A stretch of 64,000 nucleotides of DNA. Origin: Pichia kudriavzevii (Eukaryota > Ascomycota > Pichiomycetes > Pichiales > Pichiaceae). This document shows positions 1 to 64,000 of this stretch, one piece after another. Positions within the stretch are counted from its first letter, which is position 1; every line of letters begins with the position of its first letter. Location of the stretch: the NCBI RefSeq assembly GCF_003054445.1, contig NC_042508.1, positions 1 through 64,000 of the forward strand, given 5' to 3'. The position numbers and the translations under genes are program-made. The notes under the pieces are model-generated. The model ran no database searches. It was given only the letters and a program-made list of their open reading frames with translations, and had not been told where the DNA came from.

Positions 1-108
1 AAGTTCATATTGTAACACACCTCGCTCCTAGTTCATATTGTAACCCTCGCTCCTAGTTCATATTGTAACACACCTCGCTCCTAGTTCATATTGTAACACA
101 CCTCATTG
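1..108. repeat. 28-bp tandem repeat, four units
   Basis: Four head-to-tail copies of a unit that begins CTAGTTCATATTGTAACACA and ends CCTCGCTC lie at about 1-27, 28-52 (three bases shorter), 53-80 and 81-108. A degenerate half unit (CCTAGTTCATATT) recurs at 155-167. The array starts at the first base of the window, so its true length is unknown. Its position next to a pseudogene and accessory genes fits a subtelomeric minisatellite; that is inference, since no telomere repeat is visible. Confidence 0.8.
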
Positions 109-120
109 CCACTAGTGGAC

Positions 121-1027
121 TTGTTTTTTATTTAATAGACTGACTTCTTAATTACCTAGTTCATATTCTTTCTCCAGGGGTATCTGTTGTGGGCCCATAA
201 TATAGTGAAATTACATGTTTCATGTTGGATACAAATTCCCTGTAATAATAACTCTACCTGGTTTGTAAGAACACTACTTTGGCGATAGCAGTTGTAGATA
301 CACTAATGTTGGAAACAAATTCCTCTGATCATTTTCTTCATGATTTCTTACAGATGAATTCTAAAAGATCAAACTTCAACTAATAAATTATTAATTATTT
401 TTCTACTTTCTTCTAATTTTTGCATGATAATTTTTACTAAACGTTTTTGAACAAAAAACACTCCCCAGATACAATTTGTCAGAAATATAAATATCAGATA
501 AAAGATAGTTCCTTGATCAATACAAACAGATACATAGAGTGCAAATAACAACCAGCAAACTAAAACAACCAGTAACAGAATACCCAAAATCCGCTGATGA
601 GGTCTCCTACAATTTTGGAAAAAAATTGCTCGCGCTCTTGGTCCAGTGGAAAAAGACACCGCGTAAAAATCCAGCCGGCACTGGTTCGAGAACCGCAAGC
701 AGAACTAATTGGAAATCACATTATTGCTGGGTGTGGTATGGACTTCAAGTTTCATGGTGTGCCCCCACAAATGGACTTTTTTGTTCTCGCATTGCCTCTG
801 CTTGATAAAAGAGACCAGGTATCGCTACTAACCACACGAATTCTGAATATGCCGAACAATGCTTGCAGGAATATATGCAAATAGAACCAATATGCTGAGC
901 ATCCAGACAAACTACAGTCATTTCTCCTATCCATTACCAACTCTAGCTTCCTCCATAAACCACATAGTAAGCGTTGTAGCAGTTTAGCCAGACTCATGTT
1001 TAACCGGGTATGTGCTCTAACATTTCT
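121..1027. other. Gene-poor stretch with no recognised gene
   Basis: No open frame here has both a good ATG and recognisable homology. A minus-strand open frame at 369-698 starts only at a TTG and encodes two hydrophobic segments (around LGILLLVVLVCWLLFALYV and IFYLIFIFLTNCIWGVFFV). It could be the tail of a lost membrane protein, but I cannot name a family. Two similar 16-base words (TGTTGGATACAAATTC near 224 and TGTTGGAAACAAATTC near 308) form a short direct repeat about 85 bases apart. Confidence 0.4.
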
Positions 1028-1960
1028 GTGTGTTTGGATATCTGCTGCATACAGGAAACTATTGTGATGACGCCTCTGGCAAAGCAGAATACCATCTATT
1101 AGATATCATTTTCACAGAGAAGGACCTTCTCACACTTCAGTCTCATATGCCTCGAAGATCGTTTATTCATATTGCACTTTCATGCCAAGCCTCTTGCTAA
1201 TGCAGACACATAGGTTTACTGAAGCATAATGCGTCTTTCATTTTTCATTCAGTATAAGAAAAGCAAGTATTGGACTTCACTGATTGTTTTTCCTGCACCT
1301 AGGAAACCGTGATTTTGAACCATGAGGACACTTTTTTTGTTACCAACACACTTTTCAATACACAGTTTTTTCTTTTCAGCAACAGCACTGCCAAAATCCT
1401 TATAAACAAAGTGGCTTCTACAAAATTAGTAAAAAACTCGACTTAGCATCTCTAGTTGCCAAGGATATCAAGACTGTGTTCTACCTTAAACTGAATGGTT
1501 CAGACATATCATGTTAATATTAGGGCTGAATCTAGGTGGTGAAAAATGTATTGCAAAACATGCAGTATTGATGGTCCATGAAATACTAGTTTTAATGGCG
1601 TTACATTCACTATCGATTTGAACCATGTCATTTGTAGTAACTATCTAGTACTGAATGCCCAAAGGAATGATCTAAAAGGTGTTTGGATCCAATAGGTATC
1701 TTACCGCCCTAAGACACGGTGTCGATTCTGCAACACCTTTTCTTCGAAATGATTCAAAGACACCAGCCGTTTGATTTAAGACCTACCTCCCCTTTTTTTT
1801 GGAGTTTGTCTTTTAATATTGCACTTTAACACTGGTTGTTATCGTCCTTTATCATGTTTAATATACAACCTTGTGGTAATGAGTAGCCCATAAAACCGAA
1901 AGGTATGGATCTTTTCATCGCTTTAATTTCCTTATTAAACGCGGTTTCCAAGGATAGATG
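1028..1960 (-). pseudogene. Decayed class II aldolase/adducin-domain gene
   Basis: Minus-strand translation recovers an ordered set of class II aldolase/adducin family blocks as I remember them from fungal members. They are an N-terminal block (KEIKAMKRSIPFGFMGYSLP, about 1870-1930), FESFRRKGVAES (about 1724-1760), LLDPNTF followed by IPLGIQY (about 1650-1700), MVQIDSE, an INTACFAIH block, NHSV, YKDFGSAV, and the hallmark VLMVQNHGFLGAGKT at 1285-1329. The similarity fades near 1030 with QQISKH. The order matches the usual family layout. At least one frameshift (near 1790) and about eight in-frame stops interrupt it, so it is a dead gene. The intact family carries out aldol-type reactions on sugar phosphates or related substrates; the original substrate here is unknown. 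Confidence 0.7.
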
Positions 1961-3065
1961 CACAGTATGTTTTCCAATGCTATTCCTAAGATAAATAAGA
2001 TGCTATCTATAAAGTCCTTTATAATTTGTTTCAATTTAACATCCTTTAACATAGCTACTAGATATCATAATAGGCACTATTCTGACAGAATTTATTTAAT
2101 ATGATGCTTAGTAAAATTGAAAAACCATGTGTCTCAATCAACACCCAAGAAATAAGAAAGTTATTTCTGTAGTAGAGTCGAGGAAACACTTATATATTGC
2201 TTGGGATTTTTCTTATCTTACTTATTCTTCTTTTTTTTTTTGGCGGAAAAGAAAGATTTCTCTTTATTGCAAGCTGTGCATTTTTTTGTTATCTATGTCA
2301 ACACTGACAAAGTACATATAATCACAAAAAATCCAATCTATGTATGTCGATACGTACCAGAAAACATTCTAGAGAAGAAAAAAATGGGAACTTACCACAT
2401 ACGCTCTTCTTTTATTACATCTAAGTTTGTTTTTTTGATTGTCTGATAAACACGAAAAGATAAAAACTGCGTTTCAAAACACTTTTGGAAAACATTCGTA
2501 ATCACTGGCAATTCCGATACCACAACTGCATGATGCCTACATAGAATCAAAAACATTTTGCTTTGCTTGTCTCTTGAAAGCTCCAATGCTAAATATTCCG
2601 AAATACCACATAAAACAGTTAGTCATTATAGCATATCTTTCACAAAGAGTCGATTTGTGCTGCCACCTTCGACTTCCGTATTCTCAAGCTATAACACAAT
2701 TACATATATATCACCAGAATATATTCTGCATTTCATACCCAATTCATTGCCCCCTAAAGGGTTGCAAAACCAAAAAGACCTGAAGAGATAAGCCCTAAAC
2801 CAGAATGGTAAGATAACTCCGTAACCCGATTCTACTTGTGGACGTTTATTGTCTGTGTGTGTGTGTGTGTGTGTGTGGTGTAAAATTTCCGCACTTGTTA
2901 TCTAAACTATTCCTGCCTAGATAACAACACTCGACAGGTGTATGATGAACTATATCCTACTATAAATAGTATGTTTATCTCGCCAGAGTCGACCGGTACG
3001 CCACTATGTATAGTAGGATGCCCAGAAGAAGCAGTGTGCATTATAGCAAATAAGCAACAGACATC
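1961..3065. other. Non-coding stretch and promoter of the FAD oxidase
   Basis: Bases 1961-2780 hold no recognisable gene; a few 60-80 codon frames have no family signature. A (TG)n microsatellite lies at 2854-2877. The last 200 bases look like a promoter for the oxidase at 3066: TTTCCGCA at 2886-2893, GATA-type sites in both orientations (GTTATCT at 2897-2903, AGATAAC at 2919-2925), and a TATA box (TATAAATA, 2961-2968) about 100 bases before the ATG. Confidence 0.6.
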
Positions 3066-4478
3066 ATGGATAAAGATAAGAGGATCATTGTTCTTGGGGC
3101 TGGTGTGATGGGATTGTCAACTACTCTATCCCTCTTGGAGAATGGTTACAAGGACATTTCACTCTACGACAAACGGGATTATTTTGCAAAGAGGTACAGC
3201 TACTTTGATGGATGCGACAGTCCCTCTTCAGACCTTAACAAGATCTTCCGCTCTAGTTATGGTGCCGAAGTTCACTACCAAAAAATGTCGTTCTTGAGCC
3301 GTGAAAAGTTCCAGAGGTGGAACAGAGAGATTGCGGAGCAGAAATGGGAAGGCGGCGAGCCAATATACCTAAACACAGGCAATGTTCACCTCACCGATAG
3401 AGGTGAATTGCCAGAGTTTGAAAGGTTGACGTTGGAAAACATGCCGGAGCACTCAATTCATATCACAGATGCAGATGCAGGTGAAAGGGCAGTTAAACAA
3501 GGCCTCGATCCATGTTCAGTAGATCCTTTCGACATGAGACGGAAAGGTAAAAACCTACAAGGTGTTTTGGACACTACCGGTGGTATGACGTTGGCTGACA
3601 AATCGTGCCGATGGATATTGGAAAAGTGCATAGCTATGGGCAAAGACCGACTAAAGACGTTTTTCGGTGACTGCGGCACGTTTAAGGAGCTTTTATTAGA
3701 ATTCAACAGCAAAACACTGAAAAGAAAATGTGTTGGAATTAAAACCCTTGACAATGAGGCACATAAGTGCGATCACTTAATTGTCTGTGTAGGGCCATGG
3801 ACAACCGAAGTTATCCCCGAAGCTAGTGAGAAGCTGGAAGCTACAGGCGGTTCCGTCTGCTTGATAAAGATTACCGACGAGAAGCTCAAGGAAAGATTCA
3901 ACCAGTCTAAATTTCCAACGTGGACATATAAAGTAAGAGATGGCGCAATAGGAGGCCTATACGGTTTCCCCTGTACAGGAGGTTATCTGAAAATTGGGTA
4001 TAGGGGTTTGAAGTGGATAAACCCCCAAAATGGCCTCAACTCTAAAGTTAAGACCAAATGGAGCCCGGATGAGACCGAGACTAACATTCCGCTTTTTGCA
4101 TTGAAGCAGATAAAAAACTTTGTTAGAGAACACATACCGGAGATACCGAAAATCACAATGACAAGATTGTGCTGGTACTCGGACAGCGAAGATAACGATT
4201 ATTTAATATCCTTCTGTCCATATTATGAAGAGAACTCTGTATTTGTGATGGGCGGCGATTCTGGCCATGCATTTATGATGTTAGGTAGCATCGGGGATGT
4301 TGCAGTTGGAATTATCAATGGTACGGGCAACAAATTGTTTAAAGATTTGTTTTCCTGGGAGAGAGAAAGACCGAAATTGAATCCGATTAATGGAGGAAAG
4401 GAGGATCCACGGTGTTTGGAGGATACAGTAATGGCTACACCTAAGGATTGGTACATCCATGAACCACCGAAGTTGTAA
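3066..4478 (+). CDS. FAD-dependent amine/amino-acid oxidase (sarcosine oxidase/amadoriase-like)
   Basis: This 470-residue protein belongs to the DAO/glycine-oxidase fold. Residues 7-30 carry the dinucleotide-binding motif VLGAGVMGLS. RLCWYSDSEDND places Cys369 where the monomeric sarcosine oxidase/fructosyl-amine oxidase group binds FAD covalently, and GGDSGHAFMMLGSIG is the C-terminal FAD loop of the same group. Family members oxidise secondary amines such as sarcosine, pipecolate or fructosyl amino acids, releasing hydrogen peroxide; the substrate cannot be read from the sequence. The C-terminus PKL resembles a weak PTS1, which would suit a peroxisomal oxidase. The promoter carries TTCCGCA and GATA sites, and a racemase gene follows in the same direction, which together suggest use of an amino acid or amine as a nitrogen source. 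Confidence 0.85.
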   Translation: MDKDKRIIVLGAGVMGLSTTLSLLENGYKDISLYDKRDYFAKRYSYFDGCDSPSSDLNKIFRSSYGAEVHYQKMSFLSREKFQRWNREIAEQKWEGGEPIYLNTGNVHLTDRGELPEFERLTLENMPEHSIHITDADAGERAVKQGLDPCSVDPFDMRRKGKNLQGVLDTTGGMTLADKSCRWILEKCIAMGKDRLKTFFGDCGTFKELLLEFNSKTLKRKCVGIKTLDNEAHKCDHLIVCVGPWTTEVIPEASEKLEATGGSVCLIKITDEKLKERFNQSKFPTWTYKVRDGAIGGLYGFPCTGGYLKIGYRGLKWINPQNGLNSKVKTKWSPDETETNIPLFALKQIKNFVREHIPEIPKITMTRLCWYSDSEDNDYLISFCPYYEENSVFVMGGDSGHAFMMLGSIGDVAVGIINGTGNKLFKDLFSWERERPKLNPINGGKEDPRCLEDTVMATPKDWYIHEPPKL

Positions 4479-4845
4479 AATCTGATAGTATCTAGCGGAT
4501 ATTTTTATAGTTGACAATCCTAAGTATTACACCAAAAAAATGATCCTAGAAATCCTCAGAAATAGTGTTTGTAAAATCTTTGGACTACCAGCTGTACCTT
4601 TTTTTTTACAAGAATGGGTATCAATTTAAAGTGTAAAGTCTTTCGTGGCATTGTTAAAATTTCCGCCAATAACAACCTAACACGGCAAAACATGACGTGC
4701 ATGGTTGCATGTTTCTAAAACATGGAAGTCTGAAAGATAAGCTACAACTGTTGGCTTAGTGTAATGCATTGTGTTATAACAGTGGACGACAATTCTGCTT
4801 AAAGGTAAGTGAGGTAATCTCCTAAACCAATGTGTTCATTTGGCG
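4479..4845. promoter_or_regulatory. Intergenic region upstream of the racemase
   Basis: This 367-base spacer separates the oxidase stop from the racemase ATG. It contains TTTCCGCCAATAAC at 4660-4673, a one-base variant of the TTCCGCA word next to a GATA-like ATAAC. A consensus-like splice donor (GTAAGT) occurs at 4805-4810, but I found no matching TACTAAC branch site or acceptor, so no intron is called. Confidence 0.4.
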
Positions 4846-5643
4846 ATGTGCCATCATTTGAAAACAGGTGGTTCCCCGCCGTTAGGAGCATTGTGTTTGG
4901 ACTACACAGAGGACATCCACCGACCACCCGGAGATGTGATTGTTTCTGAGACGTATACCTTTCCCGTTATACAAGAAAAGGTTATAGGGGCAACTCTGTG
5001 GAAGGTAGTTGACTCTCAGAGTTTTTCAGACAGCTATGTTCAGCTTTTTGTCGACGCTTGCAGAGTTTTGCAAAAGAAAGGTTGCATTGGCATAATTACC
5101 TCTTGTGGATTTCTAGCACAGATACAGGAGAGACTGGCGGAGCAGATCGAAGTACCAATAGCCACCAGTAGCTTGTTGCAAGTGCCTTATGTTTTAGCTA
5201 TAATAGGACCTAGAAAGAAAGTCGGGGTCATTACTTTTGACGAGGCTAGATTGAGTGAAACTCATTTCAATGGTGTTGGAATCAACAACGAGATGCTGAA
5301 GAGAGTAATTGTTACTGGCTGCCACCCCAAAGGTGCATTGCATAGGATCATTACTCGTGGAGATCCATACATTGCAGAAGAAGTAAAGCAAGAACTGGTA
5401 AATTTAGCAACCGAGCTTGTTCAGAAGAACCAAGATATTGGGGCTATAGTATTGGAGTGTACACAGATGCCTCCGTACTCTGAGGCTATACAACAAGCAA
5501 CGAAGCTTCCTGTATTTGATGGAGTTACCATGGTGAAGTGGTTCTACTCTGGTTTGAATAGTATGGCTGTACCTGATGACAAGAACAGACAAGATGCATT
5601 AAGGAGAAGGCTAAGAAGTAGCAAGGAAGAAAAACCGCCCTAG
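4846..5643 (+). CDS. Asp/Glu/hydantoin racemase-family protein
   Basis: The 265-residue product fits the Asp/Glu racemase superfamily, in which two cysteines act as paired acid/base catalysts. Both are present: Cys87 in ITSCGFLA and Cys205 in LECTQMPP. The N-terminal GALCLD followed by HRPPGDV matches fungal members, which supports the ATG at 4846; the frame continues two codons further up to a TTG that is unlikely to be used. Family members racemise amino acids, hydantoins or related compounds. Its position after an FAD amine oxidase suggests that the pair handles stereoisomers of one nitrogen compound; this is inference. No targeting signal is visible, so a cytosolic location is likely. Confidence 0.8.
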   Translation: MCHHLKTGGSPPLGALCLDYTEDIHRPPGDVIVSETYTFPVIQEKVIGATLWKVVDSQSFSDSYVQLFVDACRVLQKKGCIGIITSCGFLAQIQERLAEQIEVPIATSSLLQVPYVLAIIGPRKKVGVITFDEARLSETHFNGVGINNEMLKRVIVTGCHPKGALHRIITRGDPYIAEEVKQELVNLATELVQKNQDIGAIVLECTQMPPYSEAIQQATKLPVFDGVTMVKWFYSGLNSMAVPDDKNRQDALRRRLRSSKEEKPP

Positions 5644-6057
5644 CAATCTTCTGGCAAGCCTGACACTAATGTCAAGGTTCGATTTTTTTTTTTTGAATAT
5701 CATTGTATCCTAAGTATGTACCGACTACGTACTGCCTCCTAGGTAGAGCAACTGCTCTGTCACCGAGTCCTTATCTACTATTTTCACACACTCCCGATGT
5801 GCTTATCTGCGACGGTAATCTCCCAAATAGGAAAACCGTGAAAACTTCCGCTCTTTTGTGTCTGCCCCGGAGAATATCCACCACTATTTTGATATCAGTG
5901 CTTTTTTTCAGAGATAAGAGGTTAGAGCAATGTTCAAAAGGTATTTTCGGGCAAACTGGGAATGGCTAAAACGATAACAACAACAACAACAACATAAGGG
6001 TAAAAGCTGGATGAAAAAGCAAAACTGGAATTGGTTGAATATGGCGCATTCTGGAAT
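5644..6057. promoter_or_regulatory. Upstream region of the Zn2Cys6 regulator gene
   Basis: The stretch holds no gene. A CTTCCGCT word, a partial match to the shared TTCCGCA element, lies at 5845-5852. An (AAC)n repeat at about 5976-5993 lies in the likely 5' untranslated region. I see no clear TATA box. Confidence 0.4.
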
Positions 6058-6105
6058 ATGGTTATTCTTGGTATTGCTACAACTGAACACTGTGTTGTAG
6101 AAAAC

Positions 6106-8217
6106 ATGGAGAAACAGAACTCAGGTATGGACAAGAAAAAGCCAACAATATCTATCAATGTATTCAAGCCTGAAAAACAAAACGTACAGTTGAAAAGACC
6201 TTTGAGGACCCGTCGTTCAGGAGGCAAGCATCAGATGGCGGCATGTTGTGCATGTAAGAAAAAAAGAAAGAAATGTGACGGTAAGTATCCGGTATGTTCT
6301 ACATGTGAAAGATTGGGATTGGAATGTACAATGATATATCCACCAAATGGGAAAGAAATCAAGCGTGATTATTTGGAAACATTAGAGAAATCAGTCAAGG
6401 AGCTAACATCAAAACTGGACATCCTTCAATCAAAAAATACCACTGGCGCCGAAACTATATCTAATAGAGTTGCTCGTACTTTTGAAACCAAATTCTCAAC
6501 TTCACAAGTAAAGTATCCTCCGACTTTGAACAAAGACAATGTATTGGCAGAGGAAGTTGGTTTCATTACATTGGGGGCCGGAGGCGAGCCATGTTATATT
6601 GGCGAAACATCGGCATATTCGATTGCCAAAGTGATTTCCACTTCATTAACATGCCCTCCCTTTGAAGAACCACATCCATGGAAAGACGGCGGCTTCAGTT
6701 TGAATTTGGAGCTTCCCTTTAGTCATCCTGATATCAAATCAGGGAGCGAGCTTCTATCCTATTACAAGGAATCTGTTCACTGTCAATATCCATTCTTGGA
6801 TTGGAATTATGTGGAAGAATGCTTCAATTTGGTACTTACAGAAAAGAGTCAAGAACAAGTTCCCAATTTCTTTATTTACATGATCTTTGCTATCAGCTCT
6901 CAACTACATGATGTTTCCAACAAAATTCAAACAAGTCAGTATACAAGAGCATACTATTCTAAGGCCTTCCAGTATTCCAACAGGACAATCGAATCCCCTA
7001 CCATTTATGCAGTTCAGGCATTTCTACTAATAGCGGTATTTTCTCAAAAAATGCCTGATAGTTCTTCAGGGTGGCAGGCTATAGGTTTGGCAATTAGGAC
7101 TGCCGTTATTTTAGGGCTTCACCGAAAACCATACACTAGAAATAACGAGGAGCTAACCGCACATCAGCTTCAAGTACAAGACCTAAAATCTAGGATCTTC
7201 TGGTCTGCATATGGCATCGAAAGAATAAATGGTCTAGTTTTGGGTAGGCCTTTTAGTATTTCGGATATAGACATCGATGCACCCTTTTCTATCGAAAGTT
7301 GTGAGACAAGGGTCGCCTGCCATGTAATCAAACTTCGCAGGATTCAATCTAATATTTACACGTTTATTTATAAACCGTTGCATTTGACAGATCAACTAGA
7401 GAATATGGAAACAACAAGAGTTCAGATTTTGCTTGAACTGAATGACTGGATCCTTACTTTCCCATTTAAGAATGATGCCTCTTCGACGTTCGAAACCAAC
7501 AACTGGTCGTTGATTTCATATCACAACTCTATTCTTCTACTATTGAAGCCAATCTTTCTAGAAGTTTCCAAAAGGAAAAAAGGCTCATCCAAAGAACACC
7601 TGGAATGGTTTAAGGTGTTTACCGAAAGCGCTTCGGCAATTTGTATAAACTACAAGAACATGTATTTGAAGGAAAAAATGAGCTTCACTTGGTTAGCTAT
7701 GCACTGTTGTTTTGTTTCTGGGATCTCATTTTTGTATTGCATATGGCTGGATACGGAGCTAAAAGTGCTGAAATGGAAGAGGAAAAGTCTGATATACGAG
7801 ACAATAAGTGCTTGTCAGACAGTTTTATACGTATTAGCCGAAAGATGGAATTCAGCACTGAGGTTTAGAGACACTTTTGAAAGACTCTCTTCAATAGTTA
7901 AAGCTGCAATAGAATCCTCTTGTGAGGTCAGAGGTTTATCCTCACCCAGAACTAATGATATATCAAGTTCAAGAGTCTTTATCGAGGGAAGCATTAGCAT
8001 CGATTCCTACTTATCATGCGAAAAATACCGGGATATGGTTAAACACATCCATTCATTCAGCGATGAAAATAAAACAGGTATCAAACCTAATGTTGGTGGA
8101 ACCATCAACGAGGAAGATAGCCTGGAAAACCTCCTGAATATTTTTGACCATTCCGGGGATCAGTACCTACGAGATTTGTTTGACGAATTAGAGGACAACG
8201 TTCTCATGATCTCCTAA
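6106..8217 (+). CDS. Zn2Cys6 fungal transcription factor
   Basis: The product (703 residues from this ATG) has a Gal4-type binuclear zinc cluster at residues 47-74: CCACKKKRKKCDG, then C-x2-C-x6-C. A short coiled-coil-like linker (YLETLEKSVKELTSKLDIL) follows at about residues 88-106. The middle of the protein fits the fungal-specific transcription factor domain, including SGWQAIGLAIRTAVILGLHR and the RIFWSAYGIER block. Such factors usually bind CGG triplets, and TTCCGCA (CGGAA on the other strand) recurs in nearby promoters, so it may be the local regulator of this cluster; that is inference. An in-frame ATG at 6058 would add 16 residues. The 6106 ATG was chosen because the extra segment has no family signature. 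Confidence 0.88.
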   Translation: MEKQNSGMDKKKPTISINVFKPEKQNVQLKRPLRTRRSGGKHQMAACCACKKKRKKCDGKYPVCSTCERLGLECTMIYPPNGKEIKRDYLETLEKSVKELTSKLDILQSKNTTGAETISNRVARTFETKFSTSQVKYPPTLNKDNVLAEEVGFITLGAGGEPCYIGETSAYSIAKVISTSLTCPPFEEPHPWKDGGFSLNLELPFSHPDIKSGSELLSYYKESVHCQYPFLDWNYVEECFNLVLTEKSQEQVPNFFIYMIFAISSQLHDVSNKIQTSQYTRAYYSKAFQYSNRTIESPTIYAVQAFLLIAVFSQKMPDSSSGWQAIGLAIRTAVILGLHRKPYTRNNEELTAHQLQVQDLKSRIFWSAYGIERINGLVLGRPFSISDIDIDAPFSIESCETRVACHVIKLRRIQSNIYTFIYKPLHLTDQLENMETTRVQILLELNDWILTFPFKNDASSTFETNNWSLISYHNSILLLLKPIFLEVSKRKKGSSKEHLEWFKVFTESASAICINYKNMYLKEKMSFTWLAMHCCFVSGISFLYCIWLDTELKVLKWKRKSLIYETISACQTVLYVLAERWNSALRFRDTFERLSSIVKAAIESSCEVRGLSSPRTNDISSSRVFIEGSISIDSYLSCEKYRDMVKHIHSFSDENKTGIKPNVGGTINEEDSLENLLNIFDHSGDQYLRDLFDELEDNVLMIS

Positions 8218-8319
8218 TATATACTTCGTTCATGTAAAAGTTATTTAGTTTTAGCTTGAGGCCTCTAACAGACCAACCACCAAGTAAAAAAGAAAAAGTG
8301 GCTGTAATAAAAAAGAATT

Positions 8320-9830
8320 CTATCCTTGAAGTTTGTCCCAGTGAGATGCTCTTAGTTTTTTCCCAACAACAAATAACACAAAGGGGATAGGTATCATACC
8401 TAAAGCAACAAATCCAATTAGGCTTGAACCCCAGTGAACCCCCAGGTTAACGAATAATTGCTTTGCAAACAAAGGAAAGATAGCGGCAAAGGCGGATCTC
8501 ATGAACGTGTTAGCAGCAATAGCAGAAGCTGCGTGTATTGGATAGGAATCAACCAGATAATTAATACAGCCCTGGAATATAGTTATAAAGCCGGCCCCAA
8601 TCATTGAAACACCAATGCATGGAACAATCCAGTGGATATTGGCATCACAGGTCCATCCAAAAACAAAGATCCCCACTGGCATCATCCAGCCAAGCATCAT
8701 CATTATGGGGAACCTCTGTTCAGGAATTGCCTCCCCTTTGTTGCTCCTCACAATTTCCAAATACTTGAGTGCCCATAAAATGTTCCCAATACAGCCAAAT
8801 ACAACTCCTAGAAATAATGAAACATTTGGAACTTCCGTAATCGTTCCCGTCCAGCCCCTCGATAATTCAAAAGCAGTCGAGATGTTGGTTATCATTAGGT
8901 AGAAGAGACCGTAAACATAACTTGCAAACAATGCCATGGTAAACACAACCGGTATGGACAGCATTTCAAATGGCCTTACAACATGTAAAAGTAGCATCCC
9001 TTTGAAGTCCAAATAAACTGTATCTGCTTTAGTGTGTAGCAGCCACTTATCTTCTTTGATTCTGTACCACGTTACCAGTTTTTGCAAGGTTTTATTCTCA
9101 AAAGTCTCCTCTGTGAACAAGTACATCAAAACAAACAGAACTAACTGCCCTAATCCACAAAACCATTGCGTGATTCTCCAGGATTCCACACTGCTATTAC
9201 TATTCGTCAAAAGGGAGCTAACAACTGGCCCAAAAGAAGCACCATTAGCAACAAAACATGCATATATTGCAAATGCAACCCCTCTAAAGGAGGGATCCCA
9301 AAGGTCTGCTAAAACACCACCAGCGGAGACAATTGGGGCGCCAGCAAAGAATCCAGCAAAAAATCTGCAAGTCATCAAAGAAGACACATTGAACGAAATG
9401 GCTGTAGCAAACGTAAACATACAAGAAAAAAAAATGGGATCAGCACCGCCGGCTTTCTACCATAAACTTCGGAGAGGGGTGCAAATATCATGGGGCCAAA
9501 TGCAATACCAACAATGTACAATGATACAGTCAAGACCGCCACTTCACTTTTGATGTTAAACTTTTCTCTCATTCTGTCAAAAAAGTAACCAGAGGATGTT
9601 GTGGTGGAATTGAACTGTGCTGCAAATGTCACAAAGCTGTAACATATTGTGTATGTCATTTTTTTCCTGAAGGGCCAGTTCCGTGTTCTCAAAGTAGACT
9701 CCACAGCAAAAGTCACCAGACCATTTTCATTAACCTGGATGTTTTCATCAATCGCAACAACAGAAAGATCCGTGTCAGATAATACACTAATATTTGCACT
9801 TGAAATAGGTTGCTTTTCCTGGTCAACCAT
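8320..9830 (-). pseudogene. DHA1-family MFS multidrug/polyamine antiporter gene, frameshifted
   Basis: Two overlapping minus-strand frames make up one 12-helix drug:H+ antiporter-1 protein. The first (9830 to about 9425) has a cytosolic N-terminus, the first helices and the DHA1 signature FGPMIFAPLSEVYGRK. The second (about 9425 to 8320) holds the remaining helices, beginning around ATAISFNVSSLMTCRFFAGF and ending VGKKLRASHWDKLQG. The frame changes at a run of nine A (plus strand, about 9426-9434); one T more or two fewer on the coding strand would restore it. This could be a true inactivating slip, a polymorphism or a sequencing error. The rest of the gene is free of stops, so any loss is recent. 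It is divergent from the Dal5-type permease gene. Confidence 0.75.
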
Positions 9831-10379
9831 GAAAGGATCTTTTCTTGACTATCCGTTTCTTTATCAAAGTCAAACACAAGAAAAAAAAACGCTACCTAGG
9901 TGTCTAGATGATCAAAAGCAAAAGGCAGCTAGTTTATAGGGTGGTAAATCATATCAAAACCGTCTTTTGAATTTACCATGAATGAAACACACAGTCACCT
10001 CTATTGATGAAATTTGCTCAAAGAAATGACCCTCTCTCCTCCTTCCCCACAACCGGAACTTTTACCATTACCACCTAAGGTGTGAGTTTCCATGCAATTG
10101 CTATCGATGTTTTTCTCTGTAACAAAATTTTGCAAAACTTCCGCACCCCCTGATAAGTTGAGGGGCGGTATTTGGCGACGTCTAAATGAGGTTTAATTCT
10201 TGATAACGACTTGAGCCTAGCTGCAGAAGATAGTAGATATACTTTATCAGGAAAACAATGCAAAGTTAGATTGTTATATTACACTGCTGCTATCTTTTGG
10301 AACAGTATAAAATGCCTTGCATACACAATCCTTGGATTTAGCTATTTCTCTATGATGGCACTACAGGGAGTATCAACAA
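9831..10379. promoter_or_regulatory. Divergent promoter between the DHA1 and Dal5-type transporter genes
   Basis: This 549-base spacer is shared by two divergent transporter genes. A composite element lies at 10138-10157: CTTCCGCA, then CCCCCT, then GATAAG. A TATA box for the plus-strand gene (TATAAA, 10306-10311) lies 70 bases before its ATG. On the minus strand TATAAA (plus 9933-9938) lies about 100 bases before the DHA1 start. No gene is seen inside. Confidence 0.55.
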
Positions 10380-11963
10380 ATGCCAGAGAAATTGCAGAAT
10401 AACGAAAAAGGAGGTCTATATACGGTGGAAGTTTCAAGTTTGGACGACTGTGATCCTGTGATCTCCACTGTTGTTGCCTTGAATGGGAAGAAGATTGAAG
10501 TTCATCAACAGGATGCTGATGTAGCAATGCAATATATTGATGATATTGCCGATCTGGAGATGGATCCCGACTTTGAAAGGAAAGTCCTAAGGAAAATCGA
10601 CTACGCAATTTTGCCTGTGATCATAGCTCTAATGTCATGTCAGTTGATGGATAAGACAACCAACTCTTATGCGTCAATTATGGGCCTGCAAGAAAGTTTG
10701 AATATGAGTTTGAGAGAGTATAGTTGGGTAGGGTCCTCGTTCTATTTTGGCTATTTGATTTTTCAGTACCCGGCAAACTTATTACTGCAAAAACTACCAC
10801 TCTCCAAAACACTCTCCATAGCAGTCATCTGCTGGGGTGTAGTTTTAATGTGTCATGCTGCCTGTACCGATGCAGCAGGATTTTTAGTTTGTCGAGTATT
10901 TCTAGGTGTTTTCGAAGGGTTTATGAATCCAGCATATATCTTACTAACTTCTCAGTGGTGGAGGAAGGAGGAACAGTTTATAAGAACCTGTGTTTGGTGG
11001 GGTATGCAAGGTTTTGGTACTATTTTGGGATCCGGCATTGCATATGGGTTGCAGGTTCATCGAGCCGGGTATCAAACATTCCCATCTTGGAAATGCGTTT
11101 ACGTCATAACTGGTTGCATTACTTTATGCCTTGGCTTTGTCAGCTACCTTCATATACCAGACGTTCCTACAAAAGCATGGTTTTTGAGCGAAAAGGAGAA
11201 ACTCTATGTTGTTGAAAGGGCAAAGGAAAACCAACAAGGTTTTGGTAACCAAAAATTTAAATGGAAGCAAGGCAAAGAAGCTATTTTTGACCCGTGTACC
11301 TACATCTTTTTTGTCTATGGAATTTCATACGCAATTCCGAACGGAGGCTTCAATAACTTTGGATCCATATTGTTAAAGGATGATTTTGGATTCTCAACAG
11401 CCGATGCGTTGCTAATGAATATGCCAGGCGGAGGAATTGATATTATTTTCCCTTTATGTGTTGCACTCTTTAATTACTACTTGCTTAAAAACCAGAGGTT
11501 GGTATCTTGTGCTATAGTGAATACCACAGTGGTTGTTGGAATGTGTCTATTAAATTTTACAGACAGTAGAGGTTCGAGGTTGGCTGGATACCTATCATTC
11601 TACATGGCAACAGCTGTATCGGCAGGAATATGCTCAACCATAGCATCGAATATTGCCGGATCTACCAAGAAGGTGGTAGTTAACACATTCTTTCTAGTAG
11701 GCTATTGTGCCGGCAATATAATTGGTCCACAGACATTTAACGCTAAACAAGCACCGGGATACTCAGGCGCCAAAGCTGCAATGCTCGCCTCTTTTGCCAT
11801 TGGTACGTGTCTCATAATTGCTCTTTATGTTATTTACACGTGTCGTAATAAGAAGAAGGATGAAATAATCCAATCTTTAGGTGAGAAGTATTCAATTCCT
11901 GACAATATCGCTTTTGCAGATTTAACTGACTTTGAAAACCCTGGATTTAGGTACTCGTTATAG
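10380..11963 (+). CDS. Dal5-type MFS permease (anion:cation symporter family)
   Basis: The 527-residue protein fits the allantoate/nicotinate/pantothenate permease group of the major facilitator superfamily. The N-terminal helix block starts RKIDYAILPVIIALMSCQLM, followed by DKTTNSYASIMGLQ, a motif typical of Dal5 relatives. Next come SSFYFGYLIFQYPANLLLQK and the CRVFLGVFEGFMNPAYILLT motif, then a second six-helix bundle and a charged cytosolic tail. Such carriers import carboxylates such as allantoate, ureidosuccinate or vitamins with protons across the plasma membrane; the substrate is not known. The TTCCGCA plus GATAAG promoter and its neighbours suggest uptake of the compound that the oxidase and racemase process. 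Confidence 0.88.
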   Translation: MPEKLQNNEKGGLYTVEVSSLDDCDPVISTVVALNGKKIEVHQQDADVAMQYIDDIADLEMDPDFERKVLRKIDYAILPVIIALMSCQLMDKTTNSYASIMGLQESLNMSLREYSWVGSSFYFGYLIFQYPANLLLQKLPLSKTLSIAVICWGVVLMCHAACTDAAGFLVCRVFLGVFEGFMNPAYILLTSQWWRKEEQFIRTCVWWGMQGFGTILGSGIAYGLQVHRAGYQTFPSWKCVYVITGCITLCLGFVSYLHIPDVPTKAWFLSEKEKLYVVERAKENQQGFGNQKFKWKQGKEAIFDPCTYIFFVYGISYAIPNGGFNNFGSILLKDDFGFSTADALLMNMPGGGIDIIFPLCVALFNYYLLKNQRLVSCAIVNTTVVVGMCLLNFTDSRGSRLAGYLSFYMATAVSAGICSTIASNIAGSTKKVVVNTFFLVGYCAGNIIGPQTFNAKQAPGYSGAKAAMLASFAIGTCLIIALYVIYTCRNKKKDEIIQSLGEKYSIPDNIAFADLTDFENPGFRYSL

Positions 11964-12282
11964 TTTTGGCTTTTGCACAGTCCTACTTTGTAGACACGTC
12001 CCTCAATATTGTTTTTAACTAGTTTAGTGATTTAATGGATTTCCTATGTGTCTTGTAGATGATCATGATACGTCGTACTTTTGAAAATAAAAAGAAAAAA
12101 ATGTAAGAAAGCTCGTACAAACGTGTTTTCCTTGGTCAATACTAAAACATTAGGAATGCTGTGTGAATTAGTGTTCATAATTTAGAGGAAAAAAGAAGTA
12201 CAAAAGTGGATTGGTAAAAAATATACCGCCATTCCACAGTCTAAATAAGAGTATCAAAAACTAACTTATAATGAATAACGTC
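11964..12282. other. Convergent 3' intergenic region
   Basis: This A/T-rich spacer lies between the stops of the convergent Dal5-type and dehydrogenase genes. Nothing beyond likely polyadenylation sequence is visible. Confidence 0.5.
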
Positions 12283-13299
12283 CTAAGAAAAAAATTTATC
12301 CGTAATAGGTCTTTTTTGAGGAAGACTTACTAGTCCCCTGTTTTCCTTTAACTTTAGTTGAGTCGCCTTGAGTAGATTGTACAAGACAGTCAAAGTTGGA
12401 GTTTCCACGTTAAGTTCATTTGCGACAATCAAAAGATTGCCCAAGATGACCTCCAGCTCGATCGGATTACCCTTCTCAACGTCAACAAGCATAGACGGCT
12501 TGAAGTAATCACCATCATCCGAGTGAACAACTGAGTTGATAACATCAGCAGGTAATTCAACGCCATCCGCTTTGGCAACCTTGATGACCTCACGCATCGC
12601 TGGAACAGAGACAGCCTCTAATGCACCTGAATATTCCAACCTACCAGTATCGACTCTAGTCAAAGCACATGCGGTATTGAGCGTCGCATTATAGACCAAT
12701 TTTCTGTATCTGTACCACTTAACATCGGGAAAGTAAGAAATCGTGTTTCTGTCATTACTATACAAGCTGACAAACTCTTTAGCCTTTTCCTCTTGCTCCT
12801 CCTTACTAAAGGTTGGGTTGGAAAAGTAGCTGATCAAACACTTGTCATTTTGGGTCTGGCTGATTACTCCATTATGGTTATGCGAGCCGATATGAGAGAC
12901 ACCTGATAAGCAAAAATTATTCGGATATTTGGCAATAAAGGGACGCCCCAAATCAAATCCATTTTGGATCAGAACAATAGTGGTTTTGCCCGGTGTGATC
13001 ACCGGTGCGGCAACTTCTTCAGGTTTGACAATATCTGGTAAGTTCTTCGTTGTGATAACAACATAGTCGTAGTCCCCATTGGCCGACGCAGCTTCAACCG
13101 TTGGGTAAATATGATCTGGTTTCCAGTTTTCAACTTTTCCATAATCGCATGAGTTGATTTCCCAACCAGCCTCTTTGACCCTGGGATAATCACTTTTAAC
13201 AACCACCGAAACTGTGGTCTTGCCAGTGTATTTAAGCCCGTAGGCTACAATGGTACCCACACCACCGGTACCTATCAAAAGCGTCCTTGGCAGTTGCAT
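12283..13299 (-). CDS. Ketopantoate reductase (PanE/ApbA)-like dehydrogenase
   Basis: The 338-residue product matches the two-domain PanE/ApbA family. An N-terminal Rossmann motif (IGTGGVGTI, residues 9-17) leads into DYDYVVITTKNLPD. The C-terminal helical domain carries the catalytic lysine block RKLVYNATLNTACAL and the SMLVDVEKGNPIELE segment that holds the substrate-binding glutamate. Classical members reduce 2-dehydropantoate to pantoate with NADPH, but many fungal paralogues act on other 2-oxo acids. Its place in the accessory cluster, with two TTCCGCA words 160-210 bases upstream, suggests a catabolic 2-oxo-acid reductase rather than the housekeeping pantothenate enzyme; this is inference. 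Confidence 0.82.
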   Translation of the reverse strand: MQLPRTLLIGTGGVGTIVAYGLKYTGKTTVSVVVKSDYPRVKEAGWEINSCDYGKVENWKPDHIYPTVEAASANGDYDYVVITTKNLPDIVKPEEVAAPVITPGKTTIVLIQNGFDLGRPFIAKYPNNFCLSGVSHIGSHNHNGVISQTQNDKCLISYFSNPTFSKEEQEEKAKEFVSLYSNDRNTISYFPDVKWYRYRKLVYNATLNTACALTRVDTGRLEYSGALEAVSVPAMREVIKVAKADGVELPADVINSVVHSDDGDYFKPSMLVDVEKGNPIELEVILGNLLIVANELNVETPTLTVLYNLLKATQLKLKENRGLVSLPQKRPITDKFFS

Positions 13300-14131
13300 G
13301 ACAATTATAGATCTCTGATTTTCGTTTGGGATTGAGAAGCAAGTCCATAGAATTCTCCATGGGACACGAAATACGTCTGCCTTTAAATATTATTGTTTAT
13401 TAGTGGTTAGGTGGTTGTGGCATACCCCTTGCAATCTCTGTCTCTTATTTACAGAAATGCGGAAAGATACGCTTGTTGAAATTTTCCCGTTTTGGTAATA
13501 TTTCCGCATATTCAGGATCTGATAGTCAGGGTGTCTAAATGTGAATATAAACACTCTTGGGAGTGTCTTGTTATCGCAAACCAAACATAAGTATCTTCAG
13601 TGAACTTAGGATATATTGCCACTATGACGTTTTAGAGCGTAACTTTGTAGTTCTGCATTGGGATGTTATCTTGAAGAAAATAGGAGCAAGAAATATGCAG
13701 TGCACTACCATTGGTAGTCTATTCGCAATCCATTGGCAGCCTTTTCTTTTATAAAACCATCATTCTGAGTTAGGAATCATATCTGGAGTATAATGTTTAA
13801 TCTATATATAATGTCTTTATATTTGATTCCAAATGTATAAGCTAAAAGAATACTGTCGAATGAAAATAACTTTTTCTCCCCTGCTATGCAGTTGCTTAAT
13901 TTGGTTTGAGTTGGCATGGATACACTAAACGTGTGACTCATTCGTAGAAGGCCTTCCTCGTTTTGAACTAAATAACAAAGTTTTTTTTTTTCGGTAGTAT
14001 AAAACCTAAGCTATAGAAATAAGAATTGTTTGCTTGCTTTAAAATCGTAAAAAAAAAGAGAAAGTTTAGGGAGGGTGTAGAAGGAAAATGCCATAAACAC
14101 TAAAAATAAACCATCTTGAAAGGGAAGACTA
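13300..14131. promoter_or_regulatory. Promoter of the KPR-like gene and 3' flank of THI5
   Basis: Close to the KPR-like gene lie two TTTCCGCA words in inverted orientation: TGCGGAAA at 13458-13465 and TTTCCGCA at 13501-13508, followed by GATAG at 13521-13525. The remaining 600 bases towards THI5 are A/T-rich, with a T-run near 13980 and no coding or RNA gene that I can support. Confidence 0.5.
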
Positions 14132-15148
14132 TTAAATGGCAAGTCTGTGGAATCCACCATTCTTTCTGACTTCTTCTTGGTGGACTGCCATTAATCTTTG
14201 TGCTTCGGTGGGATCAACAGTCTCAGCAGGTTCTTCACCAGGAACTAAGGCATTTGTATAGTTGGCCTTGTAGTCAGGTGGTAAAATTTCCAATCTCTTA
14301 CCATAGTTGGTGACCTTTTGCCAGTCTCGGTCAACATTAAACAACGATGCTGAAAAGTAAGCATAGCATCTTTCAAACTGTTTGTATGAGAGACTGTTGT
14401 TCAATTGAGGTTTAAAGTCAACATAGGTTTCCCAACAATCCTGTGGTGCAGCAAGAATTTCGGTAGTTGCTTTTTTGATTGCCTTCAAGAAAGACCTGAC
14501 TTTCTCTGTGTTATTCTTAAGAAACTCATCGTTGGCAATGTAGCAAATAGAGCAGAAACAGCAGCAGCCTAAGCAGGCAACCCGATCAATCCTCATCATT
14601 TGGACTTCTTGTTCATCCAAACCCTTTTGTTTACAGTATTCTTCCAGCTCAACTTGCTGGATACACTCAATACCAATACCACCATCGATCTTCCCCTCGA
14701 TGATGTACTTTGCGACATTCATACCACATCTGACAGCGGTATAGTCACTCTCCTTGAGACCATGGTATTTGCAGAGTTCGTCTAATTGAATCTTACCAAA
14801 CTCCCCGACGTAGCCGATTTTCTTTCCCTTAATGGTTGAGAAATCATTAGTGATTCCACTCGATTTAAGATATAGAATACCTGTGAAGGGTTCATCCAAC
14901 AAGGATGCAACCGAAGTTACAGGAAAGCCACGTGCTTTGGCCGCAAGTGTATGAATCATTGCCTTCAAACCCATGTCAATCTTACCCGAACCAATCAACT
15001 CGGTCACATCTGAAGGATTCGAAGGCTCCAAGATAGCAATATCGAGTCCTTCATCCTTAAAGTAACCCTTAATTTGGGCATAGTAGATGGGGATATGGTA
15101 TGGGGCAGGTTGCCAGTTTAGAGAGAAGGTGATTTTGTTAGTACTCAT
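14132..15148 (-). CDS. THI5: HMP-P synthase, thiamine pyrimidine synthesis
   Basis: The 338-residue protein is a close match to yeast Thi5, which makes 4-amino-5-hydroxymethyl-2-methylpyrimidine phosphate from its own active-site histidine and bound pyridoxal phosphate. It is a single-turnover enzyme. Diagnostic residues are present: Lys62 (PLP Schiff base) and His66 (pyrimidine donor) in [16 protein letters not shown], and the iron-binding CCCFC motif in [12 protein letters not shown]. The fold is a periplasmic-binding-protein-like two-lobe structure. It is divergent from THI4, so pyrimidine and thiazole genes share one upstream region. PLP could be supplied by SNZ1/SNO1 at 42-44 kb. Expression is likely repressed by thiamine, as in other yeasts. 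Confidence 0.96.
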
Positions 15149-16384
15149 TGTTGGTTGTGTTTGATACTGGCCAGGAAAAGGATGTCTATTTACTTAACTT
15201 TGAGTGATAAATAGAGGGAGATAATAAGCCTTTAAATAGCCAAAACCAAAAAGACAACTCCCCGTTTATATCATTAACAAATGAAGCTGACTGGCAATGG
15301 AAGATTACCTTCAAAGTAGAAGTTAACGTAGTTATTAAACACCTGAAGTATTATTATCTTTTGCTTCGGCGTTCAATTTCAAGGGCTAGTCCTCTACATC
15401 TGTCTACGTTTCCTCCTGAAAATAGTCCCAGATTTTTCTGGAGACTTTTTTCGAATGTGTACACCGTCCTCTACCCACCGTTCTCATTGTTCTTACGGAT
15501 TACTTGCCACCGACGTTGTAGTTTCTTATACCAACATCAACACGACCAGCTACAAATGGGTAAACATTGAACAATCGGCATGTGCTTTTGTTACGTTGGA
15601 TACCCCCTCTTGAGGTCCCGGAATTTAGACAAAACACCAAACATAGCCTGCGGTAAATTCCAAGGAACCGTTGTGAGTCATCGGAGACTACTTTCCCGAA
15701 TTTTTTTATGCACGTACTAAAAAAATTAGACAATAGGAAATCACTTTCTCGGACAATGGTACCACTCTAGTTTGATTGTTAGCTTCCCGGGTGTAAGTTA
15801 TTGTTACGGCATTTTAGAAATAGGAGAAACCTTTGCACAGGAACAATGCACAAACTAAAGAATTCTCCGGGATAGAAAATTTAACTTTCCCTGCTAATAA
15901 TATCGTCTTGACTAATGTTTTATGAAGGGTGTATTCTCCAGTAGCTTCAAAGACTGTATTGGTGTTCGGACGACATTGGCTCGAAGAGGTTTGGTAGGAG
16001 CAGAACTATACGGCTTGCCTCTTGCGTGGGTGTGGGTGGGACATATATCTGCATAGAGTCGGTTGAACTTGTGGGGAGTGCTATATATGGGTCCCGTACT
16101 GGCAAAGGAGGTTGTACATAATGTTGTTACCCAATCAAAATGTTAATCCCTCAAGAAATATTTACTTTGACAACTCTCGGCTGTTGGGCCAGTAGCCTCT
16201 AGAATCCTTTAGAAAAGGCTATTGTGTTGTTGTATTGACGATTTATTAATTTTGTAGGATATATAAGGAAACCTGTTTTCCACAACCTACTCCTCCATTG
16301 GCAGCATTTCCCAGTACAAAAAGAAAATCCTTCCATTTTTCCACACAACACAACTAAAAACAACAGTTTATACAGACAAGTAAA
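15149..16384. promoter_or_regulatory. THI5/THI4 divergent promoter region
   Basis: This 1.24-kb spacer has no supported gene; the short frames in it lack family features. On the THI4 side TATATAA at 16260-16266 lies about 118 bases before the ATG, and a second TATA-like CTATATATGG lies at 16081-16090. I looked for a TPP riboswitch, as filamentous fungi have in thiamine genes, and found no CTGAGA-type core. Confidence 0.5.
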
Positions 16385-17428
<1,044 letters not shown>

Positions 17429-17641
17429 TTAACGATGTCCTCTAACGACAATTGACCTTCTTTTTATGATTATCCTATATGAAGTTTATAGCTTATTATC
17501 TGTCTAGAAAGCTTCTTTCTTTTGAACACAATAAATGTGATGAACTACATGTAAACTACTTAACTTGCGACGATATCTGTAAATCTAATTTTTTATTCAG
17601 CTTGAAAATGAACGTAATATAAAAAACTGCAAAATAAGTAA
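17429..17641. other. Convergent THI4/SNQ2 3' region
   Basis: This is an A/T-rich tail-to-tail spacer with no gene. Confidence 0.5.
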
Positions 17642-20600
17642 CTACTTTCTCTGAAAATTCTTGGCCAATAGGACAAAGGGAGTTTTCAAGCTGTATTTTC
17701 TGATCCTGAAAAAGTAATGAAGACTCATCATGGCACATAAGTTGAAGCAGATGTAAACACAGAAAAACCCAACGTTTCTCCACCTATGACTGTATGACAT
17801 ACCAACTGTCTTTAAGTATTCATCACCAGAAGCATACTGACAAACAGCGCAGTCTGCTGTCGCATTGGGATTATCAACATAACCACTGTTATCTAAGAAA
17901 TAACTTTGAAGATATTCGCCACACGTAGACCCGCTTGGAGGTTGGAGATAATTATACTCAGTTGCGGAACAAGTAACTTTACGCTCATGAAGTACTAGAG
18001 ATAGGAAATTATCAACAAAGTATGTCAATGGGGAAAGTCTCCACATAAACTTCCAAAATCCTGGTAACAAATGAGGATTTTGAAGAACACCACAGAATGC
18101 AATAACAAAACTCCACCCCAAACCAGTCAAAACATTGGCAGAGGGTAAATCTGGAGCAGCATAAACAATTGTGAGGGAAAATGAAATATAATATATTTGG
18201 AAGAAAATACAATAGGTGAACCACCACATACCACACCTAGAAGCAGAGTTATCAAGTTGAATAGGGAAGTACCAGCAGATGAAGTAGATTGTGGAGAAAC
18301 AAACGCAAAATGGAATTTCTGTCAAGAATTGTGAAATCATTAGCAAAGACCAGTGGAAGGTGTTGGACTTCGACTCTCTAACCTCGTATAATTGACGTGA
18401 CGCAATAGCCTTAGCTTGGATTTGGTTCATCATTGGAGAGGCGATAATAACAGCCAATAAACAAGCAAACATAACATCTTGCATTCCACTAGCGTTATGT
18501 TTACTGTTCCAAAAAGTGAAACCAACAACTAGTCCAGCAAGAAGAAACAAAATAAACTTAGCCATGATATACTGCAATCCTCTGTAGAATTGCAAAAAAG
18601 TTCTTTTTAGAACTTCACGAAACTGAACATAGTATGGAGCAGCAAATTTGGTGTGTAGCTCGCTGTTGTCAACAGATGGAAGCTTTGACGTTTCTTCAAT
18701 CAGTTGTTCAATATCCTTAGTGACTTTTATATACTCCTCGGATTGACACCACTTCTCATACCAATTTTCGGTTGTGGATATAGATCCAGCACCAATAGCT
18801 TCAAGAATATATTCAGCTGGATTTTCCGAAGGCAAACACTTCCTAGCGCCTTGCTTTTCAAAATAGTCTAATAAAGTACTTGAATTTTCCCCAATTTCTC
18901 CAAAATAGACGGTTTGACCACCTGTTTTCAAGAGCAATAACCGATCAAACTCCTCAAACAATGTGGCCGAAGGTTGATGGATTGTGCATAAAATTGCCTG
19001 TCCGGCCCGTGCAAGGTCTTTCAGAACTTGAACAATTGCCCATGATGATTGCGAGTCTAAACCAGAGGTAGGTTCATCCAAAAATAATAGCAAAGATGGT
19101 TTGGCAACCATTTCTGTAGCAATCGACAATTTCTTTCTTTGTTCAACATTTAAGCCATAACCGGCCGCACCAACAATAGAATCGGAGTACTCCTCCATAC
19201 GTAGAATCCGAATAACCTCATCAACATAGTCAATCTTTTCTTTATCAGGAACACTGTGTGGTCTTCTTAACCTAGCACTGAAAATCAAAGACTCTCTAAC
19301 AGTCAACTCCGCAATATGAAGATCCTGCTGTTGAACATAACCGGTTCTTCGTTCAAACGAGGAGTCGATCGGTTTACCATTTATCAACATATCACCACTA
19401 ACAACGCCGACATCAACACGCCTGGATAACACATTCAACAATGTAGTTTTGCCCGCTCCAGATTCACCCATCAATGCAGTCAAAGTACCTGGCAAAACAT
19501 AACCTTGGACATTTTCTAGCAACTTCCTAGCCTCTCCTTCATAAGGAACCACATAATCAACATTCTTCCACATCAAGATATCTTGTGAGCCTAATCGCTC
19601 ATTTACGCCATCGTGTGATGACTGAGATACCACAACATCAGTCTCGATTTGAATGTCACCCTTTTCCTTAAGCACTGTTTGCGCTTCCAAGTCATTGTCA
19701 TTAGTCTCCGAAAAACCAATTGCATCGAGAAGAGAAGAGGGAATCCTTGCTCCGTGAACAAACAACAACTTGTCGGCAGATGCTGAAATTGGATTGTAGA
19801 TTTCCACCAAAATAACGTTCAATGTCAAATAGCCACACAAAAATGCAAACATAATACCCAAGTTTCTCCATAAATGAGGGTAAACGTACTGGAATGCAAG
19901 CTTCAAGTAAATCATACCGTCAACATCATTTTTACCACCATAAAGTTCCTTCGACTCAGCAGCTCCAACAAACCCACACACTTGATTTGTTAGTTGGTTA
20001 ATATTAGAATATGATGGCCCATGTGGAATTAATTGACTTTCAGCACAAGGCATAACACGGCCGTGAAACTCATTCAAAATCATTGCCTCAAAGGCATATA
20101 GAACGGGGTTACAATAAGAGAACCATTTGAACCACCAGTGCATATTTGGTCTTTGAATCATATAAGAAGAATAAACCACCATGGACATCATAGTAAGACC
20201 GCTAATACCATTGGCAGCCGCAACATTAGGCATCAAAGAAGCAAGCAATGTAAATAATGATGTGATTGTTGGGACAACCAGGTTGATAAACAAGAAATAA
20301 ATAAAATATGCACCTGGCTGCCTTTTCATGTTGGTTAGAAAATAAAGTATCAATGAAAAACTGGTAATTGCAATCAAACGGACGGGATAAGAAACCATCT
20401 GTTTAGCCAAGAGTTCTGCAGAAGGACGGTACATGGTGTAGGAAATTTGTTTATTTAGTATTGGCTTATCCATAAACAATGCTGCAATTTCCGCCAATGC
20501 CATAATACAAAAATAAAGGCAAGAAAAAAATAAAACACCACCTCTAGAAAAGGCACCAATAGTAGTCTGTGGAGTGTTGTAGAAAAGTGATCCAATAATC

Positions 20601-22189
20601 AACGACTGAAATGTGGCAGCAAACATAAGCGTGAGAGTATATGCTTTATTATTGACTATATTCTGAAATCTCCTTTGACAGCAAAGCTTCAATTGTTGAG
20701 GAAAATTGATTGTATAAGGAGACGTAGAAGAGGTCCATCTTTGTTTCTCGGTTTCTCTAACGCTATTGAAAACCATTTCAGTTTCCTTTGAGTCTGCAAT
20801 TTTTATTTTTTCATCAACAGTTTTTAGCAGCTTTGCATACTCCGGAGAGTTTTTCCAATATTCTTCGAATTCATCGGCAGTCTGCGGAACTCTGGATATG
20901 TCAAATCCTGGCTTGATGTGTCTTGCAAGAGGGTCAGTGACAGCGGTTAGAAATTCAGATGAAGTTTGTCTTTCAGGTTTGTGATAGCCCATTCGGTTGA
21001 AATAACCAACCGCTTCGCCTATGGGGCCAAAGTAAATTTGACGACCAAGATAAAGAACTGTAACGTAGTCAAACAGTTGGTAGATATTCTCCGAAGCTTG
21101 GTATATGGTAACAACGGATGTGTTCTCTGTGATGTTCGTAGAGGTTCTTAAGGCCTCAACAAACTCTAGGGCAGTTGACGCATCCAAGCCTCTTGTAGCG
21201 TTATCATAGCAAAACACAGTACCCCTAGTCACCATAGCTTCAGCAATAGAAACTCTTTTTCTTTGACCTCCGGAAATACCCCTTACAAAATCGTTACCAA
21301 CAAGGGTTTTTTCAACGTGTTTTAAACCAAACACAGTTAAATATAAGTCTTTAATAACATTGATGTATTCTTTTCTCGAGATGTTATTGAGTCTAACGAC
21401 AGGTGTCTTACACCCAATCGCAAAGTTCAAAGTTTGTTCCACCGTTAAGAATGGGAAATGAACGTCCAGTTCTGGATTGTAAATTAATTGATCCGTGTGT
21501 TTTTTGAACATTTCTTCTGAAGGGATGCCACCATAAAAGATTTCGCCTTCATAGCCGGTATACGTTTTTGTTTCACCAGAGAGTATCTTTAATAATGAGG
21601 AACATCCAGCTCCTGGTCTACCAAGAACCAACGTCATTGAACCCGCTTCCAAATAACCAGAGGCGCCCTTAACGATGTTTCTTGATTTTGGCAGTTTCTT
21701 GAAATCAAAGGAGTTCTTTTTCCTTTCTCTTCTGTTTCTAATCAAAGAGTAAAAAGGGAAAAAGACATCAGAAACATCCTTAACGACAGAAGCAGATGTA
21801 TTTTTACCGGTGATCGTTAAATCCTTAAATACGACCTCACAATTTTTCTTTTGAATACCATTCCTAAGATTCCCACGAGCCATGAACTCTAAAATAGCTT
21901 TCAAGTCAAAGTCATTCTCATTAATTTTAAAAGATTTCATGCTTTCTGCATTCATGGTGGATAAAGTCTTGGAGAGCGTGGAGAGTCTCTTCAGAATTGG
22001 ATCACTATCTTTGCCGTTGCTGGCATTGAATTCTGTTTCATGTGTGATTGCCCTGTAGATGTTGCTGATGTTTTCACTAAGCTCGTCTTCATCTGCATTA
22101 TTTTCAAATTCAGTTTTATTTTCTTTCCCAGTTTCCGCCATAGAGAATGTTTCGTATTTTCCGTTGCTCGAAGCACTACTCGTTGACAT
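17642..22189 (-). CDS. SNQ2: PDR-type full-size ABC multidrug transporter
   Basis: The 1515-residue protein has the reverse (NBD-TMD)2 layout of fungal pleiotropic drug resistance pumps. NBD1 shows the degenerate PDR half: Walker A GRPGAGCSS (about residue 190, Cys in place of Lys), signature GISGGQRKRVS and NATRGLDAST. NBD2 has a full Walker A GESGAGKTTLLN (about 906), the degenerate signature LNVEQRKKLS and Walker B LLLFLDEPTSGLDSQ. Six-helix membrane domains follow each NBD. The wording of NBD2 (ERRTGYVQQQDLHIAELTVR) is closer to Snq2 than to Pdr5/Cdr1. It should export hydrophobic toxicants across the plasma membrane. The promoter holds an inverted CGGA/TCCG element suited to a zinc-cluster activator. 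Confidence 0.93.
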   Translation of the reverse strand: MSTSSASSNGKYETFSMAETGKENKTEFENNADEDELSENISNIYRAITHETEFNASNGKDSDPILKRLSTLSKTLSTMNAESMKSFKINENDFDLKAILEFMARGNLRNGIQKKNCEVVFKDLTITGKNTSASVVKDVSDVFFPFYSLIRNRRERKKNSFDFKKLPKSRNIVKGASGYLEAGSMTLVLGRPGAGCSSLLKILSGETKTYTGYEGEIFYGGIPSEEMFKKHTDQLIYNPELDVHFPFLTVEQTLNFAIGCKTPVVRLNNISRKEYINVIKDLYLTVFGLKHVEKTLVGNDFVRGISGGQRKRVSIAEAMVTRGTVFCYDNATRGLDASTALEFVEALRTSTNITENTSVVTIYQASENIYQLFDYVTVLYLGRQIYFGPIGEAVGYFNRMGYHKPERQTSSEFLTAVTDPLARHIKPGFDISRVPQTADEFEEYWKNSPEYAKLLKTVDEKIKIADSKETEMVFNSVRETEKQRWTSSTSPYTINFPQQLKLCCQRRFQNIVNNKAYTLTLMFAATFQSLIIGSLFYNTPQTTIGAFSRGGVLFFSCLYFCIMALAEIAALFMDKPILNKQISYTMYRPSAELLAKQMVSYPVRLIAITSFSLILYFLTNMKRQPGAYFIYFLFINLVVPTITSLFTLLASLMPNVAAANGISGLTMMSMVVYSSYMIQRPNMHWWFKWFSYCNPVLYAFEAMILNEFHGRVMPCAESQLIPHGPSYSNINQLTNQVCGFVGAAESKELYGGKNDVDGMIYLKLAFQYVYPHLWRNLGIMFAFLCGYLTLNVILVEIYNPISASADKLLFVHGARIPSSLLDAIGFSETNDNDLEAQTVLKEKGDIQIETDVVVSQSSHDGVNERLGSQDILMWKNVDYVVPYEGEARKLLENVQGYVLPGTLTALMGESGAGKTTLLNVLSRRVDVGVVSGDMLINGKPIDSSFERRTGYVQQQDLHIAELTVRESLIFSARLRRPHSVPDKEKIDYVDEVIRILRMEEYSDSIVGAAGYGLNVEQRKKLSIATEMVAKPSLLLFLDEPTSGLDSQSSWAIVQVLKDLARAGQAILCTIHQPSATLFEEFDRLLLLKTGGQTVYFGEIGENSSTLLDYFEKQGARKCLPSENPAEYILEAIGAGSISTTENWYEKWCQSEEYIKVTKDIEQLIEETSKLPSVDNSELHTKFAAPYYVQFREVLKRTFLQFYRGLQYIMAKFILFLLAGLVVGFTFWNSKHNASGMQDVMFACLLAVIIASPMMNQIQAKAIASRQLYEVRESKSNTFHWSLLMISQFLTEIPFCVCFSTIYFICWYFPIQLDNSASRCGMWWFTYCIFFQIYYISFSLTIVYAAPDLPSANVLTGLGWSFVIAFCGVLQNPHLLPGFWKFMWRLSPLTYFVDNFLSLVLHERKVTCSATEYNYLQPPSGSTCGEYLQSYFLDNSGYVDNPNATADCAVCQYASGDEYLKTVGMSYSHRWRNVGFFCVYICFNLCAMMSLHYFFRIRKYSLKTPFVLLAKNFQRK

Positions 22190-22619
22190 TGTACTTGATT
22201 ATACGAAAACAGAAAGTATCTAAAAATCACTGGTATATATTGAACGGAGGAAGAGTTGAGGCAAGGCAGCAACTGCCTCTGTTTTTATAACTACGTGCGT
22301 CATGTACAGATTCTTAACCCCAAATTGCTCGGAGATATCTGCCCAGACATATTATGGTTGTACTCTTGTTGTCTCGGAAATAAGCATCTTGCAAAAGAGG
22401 CGGAACCGATCCGCCAAAAAAATAAACTCCGAAGGGTCGGTAAAAATTAGAAAATCGGATTTACGTTGTCGGATTTAAGAGCCCTTCTTCGCGTTACCTG
22501 CGTCTTCTCCGTTCCTGGTTTTGAAGGCCAATAGTCTTGATGTATATTCTCCAAACGAACACTTTTGCTGACCTGTTCCGATAGTAGCAAGTTCTTGTGC
22601 TCTCCCGGTAAACAACTAA
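22190..22619. promoter_or_regulatory. SNQ2 promoter with inverted CGG half-sites
   Basis: The palindrome GCGGA-accga-TCCGC sits at 22400-22414, about 210 bases upstream of the SNQ2 ATG. Paired CGG/CCG triplets are the usual target of dimeric Zn2Cys6 factors such as Pdr1 and its relatives. Further TCCG words lie nearby at about 22428. No gene is seen in the region, which also contains the 3' flank of the F-box-like gene. Confidence 0.55.
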
Positions 22620-23945
22620 TCAATCCAGGTGGATCATAGAGATAAACCTGTTCTGTATCAACGGAGAATCGTGGGGGAGCGCTTTACCAACCATGGGAAC
22701 ATTGGAATATATGTTATCTAGGCCAAGGTCACGATCAAGAAATTCCCATTTTCTATCCGGATGTTCTCCCATAGCAAGGATGAGATTCTTGATTCTGTCT
22801 TGTAGATGCTTAATATTTATAACCCTCACGGTGGGACACGAAGGTTTTACAATTCTTAAGGTGTTCAAGTAAGTCTTTCCATCCACATCCAAAAAGCTCA
22901 AATCGACGACTGTCTCATCTTTTTCATCGTAGATCAAAGTTAAAGTGTTAACGTTAAAAGGAAGCAGGTATTTGTGACAACACAATTCTTCCATGCGGTC
23001 CGAGTTGATGAATATATTTACACTTTGAATGTAATCCAGTAAACCTCGTAAATTTAAATTTTGCATATATTCCGATATTGTAAGCAAATCCCCGTCATAC
23101 CTAAAGATTGCTTGGTCACCCATCTTCCAATTTAAGTCTATAGGTCTTCCACGTAGGCTCAGCCCATAACAGGAAAATTCGGTGATGTATTCAGGAAACT
23201 TATTTTCTAGTGGTATGTTTGACAACATCAAATTGAATTTGACTCTTGGCGTTTCATATTTTTTTAGCATGGTTGTCAAACCATAAACACTAGAAGGACT
23301 TAGGCTTTCAGAGGTTGAAATGAGCCCAAACGTAATTTCATATTCTGCTCTGGTATCTGAAAGGGAATTCAGAAACAGAACCAATTCTGAAAGATCACTT
23401 ATATTTTCCGGTTCATCAAATTTCTGAATGTGAAATGTGAATTGGTTATCACCCCTGGTATTTTTGAGTATTTGTGGAATATCCCTCAGATATTCTTCTT
23501 CAATATTGATATCTTTGTGTAGTGGTTGTTTCAAGGCAATATGTGGGATCTCCACGTAATCTGGAAAATGATTTAATGGTGAGTATTTCAGTAGGAATAA
23601 CAAATGCTTAACATTTTTATACACACAAATTCTCGATATTGACAAACGACCATTCTTCAATAACTCTTCAAACTTCAACGCACGCTCATTATTAAGTTTG
23701 ATAGTATCGAAACCACAAAATTTGTACCCAAATCTCAATGAATCATCAAAAAATAATGTGAGCTCGATATTCTTTAAGCTTACCAACCGCATGAATGGGT
23801 CTGTATCGAGCACATCGTAATTGTCGAGAATGAATTGAAGTATCTCTGAAATGTTGAACCATCTCTGCAGCGAGATGTTGATGACACGTTGAAGTATTTC
23901 CAGCGGAAGTCCTTTTGCAATTTGTATTCCCTTGATCCCACTCAT
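22620..23945 (-). CDS. F-box-like protein, uncharacterised
   Basis: The 441-residue product begins MSGIKGIQIAKGLPLEILQR, which resembles the LPxEIL start of an F-box, followed by a long region rich in leucine, isoleucine and asparagine that could form irregular leucine-rich repeats. I do not recognise an orthologue. If the F-box is real, the protein would recruit substrates to an SCF ubiquitin ligase through Skp1. The frame extends seven codons upstream to a TTG; the ATG at 23945 is preferred because the F-box-like motif follows directly. MTR10 lies upstream on the same strand. Confidence 0.6.
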   Translation of the reverse strand: MSGIKGIQIAKGLPLEILQRVINISLQRWFNISEILQFILDNYDVLDTDPFMRLVSLKNIELTLFFDDSLRFGYKFCGFDTIKLNNERALKFEELLKNGRLSISRICVYKNVKHLLFLLKYSPLNHFPDYVEIPHIALKQPLHKDINIEEEYLRDIPQILKNTRGDNQFTFHIQKFDEPENISDLSELVLFLNSLSDTRAEYEITFGLISTSESLSPSSVYGLTTMLKKYETPRVKFNLMLSNIPLENKFPEYITEFSCYGLSLRGRPIDLNWKMGDQAIFRYDGDLLTISEYMQNLNLRGLLDYIQSVNIFINSDRMEELCCHKYLLPFNVNTLTLIYDEKDETVVDLSFLDVDGKTYLNTLRIVKPSCPTVRVINIKHLQDRIKNLILAMGEHPDRKWEFLDRDLGLDNIYSNVPMVGKALPHDSPLIQNRFISMIHLD

Positions 23946-24136
23946 ATGCTCGATGTTCACTATCAAACAGGATTTCTGGAATGAATTCCAGAAAGGTCTT
24001 CGGTAGACGTAGACAGTTTTCGCACATCGATTGCCATCAACTGGGGAAAAAATAACATATACATCTCGGTGTTAACCATATGGATCAAAAACTCTAGACA
24101 TACACAAAAAATATATAGTTCTTAAGATGGGCTGAG

Positions 24137-27070
24137 TTAGTCCCTATTTACAATTTTTCTCTTGTACCAGTGAATGAAGTCCAACATGGATGACCTAACT
24201 TTCCTGTAATTCTTTGAACTCAAAGCAACTTCGATCTGGTTATAGAATTTCATCTTTTCCACATCGTTGATCAACTCCGATGGTAGAGACTGCAAGAACA
24301 TATTAATAGAGTTCAGGGTAGCAGCATTCTTGGAATAGTGGCGGTTGATTTTGAATATTTCAATCACGAGTTCAATCGAAGAATACATCAAATCTTCATT
24401 GAATTTCAAGATCGCATAGTTTAGCATTTTGGTGACCATTTCAGTGCTGTTTTTATTCATCAATTCAAAGATTTGGAATTTGAGAATGTTAGGAATGTCG
24501 ATATAGATAGAAATTGGAGGATTTTCCAAACTCCAGCTGAGTAAGTCGATAACAAATTGAATCACAAGATTCAATAGCTCGTACTCGTTCACATTATCTA
24601 TTATTTCTAGTGACATTCGAAAGACAATCTCAACAATATCGAACTGACTGAACAACTCTAGAGGCTTAAACATCAACACATCACCAAGCATCCTGTAAAA
24701 ATCTTCAACCAAATCTTTGTTGACATTGATCTTGTCTGCCTCGTATATAGTAATAAAAGTATGGATTTGCCCCAGGCCAAAATTCCATACCTCGTTGATG
24801 ATATCAGTTGTGAGAGGAATAAACTCATCCAAGTCCTCATCCTCCTCATTGCTAAACTCCTTAAGTAATGCACCAGAACACCATAGATAGCACCCATATC
24901 CAAAATTCTGAAATCCTTGAGCAAGAACATTCTCAAGTGATTTGAGAGAGGGCAATATGAATCTTCCAAAAGTTTGGATGCATTTTCTGATGAGTTTAAT
25001 GCTACGCTCACTAACCCTTATCATTGAACCATATCTTTCAATCACTTGGAAAATCAGTGGCAATACCGAATTCATGACATAAGTGCAAATGGCATAGTCG
25101 GGGTTTTTCGTAGTCATGAAACCGTGGGTAGGCTTAAAGTTCTCAATGTATAGAGTCAGTAACTCGACAGTGTTGCCGATTTGAACATCGATTGCAGCAA
25201 CATCATTTTTGTTTGCAATAAAGCCTTCAAGTTTTGATATAGTTGAGCTCCAAAACATTTGGAGAACACTGAGGCACTGATCTGGGTTGGAAACAATGTT
25301 TTTTCCAATATACTGCTGTAAAACATATGATAGCCCTTCCACAATATCGTACAACGACTGGAAATCTATAAAGTTCTCGATATTGGAGTATAGATTGTAA
25401 AGAGGCTCCAAAAAGTCAATGAGAAGTTCAGAACAATCCATACAAAAGTACTTCAATGCATGCGATGCGGCTATGATTATCTGCATCTTCTCATCTTCCT
25501 TATAGCCGGAATCAACAACTTTGAATCCTTCAATAATATAGTTTAATTCTGTCTGTAAAAATTCTGGATGGGCACTTGTCCAAAGGGTGTATCGGCCCAA
25601 AACAAGTGTAGCTGCGTATCTAATCTTAGGGTTCTCCGGCAATTGAACTAAGTAAGACATAATTTGGGGGATAATTTTAGACTCATTCTTCGAGACCTCC
25701 TTTGCCATAGAACGAATTGCAAAAAGAAGACATTCAATCTCTTGCCACCGGACACCACTGCCTGATCCAATTAATGCTTGAAGCTTGTTGAAAGGTATAG
25801 ATAGACAATCATACTGGCCAACAATCAAGCAACAGTCTTTCAAGACATCTCCTATTTCATATCTAAACTCTTTGAATTTGTCTTCATTCTCCTTATTATG
25901 GTTGAACAATTCCGAAACATTGGTAGAATCAGACACTAATGGGTACTTCAAGTGCTCAATCAAAATTTCGGTCAATTTAATATAAATTGGTTTAAAGATG
26001 AGTTTAGAATCTTTGAAAGTGGGTAGGGCCAACATGGACTTCATTTCATACCAAAACTTGAATGTGTACTTGACAATGTCCAAGTCCTCAGAATAATTTG
26101 ATAATTGCAGAATGCTTTCAATCAAAACTTGGAAATTACTAGGATCTTTCACAATGAGTGTATGCCAAGCTTCACCTGCAGACGCATATAGCTCGGCCAA
26201 ACGTTCGATAACCATCGGATCTTCCCAGTGTTGCTGAATAATCGGACGGAGAGCAACAAGTTCAGAATACACAATTTGAATCAACGGTAAATTATCGTCT
26301 AGATTGTCGAAAACATCAATCTGGTTCACAATGGTGATCATACAATCAACTGAGGTATCAAAAGTTTCATCGTCTTTGAAACCATCAACGATTAGTTTCC
26401 ACAAAGGAGAGTCTTCTGAAAGAATCAAAGAAATAGGAATTTCATTTATCCATGATTTGATGCAACATAATACTAAAGTTTCAAGGTCTTTATTAAAGCC
26501 TATATTTGCAGAGCTTTGAACAAGTACATAGTAGACGTTTTCTGCATTCTTAGTGAGTAGTTTCTCAAACTGAGATTCGAATTCTTCGTTTGTCAACGGT
26601 AATTTTTTAAAATCTGACATTTCTTCAGGTAAAACATTCAAAAACTCGAGCAAATTCACAGGGGTATTTGCTAAAGCATTCATGACATCGGTGATTGGTG
26701 TCTCCCATGTAAAATCCTGGATAATAAGATATGCCAATGCAATAGACACCTGGATGATTAATAGTTTTTGTGACTTGAATTCAGTCATGCTATTCAGAAC
26801 ATTTAGTATAGATAAACGCAGACTCTCAATTGTTGAGCTTTCGTTATTCAATTGGCCAAAATCATACTGCACTTTAGATCTTAGGGTTTGGCAAACAAAC
26901 AACTTCAGCTCAAAAGGTGCGTTGGGCTCTTGCAAGATAGGAAATATAACGTCCCAAGCTTGCTGCGATCTCTGAAACTGCAAGAGAGCATCACTGGCAG
27001 CTTTTTTTTCCGCCGGTGACGTAGGCCCATACAAACTCTGTAGGGTATTTTGTATTTGCTGGATATCCAT
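24137..27070 (-). CDS. MTR10: Karyopherin/importin beta, Mtr10 type
   Basis: The 977-residue protein has the importin-beta N-terminal pattern (LLQFQRSQQAWDVIFPIL, then CQTLRSKVQYD) and continues as HEAT-like helical repeats to a C-terminal MLDFIHWYKRKIVNRD. This matches yeast Mtr10/transportin-3, which imports SR-like proteins such as Npl3 and takes part in tRNA retrograde transport. The open frame continues 55 codons upstream through the run of A at 27172-27203, read as polyphenylalanine, to a TTG. That extension is an artefact, and MDIQQIQNTLQSLYG is the proper start. SME1 is divergent from it. Confidence 0.9.
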   Translation of the reverse strand: MDIQQIQNTLQSLYGPTSPAEKKAASDALLQFQRSQQAWDVIFPILQEPNAPFELKLFVCQTLRSKVQYDFGQLNNESSTIESLRLSILNVLNSMTEFKSQKLLIIQVSIALAYLIIQDFTWETPITDVMNALANTPVNLLEFLNVLPEEMSDFKKLPLTNEEFESQFEKLLTKNAENVYYVLVQSSANIGFNKDLETLVLCCIKSWINEIPISLILSEDSPLWKLIVDGFKDDETFDTSVDCMITIVNQIDVFDNLDDNLPLIQIVYSELVALRPIIQQHWEDPMVIERLAELYASAGEAWHTLIVKDPSNFQVLIESILQLSNYSEDLDIVKYTFKFWYEMKSMLALPTFKDSKLIFKPIYIKLTEILIEHLKYPLVSDSTNVSELFNHNKENEDKFKEFRYEIGDVLKDCCLIVGQYDCLSIPFNKLQALIGSGSGVRWQEIECLLFAIRSMAKEVSKNESKIIPQIMSYLVQLPENPKIRYAATLVLGRYTLWTSAHPEFLQTELNYIIEGFKVVDSGYKEDEKMQIIIAASHALKYFCMDCSELLIDFLEPLYNLYSNIENFIDFQSLYDIVEGLSYVLQQYIGKNIVSNPDQCLSVLQMFWSSTISKLEGFIANKNDVAAIDVQIGNTVELLTLYIENFKPTHGFMTTKNPDYAICTYVMNSVLPLIFQVIERYGSMIRVSERSIKLIRKCIQTFGRFILPSLKSLENVLAQGFQNFGYGCYLWCSGALLKEFSNEEDEDLDEFIPLTTDIINEVWNFGLGQIHTFITIYEADKINVNKDLVEDFYRMLGDVLMFKPLELFSQFDIVEIVFRMSLEIIDNVNEYELLNLVIQFVIDLLSWSLENPPISIYIDIPNILKFQIFELMNKNSTEMVTKMLNYAILKFNEDLMYSSIELVIEIFKINRHYSKNAATLNSINMFLQSLPSELINDVEKMKFYNQIEVALSSKNYRKVRSSMLDFIHWYKRKIVNRD

Positions 27071-27171
27071 CGTTTCCAGATTTGCAGATTCTCCAGTAAA
27101 ATGTACCCTTGATGAGAACGTTGGATAACGGCAGTATAAGATGATGATGATACCTGAAGAATCACGATTTG

Positions 27172-27204
<33 letters not shown>

Positions 27205-27401
27205 AAGTAAAAACTAAAAAAAAAAGTTTCATCAACTCTCACGCAAAATTTCCCCTCTCTCAAGGTGAGTAGTTGCCTCGACCTGTTTATACATGAGACA
27301 CACACACACACTCCCTCCCTCTCTTTTGCAAAAGGGGAAAGCTGCTCCCTGGTGGGAACACTACAAAGTAACCAACACCATAGCTTTACAGACTTGTTAG
27401 A
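27071..27401. promoter_or_regulatory. MTR10/SME1 divergent promoter with poly(A) tract
   Basis: An uninterrupted run of 32 A spans 27172-27203, followed by A-rich sequence and a CT-rich stretch with (CA)n near 27298-27309. Long dA:dT tracts exclude nucleosomes in yeast promoters, so this is likely the shared nucleosome-free region. Confidence 0.6.
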
Positions 27402-27653
27402 ATGTCTGGAAGAACCACCAATACACCTCCTATCAATGCCCTTTTCAAATATCTCCAAACCCAAAAGCCTGTCTCAATATGGCTATACCAGCAACCTCAA
27501 ATACGCGTGACAGGTACAATAAGGGGATTTGATGAGTTTATGAATGTGGTGCTCGAAAATGCTGCAGAAGTGTCTGTCAAAGATGGTAAAAAAAGAGAGT
27601 TAGGAATGATGTTATTGAAAGGCGATACAATTTCTCTAATATCTGCCGTGTAG
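27402..27653 (+). CDS. SME1: Small nuclear ribonucleoprotein SmE
   Basis: This 83-residue protein is a complete Sm fold: Sm1 motif PVSIWLYQQPQIRVTGTIRGF with DEFMNVVLENAAEV, then Sm2 motif LGMMLLKGDTISLISAV. SmE is one of seven Sm proteins that form the ring on U1, U2, U4 and U5 snRNAs. Its length is close to that of other yeast SmE proteins (about 94 residues). Confidence 0.95.
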   Translation: MSGRTTNTPPINALFKYLQTQKPVSIWLYQQPQIRVTGTIRGFDEFMNVVLENAAEVSVKDGKKRELGMMLLKGDTISLISAV

Positions 27654-27852
27654 AGAAGAATCAAAAAAAGTTTTTATTACAGGTCACAATATGAATTGCT
27701 GGTTTTCCACCTGTTTTTGTTTTTTTATAAGAAGAGTTAGCACACTGTTGTTGATTAAATAGGTCTATTGGGGACTGGTGATGTCTTCCTCCTACAATCA
27801 TATAATGTATAATAGTCACTAAAAAGATCTTGAATCGCCATACTACTGAGAC

Positions 27853-28719
27853 ATGATAATCCCATTGCTCCTTATCTTGCAACTTGCAATTGGACATGAT
27901 GAGATTATTGAGAATGAAATGAATTGGGTACTCGAGTCGCTGGAACAAAAAAGCGATTCATGCATGCTAAATGTCATGGCTAAATACTATATACCATACC
28001 AAGAGATAATTCCCGCACATGACGTAAAAGAACGTGCTCTAGTTAGCAAAATATTGGCAGTCGAACTAACGAAATGCCTCTTTGATGGTCCTTATATGCC
28101 GGAGCTGGACGAACGGTGTAATGCCACGGAATGGAACGAAGAGAATTTACAGAATTGCGTAGGTTCTCTTGCGCAGAATAACGTTATCTGGACTACATTC
28201 AACGGGTATCTAGGTCAAATGGACAGCTTAGTGCATGAAAGAAGTGAGAAAATTGATAATCTTCGTATTTTGAAGGAATACAAGTTAATCATAAGTAGCC
28301 TGGGAGAACACATGGATAACATATTGACAGAACGCATTGAAAGAGAATTTGAGTTTGCTGATATATTAAATACGTGGCATCTGGAGCATGAACAGACACA
28401 TCTAGATTTGGTTCAGAATCTCAAATCGCAAATTGAAGAGCTAAGAGCTTTCAATAAGTTGCAACAGGAAATACAGCAGGAAGAGCGTATAAGGTTGAGC
28501 AAGTCTTCAAGGTTCCGTCTGCCAGTATTAATTGTTGCATTATTGCTATTGACAATGACTGCACTAGTACAATTGGTGGGAGGCGTAGATCGCACACAAG
28601 TGGAGCTAGCTTTATTTCTTCGGATGATAGCATTCGGTGTTGGTGCAGGCCTAGCAACCGTTTTGCGGCATGAATTAAGTAAATACTTTACAAAGCTTGA
28701 TCCAGAGAATATCACATAG
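27853..28719 (+). CDS. KAR5: Kar5-like nuclear fusion protein (tentative)
   Basis: The 288-residue product has a short signal peptide (MIIPLLLILQLAIG), a lumenal region with several cysteines (SCMLN, TKCLFDG, ERCNATEW, QNCVG), and a long helical, coiled-coil-like middle (about 125-215). Two hydrophobic segments near the C-terminus follow (LPVLIVALLLLTMTALVQLV and LRMIAFGVGAGLATVL). This layout fits Kar5/Brambleberry proteins, which act in nuclear envelope fusion during karyogamy. The identification rests on architecture and cysteine pattern more than on strong motif matches, so another ER membrane protein remains possible. It is shorter than S. cerevisiae Kar5 (about 500 residues). Confidence 0.55.
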   Translation: MIIPLLLILQLAIGHDEIIENEMNWVLESLEQKSDSCMLNVMAKYYIPYQEIIPAHDVKERALVSKILAVELTKCLFDGPYMPELDERCNATEWNEENLQNCVGSLAQNNVIWTTFNGYLGQMDSLVHERSEKIDNLRILKEYKLIISSLGEHMDNILTERIEREFEFADILNTWHLEHEQTHLDLVQNLKSQIEELRAFNKLQQEIQQEERIRLSKSSRFRLPVLIVALLLLTMTALVQLVGGVDRTQVELALFLRMIAFGVGAGLATVLRHELSKYFTKLDPENIT

Positions 28720-29535
28720 AAGTAGCCCCAAGAACCCTAAAGATCTGGATTCTGTTTTACTTTAAAAAGAGGAAAGAAAACTGTTTAGTTAACTTCAGCT
28801 CCAAGAATATGTCGTCTGCATCGTTGACCAAACTTCAGATGGGAATCCGTTCTACACTATCATAAATGAGACATATACCATCTTCTCGGGTAACAGACTC
28901 GCACATCTGCTCCATAGATAAACCTCACTTTGAAATCACCTTCTCTGGCATGAGACTGAAAAATGCATACAGGTCAACTGACTGGTCTATGTCCAAGTTT
29001 TTCAAGTTCTCTTACGCAATTCCCAATCTTCGTTTCAGGCCTATCATAAGCTGCCTATCCATAACACATAATACAAAAAATAGAACTTCAATTTATATCA
29101 TGCATTCAATAGACACCAAACGAATAGCAGAAAAAAAAGAGCCTTCACCGACGAATAACCATTGTTTATTTGTTTTCCTCAATAATAAATCGATGGGTAT
29201 CAACTGGTAATTCAGTTAAACGATTATCCGACCGATTAAAATAAAGTAGTAACAAAAAAAAGGATTCCTGTTTAATTCCACAAAAGTAACTATATAAATA
29301 CATAAATTTTTGGTATCTTTTTTCCCAACATTATTTTTGACCGATAGATTATCCAACCAACACCTTTGCAGTAGTTAGGGGGCACACACATGCTAAACCA
29401 GAAATTAGGCACAGCAACCAGAATCCAGAAAAAAATTTCGATTCCTTTTTTTTTCCGGTCCTCATGAATAAATTGAGATTAGCAAATCTAATCAATGTAT
29501 TGTGGTTTTGCACGTTCTGACCAATTGATTAGGCC
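28720..29535. other. Intergenic region upstream of PRP16
   Basis: This stretch of 816 bases is A/T-rich. A 114-codon frame (28866-29210, ATG start) runs through it but shows no domain, signal or familiar sequence; I treat it as probably non-coding. No tRNA or snoRNA signature was recognised. Confidence 0.4.
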
Positions 29536-32139
29536 ATGTTTAAAAAGCGGGGGAACTTCAAGAAAGGGAACTCAAAAATATCGTCTAAAGATGAGGGAGG
29601 TTTAGAAGATGATATTCTATCATCTACTCCAATCCTTAGTATTAAAAGAGGCAAAGAACATTGCGTTGAATTTAAAAAGAAACAAAAGTTGGAGAACACC
29701 CAAGATCTTACTGCTAAACCAGATGACGACGCTGAAGAGTCATATTTTGAACAGTTTGATGATTATGAGGTAGATCCAAGTAAGACAACCTGCACGAAGC
29801 AGATACTCAGTAAGAATATCGACACTACTGGAGTTAATGATATTTTTGTACACAGACTCACGCCACCATTTCTCGATTCCCATTCGGTGCTGACCACTAG
29901 GCAGAATATAGCTGAGATTGTCCGAGACAAGTCTGGTGACTTGTACAAGTTGTCCAAAAATGGATCCACGATTTTGAATGAGAAAAGAAGATTAAATGAA
30001 ATATCCAAGGGCAGGGAGATGGATACCAAAGGGAAAACTCTACAACTTGAAAAAGTTTCAGAAAGTTTGGAGATGGAAGACGAAGAAGGAGAGACGGCGA
30101 TACTTCAAGATACGGAACATTTATCGGCAAAAAGCTTCAACAGAGAATCTCTACCTGCGTACAAAGTAAGAGATCAGTTGATGAATTTAATCAACGAGAA
30201 TCAGGTCCTAATTGTGATTGGTGAAACTGGTTCAGGCAAAACTACGCAATTGCCTCAATTTTTATACGAAAAGGGATACACTAAAAACGGAATGATTGGA
30301 ATAACACAACCTCGAAGGATGGCAGCTGTCTCTGTTGCAGAAAGAGTTGGAGAAGAAATGGGGGTAGCGATCGGTACCAAGGTTGGGTTTACCATTAGAT
30401 TCAATGACAAAACTTCATCAGACACTCAGATCAAATTTATGACTGATGGTATCCTACTGAGAGAGACCTTACATGACCCTCTACTAAGCAAGTATTCTTG
30501 TGTAATAATGGATGAAGCTCATGAGCGGTCGTTGAATACTGATATTTTATTTGGTATCATTAAAAAGGTTTTGATGAAACGAAGAGACTTTAAATTGATA
30601 ATCACATCAGCCACCATGAACTCTTTGAAATTTTCTCGTTTTTTCAATAATGCTCCTCAGTTTCAAATTCCAGGGAAGACATTCCCTGTTGATATCATGT
30701 TTCAATCCATCCCCTCTGCCGATTACATTGACTCTGCTGTCAAACAGGCGCTTAAGATACATTTATCGAATCCCCATGCGAAAGGGGAGCACGGTGACAT
30801 TCTTGTGTTCATGACAGGACAAGAAGATATCGAGGTAACATGTCAAGTGATGGAAGACGAATTACAAAAGCTGAAGAAGATTAATCCTTCGATCAATGGC
30901 TTAGATGTACTGCCAGTTTATTCGAGTCTTTCCTCTCAATGTCAACTTAAAATATTTAGTGAATCCGAAAACCGGAAATGTATTGTTGCTACAAATATTG
31001 CAGAAACTTCACTTACACTTCACCATGTAAAATTTGTTATTGATTCAGGACTGATGAAACTGAAAGTTTATAATCCCAAGCTGAATATGGATGCCTTGCA
31101 AATGGTGCCTATTTCCAAAGCGCAAGCAAAACAACGGTCGGGGCGTGCAGGTAGAGTGTGTCCAGGCCAGTGTTTTAGGTTATATACCCTAACTTCATAC
31201 GAAGAAGAAATGTGGGATGAACCAATCCCAGAAATCCAACGAAGTAATTTGATGAATACAATTCTTCTCTTGAAAAATCTCAACATTAAAGATTTGGGCA
31301 AATTTCCATTTGTTGATAGTCCATCTAAGGAGGCTTTGGAAACATCACAATATGATCTTTGGACAATTGGTGCTCTGAATAACTTTGGAGAATTGACAGA
31401 GTTGGGTAAGAAAATCACTAGATATCCTATTGATCCTATGCTATCTAAGATGTTGATTATTTCGAAGGAATACTCGTGTAGCGCTGAGATTTTAAGGATA
31501 GTTTCGATGTTGTCTGTTCCTCCTGTTTTTAACACTCCTAAACGAGATTCTAACTTGACTCAAAAGGCCACCCACGCAAGAGAGAATTTCCAAATAGAGG
31601 GTAGTGATCATTTAACTTTGCTTAACATTTTCAACCAATTTGAAAATGCAAGAAATAAAGAAAAATGGTGCACAAAAAACTTTTTGAATTTTAAGTCACT
31701 CAGACAAGCTTATGAGATCCATTCACAATTAAAACAACTTACTGGAGATATTAGATCTAACAATAACTGGAACGCCATTAGAGAATGTATTTGTGCGTCT
31801 TACTTTCCCAATGCTGCTGAATTTTTCAAGCATGGGCAATATAAGCACTGTAGGTTAGGTTTGGAAATGTACATTCATCCAACGTCGGTATTTTTTGGAT
31901 TGGGTGATGTTCCTAGATTTGTGGTTTTCCATGAACTCGTCATGACGTCACAAAAACAGCAAATTCACTATCTAACGTCTGTCGAAGCTGATTGGCTTGT
32001 AAAATATGGGTATCTGTTCTATAGCCCACGTGTCCGGGGGATCAGCAGTAGAGAAAACCAAAAGATTAAAGAACAGGAGTATCTCAACCTAATTGAGCAT
32101 GAGAAAGGATTACGTAATAATAAATCTATAAAGGATTAA
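29536..32139 (+). CDS. PRP16: DEAH-box pre-mRNA splicing helicase Prp16
   Basis: The 867-residue protein has the N-terminal segment TPPFLDSHSV, then DLYKLSKNGSTIL (a Prp16-specific stretch), followed by the DEAH helicase core: GETGSGKTTQ (about 228), DEAH (326-329), SAT (about 357), ETSLT and QRSGRAGR (about 533). The ratchet/OB domains contain SDHLTLLNIFNQF, LHPTS-like YIHPTSVFFG and FHELVMTS, all matching Prp16/DHX38 rather than Prp2 or Prp22. Prp16 uses ATP to remodel the spliceosome after the first step of splicing. It is shorter than S. cerevisiae Prp16 (1071) because of a reduced N-terminus. Its last 14 bases overlap the tail of PAN6 on the other strand. Confidence 0.94.
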   Translation: MFKKRGNFKKGNSKISSKDEGGLEDDILSSTPILSIKRGKEHCVEFKKKQKLENTQDLTAKPDDDAEESYFEQFDDYEVDPSKTTCTKQILSKNIDTTGVNDIFVHRLTPPFLDSHSVLTTRQNIAEIVRDKSGDLYKLSKNGSTILNEKRRLNEISKGREMDTKGKTLQLEKVSESLEMEDEEGETAILQDTEHLSAKSFNRESLPAYKVRDQLMNLINENQVLIVIGETGSGKTTQLPQFLYEKGYTKNGMIGITQPRRMAAVSVAERVGEEMGVAIGTKVGFTIRFNDKTSSDTQIKFMTDGILLRETLHDPLLSKYSCVIMDEAHERSLNTDILFGIIKKVLMKRRDFKLIITSATMNSLKFSRFFNNAPQFQIPGKTFPVDIMFQSIPSADYIDSAVKQALKIHLSNPHAKGEHGDILVFMTGQEDIEVTCQVMEDELQKLKKINPSINGLDVLPVYSSLSSQCQLKIFSESENRKCIVATNIAETSLTLHHVKFVIDSGLMKLKVYNPKLNMDALQMVPISKAQAKQRSGRAGRVCPGQCFRLYTLTSYEEEMWDEPIPEIQRSNLMNTILLLKNLNIKDLGKFPFVDSPSKEALETSQYDLWTIGALNNFGELTELGKKITRYPIDPMLSKMLIISKEYSCSAEILRIVSMLSVPPVFNTPKRDSNLTQKATHARENFQIEGSDHLTLLNIFNQFENARNKEKWCTKNFLNFKSLRQAYEIHSQLKQLTGDIRSNNNWNAIRECICASYFPNAAEFFKHGQYKHCRLGLEMYIHPTSVFFGLGDVPRFVVFHELVMTSQKQQIHYLTSVEADWLVKYGYLFYSPRVRGISSRENQKIKEQEYLNLIEHEKGLRNNKSIKD

Positions 32140-33055
32140 AAACCATGTTGTCTATAAGTCTAGTGAACTTTTTCTCATCTTTGCTTGTCGTGTTTGGAAC
32201 GTAAATTGCCATGGACAGAATGCAACCCTTCGAGATGTCGATCTTGTTGATGTATTCAAGGGTCACCGGATCATTGAATGCCACGTAATCTATTTTAAAG
32301 GCGGGGTTGGTCCCTTCAATGAGCGATTTGATAGACTCTGACAATTTTGCCACGTCTGTCTCTCCCTTTTGATAACTTTCATTGGCCAAGAGCATACTTT
32401 GGTTGAGACATTCGGCTTGCTTCAGAATATCATCAGAAAGATACTTATTTCTTGAGCTCAAAGCTAATCCCGACTTATTTCTAACTGTTGGAACAACAAC
32501 TACACTTAAATCCATCAGCAAATCCCTAACCATCATTTTTATCACTACTGTCTGTTGGATATCTTTTTGTCCAAAATAGGCAACTGTTGGTTTCACTGCA
32601 TTAAACAGCTTTGTCACGACAGTGGCGACACCCCTAAAGAAAGATGGCCTGGTCTTGCCTTCCAAAACATCGGACACGCCTAAAACCTCAACAAAAGCGC
32701 CTCTTTGTTCCTCTCTCTTCATGGTGAAACCAGAGGGGTACATTTCATTAACTTCAGGCTTGAAAATAGCGTCTACTTTTCCACCGTGCTTCTTCAAATA
32801 AGCTTCAATAACAGCTACATCATGTCCTATATCTCTTGGATAAGTGTCCAGGTCTTCTTCGGGGGCAAACTGCGATGGGTTAACAAAGATGGAGATAATT
32901 GTGTGCTGATTTTCCTTGGTTGATCTGCCAACTAATGACATATGGCCCTCATGGAGGTAGCCCATTGTTGGAACAAACCCAACAGATTCTTCGCCAAACT
33001 TTGCCCGTAGCTGGCGTAGTTCACTAACGGTGGTAATAATAGGAATCTCCATCAT
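32126..33055 (-). CDS. PAN6: Pantothenate synthetase (pantoate-beta-alanine ligase)
   Basis: The 309-residue enzyme joins pantoate and beta-alanine using ATP to make pantothenate, the precursor of coenzyme A. Hallmarks are FVPTMGYLHEGHMSLV (HIGH-type nucleotide motif, His35 and His38), ISIFVNPSQF, AYFGQKDIQQ and LALSSRN near the KMSKS-like loop. Two ATGs are adjacent (33055 and 33052). Its stop codon lies inside the final codons of the opposing PRP16, a 14-base tail-to-tail overlap. Confidence 0.95.
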   Translation of the reverse strand: MMEIPIITTVSELRQLRAKFGEESVGFVPTMGYLHEGHMSLVGRSTKENQHTIISIFVNPSQFAPEEDLDTYPRDIGHDVAVIEAYLKKHGGKVDAIFKPEVNEMYPSGFTMKREEQRGAFVEVLGVSDVLEGKTRPSFFRGVATVVTKLFNAVKPTVAYFGQKDIQQTVVIKMMVRDLLMDLSVVVVPTVRNKSGLALSSRNKYLSDDILKQAECLNQSMLLANESYQKGETDVAKLSESIKSLIEGTNPAFKIDYVAFNDPVTLEYINKIDISKGCILSMAIYVPNTTSKDEKKFTRLIDNMVFNPL

Positions 33056-33387
33056 TGGATGTGCTAGTTCGGCTGAGGTTATTCTGTTCTCTAACTTTAA
33101 AGTTCATGTCATGTCAAAACCATTTTTGAAATTTTTATTTCCTCGGGTTTCCTATAGACTAAACCCGAAACCTTGAAAAAACGCGCCGTTAAAGTCTGGA
33201 GTTTCCCATTTCGGAAGTTTTTGACGGTGGCTTCACGTCTTTACAGATAAGAGATACGTTTATCAGATGAAATGGGAAACCATGGGCAACTATATAAAGA
33301 GATCAAGGAAAGTGTCCAATTTGTTGCTTCTCAAAGTCTTGCTTTTTCTTACTTTTGGTTTTAGTGTCAGTTGTCGATTAGGAGTAA
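33056..33387. promoter_or_regulatory. PAN6/esterase divergent promoter
   Basis: The spacer has a TATA box for the plus-strand esterase (TATATAAA at 33291-33298, about 90 bases before its ATG) and GATAAG at about 33247. No gene is seen. Confidence 0.5.
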
Positions 33388-34968
33388 ATGGGTCACGCTG
33401 TGTCGGCAGATCATTGTCCCAAACACACCGTTGAGATTCCAAGGCATGGCACTTTGACTGGGGTTACGTTGAAGAGACCAAGTGGAAAACCAACGGTGCA
33501 CAGATTCGCAAAAGTTCCATATGCACTGCCACCTAAAGCAAGGTTTGGACTTCCGATTCCTATTCCAGATGACTACGATTATACGGGGGAGTATGAACGT
33601 TACGGGGCAAAATGTCCCCAACCAGTATACGAATCAAAGGAGTTGGTGTATGCAGAGAGTCCAAGTGATGAGAGCATCCAATATTTGAATATTTGGGTTC
33701 CTGCATCAAACAAGTATCGGCCACAAAATGGATGGCCTGTTTTGGTTTACATACATGGCGGTTGGTTACAGTATGGAGATATAAATAACGAATTCTTCAA
33801 CAGCGTTGAGCTGATGGATGATGAACATTTCAAGGAAAAGTACATTTTTGTAACACCGGCTTATCGCTTGAACATCTTTGGGTTTCTTACATGCAACCAG
33901 TTGGAACATAAAAACATGGGATTTTGGGACCAAAGAGAAGCTCTGAAATGGGTCCACAGGTTTATTGTTCATTTTGGAGGTGACCCAAGCAAAATTACAT
34001 TGTCCGGGCTCTCTGCTGGTGCCTACTCTACATTTTTCCAACTAGCGTATGAGCTTTACCACCCTAATGAGGAGCAGATTATTAAACAAGTTATTTTCCA
34101 CTCTAATATGATTTTAACACAACCCAAATCAATAACGGAATGCAAAGCACAGTACAGTGAGATTGTTGATAAGTTAGGAATTGGTGAATTGAACCCACAA
34201 CAACAGTTGCAAAGGCTACAATCGCTAGATTACAAATTTTTAGAGAGGTTCATCCCCACATTAAACCTTCATACATTTAGAGCGGTAACTGATGATGATT
34301 TTGTTTCATCAACAACCATATTGGATATAATGAACGGGAAATTTTCAGAGCTGCTAGTTAAGAAAGGTGTTCGTATCATGCATGGAGAAGTCGATAATGA
34401 AGGCTACTTATATTCATTGTTGAACCCGCCTGTCTCAGTAGAAGAGTTCCAGCTACAAGTTGAAAATTATTATCCACGGGAGGTAACCCTGGAACTGATG
34501 GAAGTCTACAATGTTGTGAGTGCCCCCGAAACAAAACTGTCAACACTGTTTGGTAATGTCATTGGCGATGGACAAGTGTATGTTTCTACAAGGGGATTTA
34601 TCAACAACATTGTCGAAAACGGCTTCCCTGCTAAGGACTATTTCCGTTACCGGATTGCATATCGTGGTAAGTGGCTAGACAAACACTTGTCACCGGAGTT
34701 GAAAGTTACACATGCGCACGACAAGCCCATCTGGTTTTATGCGCTTAGAGCTGGGTTTACAGAGAAGGAAAAGGCAAGGTTAGACGAATTCTTGATACCC
34801 TACCTAGAATTTCTCAACTTTCATGATGACATTAAAGGATGGGAGACAAGTAATGCACGCAAGTTACGCTTATTCAAAAGTGACGGTTCCATTGTGTATG
34901 AAGATGATGTGGATTGGGAAAGATGTACACAAATTGCCAAAAAGCTTTATGAAAAGCAACTAGATTAA
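33388..34968 (+). CDS. Type-B carboxylesterase/lipase-family hydrolase
   Basis: The 526-residue protein has the carboxylesterase type-B fold. It starts with GTLTGVTLKRP and FAKVPYALPPKARF, then the family segment IQYLNIWVPAS and the oxyanion-hole motif YIHGGWLQYGD. NIFGFLTCN and GFWDQREALKWVHRFIVHFGGD lead to the nucleophile elbow GLSAGAYS with Ser209. The acid (a glutamate or aspartate near EVDNEG) and a C-terminal histidine (VTHAHDKPIWFY) are plausible partners. There is no signal peptide, so an intracellular esterase is likely. The substrate is unknown. The lack of a close S. cerevisiae equivalent makes this a species-group gene. Confidence 0.85.
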   Translation: MGHAVSADHCPKHTVEIPRHGTLTGVTLKRPSGKPTVHRFAKVPYALPPKARFGLPIPIPDDYDYTGEYERYGAKCPQPVYESKELVYAESPSDESIQYLNIWVPASNKYRPQNGWPVLVYIHGGWLQYGDINNEFFNSVELMDDEHFKEKYIFVTPAYRLNIFGFLTCNQLEHKNMGFWDQREALKWVHRFIVHFGGDPSKITLSGLSAGAYSTFFQLAYELYHPNEEQIIKQVIFHSNMILTQPKSITECKAQYSEIVDKLGIGELNPQQQLQRLQSLDYKFLERFIPTLNLHTFRAVTDDDFVSSTTILDIMNGKFSELLVKKGVRIMHGEVDNEGYLYSLLNPPVSVEEFQLQVENYYPREVTLELMEVYNVVSAPETKLSTLFGNVIGDGQVYVSTRGFINNIVENGFPAKDYFRYRIAYRGKWLDKHLSPELKVTHAHDKPIWFYALRAGFTEKEKARLDEFLIPYLEFLNFHDDIKGWETSNARKLRLFKSDGSIVYEDDVDWERCTQIAKKLYEKQLD

Positions 34969-35076
34969 CGTATTTGTAATGAAACTATCTATATTTATAA
35001 GAATGTAAATGTGATGATAAATGCAAATGTATGGTTTTAGATAAAAAGCGACTTTGGAGAGTATTGTAGGTGGTGA

Positions 35077-36066
35077 TTATATTTTCTGTGGTTTATCAGT
35101 TGGCTCGATAGGAGGCTCGACATTAGGAGCATCAACAGCCTTTTTGTTGTTCATCAATCTCAACAAGTTTCTCAACAACATGGCAATGGTAACTTTTCCT
35201 ATGGAAGGAACATAGAGGGAAGCCACCTTTTCAACTTCTTCATCAACAAAGTTCTTCTCGCTGGAAAAGTTGATACAGATAGCACCCCGCTTGATATAGT
35301 TGGATGGAAACTTATAAGTCTTTGTTGGAACACCAGTGATGATTATATCTGACTCCTTGGCACACTCTTCCAAGGATTTATTACAGTCATGCACCTTATG
35401 TTGCTTATACCTTAATCCATCACCTCTTTCATATAGCTGAATGTCATTGATGTCTACAGAGTAAACCTTAGCACCGTCGTTAGCCAATAGCGCAGCTAAA
35501 GGTCTGCCGACAATTTCCGATCTGTTAACAACGGTGATTGTCTTACCATACAACCTAGCGCCCGGTTCAAGAACTGTGTTGTAAGCTCCAATATACTCCA
35601 AGATTTTCACCACTGCTAGCGGGGTACAAGGTAGGATGGATTTCATAGTTTTGTTGTGATCTAGATACCTGATGTTGTGGTACATGTTGGAGATGTATTT
35701 AAAGTTAAGACCTTCAACGTCTTTATGGATGGAGACACACTGCTGCAAATACTGGTCTTGGTGATTACCAAACACCGGGAAGTACACAATCATACCATTG
35801 ATGTCATCGTTGTTGTTGCATTTGTAGATTTCTTCCTCTAGCTGATCCTTGTTGACCTGGATAAGCTCGTACTGGAAACCGAGATTGTTGGCGGTTTTAC
35901 CCGTCCAAGTGGCATACATCATTGCCGCAGGATCGTCATTGGCAAGAAGACCAACAAGCTTTGGCTTCTTGGATAGAGCTGCTGTCTTCTCCGTGACTTC
36001 TTGGATGTAAGACTTGGCGATCTTTGACGCAGGAATCACTTTACAAGCTTTTTGAATTGCAGACAT
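35077..36066 (-). CDS. MTD1: NAD-dependent methylenetetrahydrofolate dehydrogenase
   Basis: The 329-residue enzyme oxidises 5,10-methylene-THF to 5,10-methenyl-THF in the cytosol, providing one-carbon units for purine synthesis. It matches yeast Mtd1 over its whole length: ANDDPAAMMYATWTGKT, MIVYFPVFGNHQDQYLQQ, KSILPCTPLAVVKILE, NRSEIVGRPLAALLANDGA, DIIITGVP and GKVTIAMLLRNLLRL. The open frame reaches upstream to a TTG at 36201, but the ATG at 36066 (MSAIQKACKVIPASKIAKSY) gives the family-length protein. Confidence 0.95.
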   Translation of the reverse strand: MSAIQKACKVIPASKIAKSYIQEVTEKTAALSKKPKLVGLLANDDPAAMMYATWTGKTANNLGFQYELIQVNKDQLEEEIYKCNNNDDINGMIVYFPVFGNHQDQYLQQCVSIHKDVEGLNFKYISNMYHNIRYLDHNKTMKSILPCTPLAVVKILEYIGAYNTVLEPGARLYGKTITVVNRSEIVGRPLAALLANDGAKVYSVDINDIQLYERGDGLRYKQHKVHDCNKSLEECAKESDIIITGVPTKTYKFPSNYIKRGAICINFSSEKNFVDEEVEKVASLYVPSIGKVTIAMLLRNLLRLMNNKKAVDAPNVEPPIEPTDKPQKI

Positions 36067-37198
36067 GTTGGATGTTTGACGAATGAAGAGTAACACAAAA
36101 TACTGCCTTGGTTTGGAAATACAGAAACCTTCAGATCTCTGTAGAAGAGGTAGGGGGGATCGACACTTTAAGTAATAAAGATAAAGACTTAGAGAGGTCA
36201 AATCAGGGTCAAGTTACAAGTATAATATTGCACTTGTAGAGAACAAATCCATTTTTCAGAACCACTAGTTTGAAAAGAGAAAAAAAAAAAAAAAAAAAAT
36301 TTTTTTTTTGAAAGATATATTTCAAAAGGGAAGTCTCTCTGAAGAAGTCAGACATGCATTTCAATGAGGGAAGAAAACAAAGAGAACCAAGGCCCGAGTC
36401 AATTCCCTCTACGGAGATATAAAACGCAAAAGACGGGGTGAAAGTTGAAGGACATGCTAGAATTTGTTGAAGAATCTCCTCCTCTGGAAGGAGATCATGT
36501 GGAAACCGCTGTCATTGAAAGAGAGAGTTCCATGTGACATATGTGGTCCAAAAGTATAACTGTAAAGTAAAACATACTTAAAAGCACGTGTCACGTGACA
36601 CGATTACGTTTTGTCTGGTCACGTGACGTTCTTTTAAGTTCTCTTTTTGACGTGTGCGACATTTGCGGCGTTGTGGTACGACAGAAACTGCTGTTGTGCC
36701 CCAGTTGACGACTTAAAGAGAAGTAAGGACTCTCCCCTCCCCCTCATCCAAAACTGGGGTGCTTACAGAGACAAGTGCCTACTCCTTACTGTGAACTGTG
36801 CTGATACAGGAGAGAGTTGAACAGAGATGGTAAATTAGAGTAATTCTCTGCAGAACTTGTATCAAAGAAAAGCGTACACTCTTCCCAGGTAGGACATGCT
36901 TAACAGAAAGCAAACACAGTTTCTTAAAAACTCCAAACAAATATAGAAATCAAAGGGGAGGTAAACAGATGGAATTGACACTTGTAGTGAATAACCGTAA
37001 ATACAATAGAGTCTGCTGATACAAGTGTCTGCAAGTATCGGAGATAATACACAACCAGTGGGGTTTGAGAGAGGCATAGCATATTCAGTTGCCGTTTCTG
37101 CTTACTAACTCCAGGTAGTTATAAAAATGAGTTGTTTCCTAAATTCAAATCGATCTTTTACAGGTTCCTTCTGACTGAAGTCTGTATAGCCATTGGAA
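36067..37198. promoter_or_regulatory. MTD1/GST-domain gene divergent region with three CACGTG boxes
   Basis: An A20-T10 tract at 36280-36309 lies about 220 bases upstream of MTD1. A cluster of three CACGTG E-boxes follows at 36585-36590, 36592-36597 and 36620-36625; the last two are full TCACGTGA palindromes of the kind bound by Cbf1 or other bHLH factors. Near the GST gene, TACTAAC at 37103-37109 and TTTTACAG at 37156-37163 look like the 3' half of an intron, but I found no convincing donor. Confidence 0.5.
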
Positions 37199-37774
37199 AT
37201 GACATTGGGAACACTCTACGTGAATGCTCAGTTTCCTAGAAACTCGCATGTCTTGAAGCTAGTGAGATATCTCGGTTTGAATATCGACATTGTTGACGTG
37301 AGAGAAATCAACAACTATGCGGAAATTTATGCATTGCATAAGGTGCCATACTTTTTAGGGACGGACGGGTTCAAGTTACCAGAGGCCTATGCGGTTGTCT
37401 GTTATCTCATTGACCTCTCGGGAGACCACGGCGACCTGTTGGGCCGTTCCACCAAGGAGAAGGCACTCAACACGGCGTGGTACTCGCTTGTTAACATGGA
37501 GATTATCCAGAGGTACGGCGTCCTCCTTTCCGGTAAGACCCAGCAGGCCAAGGACAAGGCGACTGCCGAGCTGCATGGCTTGTTGGAGTATATTGACGAC
37601 GCCCTAGCGACTCGGGAGTTTCTAATTGGAAACTCCTTCACGGTATCGGACCTTTTTGCCCATGACGCTATAAAAACACTCCATGGACTCAACAACGACT
37701 TTAAATCCTACACAAACATCAACCGCTACCTCGGCAGTTGTGGCTGTCACCCTTGTATTGCTCCTTATATTTAG
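37199..37774 (+). CDS. Stand-alone eEF1B-gamma-type GST-domain protein (first copy)
   Basis: This 191-residue protein resembles the N-terminal glutathione-S-transferase domain of yeast elongation factor 1B-gamma (Tef4/Cam1) but stops before the conserved C-terminal domain. It starts MTLGTLYVN, continues with a thioredoxin-like half (KVPYFLGTDGFKLPEAYAVVCYLIDL) and a helical half (ALATREFLIGNSFTVSDLFAHDAIK). The ATG at 37199 matches the paralogue at 40024 (MTFGTLYI); a TTG two codons upstream is ignored. The C-terminus has an unusual GSCGCHPC cysteine cluster. Its role could be redox or translation-related; this is unknown. It flanks GLK1 together with its paralogue. Confidence 0.72.
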   Translation: MTLGTLYVNAQFPRNSHVLKLVRYLGLNIDIVDVREINNYAEIYALHKVPYFLGTDGFKLPEAYAVVCYLIDLSGDHGDLLGRSTKEKALNTAWYSLVNMEIIQRYGVLLSGKTQQAKDKATAELHGLLEYIDDALATREFLIGNSFTVSDLFAHDAIKTLHGLNNDFKSYTNINRYLGSCGCHPCIAPYI

Positions 37775-38179
37775 ATCTTACCACCTTGTGTATTCCCCCT
37801 CCCCATCTTTTCTTCTTTGTCCTTATAAATCCATGCAGAACACCGTAACCGGTTGAGAGACCAAACAAACATGGCGCCAAAATCATGTGATGTCCGAAAG
37901 AGGGTGGTTTCGCCCGCCTTCTTTGTTCTCCCCCCCCCCCCCCCCGCGCCCACGTTTGTTAGTGGGCGGATTATCTGTTGCCATTGTTCTGCAGGGGAAA
38001 TGACCAGCTTATTCCGAGTATAAAGAGAAAGAACTGTAACCCCCTAAGGAGATGTTCTCCAATAGCGGGTGTTTCTTTCTCCTCTGTTTCTATCAGAAGT
38101 TAACCTTTCTTTGACTGTCCTCCTATAAAGTAGGTAGTTTTCCAAATAGAGTTTATCAAGCAGTTATAAATTTGACATC
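37775..38179. promoter_or_regulatory. GLK1 promoter with poly(C) tract
   Basis: A run of 16 C spans 37930-37945, about 240 bases upstream of the GLK1 ATG, and TATAAA at 38019-38024 lies about 155 bases upstream. No gene is seen. Confidence 0.55.
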
Positions 38180-39589
38180 ATGTCCCAATTAGATCTGAAG
38201 GTAAAGGAGATTGTCGAGTCGTTTGAAGTTGAGAAGGAGCTTCTCCAAAACCTTGTGACGTTATTTATCAGGTCAGCAGAATACGGCCTAACGCATTCGT
38301 CAGTGGGGAAGGCGGCAATGCCAATGATTCCAACATACGTTACGCAGATCCCAACGGGTAAGGAGAAGGGTGTCCTTTTAGCAGCCGATTTGGGCGGCAC
38401 GAACTTCAGGGTATGTTCTGTTAAGTTGAACGGAGACCACACTTTTGAGTTGAAGCAGTCCAAGAACCCAATTCCCGTGGACTTGATGAGTAGCACCACC
38501 GAAGAGTTGTTTTCGTATCTAGCTGGGAAAATTGGCCAGTTTGTGGAAACCCACCATAATGATATAGGCGATAAGATGAAGCTGGGGTTCACCTTCAGTT
38601 TCCCCGTTGAGCAGACGTCGTTGAATTCGGGAACGTTGATTAGATGGACCAAGGGGTTCAACATTGAGGATACTGTCGGTAAGGACATTGTTGCCGTTTT
38701 GCAAGACCATTTAGACCGGAAAAACATTCCTGTGCACGTTGCCGCATTGGCCAACGATACCGTTGGCACCTTGTTGGCAAGATCCTATACTGGTGAAAAC
38801 AAGGAAGGCTTGACCTCGATTGGATGTATCTACGGTACTGGTACAAATGGTGCCTACAATGAGAAGGTCGAAAATATCACCAAGTTGCCCAAGGAAGTTG
38901 TTGAAGAGTTGAAGTCCAAGGGAATTGACCACATGGTTATAAACACCGAGTGGGGATCCTTTGATAATAACTTGGAGCTCTTGCCCACCACCAAGTATGA
39001 TGTGGAGGTCGATAAGATTTCAGCTAATCCCGGTTATCACCTGTTTGAGAAGCGAGTCTCTGGTATGTTTTTGGGAGAAATCTTGAGACATATTTTAGTG
39101 GATCTATATGAACAGGGCCTCATGTTCACCCAGTACCCTACCATCAACGAATTACCTCATAGATTGAAAACCCCTTGGTTGTTGCATTCCGAAGGCCTGT
39201 CGATTTTTGAAATCGATGATTCCACTAACTTGATTGCCACGGAAATCGAGTTGAAAAATATGTTGAGACTACCAACAACACCAGAAGAACGTAAGGCAAT
39301 CCAGAAACTGACTAGAGCTATCTCCAAGAGAGCAGCACATTTGGCCGGCGTCCCAATTGCAGCATTGACTATGAAGATTGACGCATTTAAAGGCCACAAT
39401 GTGGAGGTTGATGTCGGTGTTGACGGTTCAGTTGTGGAATTCTATCCTGGTTTCAGAACTATGATGAGAGACGCCATTGCAGATACCCAGATTGGCGCCA
39501 AGGGTGAAAGAAGATTGCATGTCAACCTCTCAAAGGATGGCTCCTCTGTTGGTGCTGCCCTTTGTGCATTGTCAAACAACTCATTATAA
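38180..39589 (+). CDS. GLK1: Glucokinase/hexokinase
   Basis: The 469-residue enzyme phosphorylates glucose at position 6 with ATP, the first step of glycolysis. Motifs are the phosphate-1 loop LAADLGGTNFRVC (about 68-80), the sugar-binding block LGFTFSFPVEQTSLNSG with LIRWTKGF, ALANDTVGTLLA (catalytic Asp), IYGTGTNGAYNE, NTEWGSFD and the C-terminal DGSVVEFYPGFR with KDGSSVGAALCAL. The short N-terminus without the regulatory tail of Hxk2 and the GTGTNGAY wording favour glucokinase over hexokinase. Preferred yeast codons are frequent, which suggests high expression. Confidence 0.88.
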   Translation: MSQLDLKVKEIVESFEVEKELLQNLVTLFIRSAEYGLTHSSVGKAAMPMIPTYVTQIPTGKEKGVLLAADLGGTNFRVCSVKLNGDHTFELKQSKNPIPVDLMSSTTEELFSYLAGKIGQFVETHHNDIGDKMKLGFTFSFPVEQTSLNSGTLIRWTKGFNIEDTVGKDIVAVLQDHLDRKNIPVHVAALANDTVGTLLARSYTGENKEGLTSIGCIYGTGTNGAYNEKVENITKLPKEVVEELKSKGIDHMVINTEWGSFDNNLELLPTTKYDVEVDKISANPGYHLFEKRVSGMFLGEILRHILVDLYEQGLMFTQYPTINELPHRLKTPWLLHSEGLSIFEIDDSTNLIATEIELKNMLRLPTTPEERKAIQKLTRAISKRAAHLAGVPIAALTMKIDAFKGHNVEVDVGVDGSVVEFYPGFRTMMRDAIADTQIGAKGERRLHVNLSKDGSSVGAALCALSNNSL

Positions 39590-40023
39590 CCAACTCTGCT
39601 CTCTAAATATGTAATGAACTTTTTACTTTCACTAAATGCTATGTCTAATGTAACTTACGGATAATGAAAAAAAAAAAAAGAAACCATAGTGGTGAAGCAG
39701 TTGGCCAGCTCTGGTGGATGCTGATTGCCACCTCTCATTTGAAGTTGCACCAACAAGTTTCACTGTAAGGGTGTCTCCGTAAGAGTATATAGTTTGTGTG
39801 GGCAGATTTCTATAATTAGCAATCTGCCAATCACATTTTGATTACTAAGCGATTGGTACCCTTTCGGCTTTTATTTATCTTTAGGTTTTTTTCATCTTTC
39901 GGTTTGTATTGTTACCAATACCGATGTATCTGAGAGTATTTAAATACCTGTCTGCACTTCCCATTTATACATCTCTTGTAAATCCGGGCGAACGAATACA
40001 CCTTTGAAACCAAACCACAGACA
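39590..40023. promoter_or_regulatory. Spacer between GLK1 and the second GST-domain gene
   Basis: This A/T-rich region contains a run of A near 39668, GTATTTAAATAC near 39937 and CCATTTATACAT just upstream of the next gene. These are possible promoter elements; no gene is seen. Confidence 0.4.
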
Positions 40024-40590
40024 ATGACATTCGGTACCCTCTACATTCTTCCACCATCCCCAAGAAGTGCATGGTTGCCAAAGCTAGCAAAATACCTCGG
40101 ACTTGAAATCAATGTAAAGTCCATGTTGGAAGTTGAAGACTTCAAGAGCAAATTCCCATTGGGAAAGGCACCGGCTTTTGAAGGATCAGATGGTTTCAGA
40201 TTGACCGAGACACTTGCAATCATCAAGTATTTCATCGATTCTTCCTCCAAGCCGGAATTTGCAGGCAGTTCCTTAAAAGAGAAGGCATTGAATGAGAAGT
40301 GGTTATCCTTTGCCAACTCGGATTTATGTGGCGCAATGGTTGGTGTGTGGTTCTGCAAAGATGAGTCGAAGAAACCTGAATTGGTGTCCAAGTTGAACTC
40401 GCTTCTTCAATACATTGACAATGAGTTGAACAACTCCAAATTCCTAGTTGGTGACTCGGTTTTAGTGGCAGATATTCTCCTATACGTAACCTTACAGCAC
40501 ATTGTTGAGATTGGAGTTGACATCTCTTCATTCTCCCATCTTAAGAAGTATAGCGAAGAAGTTGCTAAACATGAACTTTTGGCGGAGTAA
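40024..40590 (+). CDS. Stand-alone eEF1B-gamma-type GST-domain protein (second copy)
   Basis: This 188-residue protein is a paralogue of the gene at 37199. It starts MTFGTLYILPPSPRSAWLPK, then KAPAFEGSDGFRLTETLAIIKY (thioredoxin-like half) and EKALNEKWLSFANSDLCG with NNSKFLVGDSVLVADILLY (helical half). The wording is closer to Tef4/Cam1 (LTEALAI, SLANSD) than that of the first copy. As in the first copy, the eEF1B-gamma C-terminal domain is missing, so the protein is a single GST domain. Its function is unknown. Confidence 0.78.
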   Translation: MTFGTLYILPPSPRSAWLPKLAKYLGLEINVKSMLEVEDFKSKFPLGKAPAFEGSDGFRLTETLAIIKYFIDSSSKPEFAGSSLKEKALNEKWLSFANSDLCGAMVGVWFCKDESKKPELVSKLNSLLQYIDNELNNSKFLVGDSVLVADILLYVTLQHIVEIGVDISSFSHLKKYSEEVAKHELLAE

Positions 40591-41172
40591 AATAGAAACT
40601 TATTTTTAGTATATAACGCTTTAGAGAAAAGTTGATATAGATAAGTCCCCATATTAGTCTGCGAAACGTATTCAAGGTACTCTCTTTGCTGCTGTAACCT
40701 CGTTGCCTCTGCCTGTTTAAAGATCCCCACTGGATACAGAAAATACATGGGACCGTATGTGCAGTTGTTCACATGGTCCTCTCATGGACATTAGGTTTCC
40801 ATTTGTTTGAATGGAAAATCAAAATTACTTCCACTTTCCAAATAACCCTTGGGAATTATCGATTATAAACAGATTCTTCTTGCACGTAACGTTTAGACGT
40901 GCCGCAGTCCAGGACTACCAAAAGTTTTACTATAAGGACCAAACAACGCAAACGTGTCATTGATTTGTTTATCCAGCTCCATGTTTATGAGTTCTAAACT
41001 TGTACTGGACATAATACTAGAACCACGGGCCTCGTTCCAAAAAGCATTTAATTCCAATGGGAAGCCCCAAAAATAGAGTCTAATTGTCATTTTCTTAATA
41101 ACTAAAACTATACATGTTATAGAGGCTTGAATGCAGTGAGATCGATGGTATATAGCTATGTACATTGCTGAT
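40591..41172. other. Convergent spacer with a possible small minus-strand ORF
   Basis: This stretch lies between the GST-domain gene and the J-protein gene. A 65-codon minus-strand ATG frame (41090 to 40893) encodes MTIRLYFWGFPLELNAFWNE and ends FGSPGLRHV. A second minus-strand frame near 40772-40600 holds FLYPVGIFKQAEATRLQQQR. Both have protein-like composition, but I recognise neither, and no splice signals clearly join them. Their coding status is uncertain. Confidence 0.3.
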
Positions 41173-42174
41173 TTATTCGGCTGTTTCAGAAACTTGCTCT
41201 TCAAATATTTCCATATCGTCTCTCTTTGGTAAATCCTTCTTGATAAGCATCAGCCCATAATTGTTGTTAAGATTCATTGAAGTTCCGCTCTTGCTTACTG
41301 AGTTGACTTTTTCCTGTAATTGACTTTCTTCCCTCTTAGCGTCAGGGGAATCTCTATCGTCATTATCTTTACTAGAAATAATAGCTTTATCATCCTTCTT
41401 AGTGGTAAAAGAACCACACAATATATACCATATGGAGAAGATTCCGACTATACTTCCGACTATTTTGATGGCAATCTTCTTGCCTTCTTTTTCATCATCA
41501 CGCACATTTGGCTGGTAGCTGTAGTTTTTATATATCCCCTTTCTTGGACCATTGGCACCCAAGTTTCTGGCATATAAGTCACGACCAAATGTATCTACAC
41601 TCTGATTTAGTTTCTGACTGTATTTATATCTCCTTTCGGTCCGCTCCATTCTCTCTGCATGTTTCTTAAAGTCGAAATGTGGAACGTCGTTGAAATTCCT
41701 TGGCTTCTCATGGAAATGGAAAGTGTTCCCTGGCCTATTGAAGTAGCTGTTAGGCGATGAAGTATCTCTTCGCTTGATACCCATGTGCAAGTCATATTCA
41801 TCACGCTTTTGCTCATCTGATAGAACTTCATAACTCCTCTTGACTTTCAAGTATTCTTCTGACTTTGTTGACATTTCCTCGTCGGATAGACCCTGTGACT
41901 TCAACATATCAGGATGCAACTTCAGTGACAGTTTCTTGAATTTGGATTTGATATCTGATAACGTGGCATCGTGTGGAAGTCTCATCACATCATAATGGGA
42001 ATCCCTTGCCCCCAACGGACATCGGGAATGGAAACATCTATAAGTATACTGGCCAAATCTGTTCATCGTTGATAGTGTCTTGGTACTTGTGTACCTCTCC
42101 CCTAGATCATATGGAGAATATACTAAGTAGACCTGAATTTTCACAATCTCAACATTCTCTGTAGAGCGAGTCAT
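41173..42174 (-). CDS. Mitochondrial-type J-domain protein with one membrane segment
   Basis: The product (333 residues, or 297 from a second ATG at 42066) has a J domain with the essential HPD tripeptide: YDVMRLPHDATLSDIKSKF, LSLKLHPDM, then YEVLSDEQKRDEYD. A transmembrane segment (IAIKIVGSIVGIFSIWYILCG) comes later, followed by a charged tail. From the second ATG the start MNRFGQYTYRCFHSR is basic and amphipathic, like a mitochondrial presequence, and the layout recalls yeast Jid1, an inner-membrane J protein. It would stimulate an Hsp70 ATPase. Orthology to Jid1 is not certain. Confidence 0.75.
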   Translation of the reverse strand: MTRSTENVEIVKIQVYLVYSPYDLGERYTSTKTLSTMNRFGQYTYRCFHSRCPLGARDSHYDVMRLPHDATLSDIKSKFKKLSLKLHPDMLKSQGLSDEEMSTKSEEYLKVKRSYEVLSDEQKRDEYDLHMGIKRRDTSSPNSYFNRPGNTFHFHEKPRNFNDVPHFDFKKHAERMERTERRYKYSQKLNQSVDTFGRDLYARNLGANGPRKGIYKNYSYQPNVRDDEKEGKKIAIKIVGSIVGIFSIWYILCGSFTTKKDDKAIISSKDNDDRDSPDAKREESQLQEKVNSVSKSGTSMNLNNNYGLMLIKKDLPKRDDMEIFEEQVSETAE

Positions 42175-42278
42175 TTATATTTTTGTGGTCGAATCGGTGT
42201 TATCGCTTTTGAAATTTACTCTGTCGTTCTTTCTGATCTTTTACATGGCCAACTATACTTTACACTGTTGGAGATTGC

Positions 42279-42980
42279 TCATCTATTCACTATAAACTGA
42301 TCCACAAACCATTTATGCATCCGGTAGTCTCCCGGGTTAAGTTCGGGATGGAAAGACGTACCTAAGACATTTCCTTGGCGAACGGCAACAACTTTATCAC
42401 CAATATCAAGCAAAACCTCAACGGGAGCATCATTGATAGCAAGAGTGTTTGCCTTGACAGCATTTACAGTGTTTTCTATATGCTTGCATATTGTAGGCGC
42501 TCTAATAAACACACACTCGTAATCAGCATCCCTCAATTCGCCATCAAAACCACTGAGCCTATAGACCTTTTTAAAAGAATCAAGCTGTCTACCAAATGAA
42601 TTTCTTTCAACCTGAACATCTAAACCCCCCAACGGCTTAAAGCTCAGATCTCCCAACTGAGTCTTTGTATTTGAAACGTGGTTACTCAATAGGATAAGCC
42701 CAGCACACGTCCCCCAAACTGGCAGTTTCTCAACTTGAATCATATATTGTAACCTATCAAACATTTGTGTGCGCTGCAACAGGATGGTCATGGTGGTGCT
42801 CTCGCCACCTGGAATAATTAGTCCATCTAATTTGTCAAGATCTTCAAGCTTACCGACTTTCTTGGATAAGAACCGAGTTGTTTCCTCATTCAAGTCTTGA
42901 AATAACAAATCCAAATGTGACATGTGCTCACGAAAAGAACCTTGGATTGATAAGACCCCAACAGTGTACACCCTATTCAT
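42279..42980 (-). CDS. SNO1: Glutaminase subunit of PLP synthase (PdxT/Sno)
   Basis: The 233-residue class-I amidotransferase supplies ammonia from glutamine to the PdxS/Snz subunit in direct pyridoxal phosphate synthesis. The catalytic set is complete: the GGES loop (58-61), the nucleophile Cys92 in WGTCAGLILLS, and His211/Glu213 in SFHPELN. It is divergent from SNZ1, with both genes sharing the 435-base region between them, the classic SNO-SNZ pairing of yeasts. Confidence 0.96.
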   Translation of the reverse strand: MNRVYTVGVLSIQGSFREHMSHLDLLFQDLNEETTRFLSKKVGKLEDLDKLDGLIIPGGESTTMTILLQRTQMFDRLQYMIQVEKLPVWGTCAGLILLSNHVSNTKTQLGDLSFKPLGGLDVQVERNSFGRQLDSFKKVYRLSGFDGELRDADYECVFIRAPTICKHIENTVNAVKANTLAINDAPVEVLLDIGDKVVAVRQGNVLGTSFHPELNPGDYRMHKWFVDQFIVNR

Positions 42981-43415
42981 ATCTCACTATACTCTCTAAA
43001 TTTGCCCCTTCAGATCCACCACAGAAGCGTCAAATACCCTTCGATGTGGGTGGAAGAGGATATCATATCAGTCTTAATATAAACTTCATAATCATTGTGG
43101 CTCCTTCAAAACCGAATCATATTTCACGCTGCGCCGTAAGACAAAACTAGAAATGGTTTTCAAATCTGATTGAATATACTAGTTTGGCAACTATAATTCG
43201 GTATTCTGCTTTGCTAATATAGTAAACTGAACACCACGGTGAAGTTGTCTCTGATATCTAATATCCAGTTTAAGAGTATCTTATTAGTCATTGGGATATT
43301 GTTTTGCTTATATAAGGGTGTTACTTCCACAAAATTGTAAGTTGGGAGGTAAGCTCTTTTTTTACCTTTTGAAACTCAACAACAAAAAGGTATACCTAAT
43401 AACAACGTAACTACA
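42981..43415. promoter_or_regulatory. SNO1/SNZ1 shared divergent promoter
   Basis: TATATAA at 43309-43315 lies about 100 bases before the SNZ1 ATG. An AATATAAAC stretch near 43076-43084 could serve the SNO1 side. Joint control of the two subunits is expected. Confidence 0.55.
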
Positions 43416-44297
43416 ATGACAGAATTTGAATTAAAAGCGGGTTTAGCTCAAATGCTTAAAGGTGGTGTCATAATGGATGTGACTACACCGGAAGAAGCAA
43501 TCATTGCAGAGAAAGCGGGGGCAGTGGCGGTTATGGCATTGGAGAGAGTTCCATCTGATATTCGGAAGGAAGGAGGCGTTGCTCGTATGTCGGATCCCAA
43601 GATGATCAAAAAAATCATGGAATCAGTTTCCATTCCAGTTATGGCCAAGGTTAGAATCGGCCACTTTGTGGAAGCACAGATCTTAGAGGAGTTGGGGGTA
43701 GACTATATTGATGAAAGTGAGGTTCTTACTGTTGCCGATAGGGTGAAGCACATTAAGAAGAGTGAGTTCAAAGTCCCATTTGTTTGTGGGTCAAAGGATC
43801 TCGGTGAAGCACTTAGAAGAATAAGTGAAGGTGCAGCAATGATTAGAACCAAGGGTGAGGCCGGTACTGGTGACATAAGTGAGGCTGTATTCCACATCAG
43901 CAAAATTCAAACTCAAATTGAAGAATTGCTTACAGATGCAAACGACGAAACCATCTCAAAATATGCTGCGGAATTCAGAGTTGATGAGTCGATTATCAAG
44001 AAACTTGTTGACAATAACGGCAAGCTTCCTGTTGTTAATTTCGCCGCAGGTGGTATTGCGACACCGGCAGATGCTGCCCTTTGTATGCAGATGGGCTGTG
44101 ACGGTGTTTTCGTTGGAAGTGGTATTTTCAAAAGTTCAAACCCAGAAGCTGTTGCTAAAGGTATCGTCAATGCTGTCAACCATTACAACGATAAAAAGGT
44201 GTTGCTTGAAGCTTCTACTGGTTTAGGCAAACTCATGTTTGGTGTTAACGCAACTACCTTAAAGGATAGTGACAAATTGGCAACTAGAGGCTGGTGA
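43416..44297 (+). CDS. SNZ1: Pyridoxal 5'-phosphate synthase subunit (PdxS/Snz)
   Basis: The 293-residue (beta/alpha)8 enzyme makes PLP from ribose 5-phosphate, glyceraldehyde 3-phosphate and ammonia. Conserved blocks are [56 protein letters not shown] (active-site lysine), [22 protein letters not shown] and [19 protein letters not shown] with [14 protein letters not shown]. The product is complete. PLP made here is also the co-substrate consumed by Thi5, encoded 28 kb away in this window. Confidence 0.97.
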
Positions 44298-44448
44298 ATC
44301 GTCCAGCAGATGAAAACCCTAAACCACATATTTAAAGCTTTATTTGTAAAGAATTCTATAAAAGTAGTAAGTTGTGCCTCTGGAATTTGGCAGGCATAAA
44401 AAAATGTCTCAATTATGTATTTTATCGACAAATATGTTTACAATAAAA

Positions 44449-46098
44449 TCAAAGACCGTCATCACTGCTAAAATAGCTATCTGATGAATAAAGTGAAGAC
44501 TCATCGAACTGTGAGCTTGATCTGTAGCTATCCCTCTGACTTAAACGCCTGGTACGGCTGACAGGTCTAGTCAACCCAACTGTTTCAGAACCTTTATTAG
44601 TGCCAAACTCTGAAGAACTCAGGATCCCCTCGGATACCACTTCATGCTGTTTTTCTTTGTCGTACTTATCATCACCGTCCTCTTCTTCTCCTTCGTTTGG
44701 TGGACCCTCTTCTTCTTCTTCTTCTTCTTCTTCTTCTTCTACTACTACTTCATTAAAATCAAGCTCTATCCATCCAGGCCAAGCCATTTCATCAATCATT
44801 AAACTTCTTAATGTACCAATCAAAAACTTTTCAATTTTACCAATATTTCGTAATACCAATCCATTGCCATCATCTGTTGGCGACAAGCCATTATTGTGAA
44901 TATTGAAAGGTAAGTTATAATTGATTTCATCTACCAAATTTCCAATTTCCCCTTCAATCTTCATGTCTTGCAAAATATCTATCCTATCTTTTCCTTTGTT
45001 CCTGCCATTGAAAGTTTCTCTTGTTGGAGTAGGTGACCTTCTCAAACCTTCACGAGGTTCGGACAATTCAGAGTTCCCATTGTTATTTGAAGTCGTATTA
45101 TCCGGGGAATCCTCGATATCACATAAGAAAGAAACAAAAACTTTCTTGTTTATATACGCAACAACTATAAGGGAGTGTATCTTCAAATCAGTGAGTTTGA
45201 GCCTTACCGGAAGCCTTATAAATTCGGGTGCTGGATAATTCACTAGTAAATCACATGTGATTTCAATGTACAAATCCGAATTCCAATCAAAATCGATTGA
45301 CAACTGAATATCAAAATTGAGGTCATCACCACTGTGACTTTCTTTCTCATCCATAAACATCATATTTTGGTAAGAATGAGATTCCTCTTCATCTACTCGC
45401 AACCCTGATATACCTTTCAGAATGTTGTTAAAATCCGTAGTATTGTCCTTCTGCATAGGTTGGAAGTACTCACTTTCATCCTCAAAATTACTACCACTGC
45501 TCCCGTTATTTAAATTCACTTCATATTGATTCACATTTGCTAAACTATTTACCCCTGCTATTCCGAATGCACCAAGTCCTACACCAAGATGGCCCAAAGT
45601 CGGTGTGAAGCCCGAACTTGTTCTAGGCATCAAAAAGGAGTTTGTATTATTTAAAAATGGACTTGGCGACGGTGTTCTTGTTGGTGATCCATCCAAACCA
45701 ACGTTGTTATTGAGGAAAGGAGAAATTGGACGGGAACCCATAGGTATAGACTGTGGTATCTCCTGTGTATTGTCTGCAGCTTTCCCATTGACCAAATTCC
45801 CGTTCTTATTTCGTAGTCTCTTACCATCTTCACCTTCGCTGTCTCCTTTCCCTTCTTCTTCGTTTTGCTCTTTCTCTTCTTCTGTTTTCTCGGATGCATA
45901 AAATTCGGGAAAAGGTATATCTATATCACGTATTGTGATACTTGGAGCGGTGTTCCCGAATTTAAAGTCCACCACATGTAAATTGGCTAAAAATTGGGGC
46001 AAGGAGACTGTCTCCAGTTTCGAATTTAGAAACTCACGGAAAGACAAGGCCAAACTTTCATCGTTGCAGATGGTATCCCAATTTATGTTGAAAGACAT
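44449..46098 (-). CDS. MDM12: ERMES subunit Mdm12
   Basis: The 549-residue protein starts MSFNINWDTICNDESLALSF, the start typical of Mdm12, and carries the SMP lipid-binding domain (FKFGNTAPSITIRDIDIPFPEFY at the N-terminus; IQLSIDFDWNSDLYIEITCDLLVNYPAPEFIRLPVRLKLTDLKIHS, given here only by its ends, in the middle). Mdm12 is the soluble ERMES subunit that bridges ER and mitochondria and moves phospholipids. At 549 residues it is about twice the size of S. cerevisiae Mdm12 (271). The excess is low-complexity insertions: an acidic/Asn/Ser-rich loop at about 70-240, a second at about 345-375, and a run of consecutive Glu encoded by CTT repeats at about 44708-44739. Confidence 0.93.
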   Translation of the reverse strand: MSFNINWDTICNDESLALSFREFLNSKLETVSLPQFLANLHVVDFKFGNTAPSITIRDIDIPFPEFYASEKTEEEKEQNEEEGKGDSEGEDGKRLRNKNGNLVNGKAADNTQEIPQSIPMGSRPISPFLNNNVGLDGSPTRTPSPSPFLNNTNSFLMPRTSSGFTPTLGHLGVGLGAFGIAGVNSLANVNQYEVNLNNGSSGSNFEDESEYFQPMQKDNTTDFNNILKGISGLRVDEEESHSYQNMMFMDEKESHSGDDLNFDIQLSIDFDWNSDLYIEITCDLLVNYPAPEFIRLPVRLKLTDLKIHSLIVVAYINKKVFVSFLCDIEDSPDNTTSNNNGNSELSEPREGLRRSPTPTRETFNGRNKGKDRIDILQDMKIEGEIGNLVDEINYNLPFNIHNNGLSPTDDGNGLVLRNIGKIEKFLIGTLRSLMIDEMAWPGWIELDFNEVVVEEEEEEEEEEEGPPNEGEEEDGDDKYDKEKQHEVVSEGILSSSEFGTNKGSETVGLTRPVSRTRRLSQRDSYRSSSQFDESSLYSSDSYFSSDDGL

Positions 46099-46275
46099 CT
46101 CTTATGGCATGGAGGTAACAGCCTTTGGCGAGTATGGACTCAATGAAGGAAGAATAAACCCGTCAGAAATAAGAATCGCATATCTTTGCTTTTTTTTTTT
46201 TTCATGTAGAGAATGCACGATACACGTAATTACATCACTTAAGGTTTGCCCTCATCACTTTTATTACCCTGTTAA

Positions 46276-47451
<1,176 letters not shown>

Positions 47452-47627
47452 GGCAATACACGTCTAAACATTTGTTACGTAGCCATTTATACTTACTAGG
47501 TGTAGGGGAAGTTCTTTCTTTTTGTCTTCTTCTGATATTGGCTGATTCAATCCAAGACCCCACCCTTAATTTCTGCTTAGAAGTACTTTTCGCCCAGTCA
47601 CATGTATAAATGTTTACCAAAAAACCA

Positions 47628-50600
47628 TTATTCTAAATCTTGATCGATCATTTCAACATCACTAGCAACATCGGGTGACGACTGTTCACGAATTTGTCCA
47701 TCAAGTGGGCCTCTAACTTCTCCATTGTTTGCACCATCAGTGATCTCACTCCCACTCAACCAGTCTTCTACTTCTTTAGCATCATTTTCTTCCCCCTCAG
47801 AATGTTGCTTCCGATCATCCACGCTAACTCGTTTTGGGCCTCGTGTTACAGGTTTCAAGAGTTCACCAGACGCACTATTTGATTCTTCAAATTCATCGAG
47901 CTTTTTCAGAATCTCCTTATAATACTTTGCCTTTTCACTTTCGGAGTCCTTCTCTTTCCGATTCACTCCATCTTCACGTTTAATCAATTCCCTTAAACAA
48001 AACGCATATCTTTGATATTCCATCTTCGTGCATGTTTTCAATCTTACATCTAGTTTTTTTATCAATAGATTTCGTTGTCTATCTTTACTAATAAACGGCA
48101 AAACAAATCTAATCACCTCCTTAAACTTGGCTAGCGGAAATGGTTGCTCCTCATCAGTCATACCAGGTTTGTCAATATATTGATTTAGACCACTTAGCAT
48201 TTCAATAAAACCATTATAGATGGCATTGTCTTTAGTCGCCAATTCCTGAAAAAACATCTTGGCCATTTGCCTCAATCCTTCATCCTCATGAACTAGCAAT
48301 TTCGCAAGCTGAGACAACTGACCTTTAACCTTGATTTGACCAGCCAAAATCAAAAAGGTTACGGTCATCAAGCATGTTCTTTGAACTGAAATTTCCTTAT
48401 CGTGTAATTCGCTGTATAATGCATTTCTGTTCTCATCAATAATATTAGTAAAGCAAACTGCAATATCACCCAATCCTAAAACCAAATTACTCCTAACAAT
48501 TGGATCCGTGGATTTCTTCATCAAGTTGAGATACAAGCCTAAATGAGCTTCGCAGAAACGTGGTGAAATACACATAAATTTAGCAAAGCACAGTGTTGCT
48601 TGGCGTTTTAACATGGTATGACTGTAGACTTTGGGCTTTTGTATGATCTCCACAACTAATGGAACGAATTTTGCAAGTATCGAATTTGGGCCATACAACA
48701 ATTCCTTATCTTTTATGTTTTGTATTGCATCCGAAAACTCATCCTCGTTGGTACCACCAATCATTTCTAGCTCTATATCTTGCTCATTTTTTTTATTCTC
48801 GTGGTCTTGCTTTTTCCTTTTGAAATCAGCTTCACATTTCTCAAGGTATATAATGGTTTTCAAACCAACATGGCCTAATAAAAACAGGAATTGACTTAAA
48901 GCAACAGATTTATCTATAGTTTGATCAGTGGCCGAGCCAAATACATCAACGGCTTTTTGTTTCAAGATCAACGAAGAGGTTTGATCTGCATCAATATCAA
49001 TATCATACAAAGTTGTTAGAGTTTCTTCTGCTAGGTTATACCATTCACCATCAATGGTATTTGTCAATAAAATTTCCTTGCATTTTGAAATTGCCTTCGC
49101 AAAATTAGGATAAACAAAATCGTCTTCTATTTTCCTCGGCAAAGACCTTCTCAATGCTATACAGGTGTAAGTCGCAACTTCGTAATTTAGGTTTTTTGTG
49201 TCCAAGCCATATTTTAGCAAAACGTCGATTTTATCGTGAACTATCCTATAGTCACTCGCTGCAAGCATGCTGAGTATGATTATGGCACCTCTACGCTCTT
49301 TAAAGTGCTTATAGTTAACGAAACTACTCCATAGCGCACTAACAACTTGGGGTGTAATGTAGTGTTCAACCGCTCCGTTATAATCATATTTCTCTTTTTC
49401 TCTTTTCCCTTTCACTAATTCAGAAATCATTTTCTCAAGTGAAATTAGATCAGCCATGTTACAATTGAATGTCAGCTTAATTAGTGAAGACGCCACATAA
49501 ATAGTTTTATTTCTTTCGGTCTCCCCTGAAAAGGGTGTTAAAAACATCGTCACGTAAGCGTCGATTAACTTTTCCACAACCCTGTTTCCATCTTCATTGG
49601 AGCCTGTGGTCCAAATTAAATGCAGCATTCTTTTGACGCCTATTTTAGCTGTTTCAATACCATATGCATCTCCAATGGTAAAATATTCAATCGCAGCAAT
49701 AACATCTGACTTTGTTTTCGAATTCAAAAAATTATCAGCCACAAACTCAAAAGACTTATCTAAAATCTTTATGAATATACAAGCATCTCGTAAAAACTTC
49801 CGCCTTAAGATCAATTCAACAACTTCTGAAGGTAAATTATCCAACGGGTTGTGATCGGCTGGTGGTATTGCTCCTAATACAGTTTTAAACACATCTTTGT
49901 ATTGGGTGTCATCCTCATTTTCCTTAATCAATTCATTGAGTTGATTGTTTTCAAGTTCATTTGCTCTTATTGCATTGTAGATAATCCCATTATCAATATT
50001 TTTGATCTCTTTAGTTGCCTCTGCATAATGTTCCCAATGAAACTTCCAGGATAGTTTCCCTTGATCGACTGTATACGGGTGATTCACAATAATGCATTTC
50101 AATAAATTGAGAGCTGCTTTTCTGACAAACGAGGATTTGTCTTCCAAATGGTTCAGAGCTCTCAAAGCCCAGGTATATCTATATTCTTTGAAATTCAATT
50201 TTGATTGTCTGTTTGAATGAATTAGTTCAAGTGCTTGGAAACAGCGTTGGCGGACAATCTGGAAATTGTCAAGTAAATGTTCCTCCAAGGTGCTAATTAG
50301 GGATTCAATGACCTCGATATTTTCAGTAACCAATTCCTGTGATGTCGATAGAGAATTGACAGAATTTCCAAAGCACATCATAGTCGCAGCACGAACAGTC
50401 GGTGTTGCTGTTACAAAGTTTTGAAAGTAATCGAGAAAGGTCACACATTCTTGGCCTAGCAGCTCAGACAGCTTGACTAAGATTGATCCGATATTTTTTG
50501 CCAAGTTAGGGCCGACATTTTGAATTTCTGCCAATGAGGTCAATACATCCTGGACTAGATTTTGATTTTCGTATGCAGAATAGGAAACTGAAAGTATTTC

Positions 50601-51308
50601 TGCAATTGTATCAGAAAGGTGCTCTGAAAAAGGTAATGCCAGCGTAAGACGGTGGCAGACCTGATTATTTTGTTGGTGATTTTTGGCAATCAGGCAAAAC
50701 AATTTCACAAAAATCGATCTGTTGTTTTTTTCCTTGAGGGTTTCTGTTGACATCATGATCGAATATGCCAATTTGAGGATTACATCACAAAAATCGTTCG
50801 TACTTGTACTACTTTGGATAATGACTGACAACTGGAGGTTCAACAAATCGCAAATTGTAGCTAGAATGGATGACAAAACCAAGTTTAATTTAGTAAGCCT
50901 TTTTTTGTCGACATCATTTTTCTTCCTCTTTTTATTTACATCACTTTCTCCAAACATAGTCACCAGGTGCTGGCTCAAACCAAATAGGAGATATACATAG
51001 CGGCAGAGTAATTCCTTCTGATCTGACGCGTCAGCATCTGCCTCAACAGTTTCAAGAGAATCAATCCCACATTGGAAGGCTTTCGTAAAGGTAAGGAATA
51101 TAGTTTCTGACCTATTCAAGTCGGTGCATTCAGGAATATAATAAACCAGTTGTCTGGCCATCTCAAATATATCATCGTTTAAAATATTTGATGGTGACGA
51201 AGCCAATTTATCAGAAACTCTATTGAGGTATGGGGCCAAATTAAACCCGTCATCCGGTCGTTTTTCAGTCGAAAAGGTACTTACCTCATATGCAAGATCA
51301 AAATCCAT
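47628..51308 (-). CDS. YCS4: Condensin subunit Ycs4 (Cap-D2 type)
   Basis: This 1226-residue HEAT-repeat protein matches the condensin D2 subunit. The C-terminal part is the clearest: LEMIGGTNEDEFSDAIQ, VRSNLVLGLGDIAVCFTNII, VQRTCLMTVTFLILAGQIKVKG and ATKDNAIYNGFIEML. Ycs4 contacts Smc2/Smc4/Brn1 and is needed for mitotic chromosome compaction. The acidic, phospho-acceptor-rich C-terminal tail (RVSVDDRKQHSEGEENDAKE) is typical. A TTG 15 codons upstream is not used as the start because the ATG at 51308 precedes the conserved N-terminus. I first considered Ycg1, but the motifs are those of Ycs4. Confidence 0.93.
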   Translation of the reverse strand: MDFDLAYEVSTFSTEKRPDDGFNLAPYLNRVSDKLASSPSNILNDDIFEMARQLVYYIPECTDLNRSETIFLTFTKAFQCGIDSLETVEADADASDQKELLCRYVYLLFGLSQHLVTMFGESDVNKKRKKNDVDKKRLTKLNLVLSSILATICDLLNLQLSVIIQSSTSTNDFCDVILKLAYSIMMSTETLKEKNNRSIFVKLFCLIAKNHQQNNQVCHRLTLALPFSEHLSDTIAEILSVSYSAYENQNLVQDVLTSLAEIQNVGPNLAKNIGSILVKLSELLGQECVTFLDYFQNFVTATPTVRAATMMCFGNSVNSLSTSQELVTENIEVIESLISTLEEHLLDNFQIVRQRCFQALELIHSNRQSKLNFKEYRYTWALRALNHLEDKSSFVRKAALNLLKCIIVNHPYTVDQGKLSWKFHWEHYAEATKEIKNIDNGIIYNAIRANELENNQLNELIKENEDDTQYKDVFKTVLGAIPPADHNPLDNLPSEVVELILRRKFLRDACIFIKILDKSFEFVADNFLNSKTKSDVIAAIEYFTIGDAYGIETAKIGVKRMLHLIWTTGSNEDGNRVVEKLIDAYVTMFLTPFSGETERNKTIYVASSLIKLTFNCNMADLISLEKMISELVKGKREKEKYDYNGAVEHYITPQVVSALWSSFVNYKHFKERRGAIIILSMLAASDYRIVHDKIDVLLKYGLDTKNLNYEVATYTCIALRRSLPRKIEDDFVYPNFAKAISKCKEILLTNTIDGEWYNLAEETLTTLYDIDIDADQTSSLILKQKAVDVFGSATDQTIDKSVALSQFLFLLGHVGLKTIIYLEKCEADFKRKKQDHENKKNEQDIELEMIGGTNEDEFSDAIQNIKDKELLYGPNSILAKFVPLVVEIIQKPKVYSHTMLKRQATLCFAKFMCISPRFCEAHLGLYLNLMKKSTDPIVRSNLVLGLGDIAVCFTNIIDENRNALYSELHDKEISVQRTCLMTVTFLILAGQIKVKGQLSQLAKLLVHEDEGLRQMAKMFFQELATKDNAIYNGFIEMLSGLNQYIDKPGMTDEEQPFPLAKFKEVIRFVLPFISKDRQRNLLIKKLDVRLKTCTKMEYQRYAFCLRELIKREDGVNRKEKDSESEKAKYYKEILKKLDEFEESNSASGELLKPVTRGPKRVSVDDRKQHSEGEENDAKEVEDWLSGSEITDGANNGEVRGPLDGQIREQSSPDVASDVEMIDQDLE

Positions 51309-51526
51309 CTTATTCCGCTTAATAGGAGAGGACCTACTGGTTATTTTCACCAATAGTTTGTGTAATATTTTACAGCATGAAGAGCTTCTTCACATCAAAA
51401 CAAAGTGAAACGCATAAAATTTCCTCGGTACATAAAAAATTAGCTTTTGCAATTTTGATGCAATTCATCATTCCTTTGTTTTACCCGACATTGAATATTG
51501 TGCCTTAGCACTGGTGACTACTAGAG

Positions 51527-52375
51527 ATGAGTGAAAGGAAAGGAATTAATAGATACTACCCACCTAATGTAGATCCATCGAAAGTTAAGTTTTCACAGAA
51601 GAAGGCTCAAAAGTCGAAGGGGCAAAATGTCAGGTTGATGATGCCATTTTCAATCAAGTGTCTTAAATGTGAAGAATATATTGCAAAATCAAGGAAATTC
51701 AATGCTAGGAAAGAAGTTACAGACAGAGATTATTTGGGGATCAAAATCAAACAGTTTAGCATACGATGTCCGAGATGTTTCAGTGAGTTGGTCTTTGAAA
51801 CTGATCCTAAGTTAGGTGATTATACGTGTGTAGTGGGTTGTAAAAAAAATTTTGAGAGAGACAACGGACCTACATCTAAGGAAACCATAGATGAAATGAT
51901 TGCAAGATTAGAGAAAGAAGAAAAAGAAGAAGAGAGGATGAGGGAGCTGAAGCGTAAAGGTGGAAATAGCCTTCGAAATGGAAAGATCAGTGAAGAAACA
52001 GGAATGGAGCAATTAGAGAAAAGGTTGGCCGAACAGGAAAAAGAAAGGGAGAGAATCGAAGAACTTGAAGATTTGCAGAAGGGAATGGAGGATTTGGAGA
52101 AAAGGAGGGCCGAAGTAGAAACTGCTGAAAATAATATAGCTGGTGATTCTGAAGAAGATAGAGAAATGGATAAAGAAGCTAAAGAAGCTTTCAAACATAA
52201 AGGAAAAAGATGGAAAAGCAACCCAATCCAACCGGATATATTGAACGGGTACTCAGACTCCGAAGAAAGCTCAGATTCTGAAGATCATTCAGTTGGTGAG
52301 GAACTTGATAGCAAAAGAGAATGGTCACAAATTCGGGGGGTTCTAAAACGCAGAAAGATTAACATTATTACATAA
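51527..52375 (+). CDS. YJU2: Splicing factor Yju2 (CWC16 family)
   Basis: The 282-residue protein has the CWC16 N-terminal domain: MSERKGINRYYPPNVDPSKV, RLMMPFSIKCLKCEEYI, RKFNARKEV, YLGIKIKQFSIRCPRCFSELVFETDPKLGDYTCV (given by its ends). Two CxxC pairs, in KCLKC and RCPRC, form a zinc site. A long Glu/Lys-rich coiled coil follows at about 120-225. Yju2 joins the spliceosome with the Prp19 complex and promotes the first catalytic step at the branch site. It is divergent from YCS4. Confidence 0.93.
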   Translation: MSERKGINRYYPPNVDPSKVKFSQKKAQKSKGQNVRLMMPFSIKCLKCEEYIAKSRKFNARKEVTDRDYLGIKIKQFSIRCPRCFSELVFETDPKLGDYTCVVGCKKNFERDNGPTSKETIDEMIARLEKEEKEEERMRELKRKGGNSLRNGKISEETGMEQLEKRLAEQEKERERIEELEDLQKGMEDLEKRRAEVETAENNIAGDSEEDREMDKEAKEAFKHKGKRWKSNPIQPDILNGYSDSEESSDSEDHSVGEELDSKREWSQIRGVLKRRKINIIT

Positions 52376-52474
52376 AAGAGAATTTTTCTTTCTCTTCCCG
52401 TTAAAGATACATGATAATATACAAATTATAGCTCTGGTAAAGGTAGTAGGAGTACAACATTGAGCAAAAAAGAA

Positions 52475-53476
52475 TCAGTCCTTCAATCGTGCATAAGCTT
52501 TTAAAAGTGCATTTGAAGCACCAATTCTTCTGTTTTCAAGGGCCGCTATTAAATCTCTGAGTACTACGGACTGTTCCTCACGTGCTTCTCTATATCTAAT
52601 ACCATTATCACCATGAGAGTTGAAGGATGAATTTGAAGTGGTCGATGATGACTGCATCCATGAGTACTTACTCTTTTTTGAGCCATTCATCATCAATGAA
52701 GCTGTAAGATTGGTTTGTTTATGATCTTGGACTAAATTCTCTTCGACTTTTTCCTCATCCAAGCCTAGGAGGACTCTCCTTCTTATTCTCTTCTCTTCTC
52801 GTTCCTTATGTTTTGCAGCTAAATCTCTCAAAGCTTTGGATATCTCAGATTTACTATTTATTCCAGAGTGTAACGAAGAACTATGCTTGGACCCCTTGGA
52901 AGATTTGTTACCTTTTGCTTTATTTGCTGCGGCATCGGATGCATGTCTTCTGTGCCTCATCATTACTATCAAATCAGTTACTATTTCCCTCATATAAAAT
53001 TCACATGATGCAGAAATCAAATTCCCTACTTCATTGTCTACTATGATACTTTTTGAGCCTTGTTCTTCCAATGTCTTTTGCATAAACCATTCCAACTGGC
53101 CTAATTTCAAGAACGAATTCTGTTCAATTTGCCGTTTGGAAATAGACAATCCGCCAATCATTGCTTCCTCTTCGGCACGAATATTCACACCAGAAGCAGC
53201 AACTGCATCGGACAACGCCTCGTGGTTTTCTGTCTGATGCGGTTTACTGGAGGACTTCTTCTTTATACTTGAGGTGGTGCTAGCAGGGGTATTTGTATTG
53301 TTACTATGTGTAGTGGCGTTTGCATTGATGTTTATACTAGTATTTCCAACAGACGACGTTGCTGGTGCCGTGTTTACCGCAATTTGGCCATTGTGGGTCC
53401 CCTTTTCCGATGATCCCGTGGCAGAAAGGGAGGCAGAATCCCCGAGGGGGGTCACTGCTTTCTCATTGGAAGACAT
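52475..53476 (-). CDS. TAF4: TFIID subunit Taf4
   Basis: This 333-residue protein has a Ser/Thr/Asn-rich N-terminus and then the TAF4 histone-fold region (LDxxxxEFYMREIVTDLIVMMRHRRHA-like segment at about residues 155-180). A conserved C-terminal region ends with VLRDLIAALENRRIGASNALLKAYARLKD, which is the TAF4 signature. Taf4 pairs with Taf12 in TFIID. The frame extends 11 codons upstream to a GTG; the ATG at 53476 (MSSNEKAVTPLG) is taken as the start. It is divergent from RCL1. Confidence 0.9.
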   Translation of the reverse strand: MSSNEKAVTPLGDSASLSATGSSEKGTHNGQIAVNTAPATSSVGNTSININANATTHSNNTNTPASTTSSIKKKSSSKPHQTENHEALSDAVAASGVNIRAEEEAMIGGLSISKRQIEQNSFLKLGQLEWFMQKTLEEQGSKSIIVDNEVGNLISASCEFYMREIVTDLIVMMRHRRHASDAAANKAKGNKSSKGSKHSSSLHSGINSKSEISKALRDLAAKHKEREEKRIRRRVLLGLDEEKVEENLVQDHKQTNLTASLMMNGSKKSKYSWMQSSSTTSNSSFNSHGDNGIRYREAREEQSVVLRDLIAALENRRIGASNALLKAYARLKD

Positions 53477-53819
53477 GGGTTTTGCTGTCACTGTAGTTTG
53501 TCCAGCCACCGAAACCTGTGTTCATCATCCACTCAGTTACCTTGGAAAGGCAAGAAATCCAAGGGACAAATTTCATCAACAAAAAGAATGCACAAGAAAC
53601 CATTACTCATCCGTACACCGGCAAGGGTTCCTTTTTGGGAAAGAGCTTTTTTTTTTTTTCTCTGTTTCTACATTTAAAATTATTTTTCACTTCCTCTAGA
53701 CGATATTGAAGAGATAATAAAATTTCAGGCAAAAAAAAAAAATAAGTGGTTTTCTTTTGTTTCCATTCCAAGCAACAGGAAGAAAGACAAAAGTGTAAAT
53801 CTTTGGCAGTAGAATAGTC
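53477..53819. promoter_or_regulatory. TAF4/RCL1 divergent promoter
   Basis: This 343-base spacer contains a T-run at about 53648-53660 and an A-run at about 53732-53742, typical of yeast nucleosome-depleted promoters. No gene is seen. Confidence 0.5.
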
Positions 53820-54917
53820 ATGTCTGGCTCTAAAGAACTCACACATTTTACCACACACGAAAATTTCACCACGAGGCTAGTTTTAGCTACTCTTTCTGGT
53901 AAATCTATCAAAATCTCCAATATTCGTTCAGATTCTTTGAATCCTGGTTTGGTGGACTCTGAAATCTCATTCCTTCGGTTGCTTGAATCGGTCACCAATG
54001 GTTCCATAATTGAAATCTCATACACGGGTACTTCCTTAATCTACCGTCCAGGTTTAATCACTGGTGGTTCTTTCACACACAACTGTCCCGATTCGAAATC
54101 TGTATCGTATTTTATTATCCCAATGTTGATGCTAGCACCTTTCTCGAAGAAGAAATTCTCCATTGTTTTTAAAGGATTGACATCTAAGAAACATGAAGTT
54201 GGGTTGGATTTCATCAAGTGGGGATTTATACCGTTAATGCAAAAGTTCGGTATAAGGGAAGTTGAATTGCATACATTAAAGAGAGGATCCTATCCAAACG
54301 GAGGTGGTGAAGTGCATCTGTTGGTGAATTCTTTGATTCCACAGCCAATCACAGTTCATATCTTAGATATCCAAAAAATATCATCCATCAGAGGTATTGC
54401 GTGGTGTACCCGTGTCTCCCCATCTGTTGTTAACCGTTTGGTTGATGCTTCTAGATCTGTTTTAAGGCAAACAGGATGTGAGGTAAATATAACAACTGAT
54501 GTTTGGAGAGGGGAAAATTCAGGCAAGTCTCCTGGTTTTGGCCTAACATTGTTTACAGAGTCCAAAAAGACACCTTTACGATATATCATAGACGACGTTG
54601 CCATAAGTGGTGAAACACCTGAAGATTTAGCAGATGATCTCTCTTATAGATTTCTCGAGTTAATAGAAAATAGCGGATGTGCACCAAGGTACTTATTGGA
54701 TATGGCATTTATATTTATGACCATTGGTAAGGAGGATATTGGTAGATTCATCGTGAACAAAGAACAAATAGATTCAGAGCTGATTCAATTGTTGAGAGAT
54801 ATCAAACTACTATTTAACACAGAATTCTACTTCCAAGAAGATGATGATAATGACAAGGCGCTCATTGCAACATGCAAAGGTATTGGTTTCACTAACGCAT
54901 CAAAGAAGATCGCATAA
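53820..54917 (+). CDS. RCL1: 18S rRNA processing endonuclease-like protein Rcl1
   Basis: The 365-residue protein resembles RNA 3'-terminal phosphate cyclase but belongs to the Rcl1 branch: NFTTRLVLATLSGKSIKI, LRLLESVTNGSIIEISYTGT, YRPGLITGGSFTHNCP, LTSKKHEVGLDFIKWGFIPL, KRGSYPNGGGEVHL and the C-terminal LDMAFIFMTIGKEDIGRF. Rcl1 binds Bms1 in the small-subunit processome in the nucleolus and is required for cleavage at site A2. Its C-terminus lies only 51 bases from the tail of the convergent MVP1. Confidence 0.95.
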   Translation: MSGSKELTHFTTHENFTTRLVLATLSGKSIKISNIRSDSLNPGLVDSEISFLRLLESVTNGSIIEISYTGTSLIYRPGLITGGSFTHNCPDSKSVSYFIIPMLMLAPFSKKKFSIVFKGLTSKKHEVGLDFIKWGFIPLMQKFGIREVELHTLKRGSYPNGGGEVHLLVNSLIPQPITVHILDIQKISSIRGIAWCTRVSPSVVNRLVDASRSVLRQTGCEVNITTDVWRGENSGKSPGFGLTLFTESKKTPLRYIIDDVAISGETPEDLADDLSYRFLELIENSGCAPRYLLDMAFIFMTIGKEDIGRFIVNKEQIDSELIQLLRDIKLLFNTEFYFQEDDDNDKALIATCKGIGFTNASKKIA

Positions 54918-54968
54918 TCTCAAAGCTCATTTGTAAAATACATAACCTTTATACAAATAGATATCTTT

Positions 54969-56899
54969 TTAAGTCCCTAAAGGCATATCTCTCAAATCGT
55001 CCATTAATCTTTGAACATACCCATCCTGTATTTCAGAATACTTACTCCGTTGCTCAAACCAGTCTTGGAAAATCTCACTGAGAAGGTACTTAACCTTTTG
55101 AAACAATTTCAGTTCATTTGCAAAACTGGTCTTTACTAATATAATCTTGGAAATAAACATATTCAACTTATCCATTGACTCGGTTAATATGTCCACGTGT
55201 CTCTCAAATTCCGAACCTTTGATGTCAGATCTGGATCGACATTGTTTGATTTTTTCTATTGCTCGTATGATTCTTTGTAACAAGCTCTGAATCTCCTTTT
55301 CCGTTTCCAACTTGAAATTCATCAGCCTTTCAATGAGAAAGTGTAAGCTGATGTAATAATCTTGAAATCGCTTGAAGGATTCAAACACATCATTGTTGAT
55401 TATTTGCACTTCTTCTTCCTTTAACTTTTTCGAATTGACGAAAAACTTCGATATTTGCCCCATAATTGAATTAATTATCGACATATTATGTATTTCATTG
55501 TTGGCTCGGCCACTCTTGGTATTTAATATATCCTCCATATTGAATACCTCGCCATCTACTTTGGATAAACTCTCCAATAAGTTGGAAAACCTTTGGTGAT
55601 CAACAGATAATGCAAGTTCTCTCCTTTCAATTCTCTCCACTAGCACGTAAATTTTAGACCACGTCTCCGCCAATCTTGTCAAATTGTCATTCATTTTTGC
55701 AACATTGGTGATGAAATTTTTGTCTTTGTAATTCATTGGGCTTTCGTTCCATAATTGATTGATGCTATTGATGACGAGCTCATTCCTGGTCTTCAAAAGA
55801 GGATCAGTTCTCCCCTCGTAGTTATCCTCATTATCAATGTCATCAAAATCACTTTCCTCATCTTTGAGACCTTTCATAATATCTGAAACATCTAGCTTGA
55901 ATCGTCTGGCCAAATTTAGCCTGACGCCGTCAAATTCCTCATTCAACTCAATATTGGCGAATTTCTTCCAATTAGAAAAGTCATTTGGAACTGTTAGGAA
56001 CATCACAACCAAATTTTCCTTGGAAAGAATGGGATGTTTGCATAGTTGATACAAAAACCTCTGTAGTCCACGCCTTCTCTTTTGAAGGAAAACAACATCA
56101 TTCGATGAAGCTACTGTTATTGGGAGAAGTAAAGTTAGTATTTGCTATGGATATTGACTTGTAGAACGATTTAACAATACCTACATGTAAACTTTTTAGG
56201 GGGTAACTCGGGAATCAACCTGAAGGGATACTTCTTCCATAAGACCTCAACCAACCAAGCGAAATCGCTGTACCTTCTGATGACTTTAGTTATATTTTCA
56301 TCTTCATTTGACGGCCTCTTCTTTGATTCGGGAATATTATACTCAGATCCAAATTTCAGAGTATGAGAAATCAGATAATTGATATGCTTGAAAACCAAGC
56401 CTTGCTTTTCGGGTATTTCTTTTACAGTTATCGAAATCCCATCCAGTGAATTTTTCAAGCTTAATGGGTTGAAGGACTTTATCTCCTCGTCTGACCAGAC
56501 CTTGACTTCAGCAGGCTTTACCAGATCTTCCTCATTACTTTCGCTTTCATACTCGTCAATTTGTTCACTGTTGGTATTTGGGGTTAGCTTCAATTTGTTC
56601 AAATCCTTGGTAGTTGTGCTTAAGTCTAATTTGTTATTGGCAATTATACTTGAAGAATTGTAATTCCCCCATCCACTATCCACAATAGGTTCGACACTAC
56701 CGAGCATCGAGTCCATCATTGAGGATGCAGTGTTTAATTCATTGAACAAATTCAAGTTGTTTGACACATCACTAGTTCCATTGTTTCCAGCACTATCTGC
56801 AGTGGTATGTATAGAGTTACCAAGTGCCACAGGAAGACTCTCTTCCTTCCTCCCTTCCTCAGACCATGGATCCACATCAGTAAAGTAATTTATCGACAT
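54969..56899 (-). CDS. MVP1: Sorting nexin Mvp1, two exons
   Basis: Two open frames make one gene. Exon 1 is 56899-56185 and exon 2 is 56113-54969 (1860 coding bases, 619 residues). The 71-base intron (56184-56114) has the donor GTAGGT, a perfect TACTAAC branch site (plus 56134-56140) and acceptor AACAG. Joining restores the PX domain: YSDFAWLVEVLWKKYPFRLI, then PPKKFT, then VVFLQKRRRGLQRFLYQL and KHPIL. This is the Mvp1 order. The C-terminal part is a BAR-type helical domain. Mvp1/SNX8 binds phosphatidylinositol 3-phosphate on endosomes and acts in endosome-to-Golgi recycling. The N-terminus is acidic and Asn/Ser-rich. Confidence 0.92.
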
Positions 56900-57097
56900 G
56901 GTTCTGCTCTATCAGGTATGAGTTGTCCTTAGAAATAAAGGATTTAACTAATGAAAATAGTATAGTCAATTAAATATAGATTTATGTGCATAGTCGAGAA
57001 ATTTCCTTAGAACCTATGCAATATTTAGGTGCGAGCCTCGTTGCCAATTTAATCAACCTTACCAACCCCAAGCTACTTTCTTATCGGACAAAAAAAA

Positions 57098-57490
57098 ATG
57101 GTCCAAACAGTGACATGGAAGGATGTTGAGCAGCAGGGCAATCCATTATTATCTCCTGCTGTAAAGAGCAATGGACATGTGTTCACATCTGGATGTTTAG
57201 GCACCGACAAAAATGGAAAGATTCCAGAGAGTCTAGTTGAACAGACTGAAAATGCAATTAGGAATTTACAAAAAGTTTTGGAGACAAGTGGTTCATCGTT
57301 AGACAAGGTCCTGAAGGTTTTATTATTTATCAGTGACGCCTCCTTTGTAGGCGAAGTGAACAAGGTTTATGGTAAATATTTCAAGAGCAAGCCAAGTCGT
57401 TCCTGTGTTGTTGTTGGATTCCCAAACAAGGCTGTTAAAGTCGAAATTGAATGTGTGGCCGAATTCCTACCATTATCAGCAAAGTTATAG
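57098..57490 (+). CDS. Rid-family (YjgF/YER057c/UK114) enamine/imine deaminase, C-terminal AKL
   Basis: The 130-residue protein is a compact Rid fold: SPAVKSNGHVFTSGCLGTD, ENAIRNLQKVLETSGSSLDKV, and YFKSKPSRSCVVVGFPNKAVKVEIECVA. The arginine of SRSCV is at the position used by RidA for hydrolysis of reactive 2-aminoacrylate-type intermediates. It ends SAKL; AKL is a good PTS1 tripeptide, so peroxisomal import is likely, unlike the mitochondrial Mmf1 and cytosolic Hmf1 of S. cerevisiae. No mitochondrial presequence is seen. MVP1 is divergent, 198 bases away. Confidence 0.9.
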   Translation: MVQTVTWKDVEQQGNPLLSPAVKSNGHVFTSGCLGTDKNGKIPESLVEQTENAIRNLQKVLETSGSSLDKVLKVLLFISDASFVGEVNKVYGKYFKSKPSRSCVVVGFPNKAVKVEIECVAEFLPLSAKL

Positions 57491-58370
57491 TGGAACATGT
57501 TTGTACAAATATTTAAGTCCTTAGGTTAGACCTAGTTCAAAAGCCAAAGTGCCTAATTCCTCTAGAAAATGTGTAGATTTCAGATTCGAAACCCAAGTTT
57601 GGCGGCCCAAAAAAACCATTCAATCCACTCGGCCACGCAAGTTTCAAAGGTGGCAAAAAAAAATGCGGTAATAACAATCATTTATTAATCACGTGATTGC
57701 AAGAGTGTTAAAATGAAATTTGAAAAAAAAAAGGATTGTCTTATCTTAACCACAACCACATAGAGGCTTGGGAGATTTTGTTTAGCAACAAATTTTGAGA
57801 AAAACTAGTACTCTAAAAGCTTCTTGTCTTTGCAAGGAGAGAATTTACAGTAAATTTGTCTTAACCTCTTTTGAATTTGATAACTTCTTACCAGAATAAT
57901 ATGCAGTTTGCTATAAAAGGAACAATAGATCTCACCGGTACGAACCGCCAATCAAATTCCCACAGCGTGATATCCTTTTCAGAAGACAAAAGGAGCAATA
58001 TAAAAAATGCTACATTGTGTTATGCCTAATGGGATAGAAAATATAACTCTTTCCATTACTCTTCTGGTTTTTATTGGAACAATCACTCTTGCAAATTTCC
58101 TTGACTGCCACGTTATGAATGAAGAACAATTACACTGAGGGATTTTAAAGCTGCCCTGTAGAGTGATGTCCTTTTGTTAAAGTCTGTTACACTACAACAA
58201 TGGTTTTGAAAAAAAAAACCCATTGAGAAATTAACCAAAGTCCGGGATTATCGGAAGAGCGCAACTTAATAAACACATCGTTACAAAATATTTTTTTTTC
58301 ATTAAATTCATTTATAAACGTAGGGACTGTAAAAATTGTACTAGATATTTAGTAAAAGCATTAGTTAGAT
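57491..58370. other. Convergent spacer with a tRNA-like relic
   Basis: This 880-base stretch lies between two convergent genes (Rid-family and ENO1). It includes the tRNA-like element described separately at about 57560-57645 and an ATCACGTGAT palindrome at 57688-57697. Runs of A/T near 57723, 58207 and 58291 are also present. No protein gene is supported. Confidence 0.45.
57560..57645 (-). pseudogene. tRNA-like relic with polymerase III A and B boxes
   Basis: On the minus strand GCGTGGCCGAGTGG contains a perfect class-II tRNA (Ser/Leu) A box, TGGCCGAGTGG (plus 57625-57635). About 32 bases further lies GGTTTCGAATC (plus 57583-57593), a B box with one base off the GGTTCGAATC consensus, and TTTT follows downstream. 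However, the seven bases before the A box do not pair with any stretch after the B box, and the T-stem does not close. It therefore looks like a decayed tRNA gene or tRNA-derived sequence, not a working tRNA. Confidence 0.4.
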
Positions 58371-59684
58371 TTATAATTCGTGGGCAGTTCTGAACTTCTT
58401 ACCAGCGTAGACAGCCTTGTCACCTAATTCTTCTTCAATTCTTAATAATTGGTTGTACTTAGCCATTCTTTCGGATCTAGCTGGAGCACCAGACTTCAAT
58501 TCACCGGTTCTCAAACCAACAGTCAAATCTGCAATGAAGGTATCTTCGGTTTCACCAGATCTGTGGGAAACCATGACACCCCAACCTGCTGCAAAGGAGT
58601 CGTTAGCAGCTTGGATGGATTCAGACAAGGTACCAATTTGGTTGACCTTCAATAACAAAGCAGAAGCAGCCTTCTTTTCAATAGCAGTCTTGATTCTTTG
58701 TGGGTTGGTGACGGTTAAGTCATCTGCAACAATTTGAACAGGGAGCTTTTCAAAGTTGTTAGTCCAGGTTTCCCAGTCATCTTCTGCAAATGGATCTTCC
58801 AAGGAGACAATTGGGTAGTTTTTACACAATTCAGCGTACAAGTCACCTAATTGGGAACCAGTGATGGCCTTGGAACCGTCGGAGTTTGGATCCTTGTAAG
58901 CCAAGTCGTACTTACCATTCTTGTAGAATTCGGAGGAGGCAGAGTCCATTGCAATGTCAATCTTACCCTCGTAACCTGCAGCCTTAATAGCAGACATAAT
59001 CAGGTCAAGAGCTTCTTGTGGGGTGTGGATATCTGGAGCAACACCACCTTCGTCACCAACGTTACCAGCGGATTGACCGTAGGTCTTCTTGGTCAGAGAC
59101 TTCAAGTGGTGGTAAACTTCAGAACCCATTCTCAAAGCTTCAGAGAAGGATTCAGCACCGGTTGGAGCAATCATGAATTCTTGGAAGGCAAGGGAACCGC
59201 CCGCGTGGGAACCACCATTGACGACATTCATAAATGGAACTGGCAAGACATAAGCATCCTTGGAACCGGAGATCTTATGGATGTATTGGTATAATGGAAC
59301 CTTCTCATAAGCTGCAGCAGCCTTAGCAACAGCCAGGGAGACACCAAGAATGGCATTTGCACCCAGCTTACCCTTGTTTGGAGTACCGTCAAGGTTGATC
59401 AAGAATTGGTCAATCTTCAATTGTTCAGTAACTGGAATCTTTGCCTCAACTAAAGCTGGCGCAATAATCTTGTTGACATTGTCGACAGCCTTGGTGACAC
59501 CCTTGCCTAACCACTTGGACTTGTCGCCATCTCTTAGTTCTAGAGCCTCGTGGACACCGGTAGATGCACCAGATGGAACAATGGTTCTAAAGACACCTTC
59601 AGCAGTGGTTAATTCAACTTCAACAGTTGGGTTACCTCTGGAATCATAGACAGATCTTGCAAAGACTTTGGTAACAGTGGACAT
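58371..59684 (-). CDS. ENO1: Enolase
   Basis: The 437-residue enzyme converts 2-phosphoglycerate to phosphoenolpyruvate in glycolysis. It starts [20 protein letters not shown] and carries [59 protein letters not shown] and [15 protein letters not shown] with [18 protein letters not shown]. The magnesium ligands (Asp, Glu, Asp) and the catalytic lysine are therefore in place. Codon use is strongly biased to preferred yeast codons, more than in its neighbours, in line with very high expression. An upstream in-frame extension to a GTG at 59750 is rejected in favour of the family start. Confidence 0.98.
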
Positions 59685-61353
59685 TGTTTGGTTGGAGGGG
59701 GTTATATGTGTAAATATAGAGTTTGTGTTTGGTTGTGTATTGATGGACACTGGGGAAAGTTATCTCTCTCTTCTAAAGTTCCAACTTCTTCCTCTCTCTG
59801 GGGGTGGACATCTCCTGTCTTTATATACCACCCCCCCCCCCTCATAGTCTGGAACTCTTCCCCGTCCGAGAGCGACGTGATTTTCCCTATATTTCTCCTT
59901 CCAAATTGCCCCATTGAGGCAACCGCGTGATACGCCGGGTCTTTTCTTCCCGGGAGTGGAGACAGTTCCCAAGTGGTAAAGTCCACTTCCATCATGATCC
60001 ACCTCCATGACACTCTTTTAAACACATGTGCTGCACATGTGTTGGTGTGGTTACACGATATACAACCATGTTGGGCAACCACAGGTGCGCAGCATCAACA
60101 ACGGGGCGAGTCAGGAGGAACGGTAACCTTGGCGGTTTACGAATGAGGTGTTCCCCGTTGGAGAGGTGTCTATGGACGACCATCCCAGTACAATGGACGG
60201 GTTGGTTGGTGTGGTTACGGTGTCAACGACAGAGACATGGGCCAACAGAGACATTATGGAGAGACGTTGGGAGTGGATCCTCCCTGGAAAGGGTGTCTTT
60301 GGCGAAGTGTTGTTGATTTGTATGTCTGGGTCGGTTGTTTGTTGTGCTAGTTGCTGCATAATGGTACCAACACCAGCGGTTCTTTTGTCCTCCTCTGCAA
60401 CAGGGGAACTCGGCCACTTGTTTATTGGGGGGGGGGGGGGGGGGATGCCACGTGGTAATGAAACATTATCAAGGGACCTCTCTTTGTAGGGGTACCTGTG
60501 ATGTGTGCGTGTGTGCATGTGCATAGATGCATATTGAGACAGTTGTGTTCATTGACTGTCTGCATTTCTCCAGAACCAATAAAAAATAAAAATAGTAGCA
60601 ATACCTACACTTTCTGGACCTTGTAGTAACGTAGACGCCGTAAGGTTGCATTTCACGCCAGCTTGAGAGGGGGAAAGAACTACCAATGGCAGTAGCAGAA
60701 CTGGACCGCCTCTCTTAACCAAGCAAACTCTCATGTTCACTAGTACTGGGGTTCCATGATGGCCTATTTGCACATGCACTCAAAGAATGTCCTGTGCAAT
60801 AAAACGTCAAACTCTTGTATTGCAATTACACCTAGTGGTCAATGTTTTTTTTCCTCACATGATATATACAATGTACTGACAAGAGGCACTCCTGGCCTTT
60901 ACCGGAAAGACTAAGGAAGTAACAAACTCCTTCCATGTATAATACCATAGTAATATGTACACTTTGGACTAATGTCCCAATGTGGTGATTGTTTTTGCTA
61001 CCTAAACACCACGGCAGGCACAACCACTACTTCACCGTCTATGGAAACATGACGATCCAAACACATTGCTTTCGCCACTACCGGGTTCAATCGCCGACAA
61101 TGCAAGACACATGCAGACATGTGAAGCCGGTTTTAGTTAGGTACATACTCTACAAAAGCAATCGAATTCAAAACCTTCATTTGGTACGGACCCACAACAT
61201 CAACCTTTGTAACACATCTCGAACTTTACTTTCCCAAAGCTTTCTATGTCGTTTTGGCCTATAGGGCCCATTACAAGAAGGCAAGCTGGTAGATGTCTCT
61301 TGCTGCTGTAGTGCAAACATAGATGTACCGATATCGGTTCGTCTCATACATAC

Positions 61354-61394
<41 letters not shown>

Positions 61395-61557
61395 TACAAC
61401 TGACCAAGTATGCAAACAACGTGCCGACGCGTCGCTCTTTGTGAGATAAGGCTCGGCATTTTTATCACCAGAAATCCAATTTGAGGCCGCTTTGGCTTCT
61501 ATCAGTACCCATCCCCAGAAACCAGTTACTTCTTATCATTGCCATACAACTAAATCA
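59685..61557. promoter_or_regulatory. Large ENO1/NPC2 divergent intergenic region
   Basis: No supported gene lies in these 1.87 kb; many overlapping frames exist only because the region has few stops. Features are a TATA sequence for ENO1 (TTTATATA at 59820-59827, TATATAAA on the minus strand), a run of 11 C at 59831-59841, and a 10-base inverted repeat (AACACATGTG at 60020-60029 and CACATGTGTT at 60033-60042). A run of 18 G spans 60427-60444, followed by CCACGTGG at about 60448-60455, and a (TA)n microsatellite at about 61360-61391. The ENO1 side is probably a complex strong promoter. Confidence 0.55.
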
Positions 61558-62013
61558 ATGGTCTCTCCTTACCTCCCCTTCCTAGCGGCATTACCAATCA
61601 CTAAACCTATTCCCGGCGACTCCCCGATTGAAAATTGTGACATCACAACCCACCAATCTCTAAAATTACGCAGTGTTGATCTATCGCCAAACCCGCCTGA
61701 ACGAGGTGCCAACTTGACCATCACGGCCACCGGCTGGTTGGACGACGACATTGTTGACGGAGCATACGTGGACGTTGTTGTCAACTACGGCTATATCAGA
61801 CTTATCTCCCAAACCTACGATCTATGTGAACAGCTTCCAAACGTGGACATGACATGTCCAATCGAGAGAGGCGACTACAAGTTGACCAAGGAGGTTGAAA
61901 TCCCAGGCGAGGTCCCTCCTGGTCAGTATACCGTCTTTGCGAGGGCGTATAACGCCAATGATGAGATGATCACCTGTCTAACCGGTTCGGTCAACTTCGA
62001 GGCGCTCATATAG
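61558..62013 (+). CDS. NPC2: NPC2-type sterol/phospholipid transfer protein (ML domain)
   Basis: The 151-residue product has the ML fold: KPIPGDSPIENCD, then LRSVDLSPNPPERGANLTITATG, DGAYVDVVVNYGYIRLISQTYDLCE, CPIERGDYKLTKEVEIPGEVPPGQY (given by its ends) and ARAYNANDEMITCLTGSVNF. This matches yeast Npc2, a vacuolar lumenal protein that passes sterols to Ncr1. Six cysteines could form the usual disulphides. The expected signal peptide is weak: MVSPYLPFLAALPIT is short. The frame is open upstream to about 61450 without another ATG, so a missed upstream exon remains possible. Confidence 0.85.
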   Translation: MVSPYLPFLAALPITKPIPGDSPIENCDITTHQSLKLRSVDLSPNPPERGANLTITATGWLDDDIVDGAYVDVVVNYGYIRLISQTYDLCEQLPNVDMTCPIERGDYKLTKEVEIPGEVPPGQYTVFARAYNANDEMITCLTGSVNFEALI

Positions 62014-62073
62014 GCCCACTAGGAGCTAATACACCACTTGTTGTATATACATGTGTGTAAAAGTAATACATAC

Positions 62074-63246
62074 CTACTGTAATAAGGGTGCACGATCGCC
62101 GTCGCTAGTTCCAGTATTGGCTATAGGAGGCACCTGAGATAGCTCCAACTCTTCAAGCTCCTGGGCAAGCATCTCATCAACAATTATGCGCTTTTTGATC
62201 TTTTTGAGTTGCCATTTCAATGGGATAAACCTAACATAACCTTCTCTTTCGAAAACTGTCCTTGACTTTAATAGTAATATGATGAACAACCAAAACCCAA
62301 TATAACTGATGACACTACCGTACGTTGCCGTGTTGGTCCATCCTAGTAGTGCATTGAAAATCATCCACCCACCATCGGTCAAACCATTACAACAGTTGAC
62401 ATGCCATATAGTATTTGCAACATCATAACTTCCCGGACCAGAACCGGTCTCACTAGTATCCTGACCGACTTTCTGAACAAACCTTTCCAATTCGAAAAAC
62501 CAAACACCCCTAGACATTAGTCCCGCCGCAACCAAGTAGAGGAAACAAGTTGATGCAATCAAAAAATATTGAATAGACATTCTATTTCCACCACTGTATA
62601 AGATGCATCCAATGGTAACCCCGAGAATGGCACCCGCAGCAATAGCAAGCGGGAAGGAGGAAACTGGCTGGTTCACCCCTATACCACCAACGAAAACAAC
62701 AGCCTCCAACCCCTCTCTGAGAGTTGTGATAAAGGGCAAAAAGAACAAAAAGTACTTGTCCTTCAAATTCTGTTTTTGCATATCGGCAATAACAACTTCA
62801 TCCTCATTCCCTTGGTGGTGGTGGTGGTGATGGTGATGGTGCTGCTGCATCGACGAAACTAAACTTGCCTTCCACTTGTTCTTCATCGCATTGATCCTAA
62901 GTAGAGACACACCCATAATGGCAATAATGACACTGCTCAAGATGGAAAACATACCTTCCCATATTCTTTCCGTGTAACTCCACAAGTCGGTGCCAATAAA
63001 GTAAAAGAGCGTTATGAAAATTGCACCAATAATGGCACATATACTGACACCACTAAACGCCCCCGTCCAAACTTGCATCCTCATCGAATCATATTGTCTC
63101 CGATCGATTGTTAATTCACCACCTGCTGAATATGAGTTTTGTTTGATAAAGGACAAGAGAACAGAGACAATGATGGCCGCCTCAATGGTCTCCCTTAGAA
63201 TAATAAAGAAAATCTGTGGCGAAAATATAGCTTCAAAGTCTATCAT
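62074..63246 (-). CDS. FTH1: Vacuolar-type iron permease (Ftr1/Fth1 family)
   Basis: The 390-residue membrane protein has the two REXXE iron-transport motifs, RETIE in IFFIILRETIEAAIIVSVLL and REGLE in FITTLREGLEAVVFVGGIG. Blocks shared with Fth1 and not with Ftr1 are MIDFEAIFSPQIFFI, FYFIGTDLWSYTE, ETGSGPGSYDVANTIWHVN, CCNG and GWTNTATYGSVISY. Fth1 works with the multicopper oxidase Fet5 to release iron from the vacuole. The cytosolic loop at about residues 134-160 contains nine consecutive histidines followed by acidic residues. An upstream ATG at 63315 would add 23 residues; the 63246 start matches the family. Confidence 0.88.
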   Translation of the reverse strand: MIDFEAIFSPQIFFIILRETIEAAIIVSVLLSFIKQNSYSAGGELTIDRRQYDSMRMQVWTGAFSGVSICAIIGAIFITLFYFIGTDLWSYTERIWEGMFSILSSVIIAIMGVSLLRINAMKNKWKASLVSSMQQHHHHHHHHHQGNEDEVVIADMQKQNLKDKYFLFFLPFITTLREGLEAVVFVGGIGVNQPVSSFPLAIAAGAILGVTIGCILYSGGNRMSIQYFLIASTCFLYLVAAGLMSRGVWFFELERFVQKVGQDTSETGSGPGSYDVANTIWHVNCCNGLTDGGWMIFNALLGWTNTATYGSVISYIGFWLFIILLLKSRTVFEREGYVRFIPLKWQLKKIKKRIIVDEMLAQELEELELSQVPPIANTGTSDGDRAPLLQ

Positions 63247-64000
63247 GGTTATCCTGTCCGTGTACTTTTGAGGTGGTACTTGGTCTTGAAATTTGAAAGC
63301 AAATTGAATCTCCATCAGAAATCTCCTTATTAACGAAAAATTTCCCCAATTGGCAACGTTGTCTATTCGTCCCCTTTAAAATCACCAGAGTGCGGACAGT
63401 GTCAATTTGCACCTTGTGTTTGCACTTCTCCATTGGATAGATTCAGTTGAAGTCGGGCGATAAAGCCGGAGAAGTTTTGAATCAGAACATGTTCCCCTCA
63501 GGATGGAAATGTAGTTTCCCAAAGTAGGGGAAAGTACAGACCACGGTGTATATACTTGTAGTCATAGTTAGGATGGAATGGAGATATTTGTCTATAGCCT
63601 CACCCAGCGGACACCTGGTAGTTTGGATGGTGTGGACATGGCAAAGTATGGGTTCTGTCATGTCCACTCTGCACCAATGTTACAGGTACGGTTGCAAGAT
63701 GGACTAAGGAGCAAGCGGCATCTCTGAGGGAGCCCTAGTGTCCGTGATGTTTGTAGTGCCGTTTGGCTTTATCGGGTACAGGCTAGTTGGAATAGGGGAG
63801 GGGCGACGTGATAGAATATGTACCAATGGCATCTCTTCTCTGCCATTAAAAGCGCCGACACTACCGAGAGTCTCAAATCAAATACAAGGTCGTTCAACCG
63901 TGTATGTCAACAGACGTATTTGAGGGAGAGCAGTGCCGGCAACGACAGAGGTTCTACCTTTTGAGAGCTTCTTGCGAGTTGCAAATATCCAGCCGGGCTA
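63247..64000. other. Upstream region of FTH1, no further gene seen
   Basis: Apart from the possible 23-codon N-terminal extension of FTH1 (63247-63315), no coding, RNA or repeat feature is recognised up to the window end. Confidence 0.45.

Follow-up and report, generated by a model that had tools for sequence, protein, structure and literature searches.

A conserved five-gene unit at a chromosome end of Pichia kudriavzevii, probably a catabolic cluster for a chiral nitrogen compound

Near the left end of chromosome 3 (3L), Pichia kudriavzevii carries genes for an FAD oxidase, a racemase, a Zn2Cys6 transcription factor, a Dal5-type permease, and a KPR-like reductase. Because this neighbourhood is conserved in other species, it is more than chance; the five genes are a conserved unit. 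We consider it probable that the unit serves the catabolism of a chiral nitrogen compound that resembles an amino acid.

The window, that is, the whole stretch of 64,000 nucleotides that was analysed, is the 3L end itself. Its relevant features are as follows.

2 to 104, no strand: telomeric 28-bp repeat array of the chromosome 3L end (tandem-repeat finder, TRF)
105 to 1243, no strand: subtelomeric element, with pieces common to the C4 and C5 ends, mostly at 93-98% identity
3066 to 4478, plus strand: FAD oxidase (PF01266), fructosyl amine oxidase / monomeric sarcosine oxidase fold (ORF and Pfam)
4846 to 5643, plus strand: cofactor-independent racemase family protein (PF01177; NCBIfam PRK07475) (ORF, Pfam, and NCBIfam)
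6058 to 8217, plus strand: Zn2Cys6 transcription factor (PF00172 and PF04082), candidate pathway-specific regulator (ORF and Pfam)
8320 to 9420, minus strand: DHA1-like MFS transporter, C-terminal piece, MFS_1 profile 74-347 (ORF and Pfam)
9375 to 9830, minus strand: DHA1-like MFS transporter, N-terminal piece, MFS_1 profile 2-74 (ORF and Pfam)
10380 to 11963, plus strand: Dal5-type MFS permease (MFS_1), candidate importer (ORF and Pfam)
12283 to 13299, minus strand: KPR-like (ApbA/PanE) 2-oxo-acid reductase (PF02558 and PF08546) (ORF and Pfam)

ORF coordinates and Pfam matches agreed in placing the six gene families where the original prediction had put them, and among the ORFs listed, no further ATG-started ORF of at least 100 amino acids lay between the six genes (3066-13299). 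The DHA1-type exporter, which had been described as frameshifted, is indeed split into two overlapping pieces in different frames in the assembly studied. The location had also been called subtelomeric, correctly: the 28-bp unit at 2-104, also found at the ends of contigs C2, C4, and C5, matches the published telomere repeat of P. kudriavzevii (2L, 3L, 4L, 4R, 5L, and 5R), as given in the part of that paper available to us (PMC6053246).

Gene order in other yeasts was read from locus tags and contig records, not from DNA, for five families: the racemase, the oxidase, the Zn2Cys6 factor, the Dal5-type permease, and the KPR-like reductase. The sample consisted of 13 named species, namely those with positional locus tags for at least two families among the rows listed. 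At least two of the five families were tightly co-located in 10 of the 13, including Pichia californica, Martiniozyma, Lachancea mirantina, and Priceomyces, and they lay apart in the other three. All five were found together on three further putative contigs, and several of the five on many short contigs. Conserved co-location of non-homologous genes, by which fungal metabolic gene clusters are recognised, was thus observed for the five families in several Pichiaceae and beyond, with three exceptions in 13; the scatter in close relatives that would have spoken against a cluster was not seen outside those exceptions. In P. californica, the Zn2Cys6 relative C6P40_001650 adjoins the racemase C6P40_001651. 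Relatives of the Dal5-type permease, annotated as allantoate permeases, are co-located with cluster families, and the KPR-like reductase likewise has co-located relatives in other species. As the only KPR gene of P. californica among the matches listed (best 120 of 342), C6P40_002921, is away from the cluster, the KPR-like gene may be an optional member. The racemase and oxidase genes are linked in some filamentous ascomycetes and unlinked in others. No relative was found in the viral contigs scanned.

The racemase scored 246.2 bits against NCBIfam PRK07475, above the curated cut-off of 231; the model itself bears the name 'hypothetical protein'. Residues C87 and C205, which we take to be the catalytic-type cysteines, were invariant in 30 aligned rows. 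A two-cysteine racemase of this kind would need no cofactor, and racemising activity is predicted from the sequence. In the tree, the 36 chosen rows taken as fungal were all on one side of a branch (100/100), with the 44 other rows opposite. We therefore rejected a recent bacterial origin, for which no donor was seen; a single origin in fungi is compatible with the tree.

The oxidase, which the original prediction had called an FAD amine or amino-acid oxidase, has the PF01266 domain. We rejected a classical D-amino-acid oxidase, as the solved structures closest to it are those of fructosyl amine and fructosyl peptide oxidases, followed by sarcosine oxidase, and it shares the fold of this superfamily. 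In the alignment, C369 falls on a cysteine of 6a6v, and the motif R[LMIV]CW occurs in 117 of the 120 relatives listed; the cysteine in R-x-C-W is presumably FAD-linking. The fold and this cysteine motif are therefore shared with the fungal amadoriases and sarcosine oxidase, but identity to them is 20-23%, and most of the yeast proteins have another residue at an aligned lysine. This lysine, after S-G-H-x-F, which we take to be the active-site lysine of amadoriases, is present in 6a6v and replaced by M404 in the window oxidase; of 44 yeast orthologues, 36 have M at this position and the other 8 have K. Within the amadoriase/sarcosine-oxidase fold, the oxidase is a deep branch without the active-site lysine of amadoriases proper. 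PTS1 is a C-terminal peroxisomal targeting motif. Among the 44 orthologues, a scan gave 29 canonical signals, 11 near variants, and 4 with neither (PKL, SKL, or AKL at the C-terminus in 25); the window oxidase ends in PKL, a weak variant. Most yeast orthologues thus appear to carry a peroxisomal signal. For the oxidase step, the fold, the FAD motif, and the signal in most orthologues were observed, and the reaction is a predicted one.

The best NCBIfam match of the Dal5-type permease was TIGR00893, below the cut-off of that model. The count of GATAAG in the promoters gave a p of 0.008 for a motif chosen after looking; such GATA-factor sites hint at nitrogen repression. A search of the promoters for a shared regulator motif (paired CGG triplets and shared 8-11-mers) gave nothing convincing.

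A look-alike block on C2 contains an oxidase (29% identical), a Dal5 paralogue (57%), and a PDR-type ABC transporter (59%). Its Zn2Cys6 factor is a different one, with a short match alone, and its promoters contain no GATAAG. We rejected the block as a second, recently duplicated copy of the cluster, because the two oxidases stand in distant parts of the tree.

Bacterial neighbourhoods were surveyed in 188 near-neighbour clusters (124 representatives listed, 94 aligned). In 30 of 80 proteobacterial loci, a D-amino-acid-dehydrogenase-like FAD gene (PF01266, as in the yeast oxidase) was no more than 3.5 kb from the racemase relative, and the loci also include amino-acid-type ABC transporter genes; some of these PRK07475-type loci add SDR, ThDP, or 2-hydroxyacid dehydrogenase genes. 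They resemble the yeast cluster in these pairings but differ in that the oxidoreductase is DadA-like and not amadoriase-like, the transporter is of the ABC type, and the regulators are LysR; no KPR-like or Dal5-like ORF was found in the 80 loci with phmmer. The bacterial association, a separate one of the same racemase subfamily, echoes the predicted logic of import, stereo-inversion, oxidation, and oxo-acid reduction. Since the FAD oxidoreductase beside the proteobacterial relatives is a different one, the racemase-oxidase pairing may have arisen twice.

The yeast DAL (allantoin) cluster is nitrogen-catabolic and includes a permease as well as Dcg1, a PF01177 protein. The P. kudriavzevii set resembles it in having both within a nitrogen-catabolic-type set, but has a racemase of the PRK07475 subfamily, adds the oxidase and the KPR-like reductase, and has no hydrolase among its ORFs, for which reason we rejected a DAL-like allantoin cluster. 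Salvage of a cyclic ureide or hydantoin is also unlikely. In this reading, the racemase would, like allantoin racemase, have a hydantoin-like ring as its substrate, and a ureide would enter through the Dal5-type permease. No amidohydrolase, amidase, or carbamoylase is present among the cluster ORFs, nor an allantoinase or allantoicase gene beside the permease; in the genome, amidohydrolase-family matches were found at four places, all of them on C1, C2, or C4. Another PF01177 gene, which we take to be the Dcg1 counterpart, is located elsewhere (C1:798281). In the bacteria, the genes associated with the racemase are of amino-acid type; the survey covered the 25 most frequent among 128 Pfam families and could have missed rare single hydantoinase genes.

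Somewhat less probable is the breakdown of Amadori compounds, as found in browned or fermented food, in which the oxidase would deglycate fructosyl amino acids and the other proteins would handle the freed amino acid and dicarbonyl. The nearest solved structures, those of fructosyl amine and fructosyl peptide oxidases, favour it. Equally doubtful is a small biosynthetic or detoxifying cluster, in which the racemase, oxidase, and reductase would tailor a metabolite for export by the DHA1-like transporter. An exporter-type MFS gene is present, and OpaE of Aspergillus ustus, the one fungal protein of the racemase family that is well characterised according to the part of the source available, is an epimerase of oxepinamide biosynthesis that acts on a peptide product (PMC12661438). 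OpaE is assigned there to the allantoin-hydantoin subfamily; the racemase of this catabolic-looking cluster is PRK07475-type. Against a biosynthetic or detoxifying role, no synthase gene is found among the cluster ORFs, the exporter-type gene is in two frames here, the recurring transporter in other species is the Dal5-type permease, and the bacterial context favours catabolism. A chance gathering of unrelated genes in a fast-changing subtelomere, to which the site beside a shared repeat element and the scattered genes of some species might point, is very improbable and was rejected for the five genes, which occur together in many species, on many short contigs, and, all five, on three putative contigs.

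In the catabolic reading, which we prefer, the Dal5-type permease would import the compound, as its family suggests, and the racemase would interconvert the mirror-image forms, so that both become usable. The FAD oxidase would then split off the amine in peroxisomes, giving hydrogen peroxide together with ammonia, an amine, or an amino acid. The KPR-like enzyme would act on the remaining carbonyl compound, probably a 2-oxo acid, and reduce it to a hydroxy acid. The Zn2Cys6 factor, judging from its conserved co-location, would turn on the gene set. The substrate class and the order of the steps are what we infer. The Aspergillus nidulans hxn nicotinate cluster is likewise a fungal nitrogen-catabolic set with its own regulator; it is set apart by its descriptions, in which the word 'racemase' occurs 0 times in the text available (PMC8478523, PMC5746545).

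In the parts of the literature available to our search, no description of such a yeast cluster was found. We tentatively suggest an undescribed nitrogen-scavenging pathway of many budding yeasts, in which a PRK07475 racemase might feed a peroxisomal amadoriase-fold oxidase with a substrate class new for the fold (opines or other N-substituted amino acids would be an example); some filamentous ascomycetes would have the racemase-oxidase core. Three yeast proteins, the PRK07475 racemase, the deep amadoriase/sarcosine-oxidase branch, and the KPR-like reductase, gain partners through the cluster, and the bacterial pairing offers a concrete prediction on the chemistry. If one substrate were found, it would follow what the whole set does in many yeasts, among them a species that is both industrial and opportunistic.

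The racemase, the FAD oxidase, the Zn2Cys6 factor (TF), the Dal5-type permease and the KPR-like reductase form a conserved gene set. Searches were performed with the racemase (best 120 of 3675 rows) and the oxidase (best 120 of 181), and with the TF, the Dal5-type permease and the KPR-like reductase as one joined query (best 120 of 342 rows); co-location of these five families was judged from the locus tags and contigs of the rows. Among the matches listed, 13 named species had positional locus tags for at least two of the five families, and the members lay tightly together in 10 of them. The co-location in relatives for which the original prediction had called was thus found for five families, with three exceptions.

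Positional locus tags of the five families in the 13 species
Pichia californica, tight: TF 001650, racemase 001651, oxidase 001653, Dal5 001654
P. inconspicua, tight: KPR 003128, TF 003131
Martiniozyma asiatica, tight: oxidases 021510 and 021520, Dal5 021530, racemase 021550
Candida boidinii, tight: racemase g248, oxidase g251
Saccharomycopsis crataegensis, tight: oxidase 006070, KPR 006100, racemase 006140
Lachancea mirantina, tight: KPR 0B09010, oxidase 09032, Dal5 09054, racemase 09098
L. lanzarotensis, tight: KPR 09802, oxidase 09824, Dal5 09846
Priceomyces carsonii, tight: oxidase 5057, KPR 5058, racemase 5059
Zygotorulaspora mrakii, tight: racemase 0F06280, KPR 0F06300
Capronia coronata, tight: racemase 07017, oxidase 07019
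Lachancea nothofagi, not tight: families dispersed on two chromosomes
Brettanomyces naardenensis, not tight: tags widely spaced on one contig
Fusarium decemcellulare, not tight: racemase 10768, oxidase 12161

The P. californica KPR-like gene, one being present among the matches listed, lies away from the cluster at 002921. Five further named species were judged by contig equality alone: the racemase and oxidase rows were on equal-sized contigs in Fusarium beomiforme and Talaromyces proteolyticus, and on unequal-sized contigs in Aspergillus venezuelensis, A. stella-maris and A. oleicola. Each row represents a sequence cluster, and we infer that contigs of equal size are one contig. Counted on this basis, 45 contig sizes had at least two families (28 of them below 70 kb), three (16824, 36647 and 58907) had all five, and one (12345) had four. 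Similarly, 38 of 49 yeast racemase rows were on contigs of at least 8 kb, and 28 of these 38 would share the contig with another family (17 of 21 for contigs of 8-70 kb).

The ORFs and family matches bore out the six genes originally described and the families assigned to them. A Pichia kudriavzevii protein shares 99% identity with the racemase. The DHA1-like MFS gene (8320-9830) is, as had been suspected, frameshifted in this assembly: two overlapping frames tile the MFS profile (2-74, then 74-347). The split may be a genuine mutation or may stem from the assembly. An inverted repeat (2955-3018) lies upstream of the oxidase gene; its arms, TCCTACTATA and the reverse complement separated by 44 bases, are the only two copies within the window.

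The genome has five contigs totalling 10.79 Mb, and the window covers the first 64 kb of C3. A 28-bp tandem repeat, also borne by ends of C2, C4 and C5, fills positions 2-104, and parts of an element extending to about 1243 are also present at the C4 and C5 ends. The telomere repeats end at 104; the cluster therefore starts about 3 kb inward, and its predicted subtelomeric location is correct. Adjoining the cluster (14132-17428) are a THI5/NMT1-type gene and a Thi4 match, the sole full-length one in the genome, whose start codon is uncertain because the upstream frame remains open. The pair at 42279-44297 would, judged by its ORF sequences, be SNO/SNZ-like vitamin B6 genes. The 28-bp repeat agrees with the telomere unit given for six P. 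kudriavzevii chromosome ends, including 3L, in PMC6053246.

The terms 'subtelomer', 'gene cluster' and 'amino acid oxidase' do not appear in the main text of that genome paper, and PMC2715888 has 'Dal5' twice and 'racemase', 'oxidase' and 'hydantoin' not at all. Literature searches aimed at such a cluster, at P. kudriavzevii subtelomeric clusters and at D-amino-acid use in yeasts found, judged by titles and opening lines of abstracts, no paper describing the present cluster in the accessible literature, subscription papers being mostly outside it. According to PMC12661438, OpaE alone among fungal members of the racemase family is well characterised.

The 36 rows that were chosen and taken as fungal fell, without exception, on one side of a fully supported branch of the racemase tree; on that side the filamentous rows were separate from the budding-yeast rows. 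At least 578 prokaryotic relatives were confirmed, and the best 80 of 578 were taken with flanks, whose ORFs were called with a simple script and clustered; the near and far flanking bases compared were about equal (521 and 508 kb). A DadA-like FAD gene was present at 36/80 loci (within 3.5 kb of the racemase relative at 30/80) and an amino-acid-type binding protein within 3.5 kb at 27/80, both matches scoring under curated cut-offs. At the same distance were an ABC ATPase (17/80), an amino-acid-type permease (17/80), a LysR regulator (12/80), an SDR (10/80), ThDP enzymes (7/80 and 3/80) and a 2-hydroxyacid dehydrogenase (2/80). Each of these names, including those of the FAD gene and the binding protein, was taken from a single representative. 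These counts are not independent, because the loci are mutually related and the racemase ORF was called in only 65-66 of 80. No Dal5-like or KPR-like ORF was detected in the 80 loci (phmmer, E 0.001).

The two other amadoriase-like oxidases of the P. kudriavzevii genome are very distant from the cluster oxidase. A look-alike block at C2:1298790-1308684 contains an amadoriase-like oxidase (C-terminus PKL, 29% identical to the cluster oxidase) and a Zn2Cys6 factor that differs from the cluster's. Its Dal5-type permease shares 57% identity with that of the cluster, and its PDR-type ABC transporter 59% with the one at window 17642-22189. KPR-like paralogues occur as a tandem pair at C2:2046789-2049307 (43-44% identical to the cluster KPR) and singly at C2:1953821 (58%). 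Two cluster-type oxidases are present in M. asiatica (DAMA08_021510 and _021520) and in B. naardenensis (DEKNAAC104491 and 104726). In both species the position of residue 404, which aligns with the amadoriase lysine, is methionine in one oxidase and lysine in the other, possibly reflecting two substrates.

The cluster promoters (2528 bp) contain six GATAAG sites, as many as the remaining 12626 bp of intergenic DNA in the window (binomial p 0.008; six reached in 4 of 1000 first-order Markov shuffles). The KPR-like gene has none upstream. The motif was picked after several others had been examined, and the excess is suggestive only.

The families, folds and cysteines of the cluster proteins were established, and most orthologues carry a targeting signal. 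The Dal5-type permease would import the compound, the racemase would racemise it, and the oxidase would oxidise it in the peroxisome, yielding peroxide; the oxo product would be reduced. In Cryptococcus, D-amino-acid oxidase genes are reported to serve D-amino-acid use (PMC4489021). The P. kudriavzevii genome has further PF01266 genes sized like classical D-amino-acid oxidases; a tandem PF01266 pair at C3:999386-1001917, whose open frames are 360 and 346 codons long, is of this size. Because of these further genes, the cluster would not be required for plain D-amino-acid use. In our opinion, an N-substituted or imino acid is the better fit to the oxidase fold.
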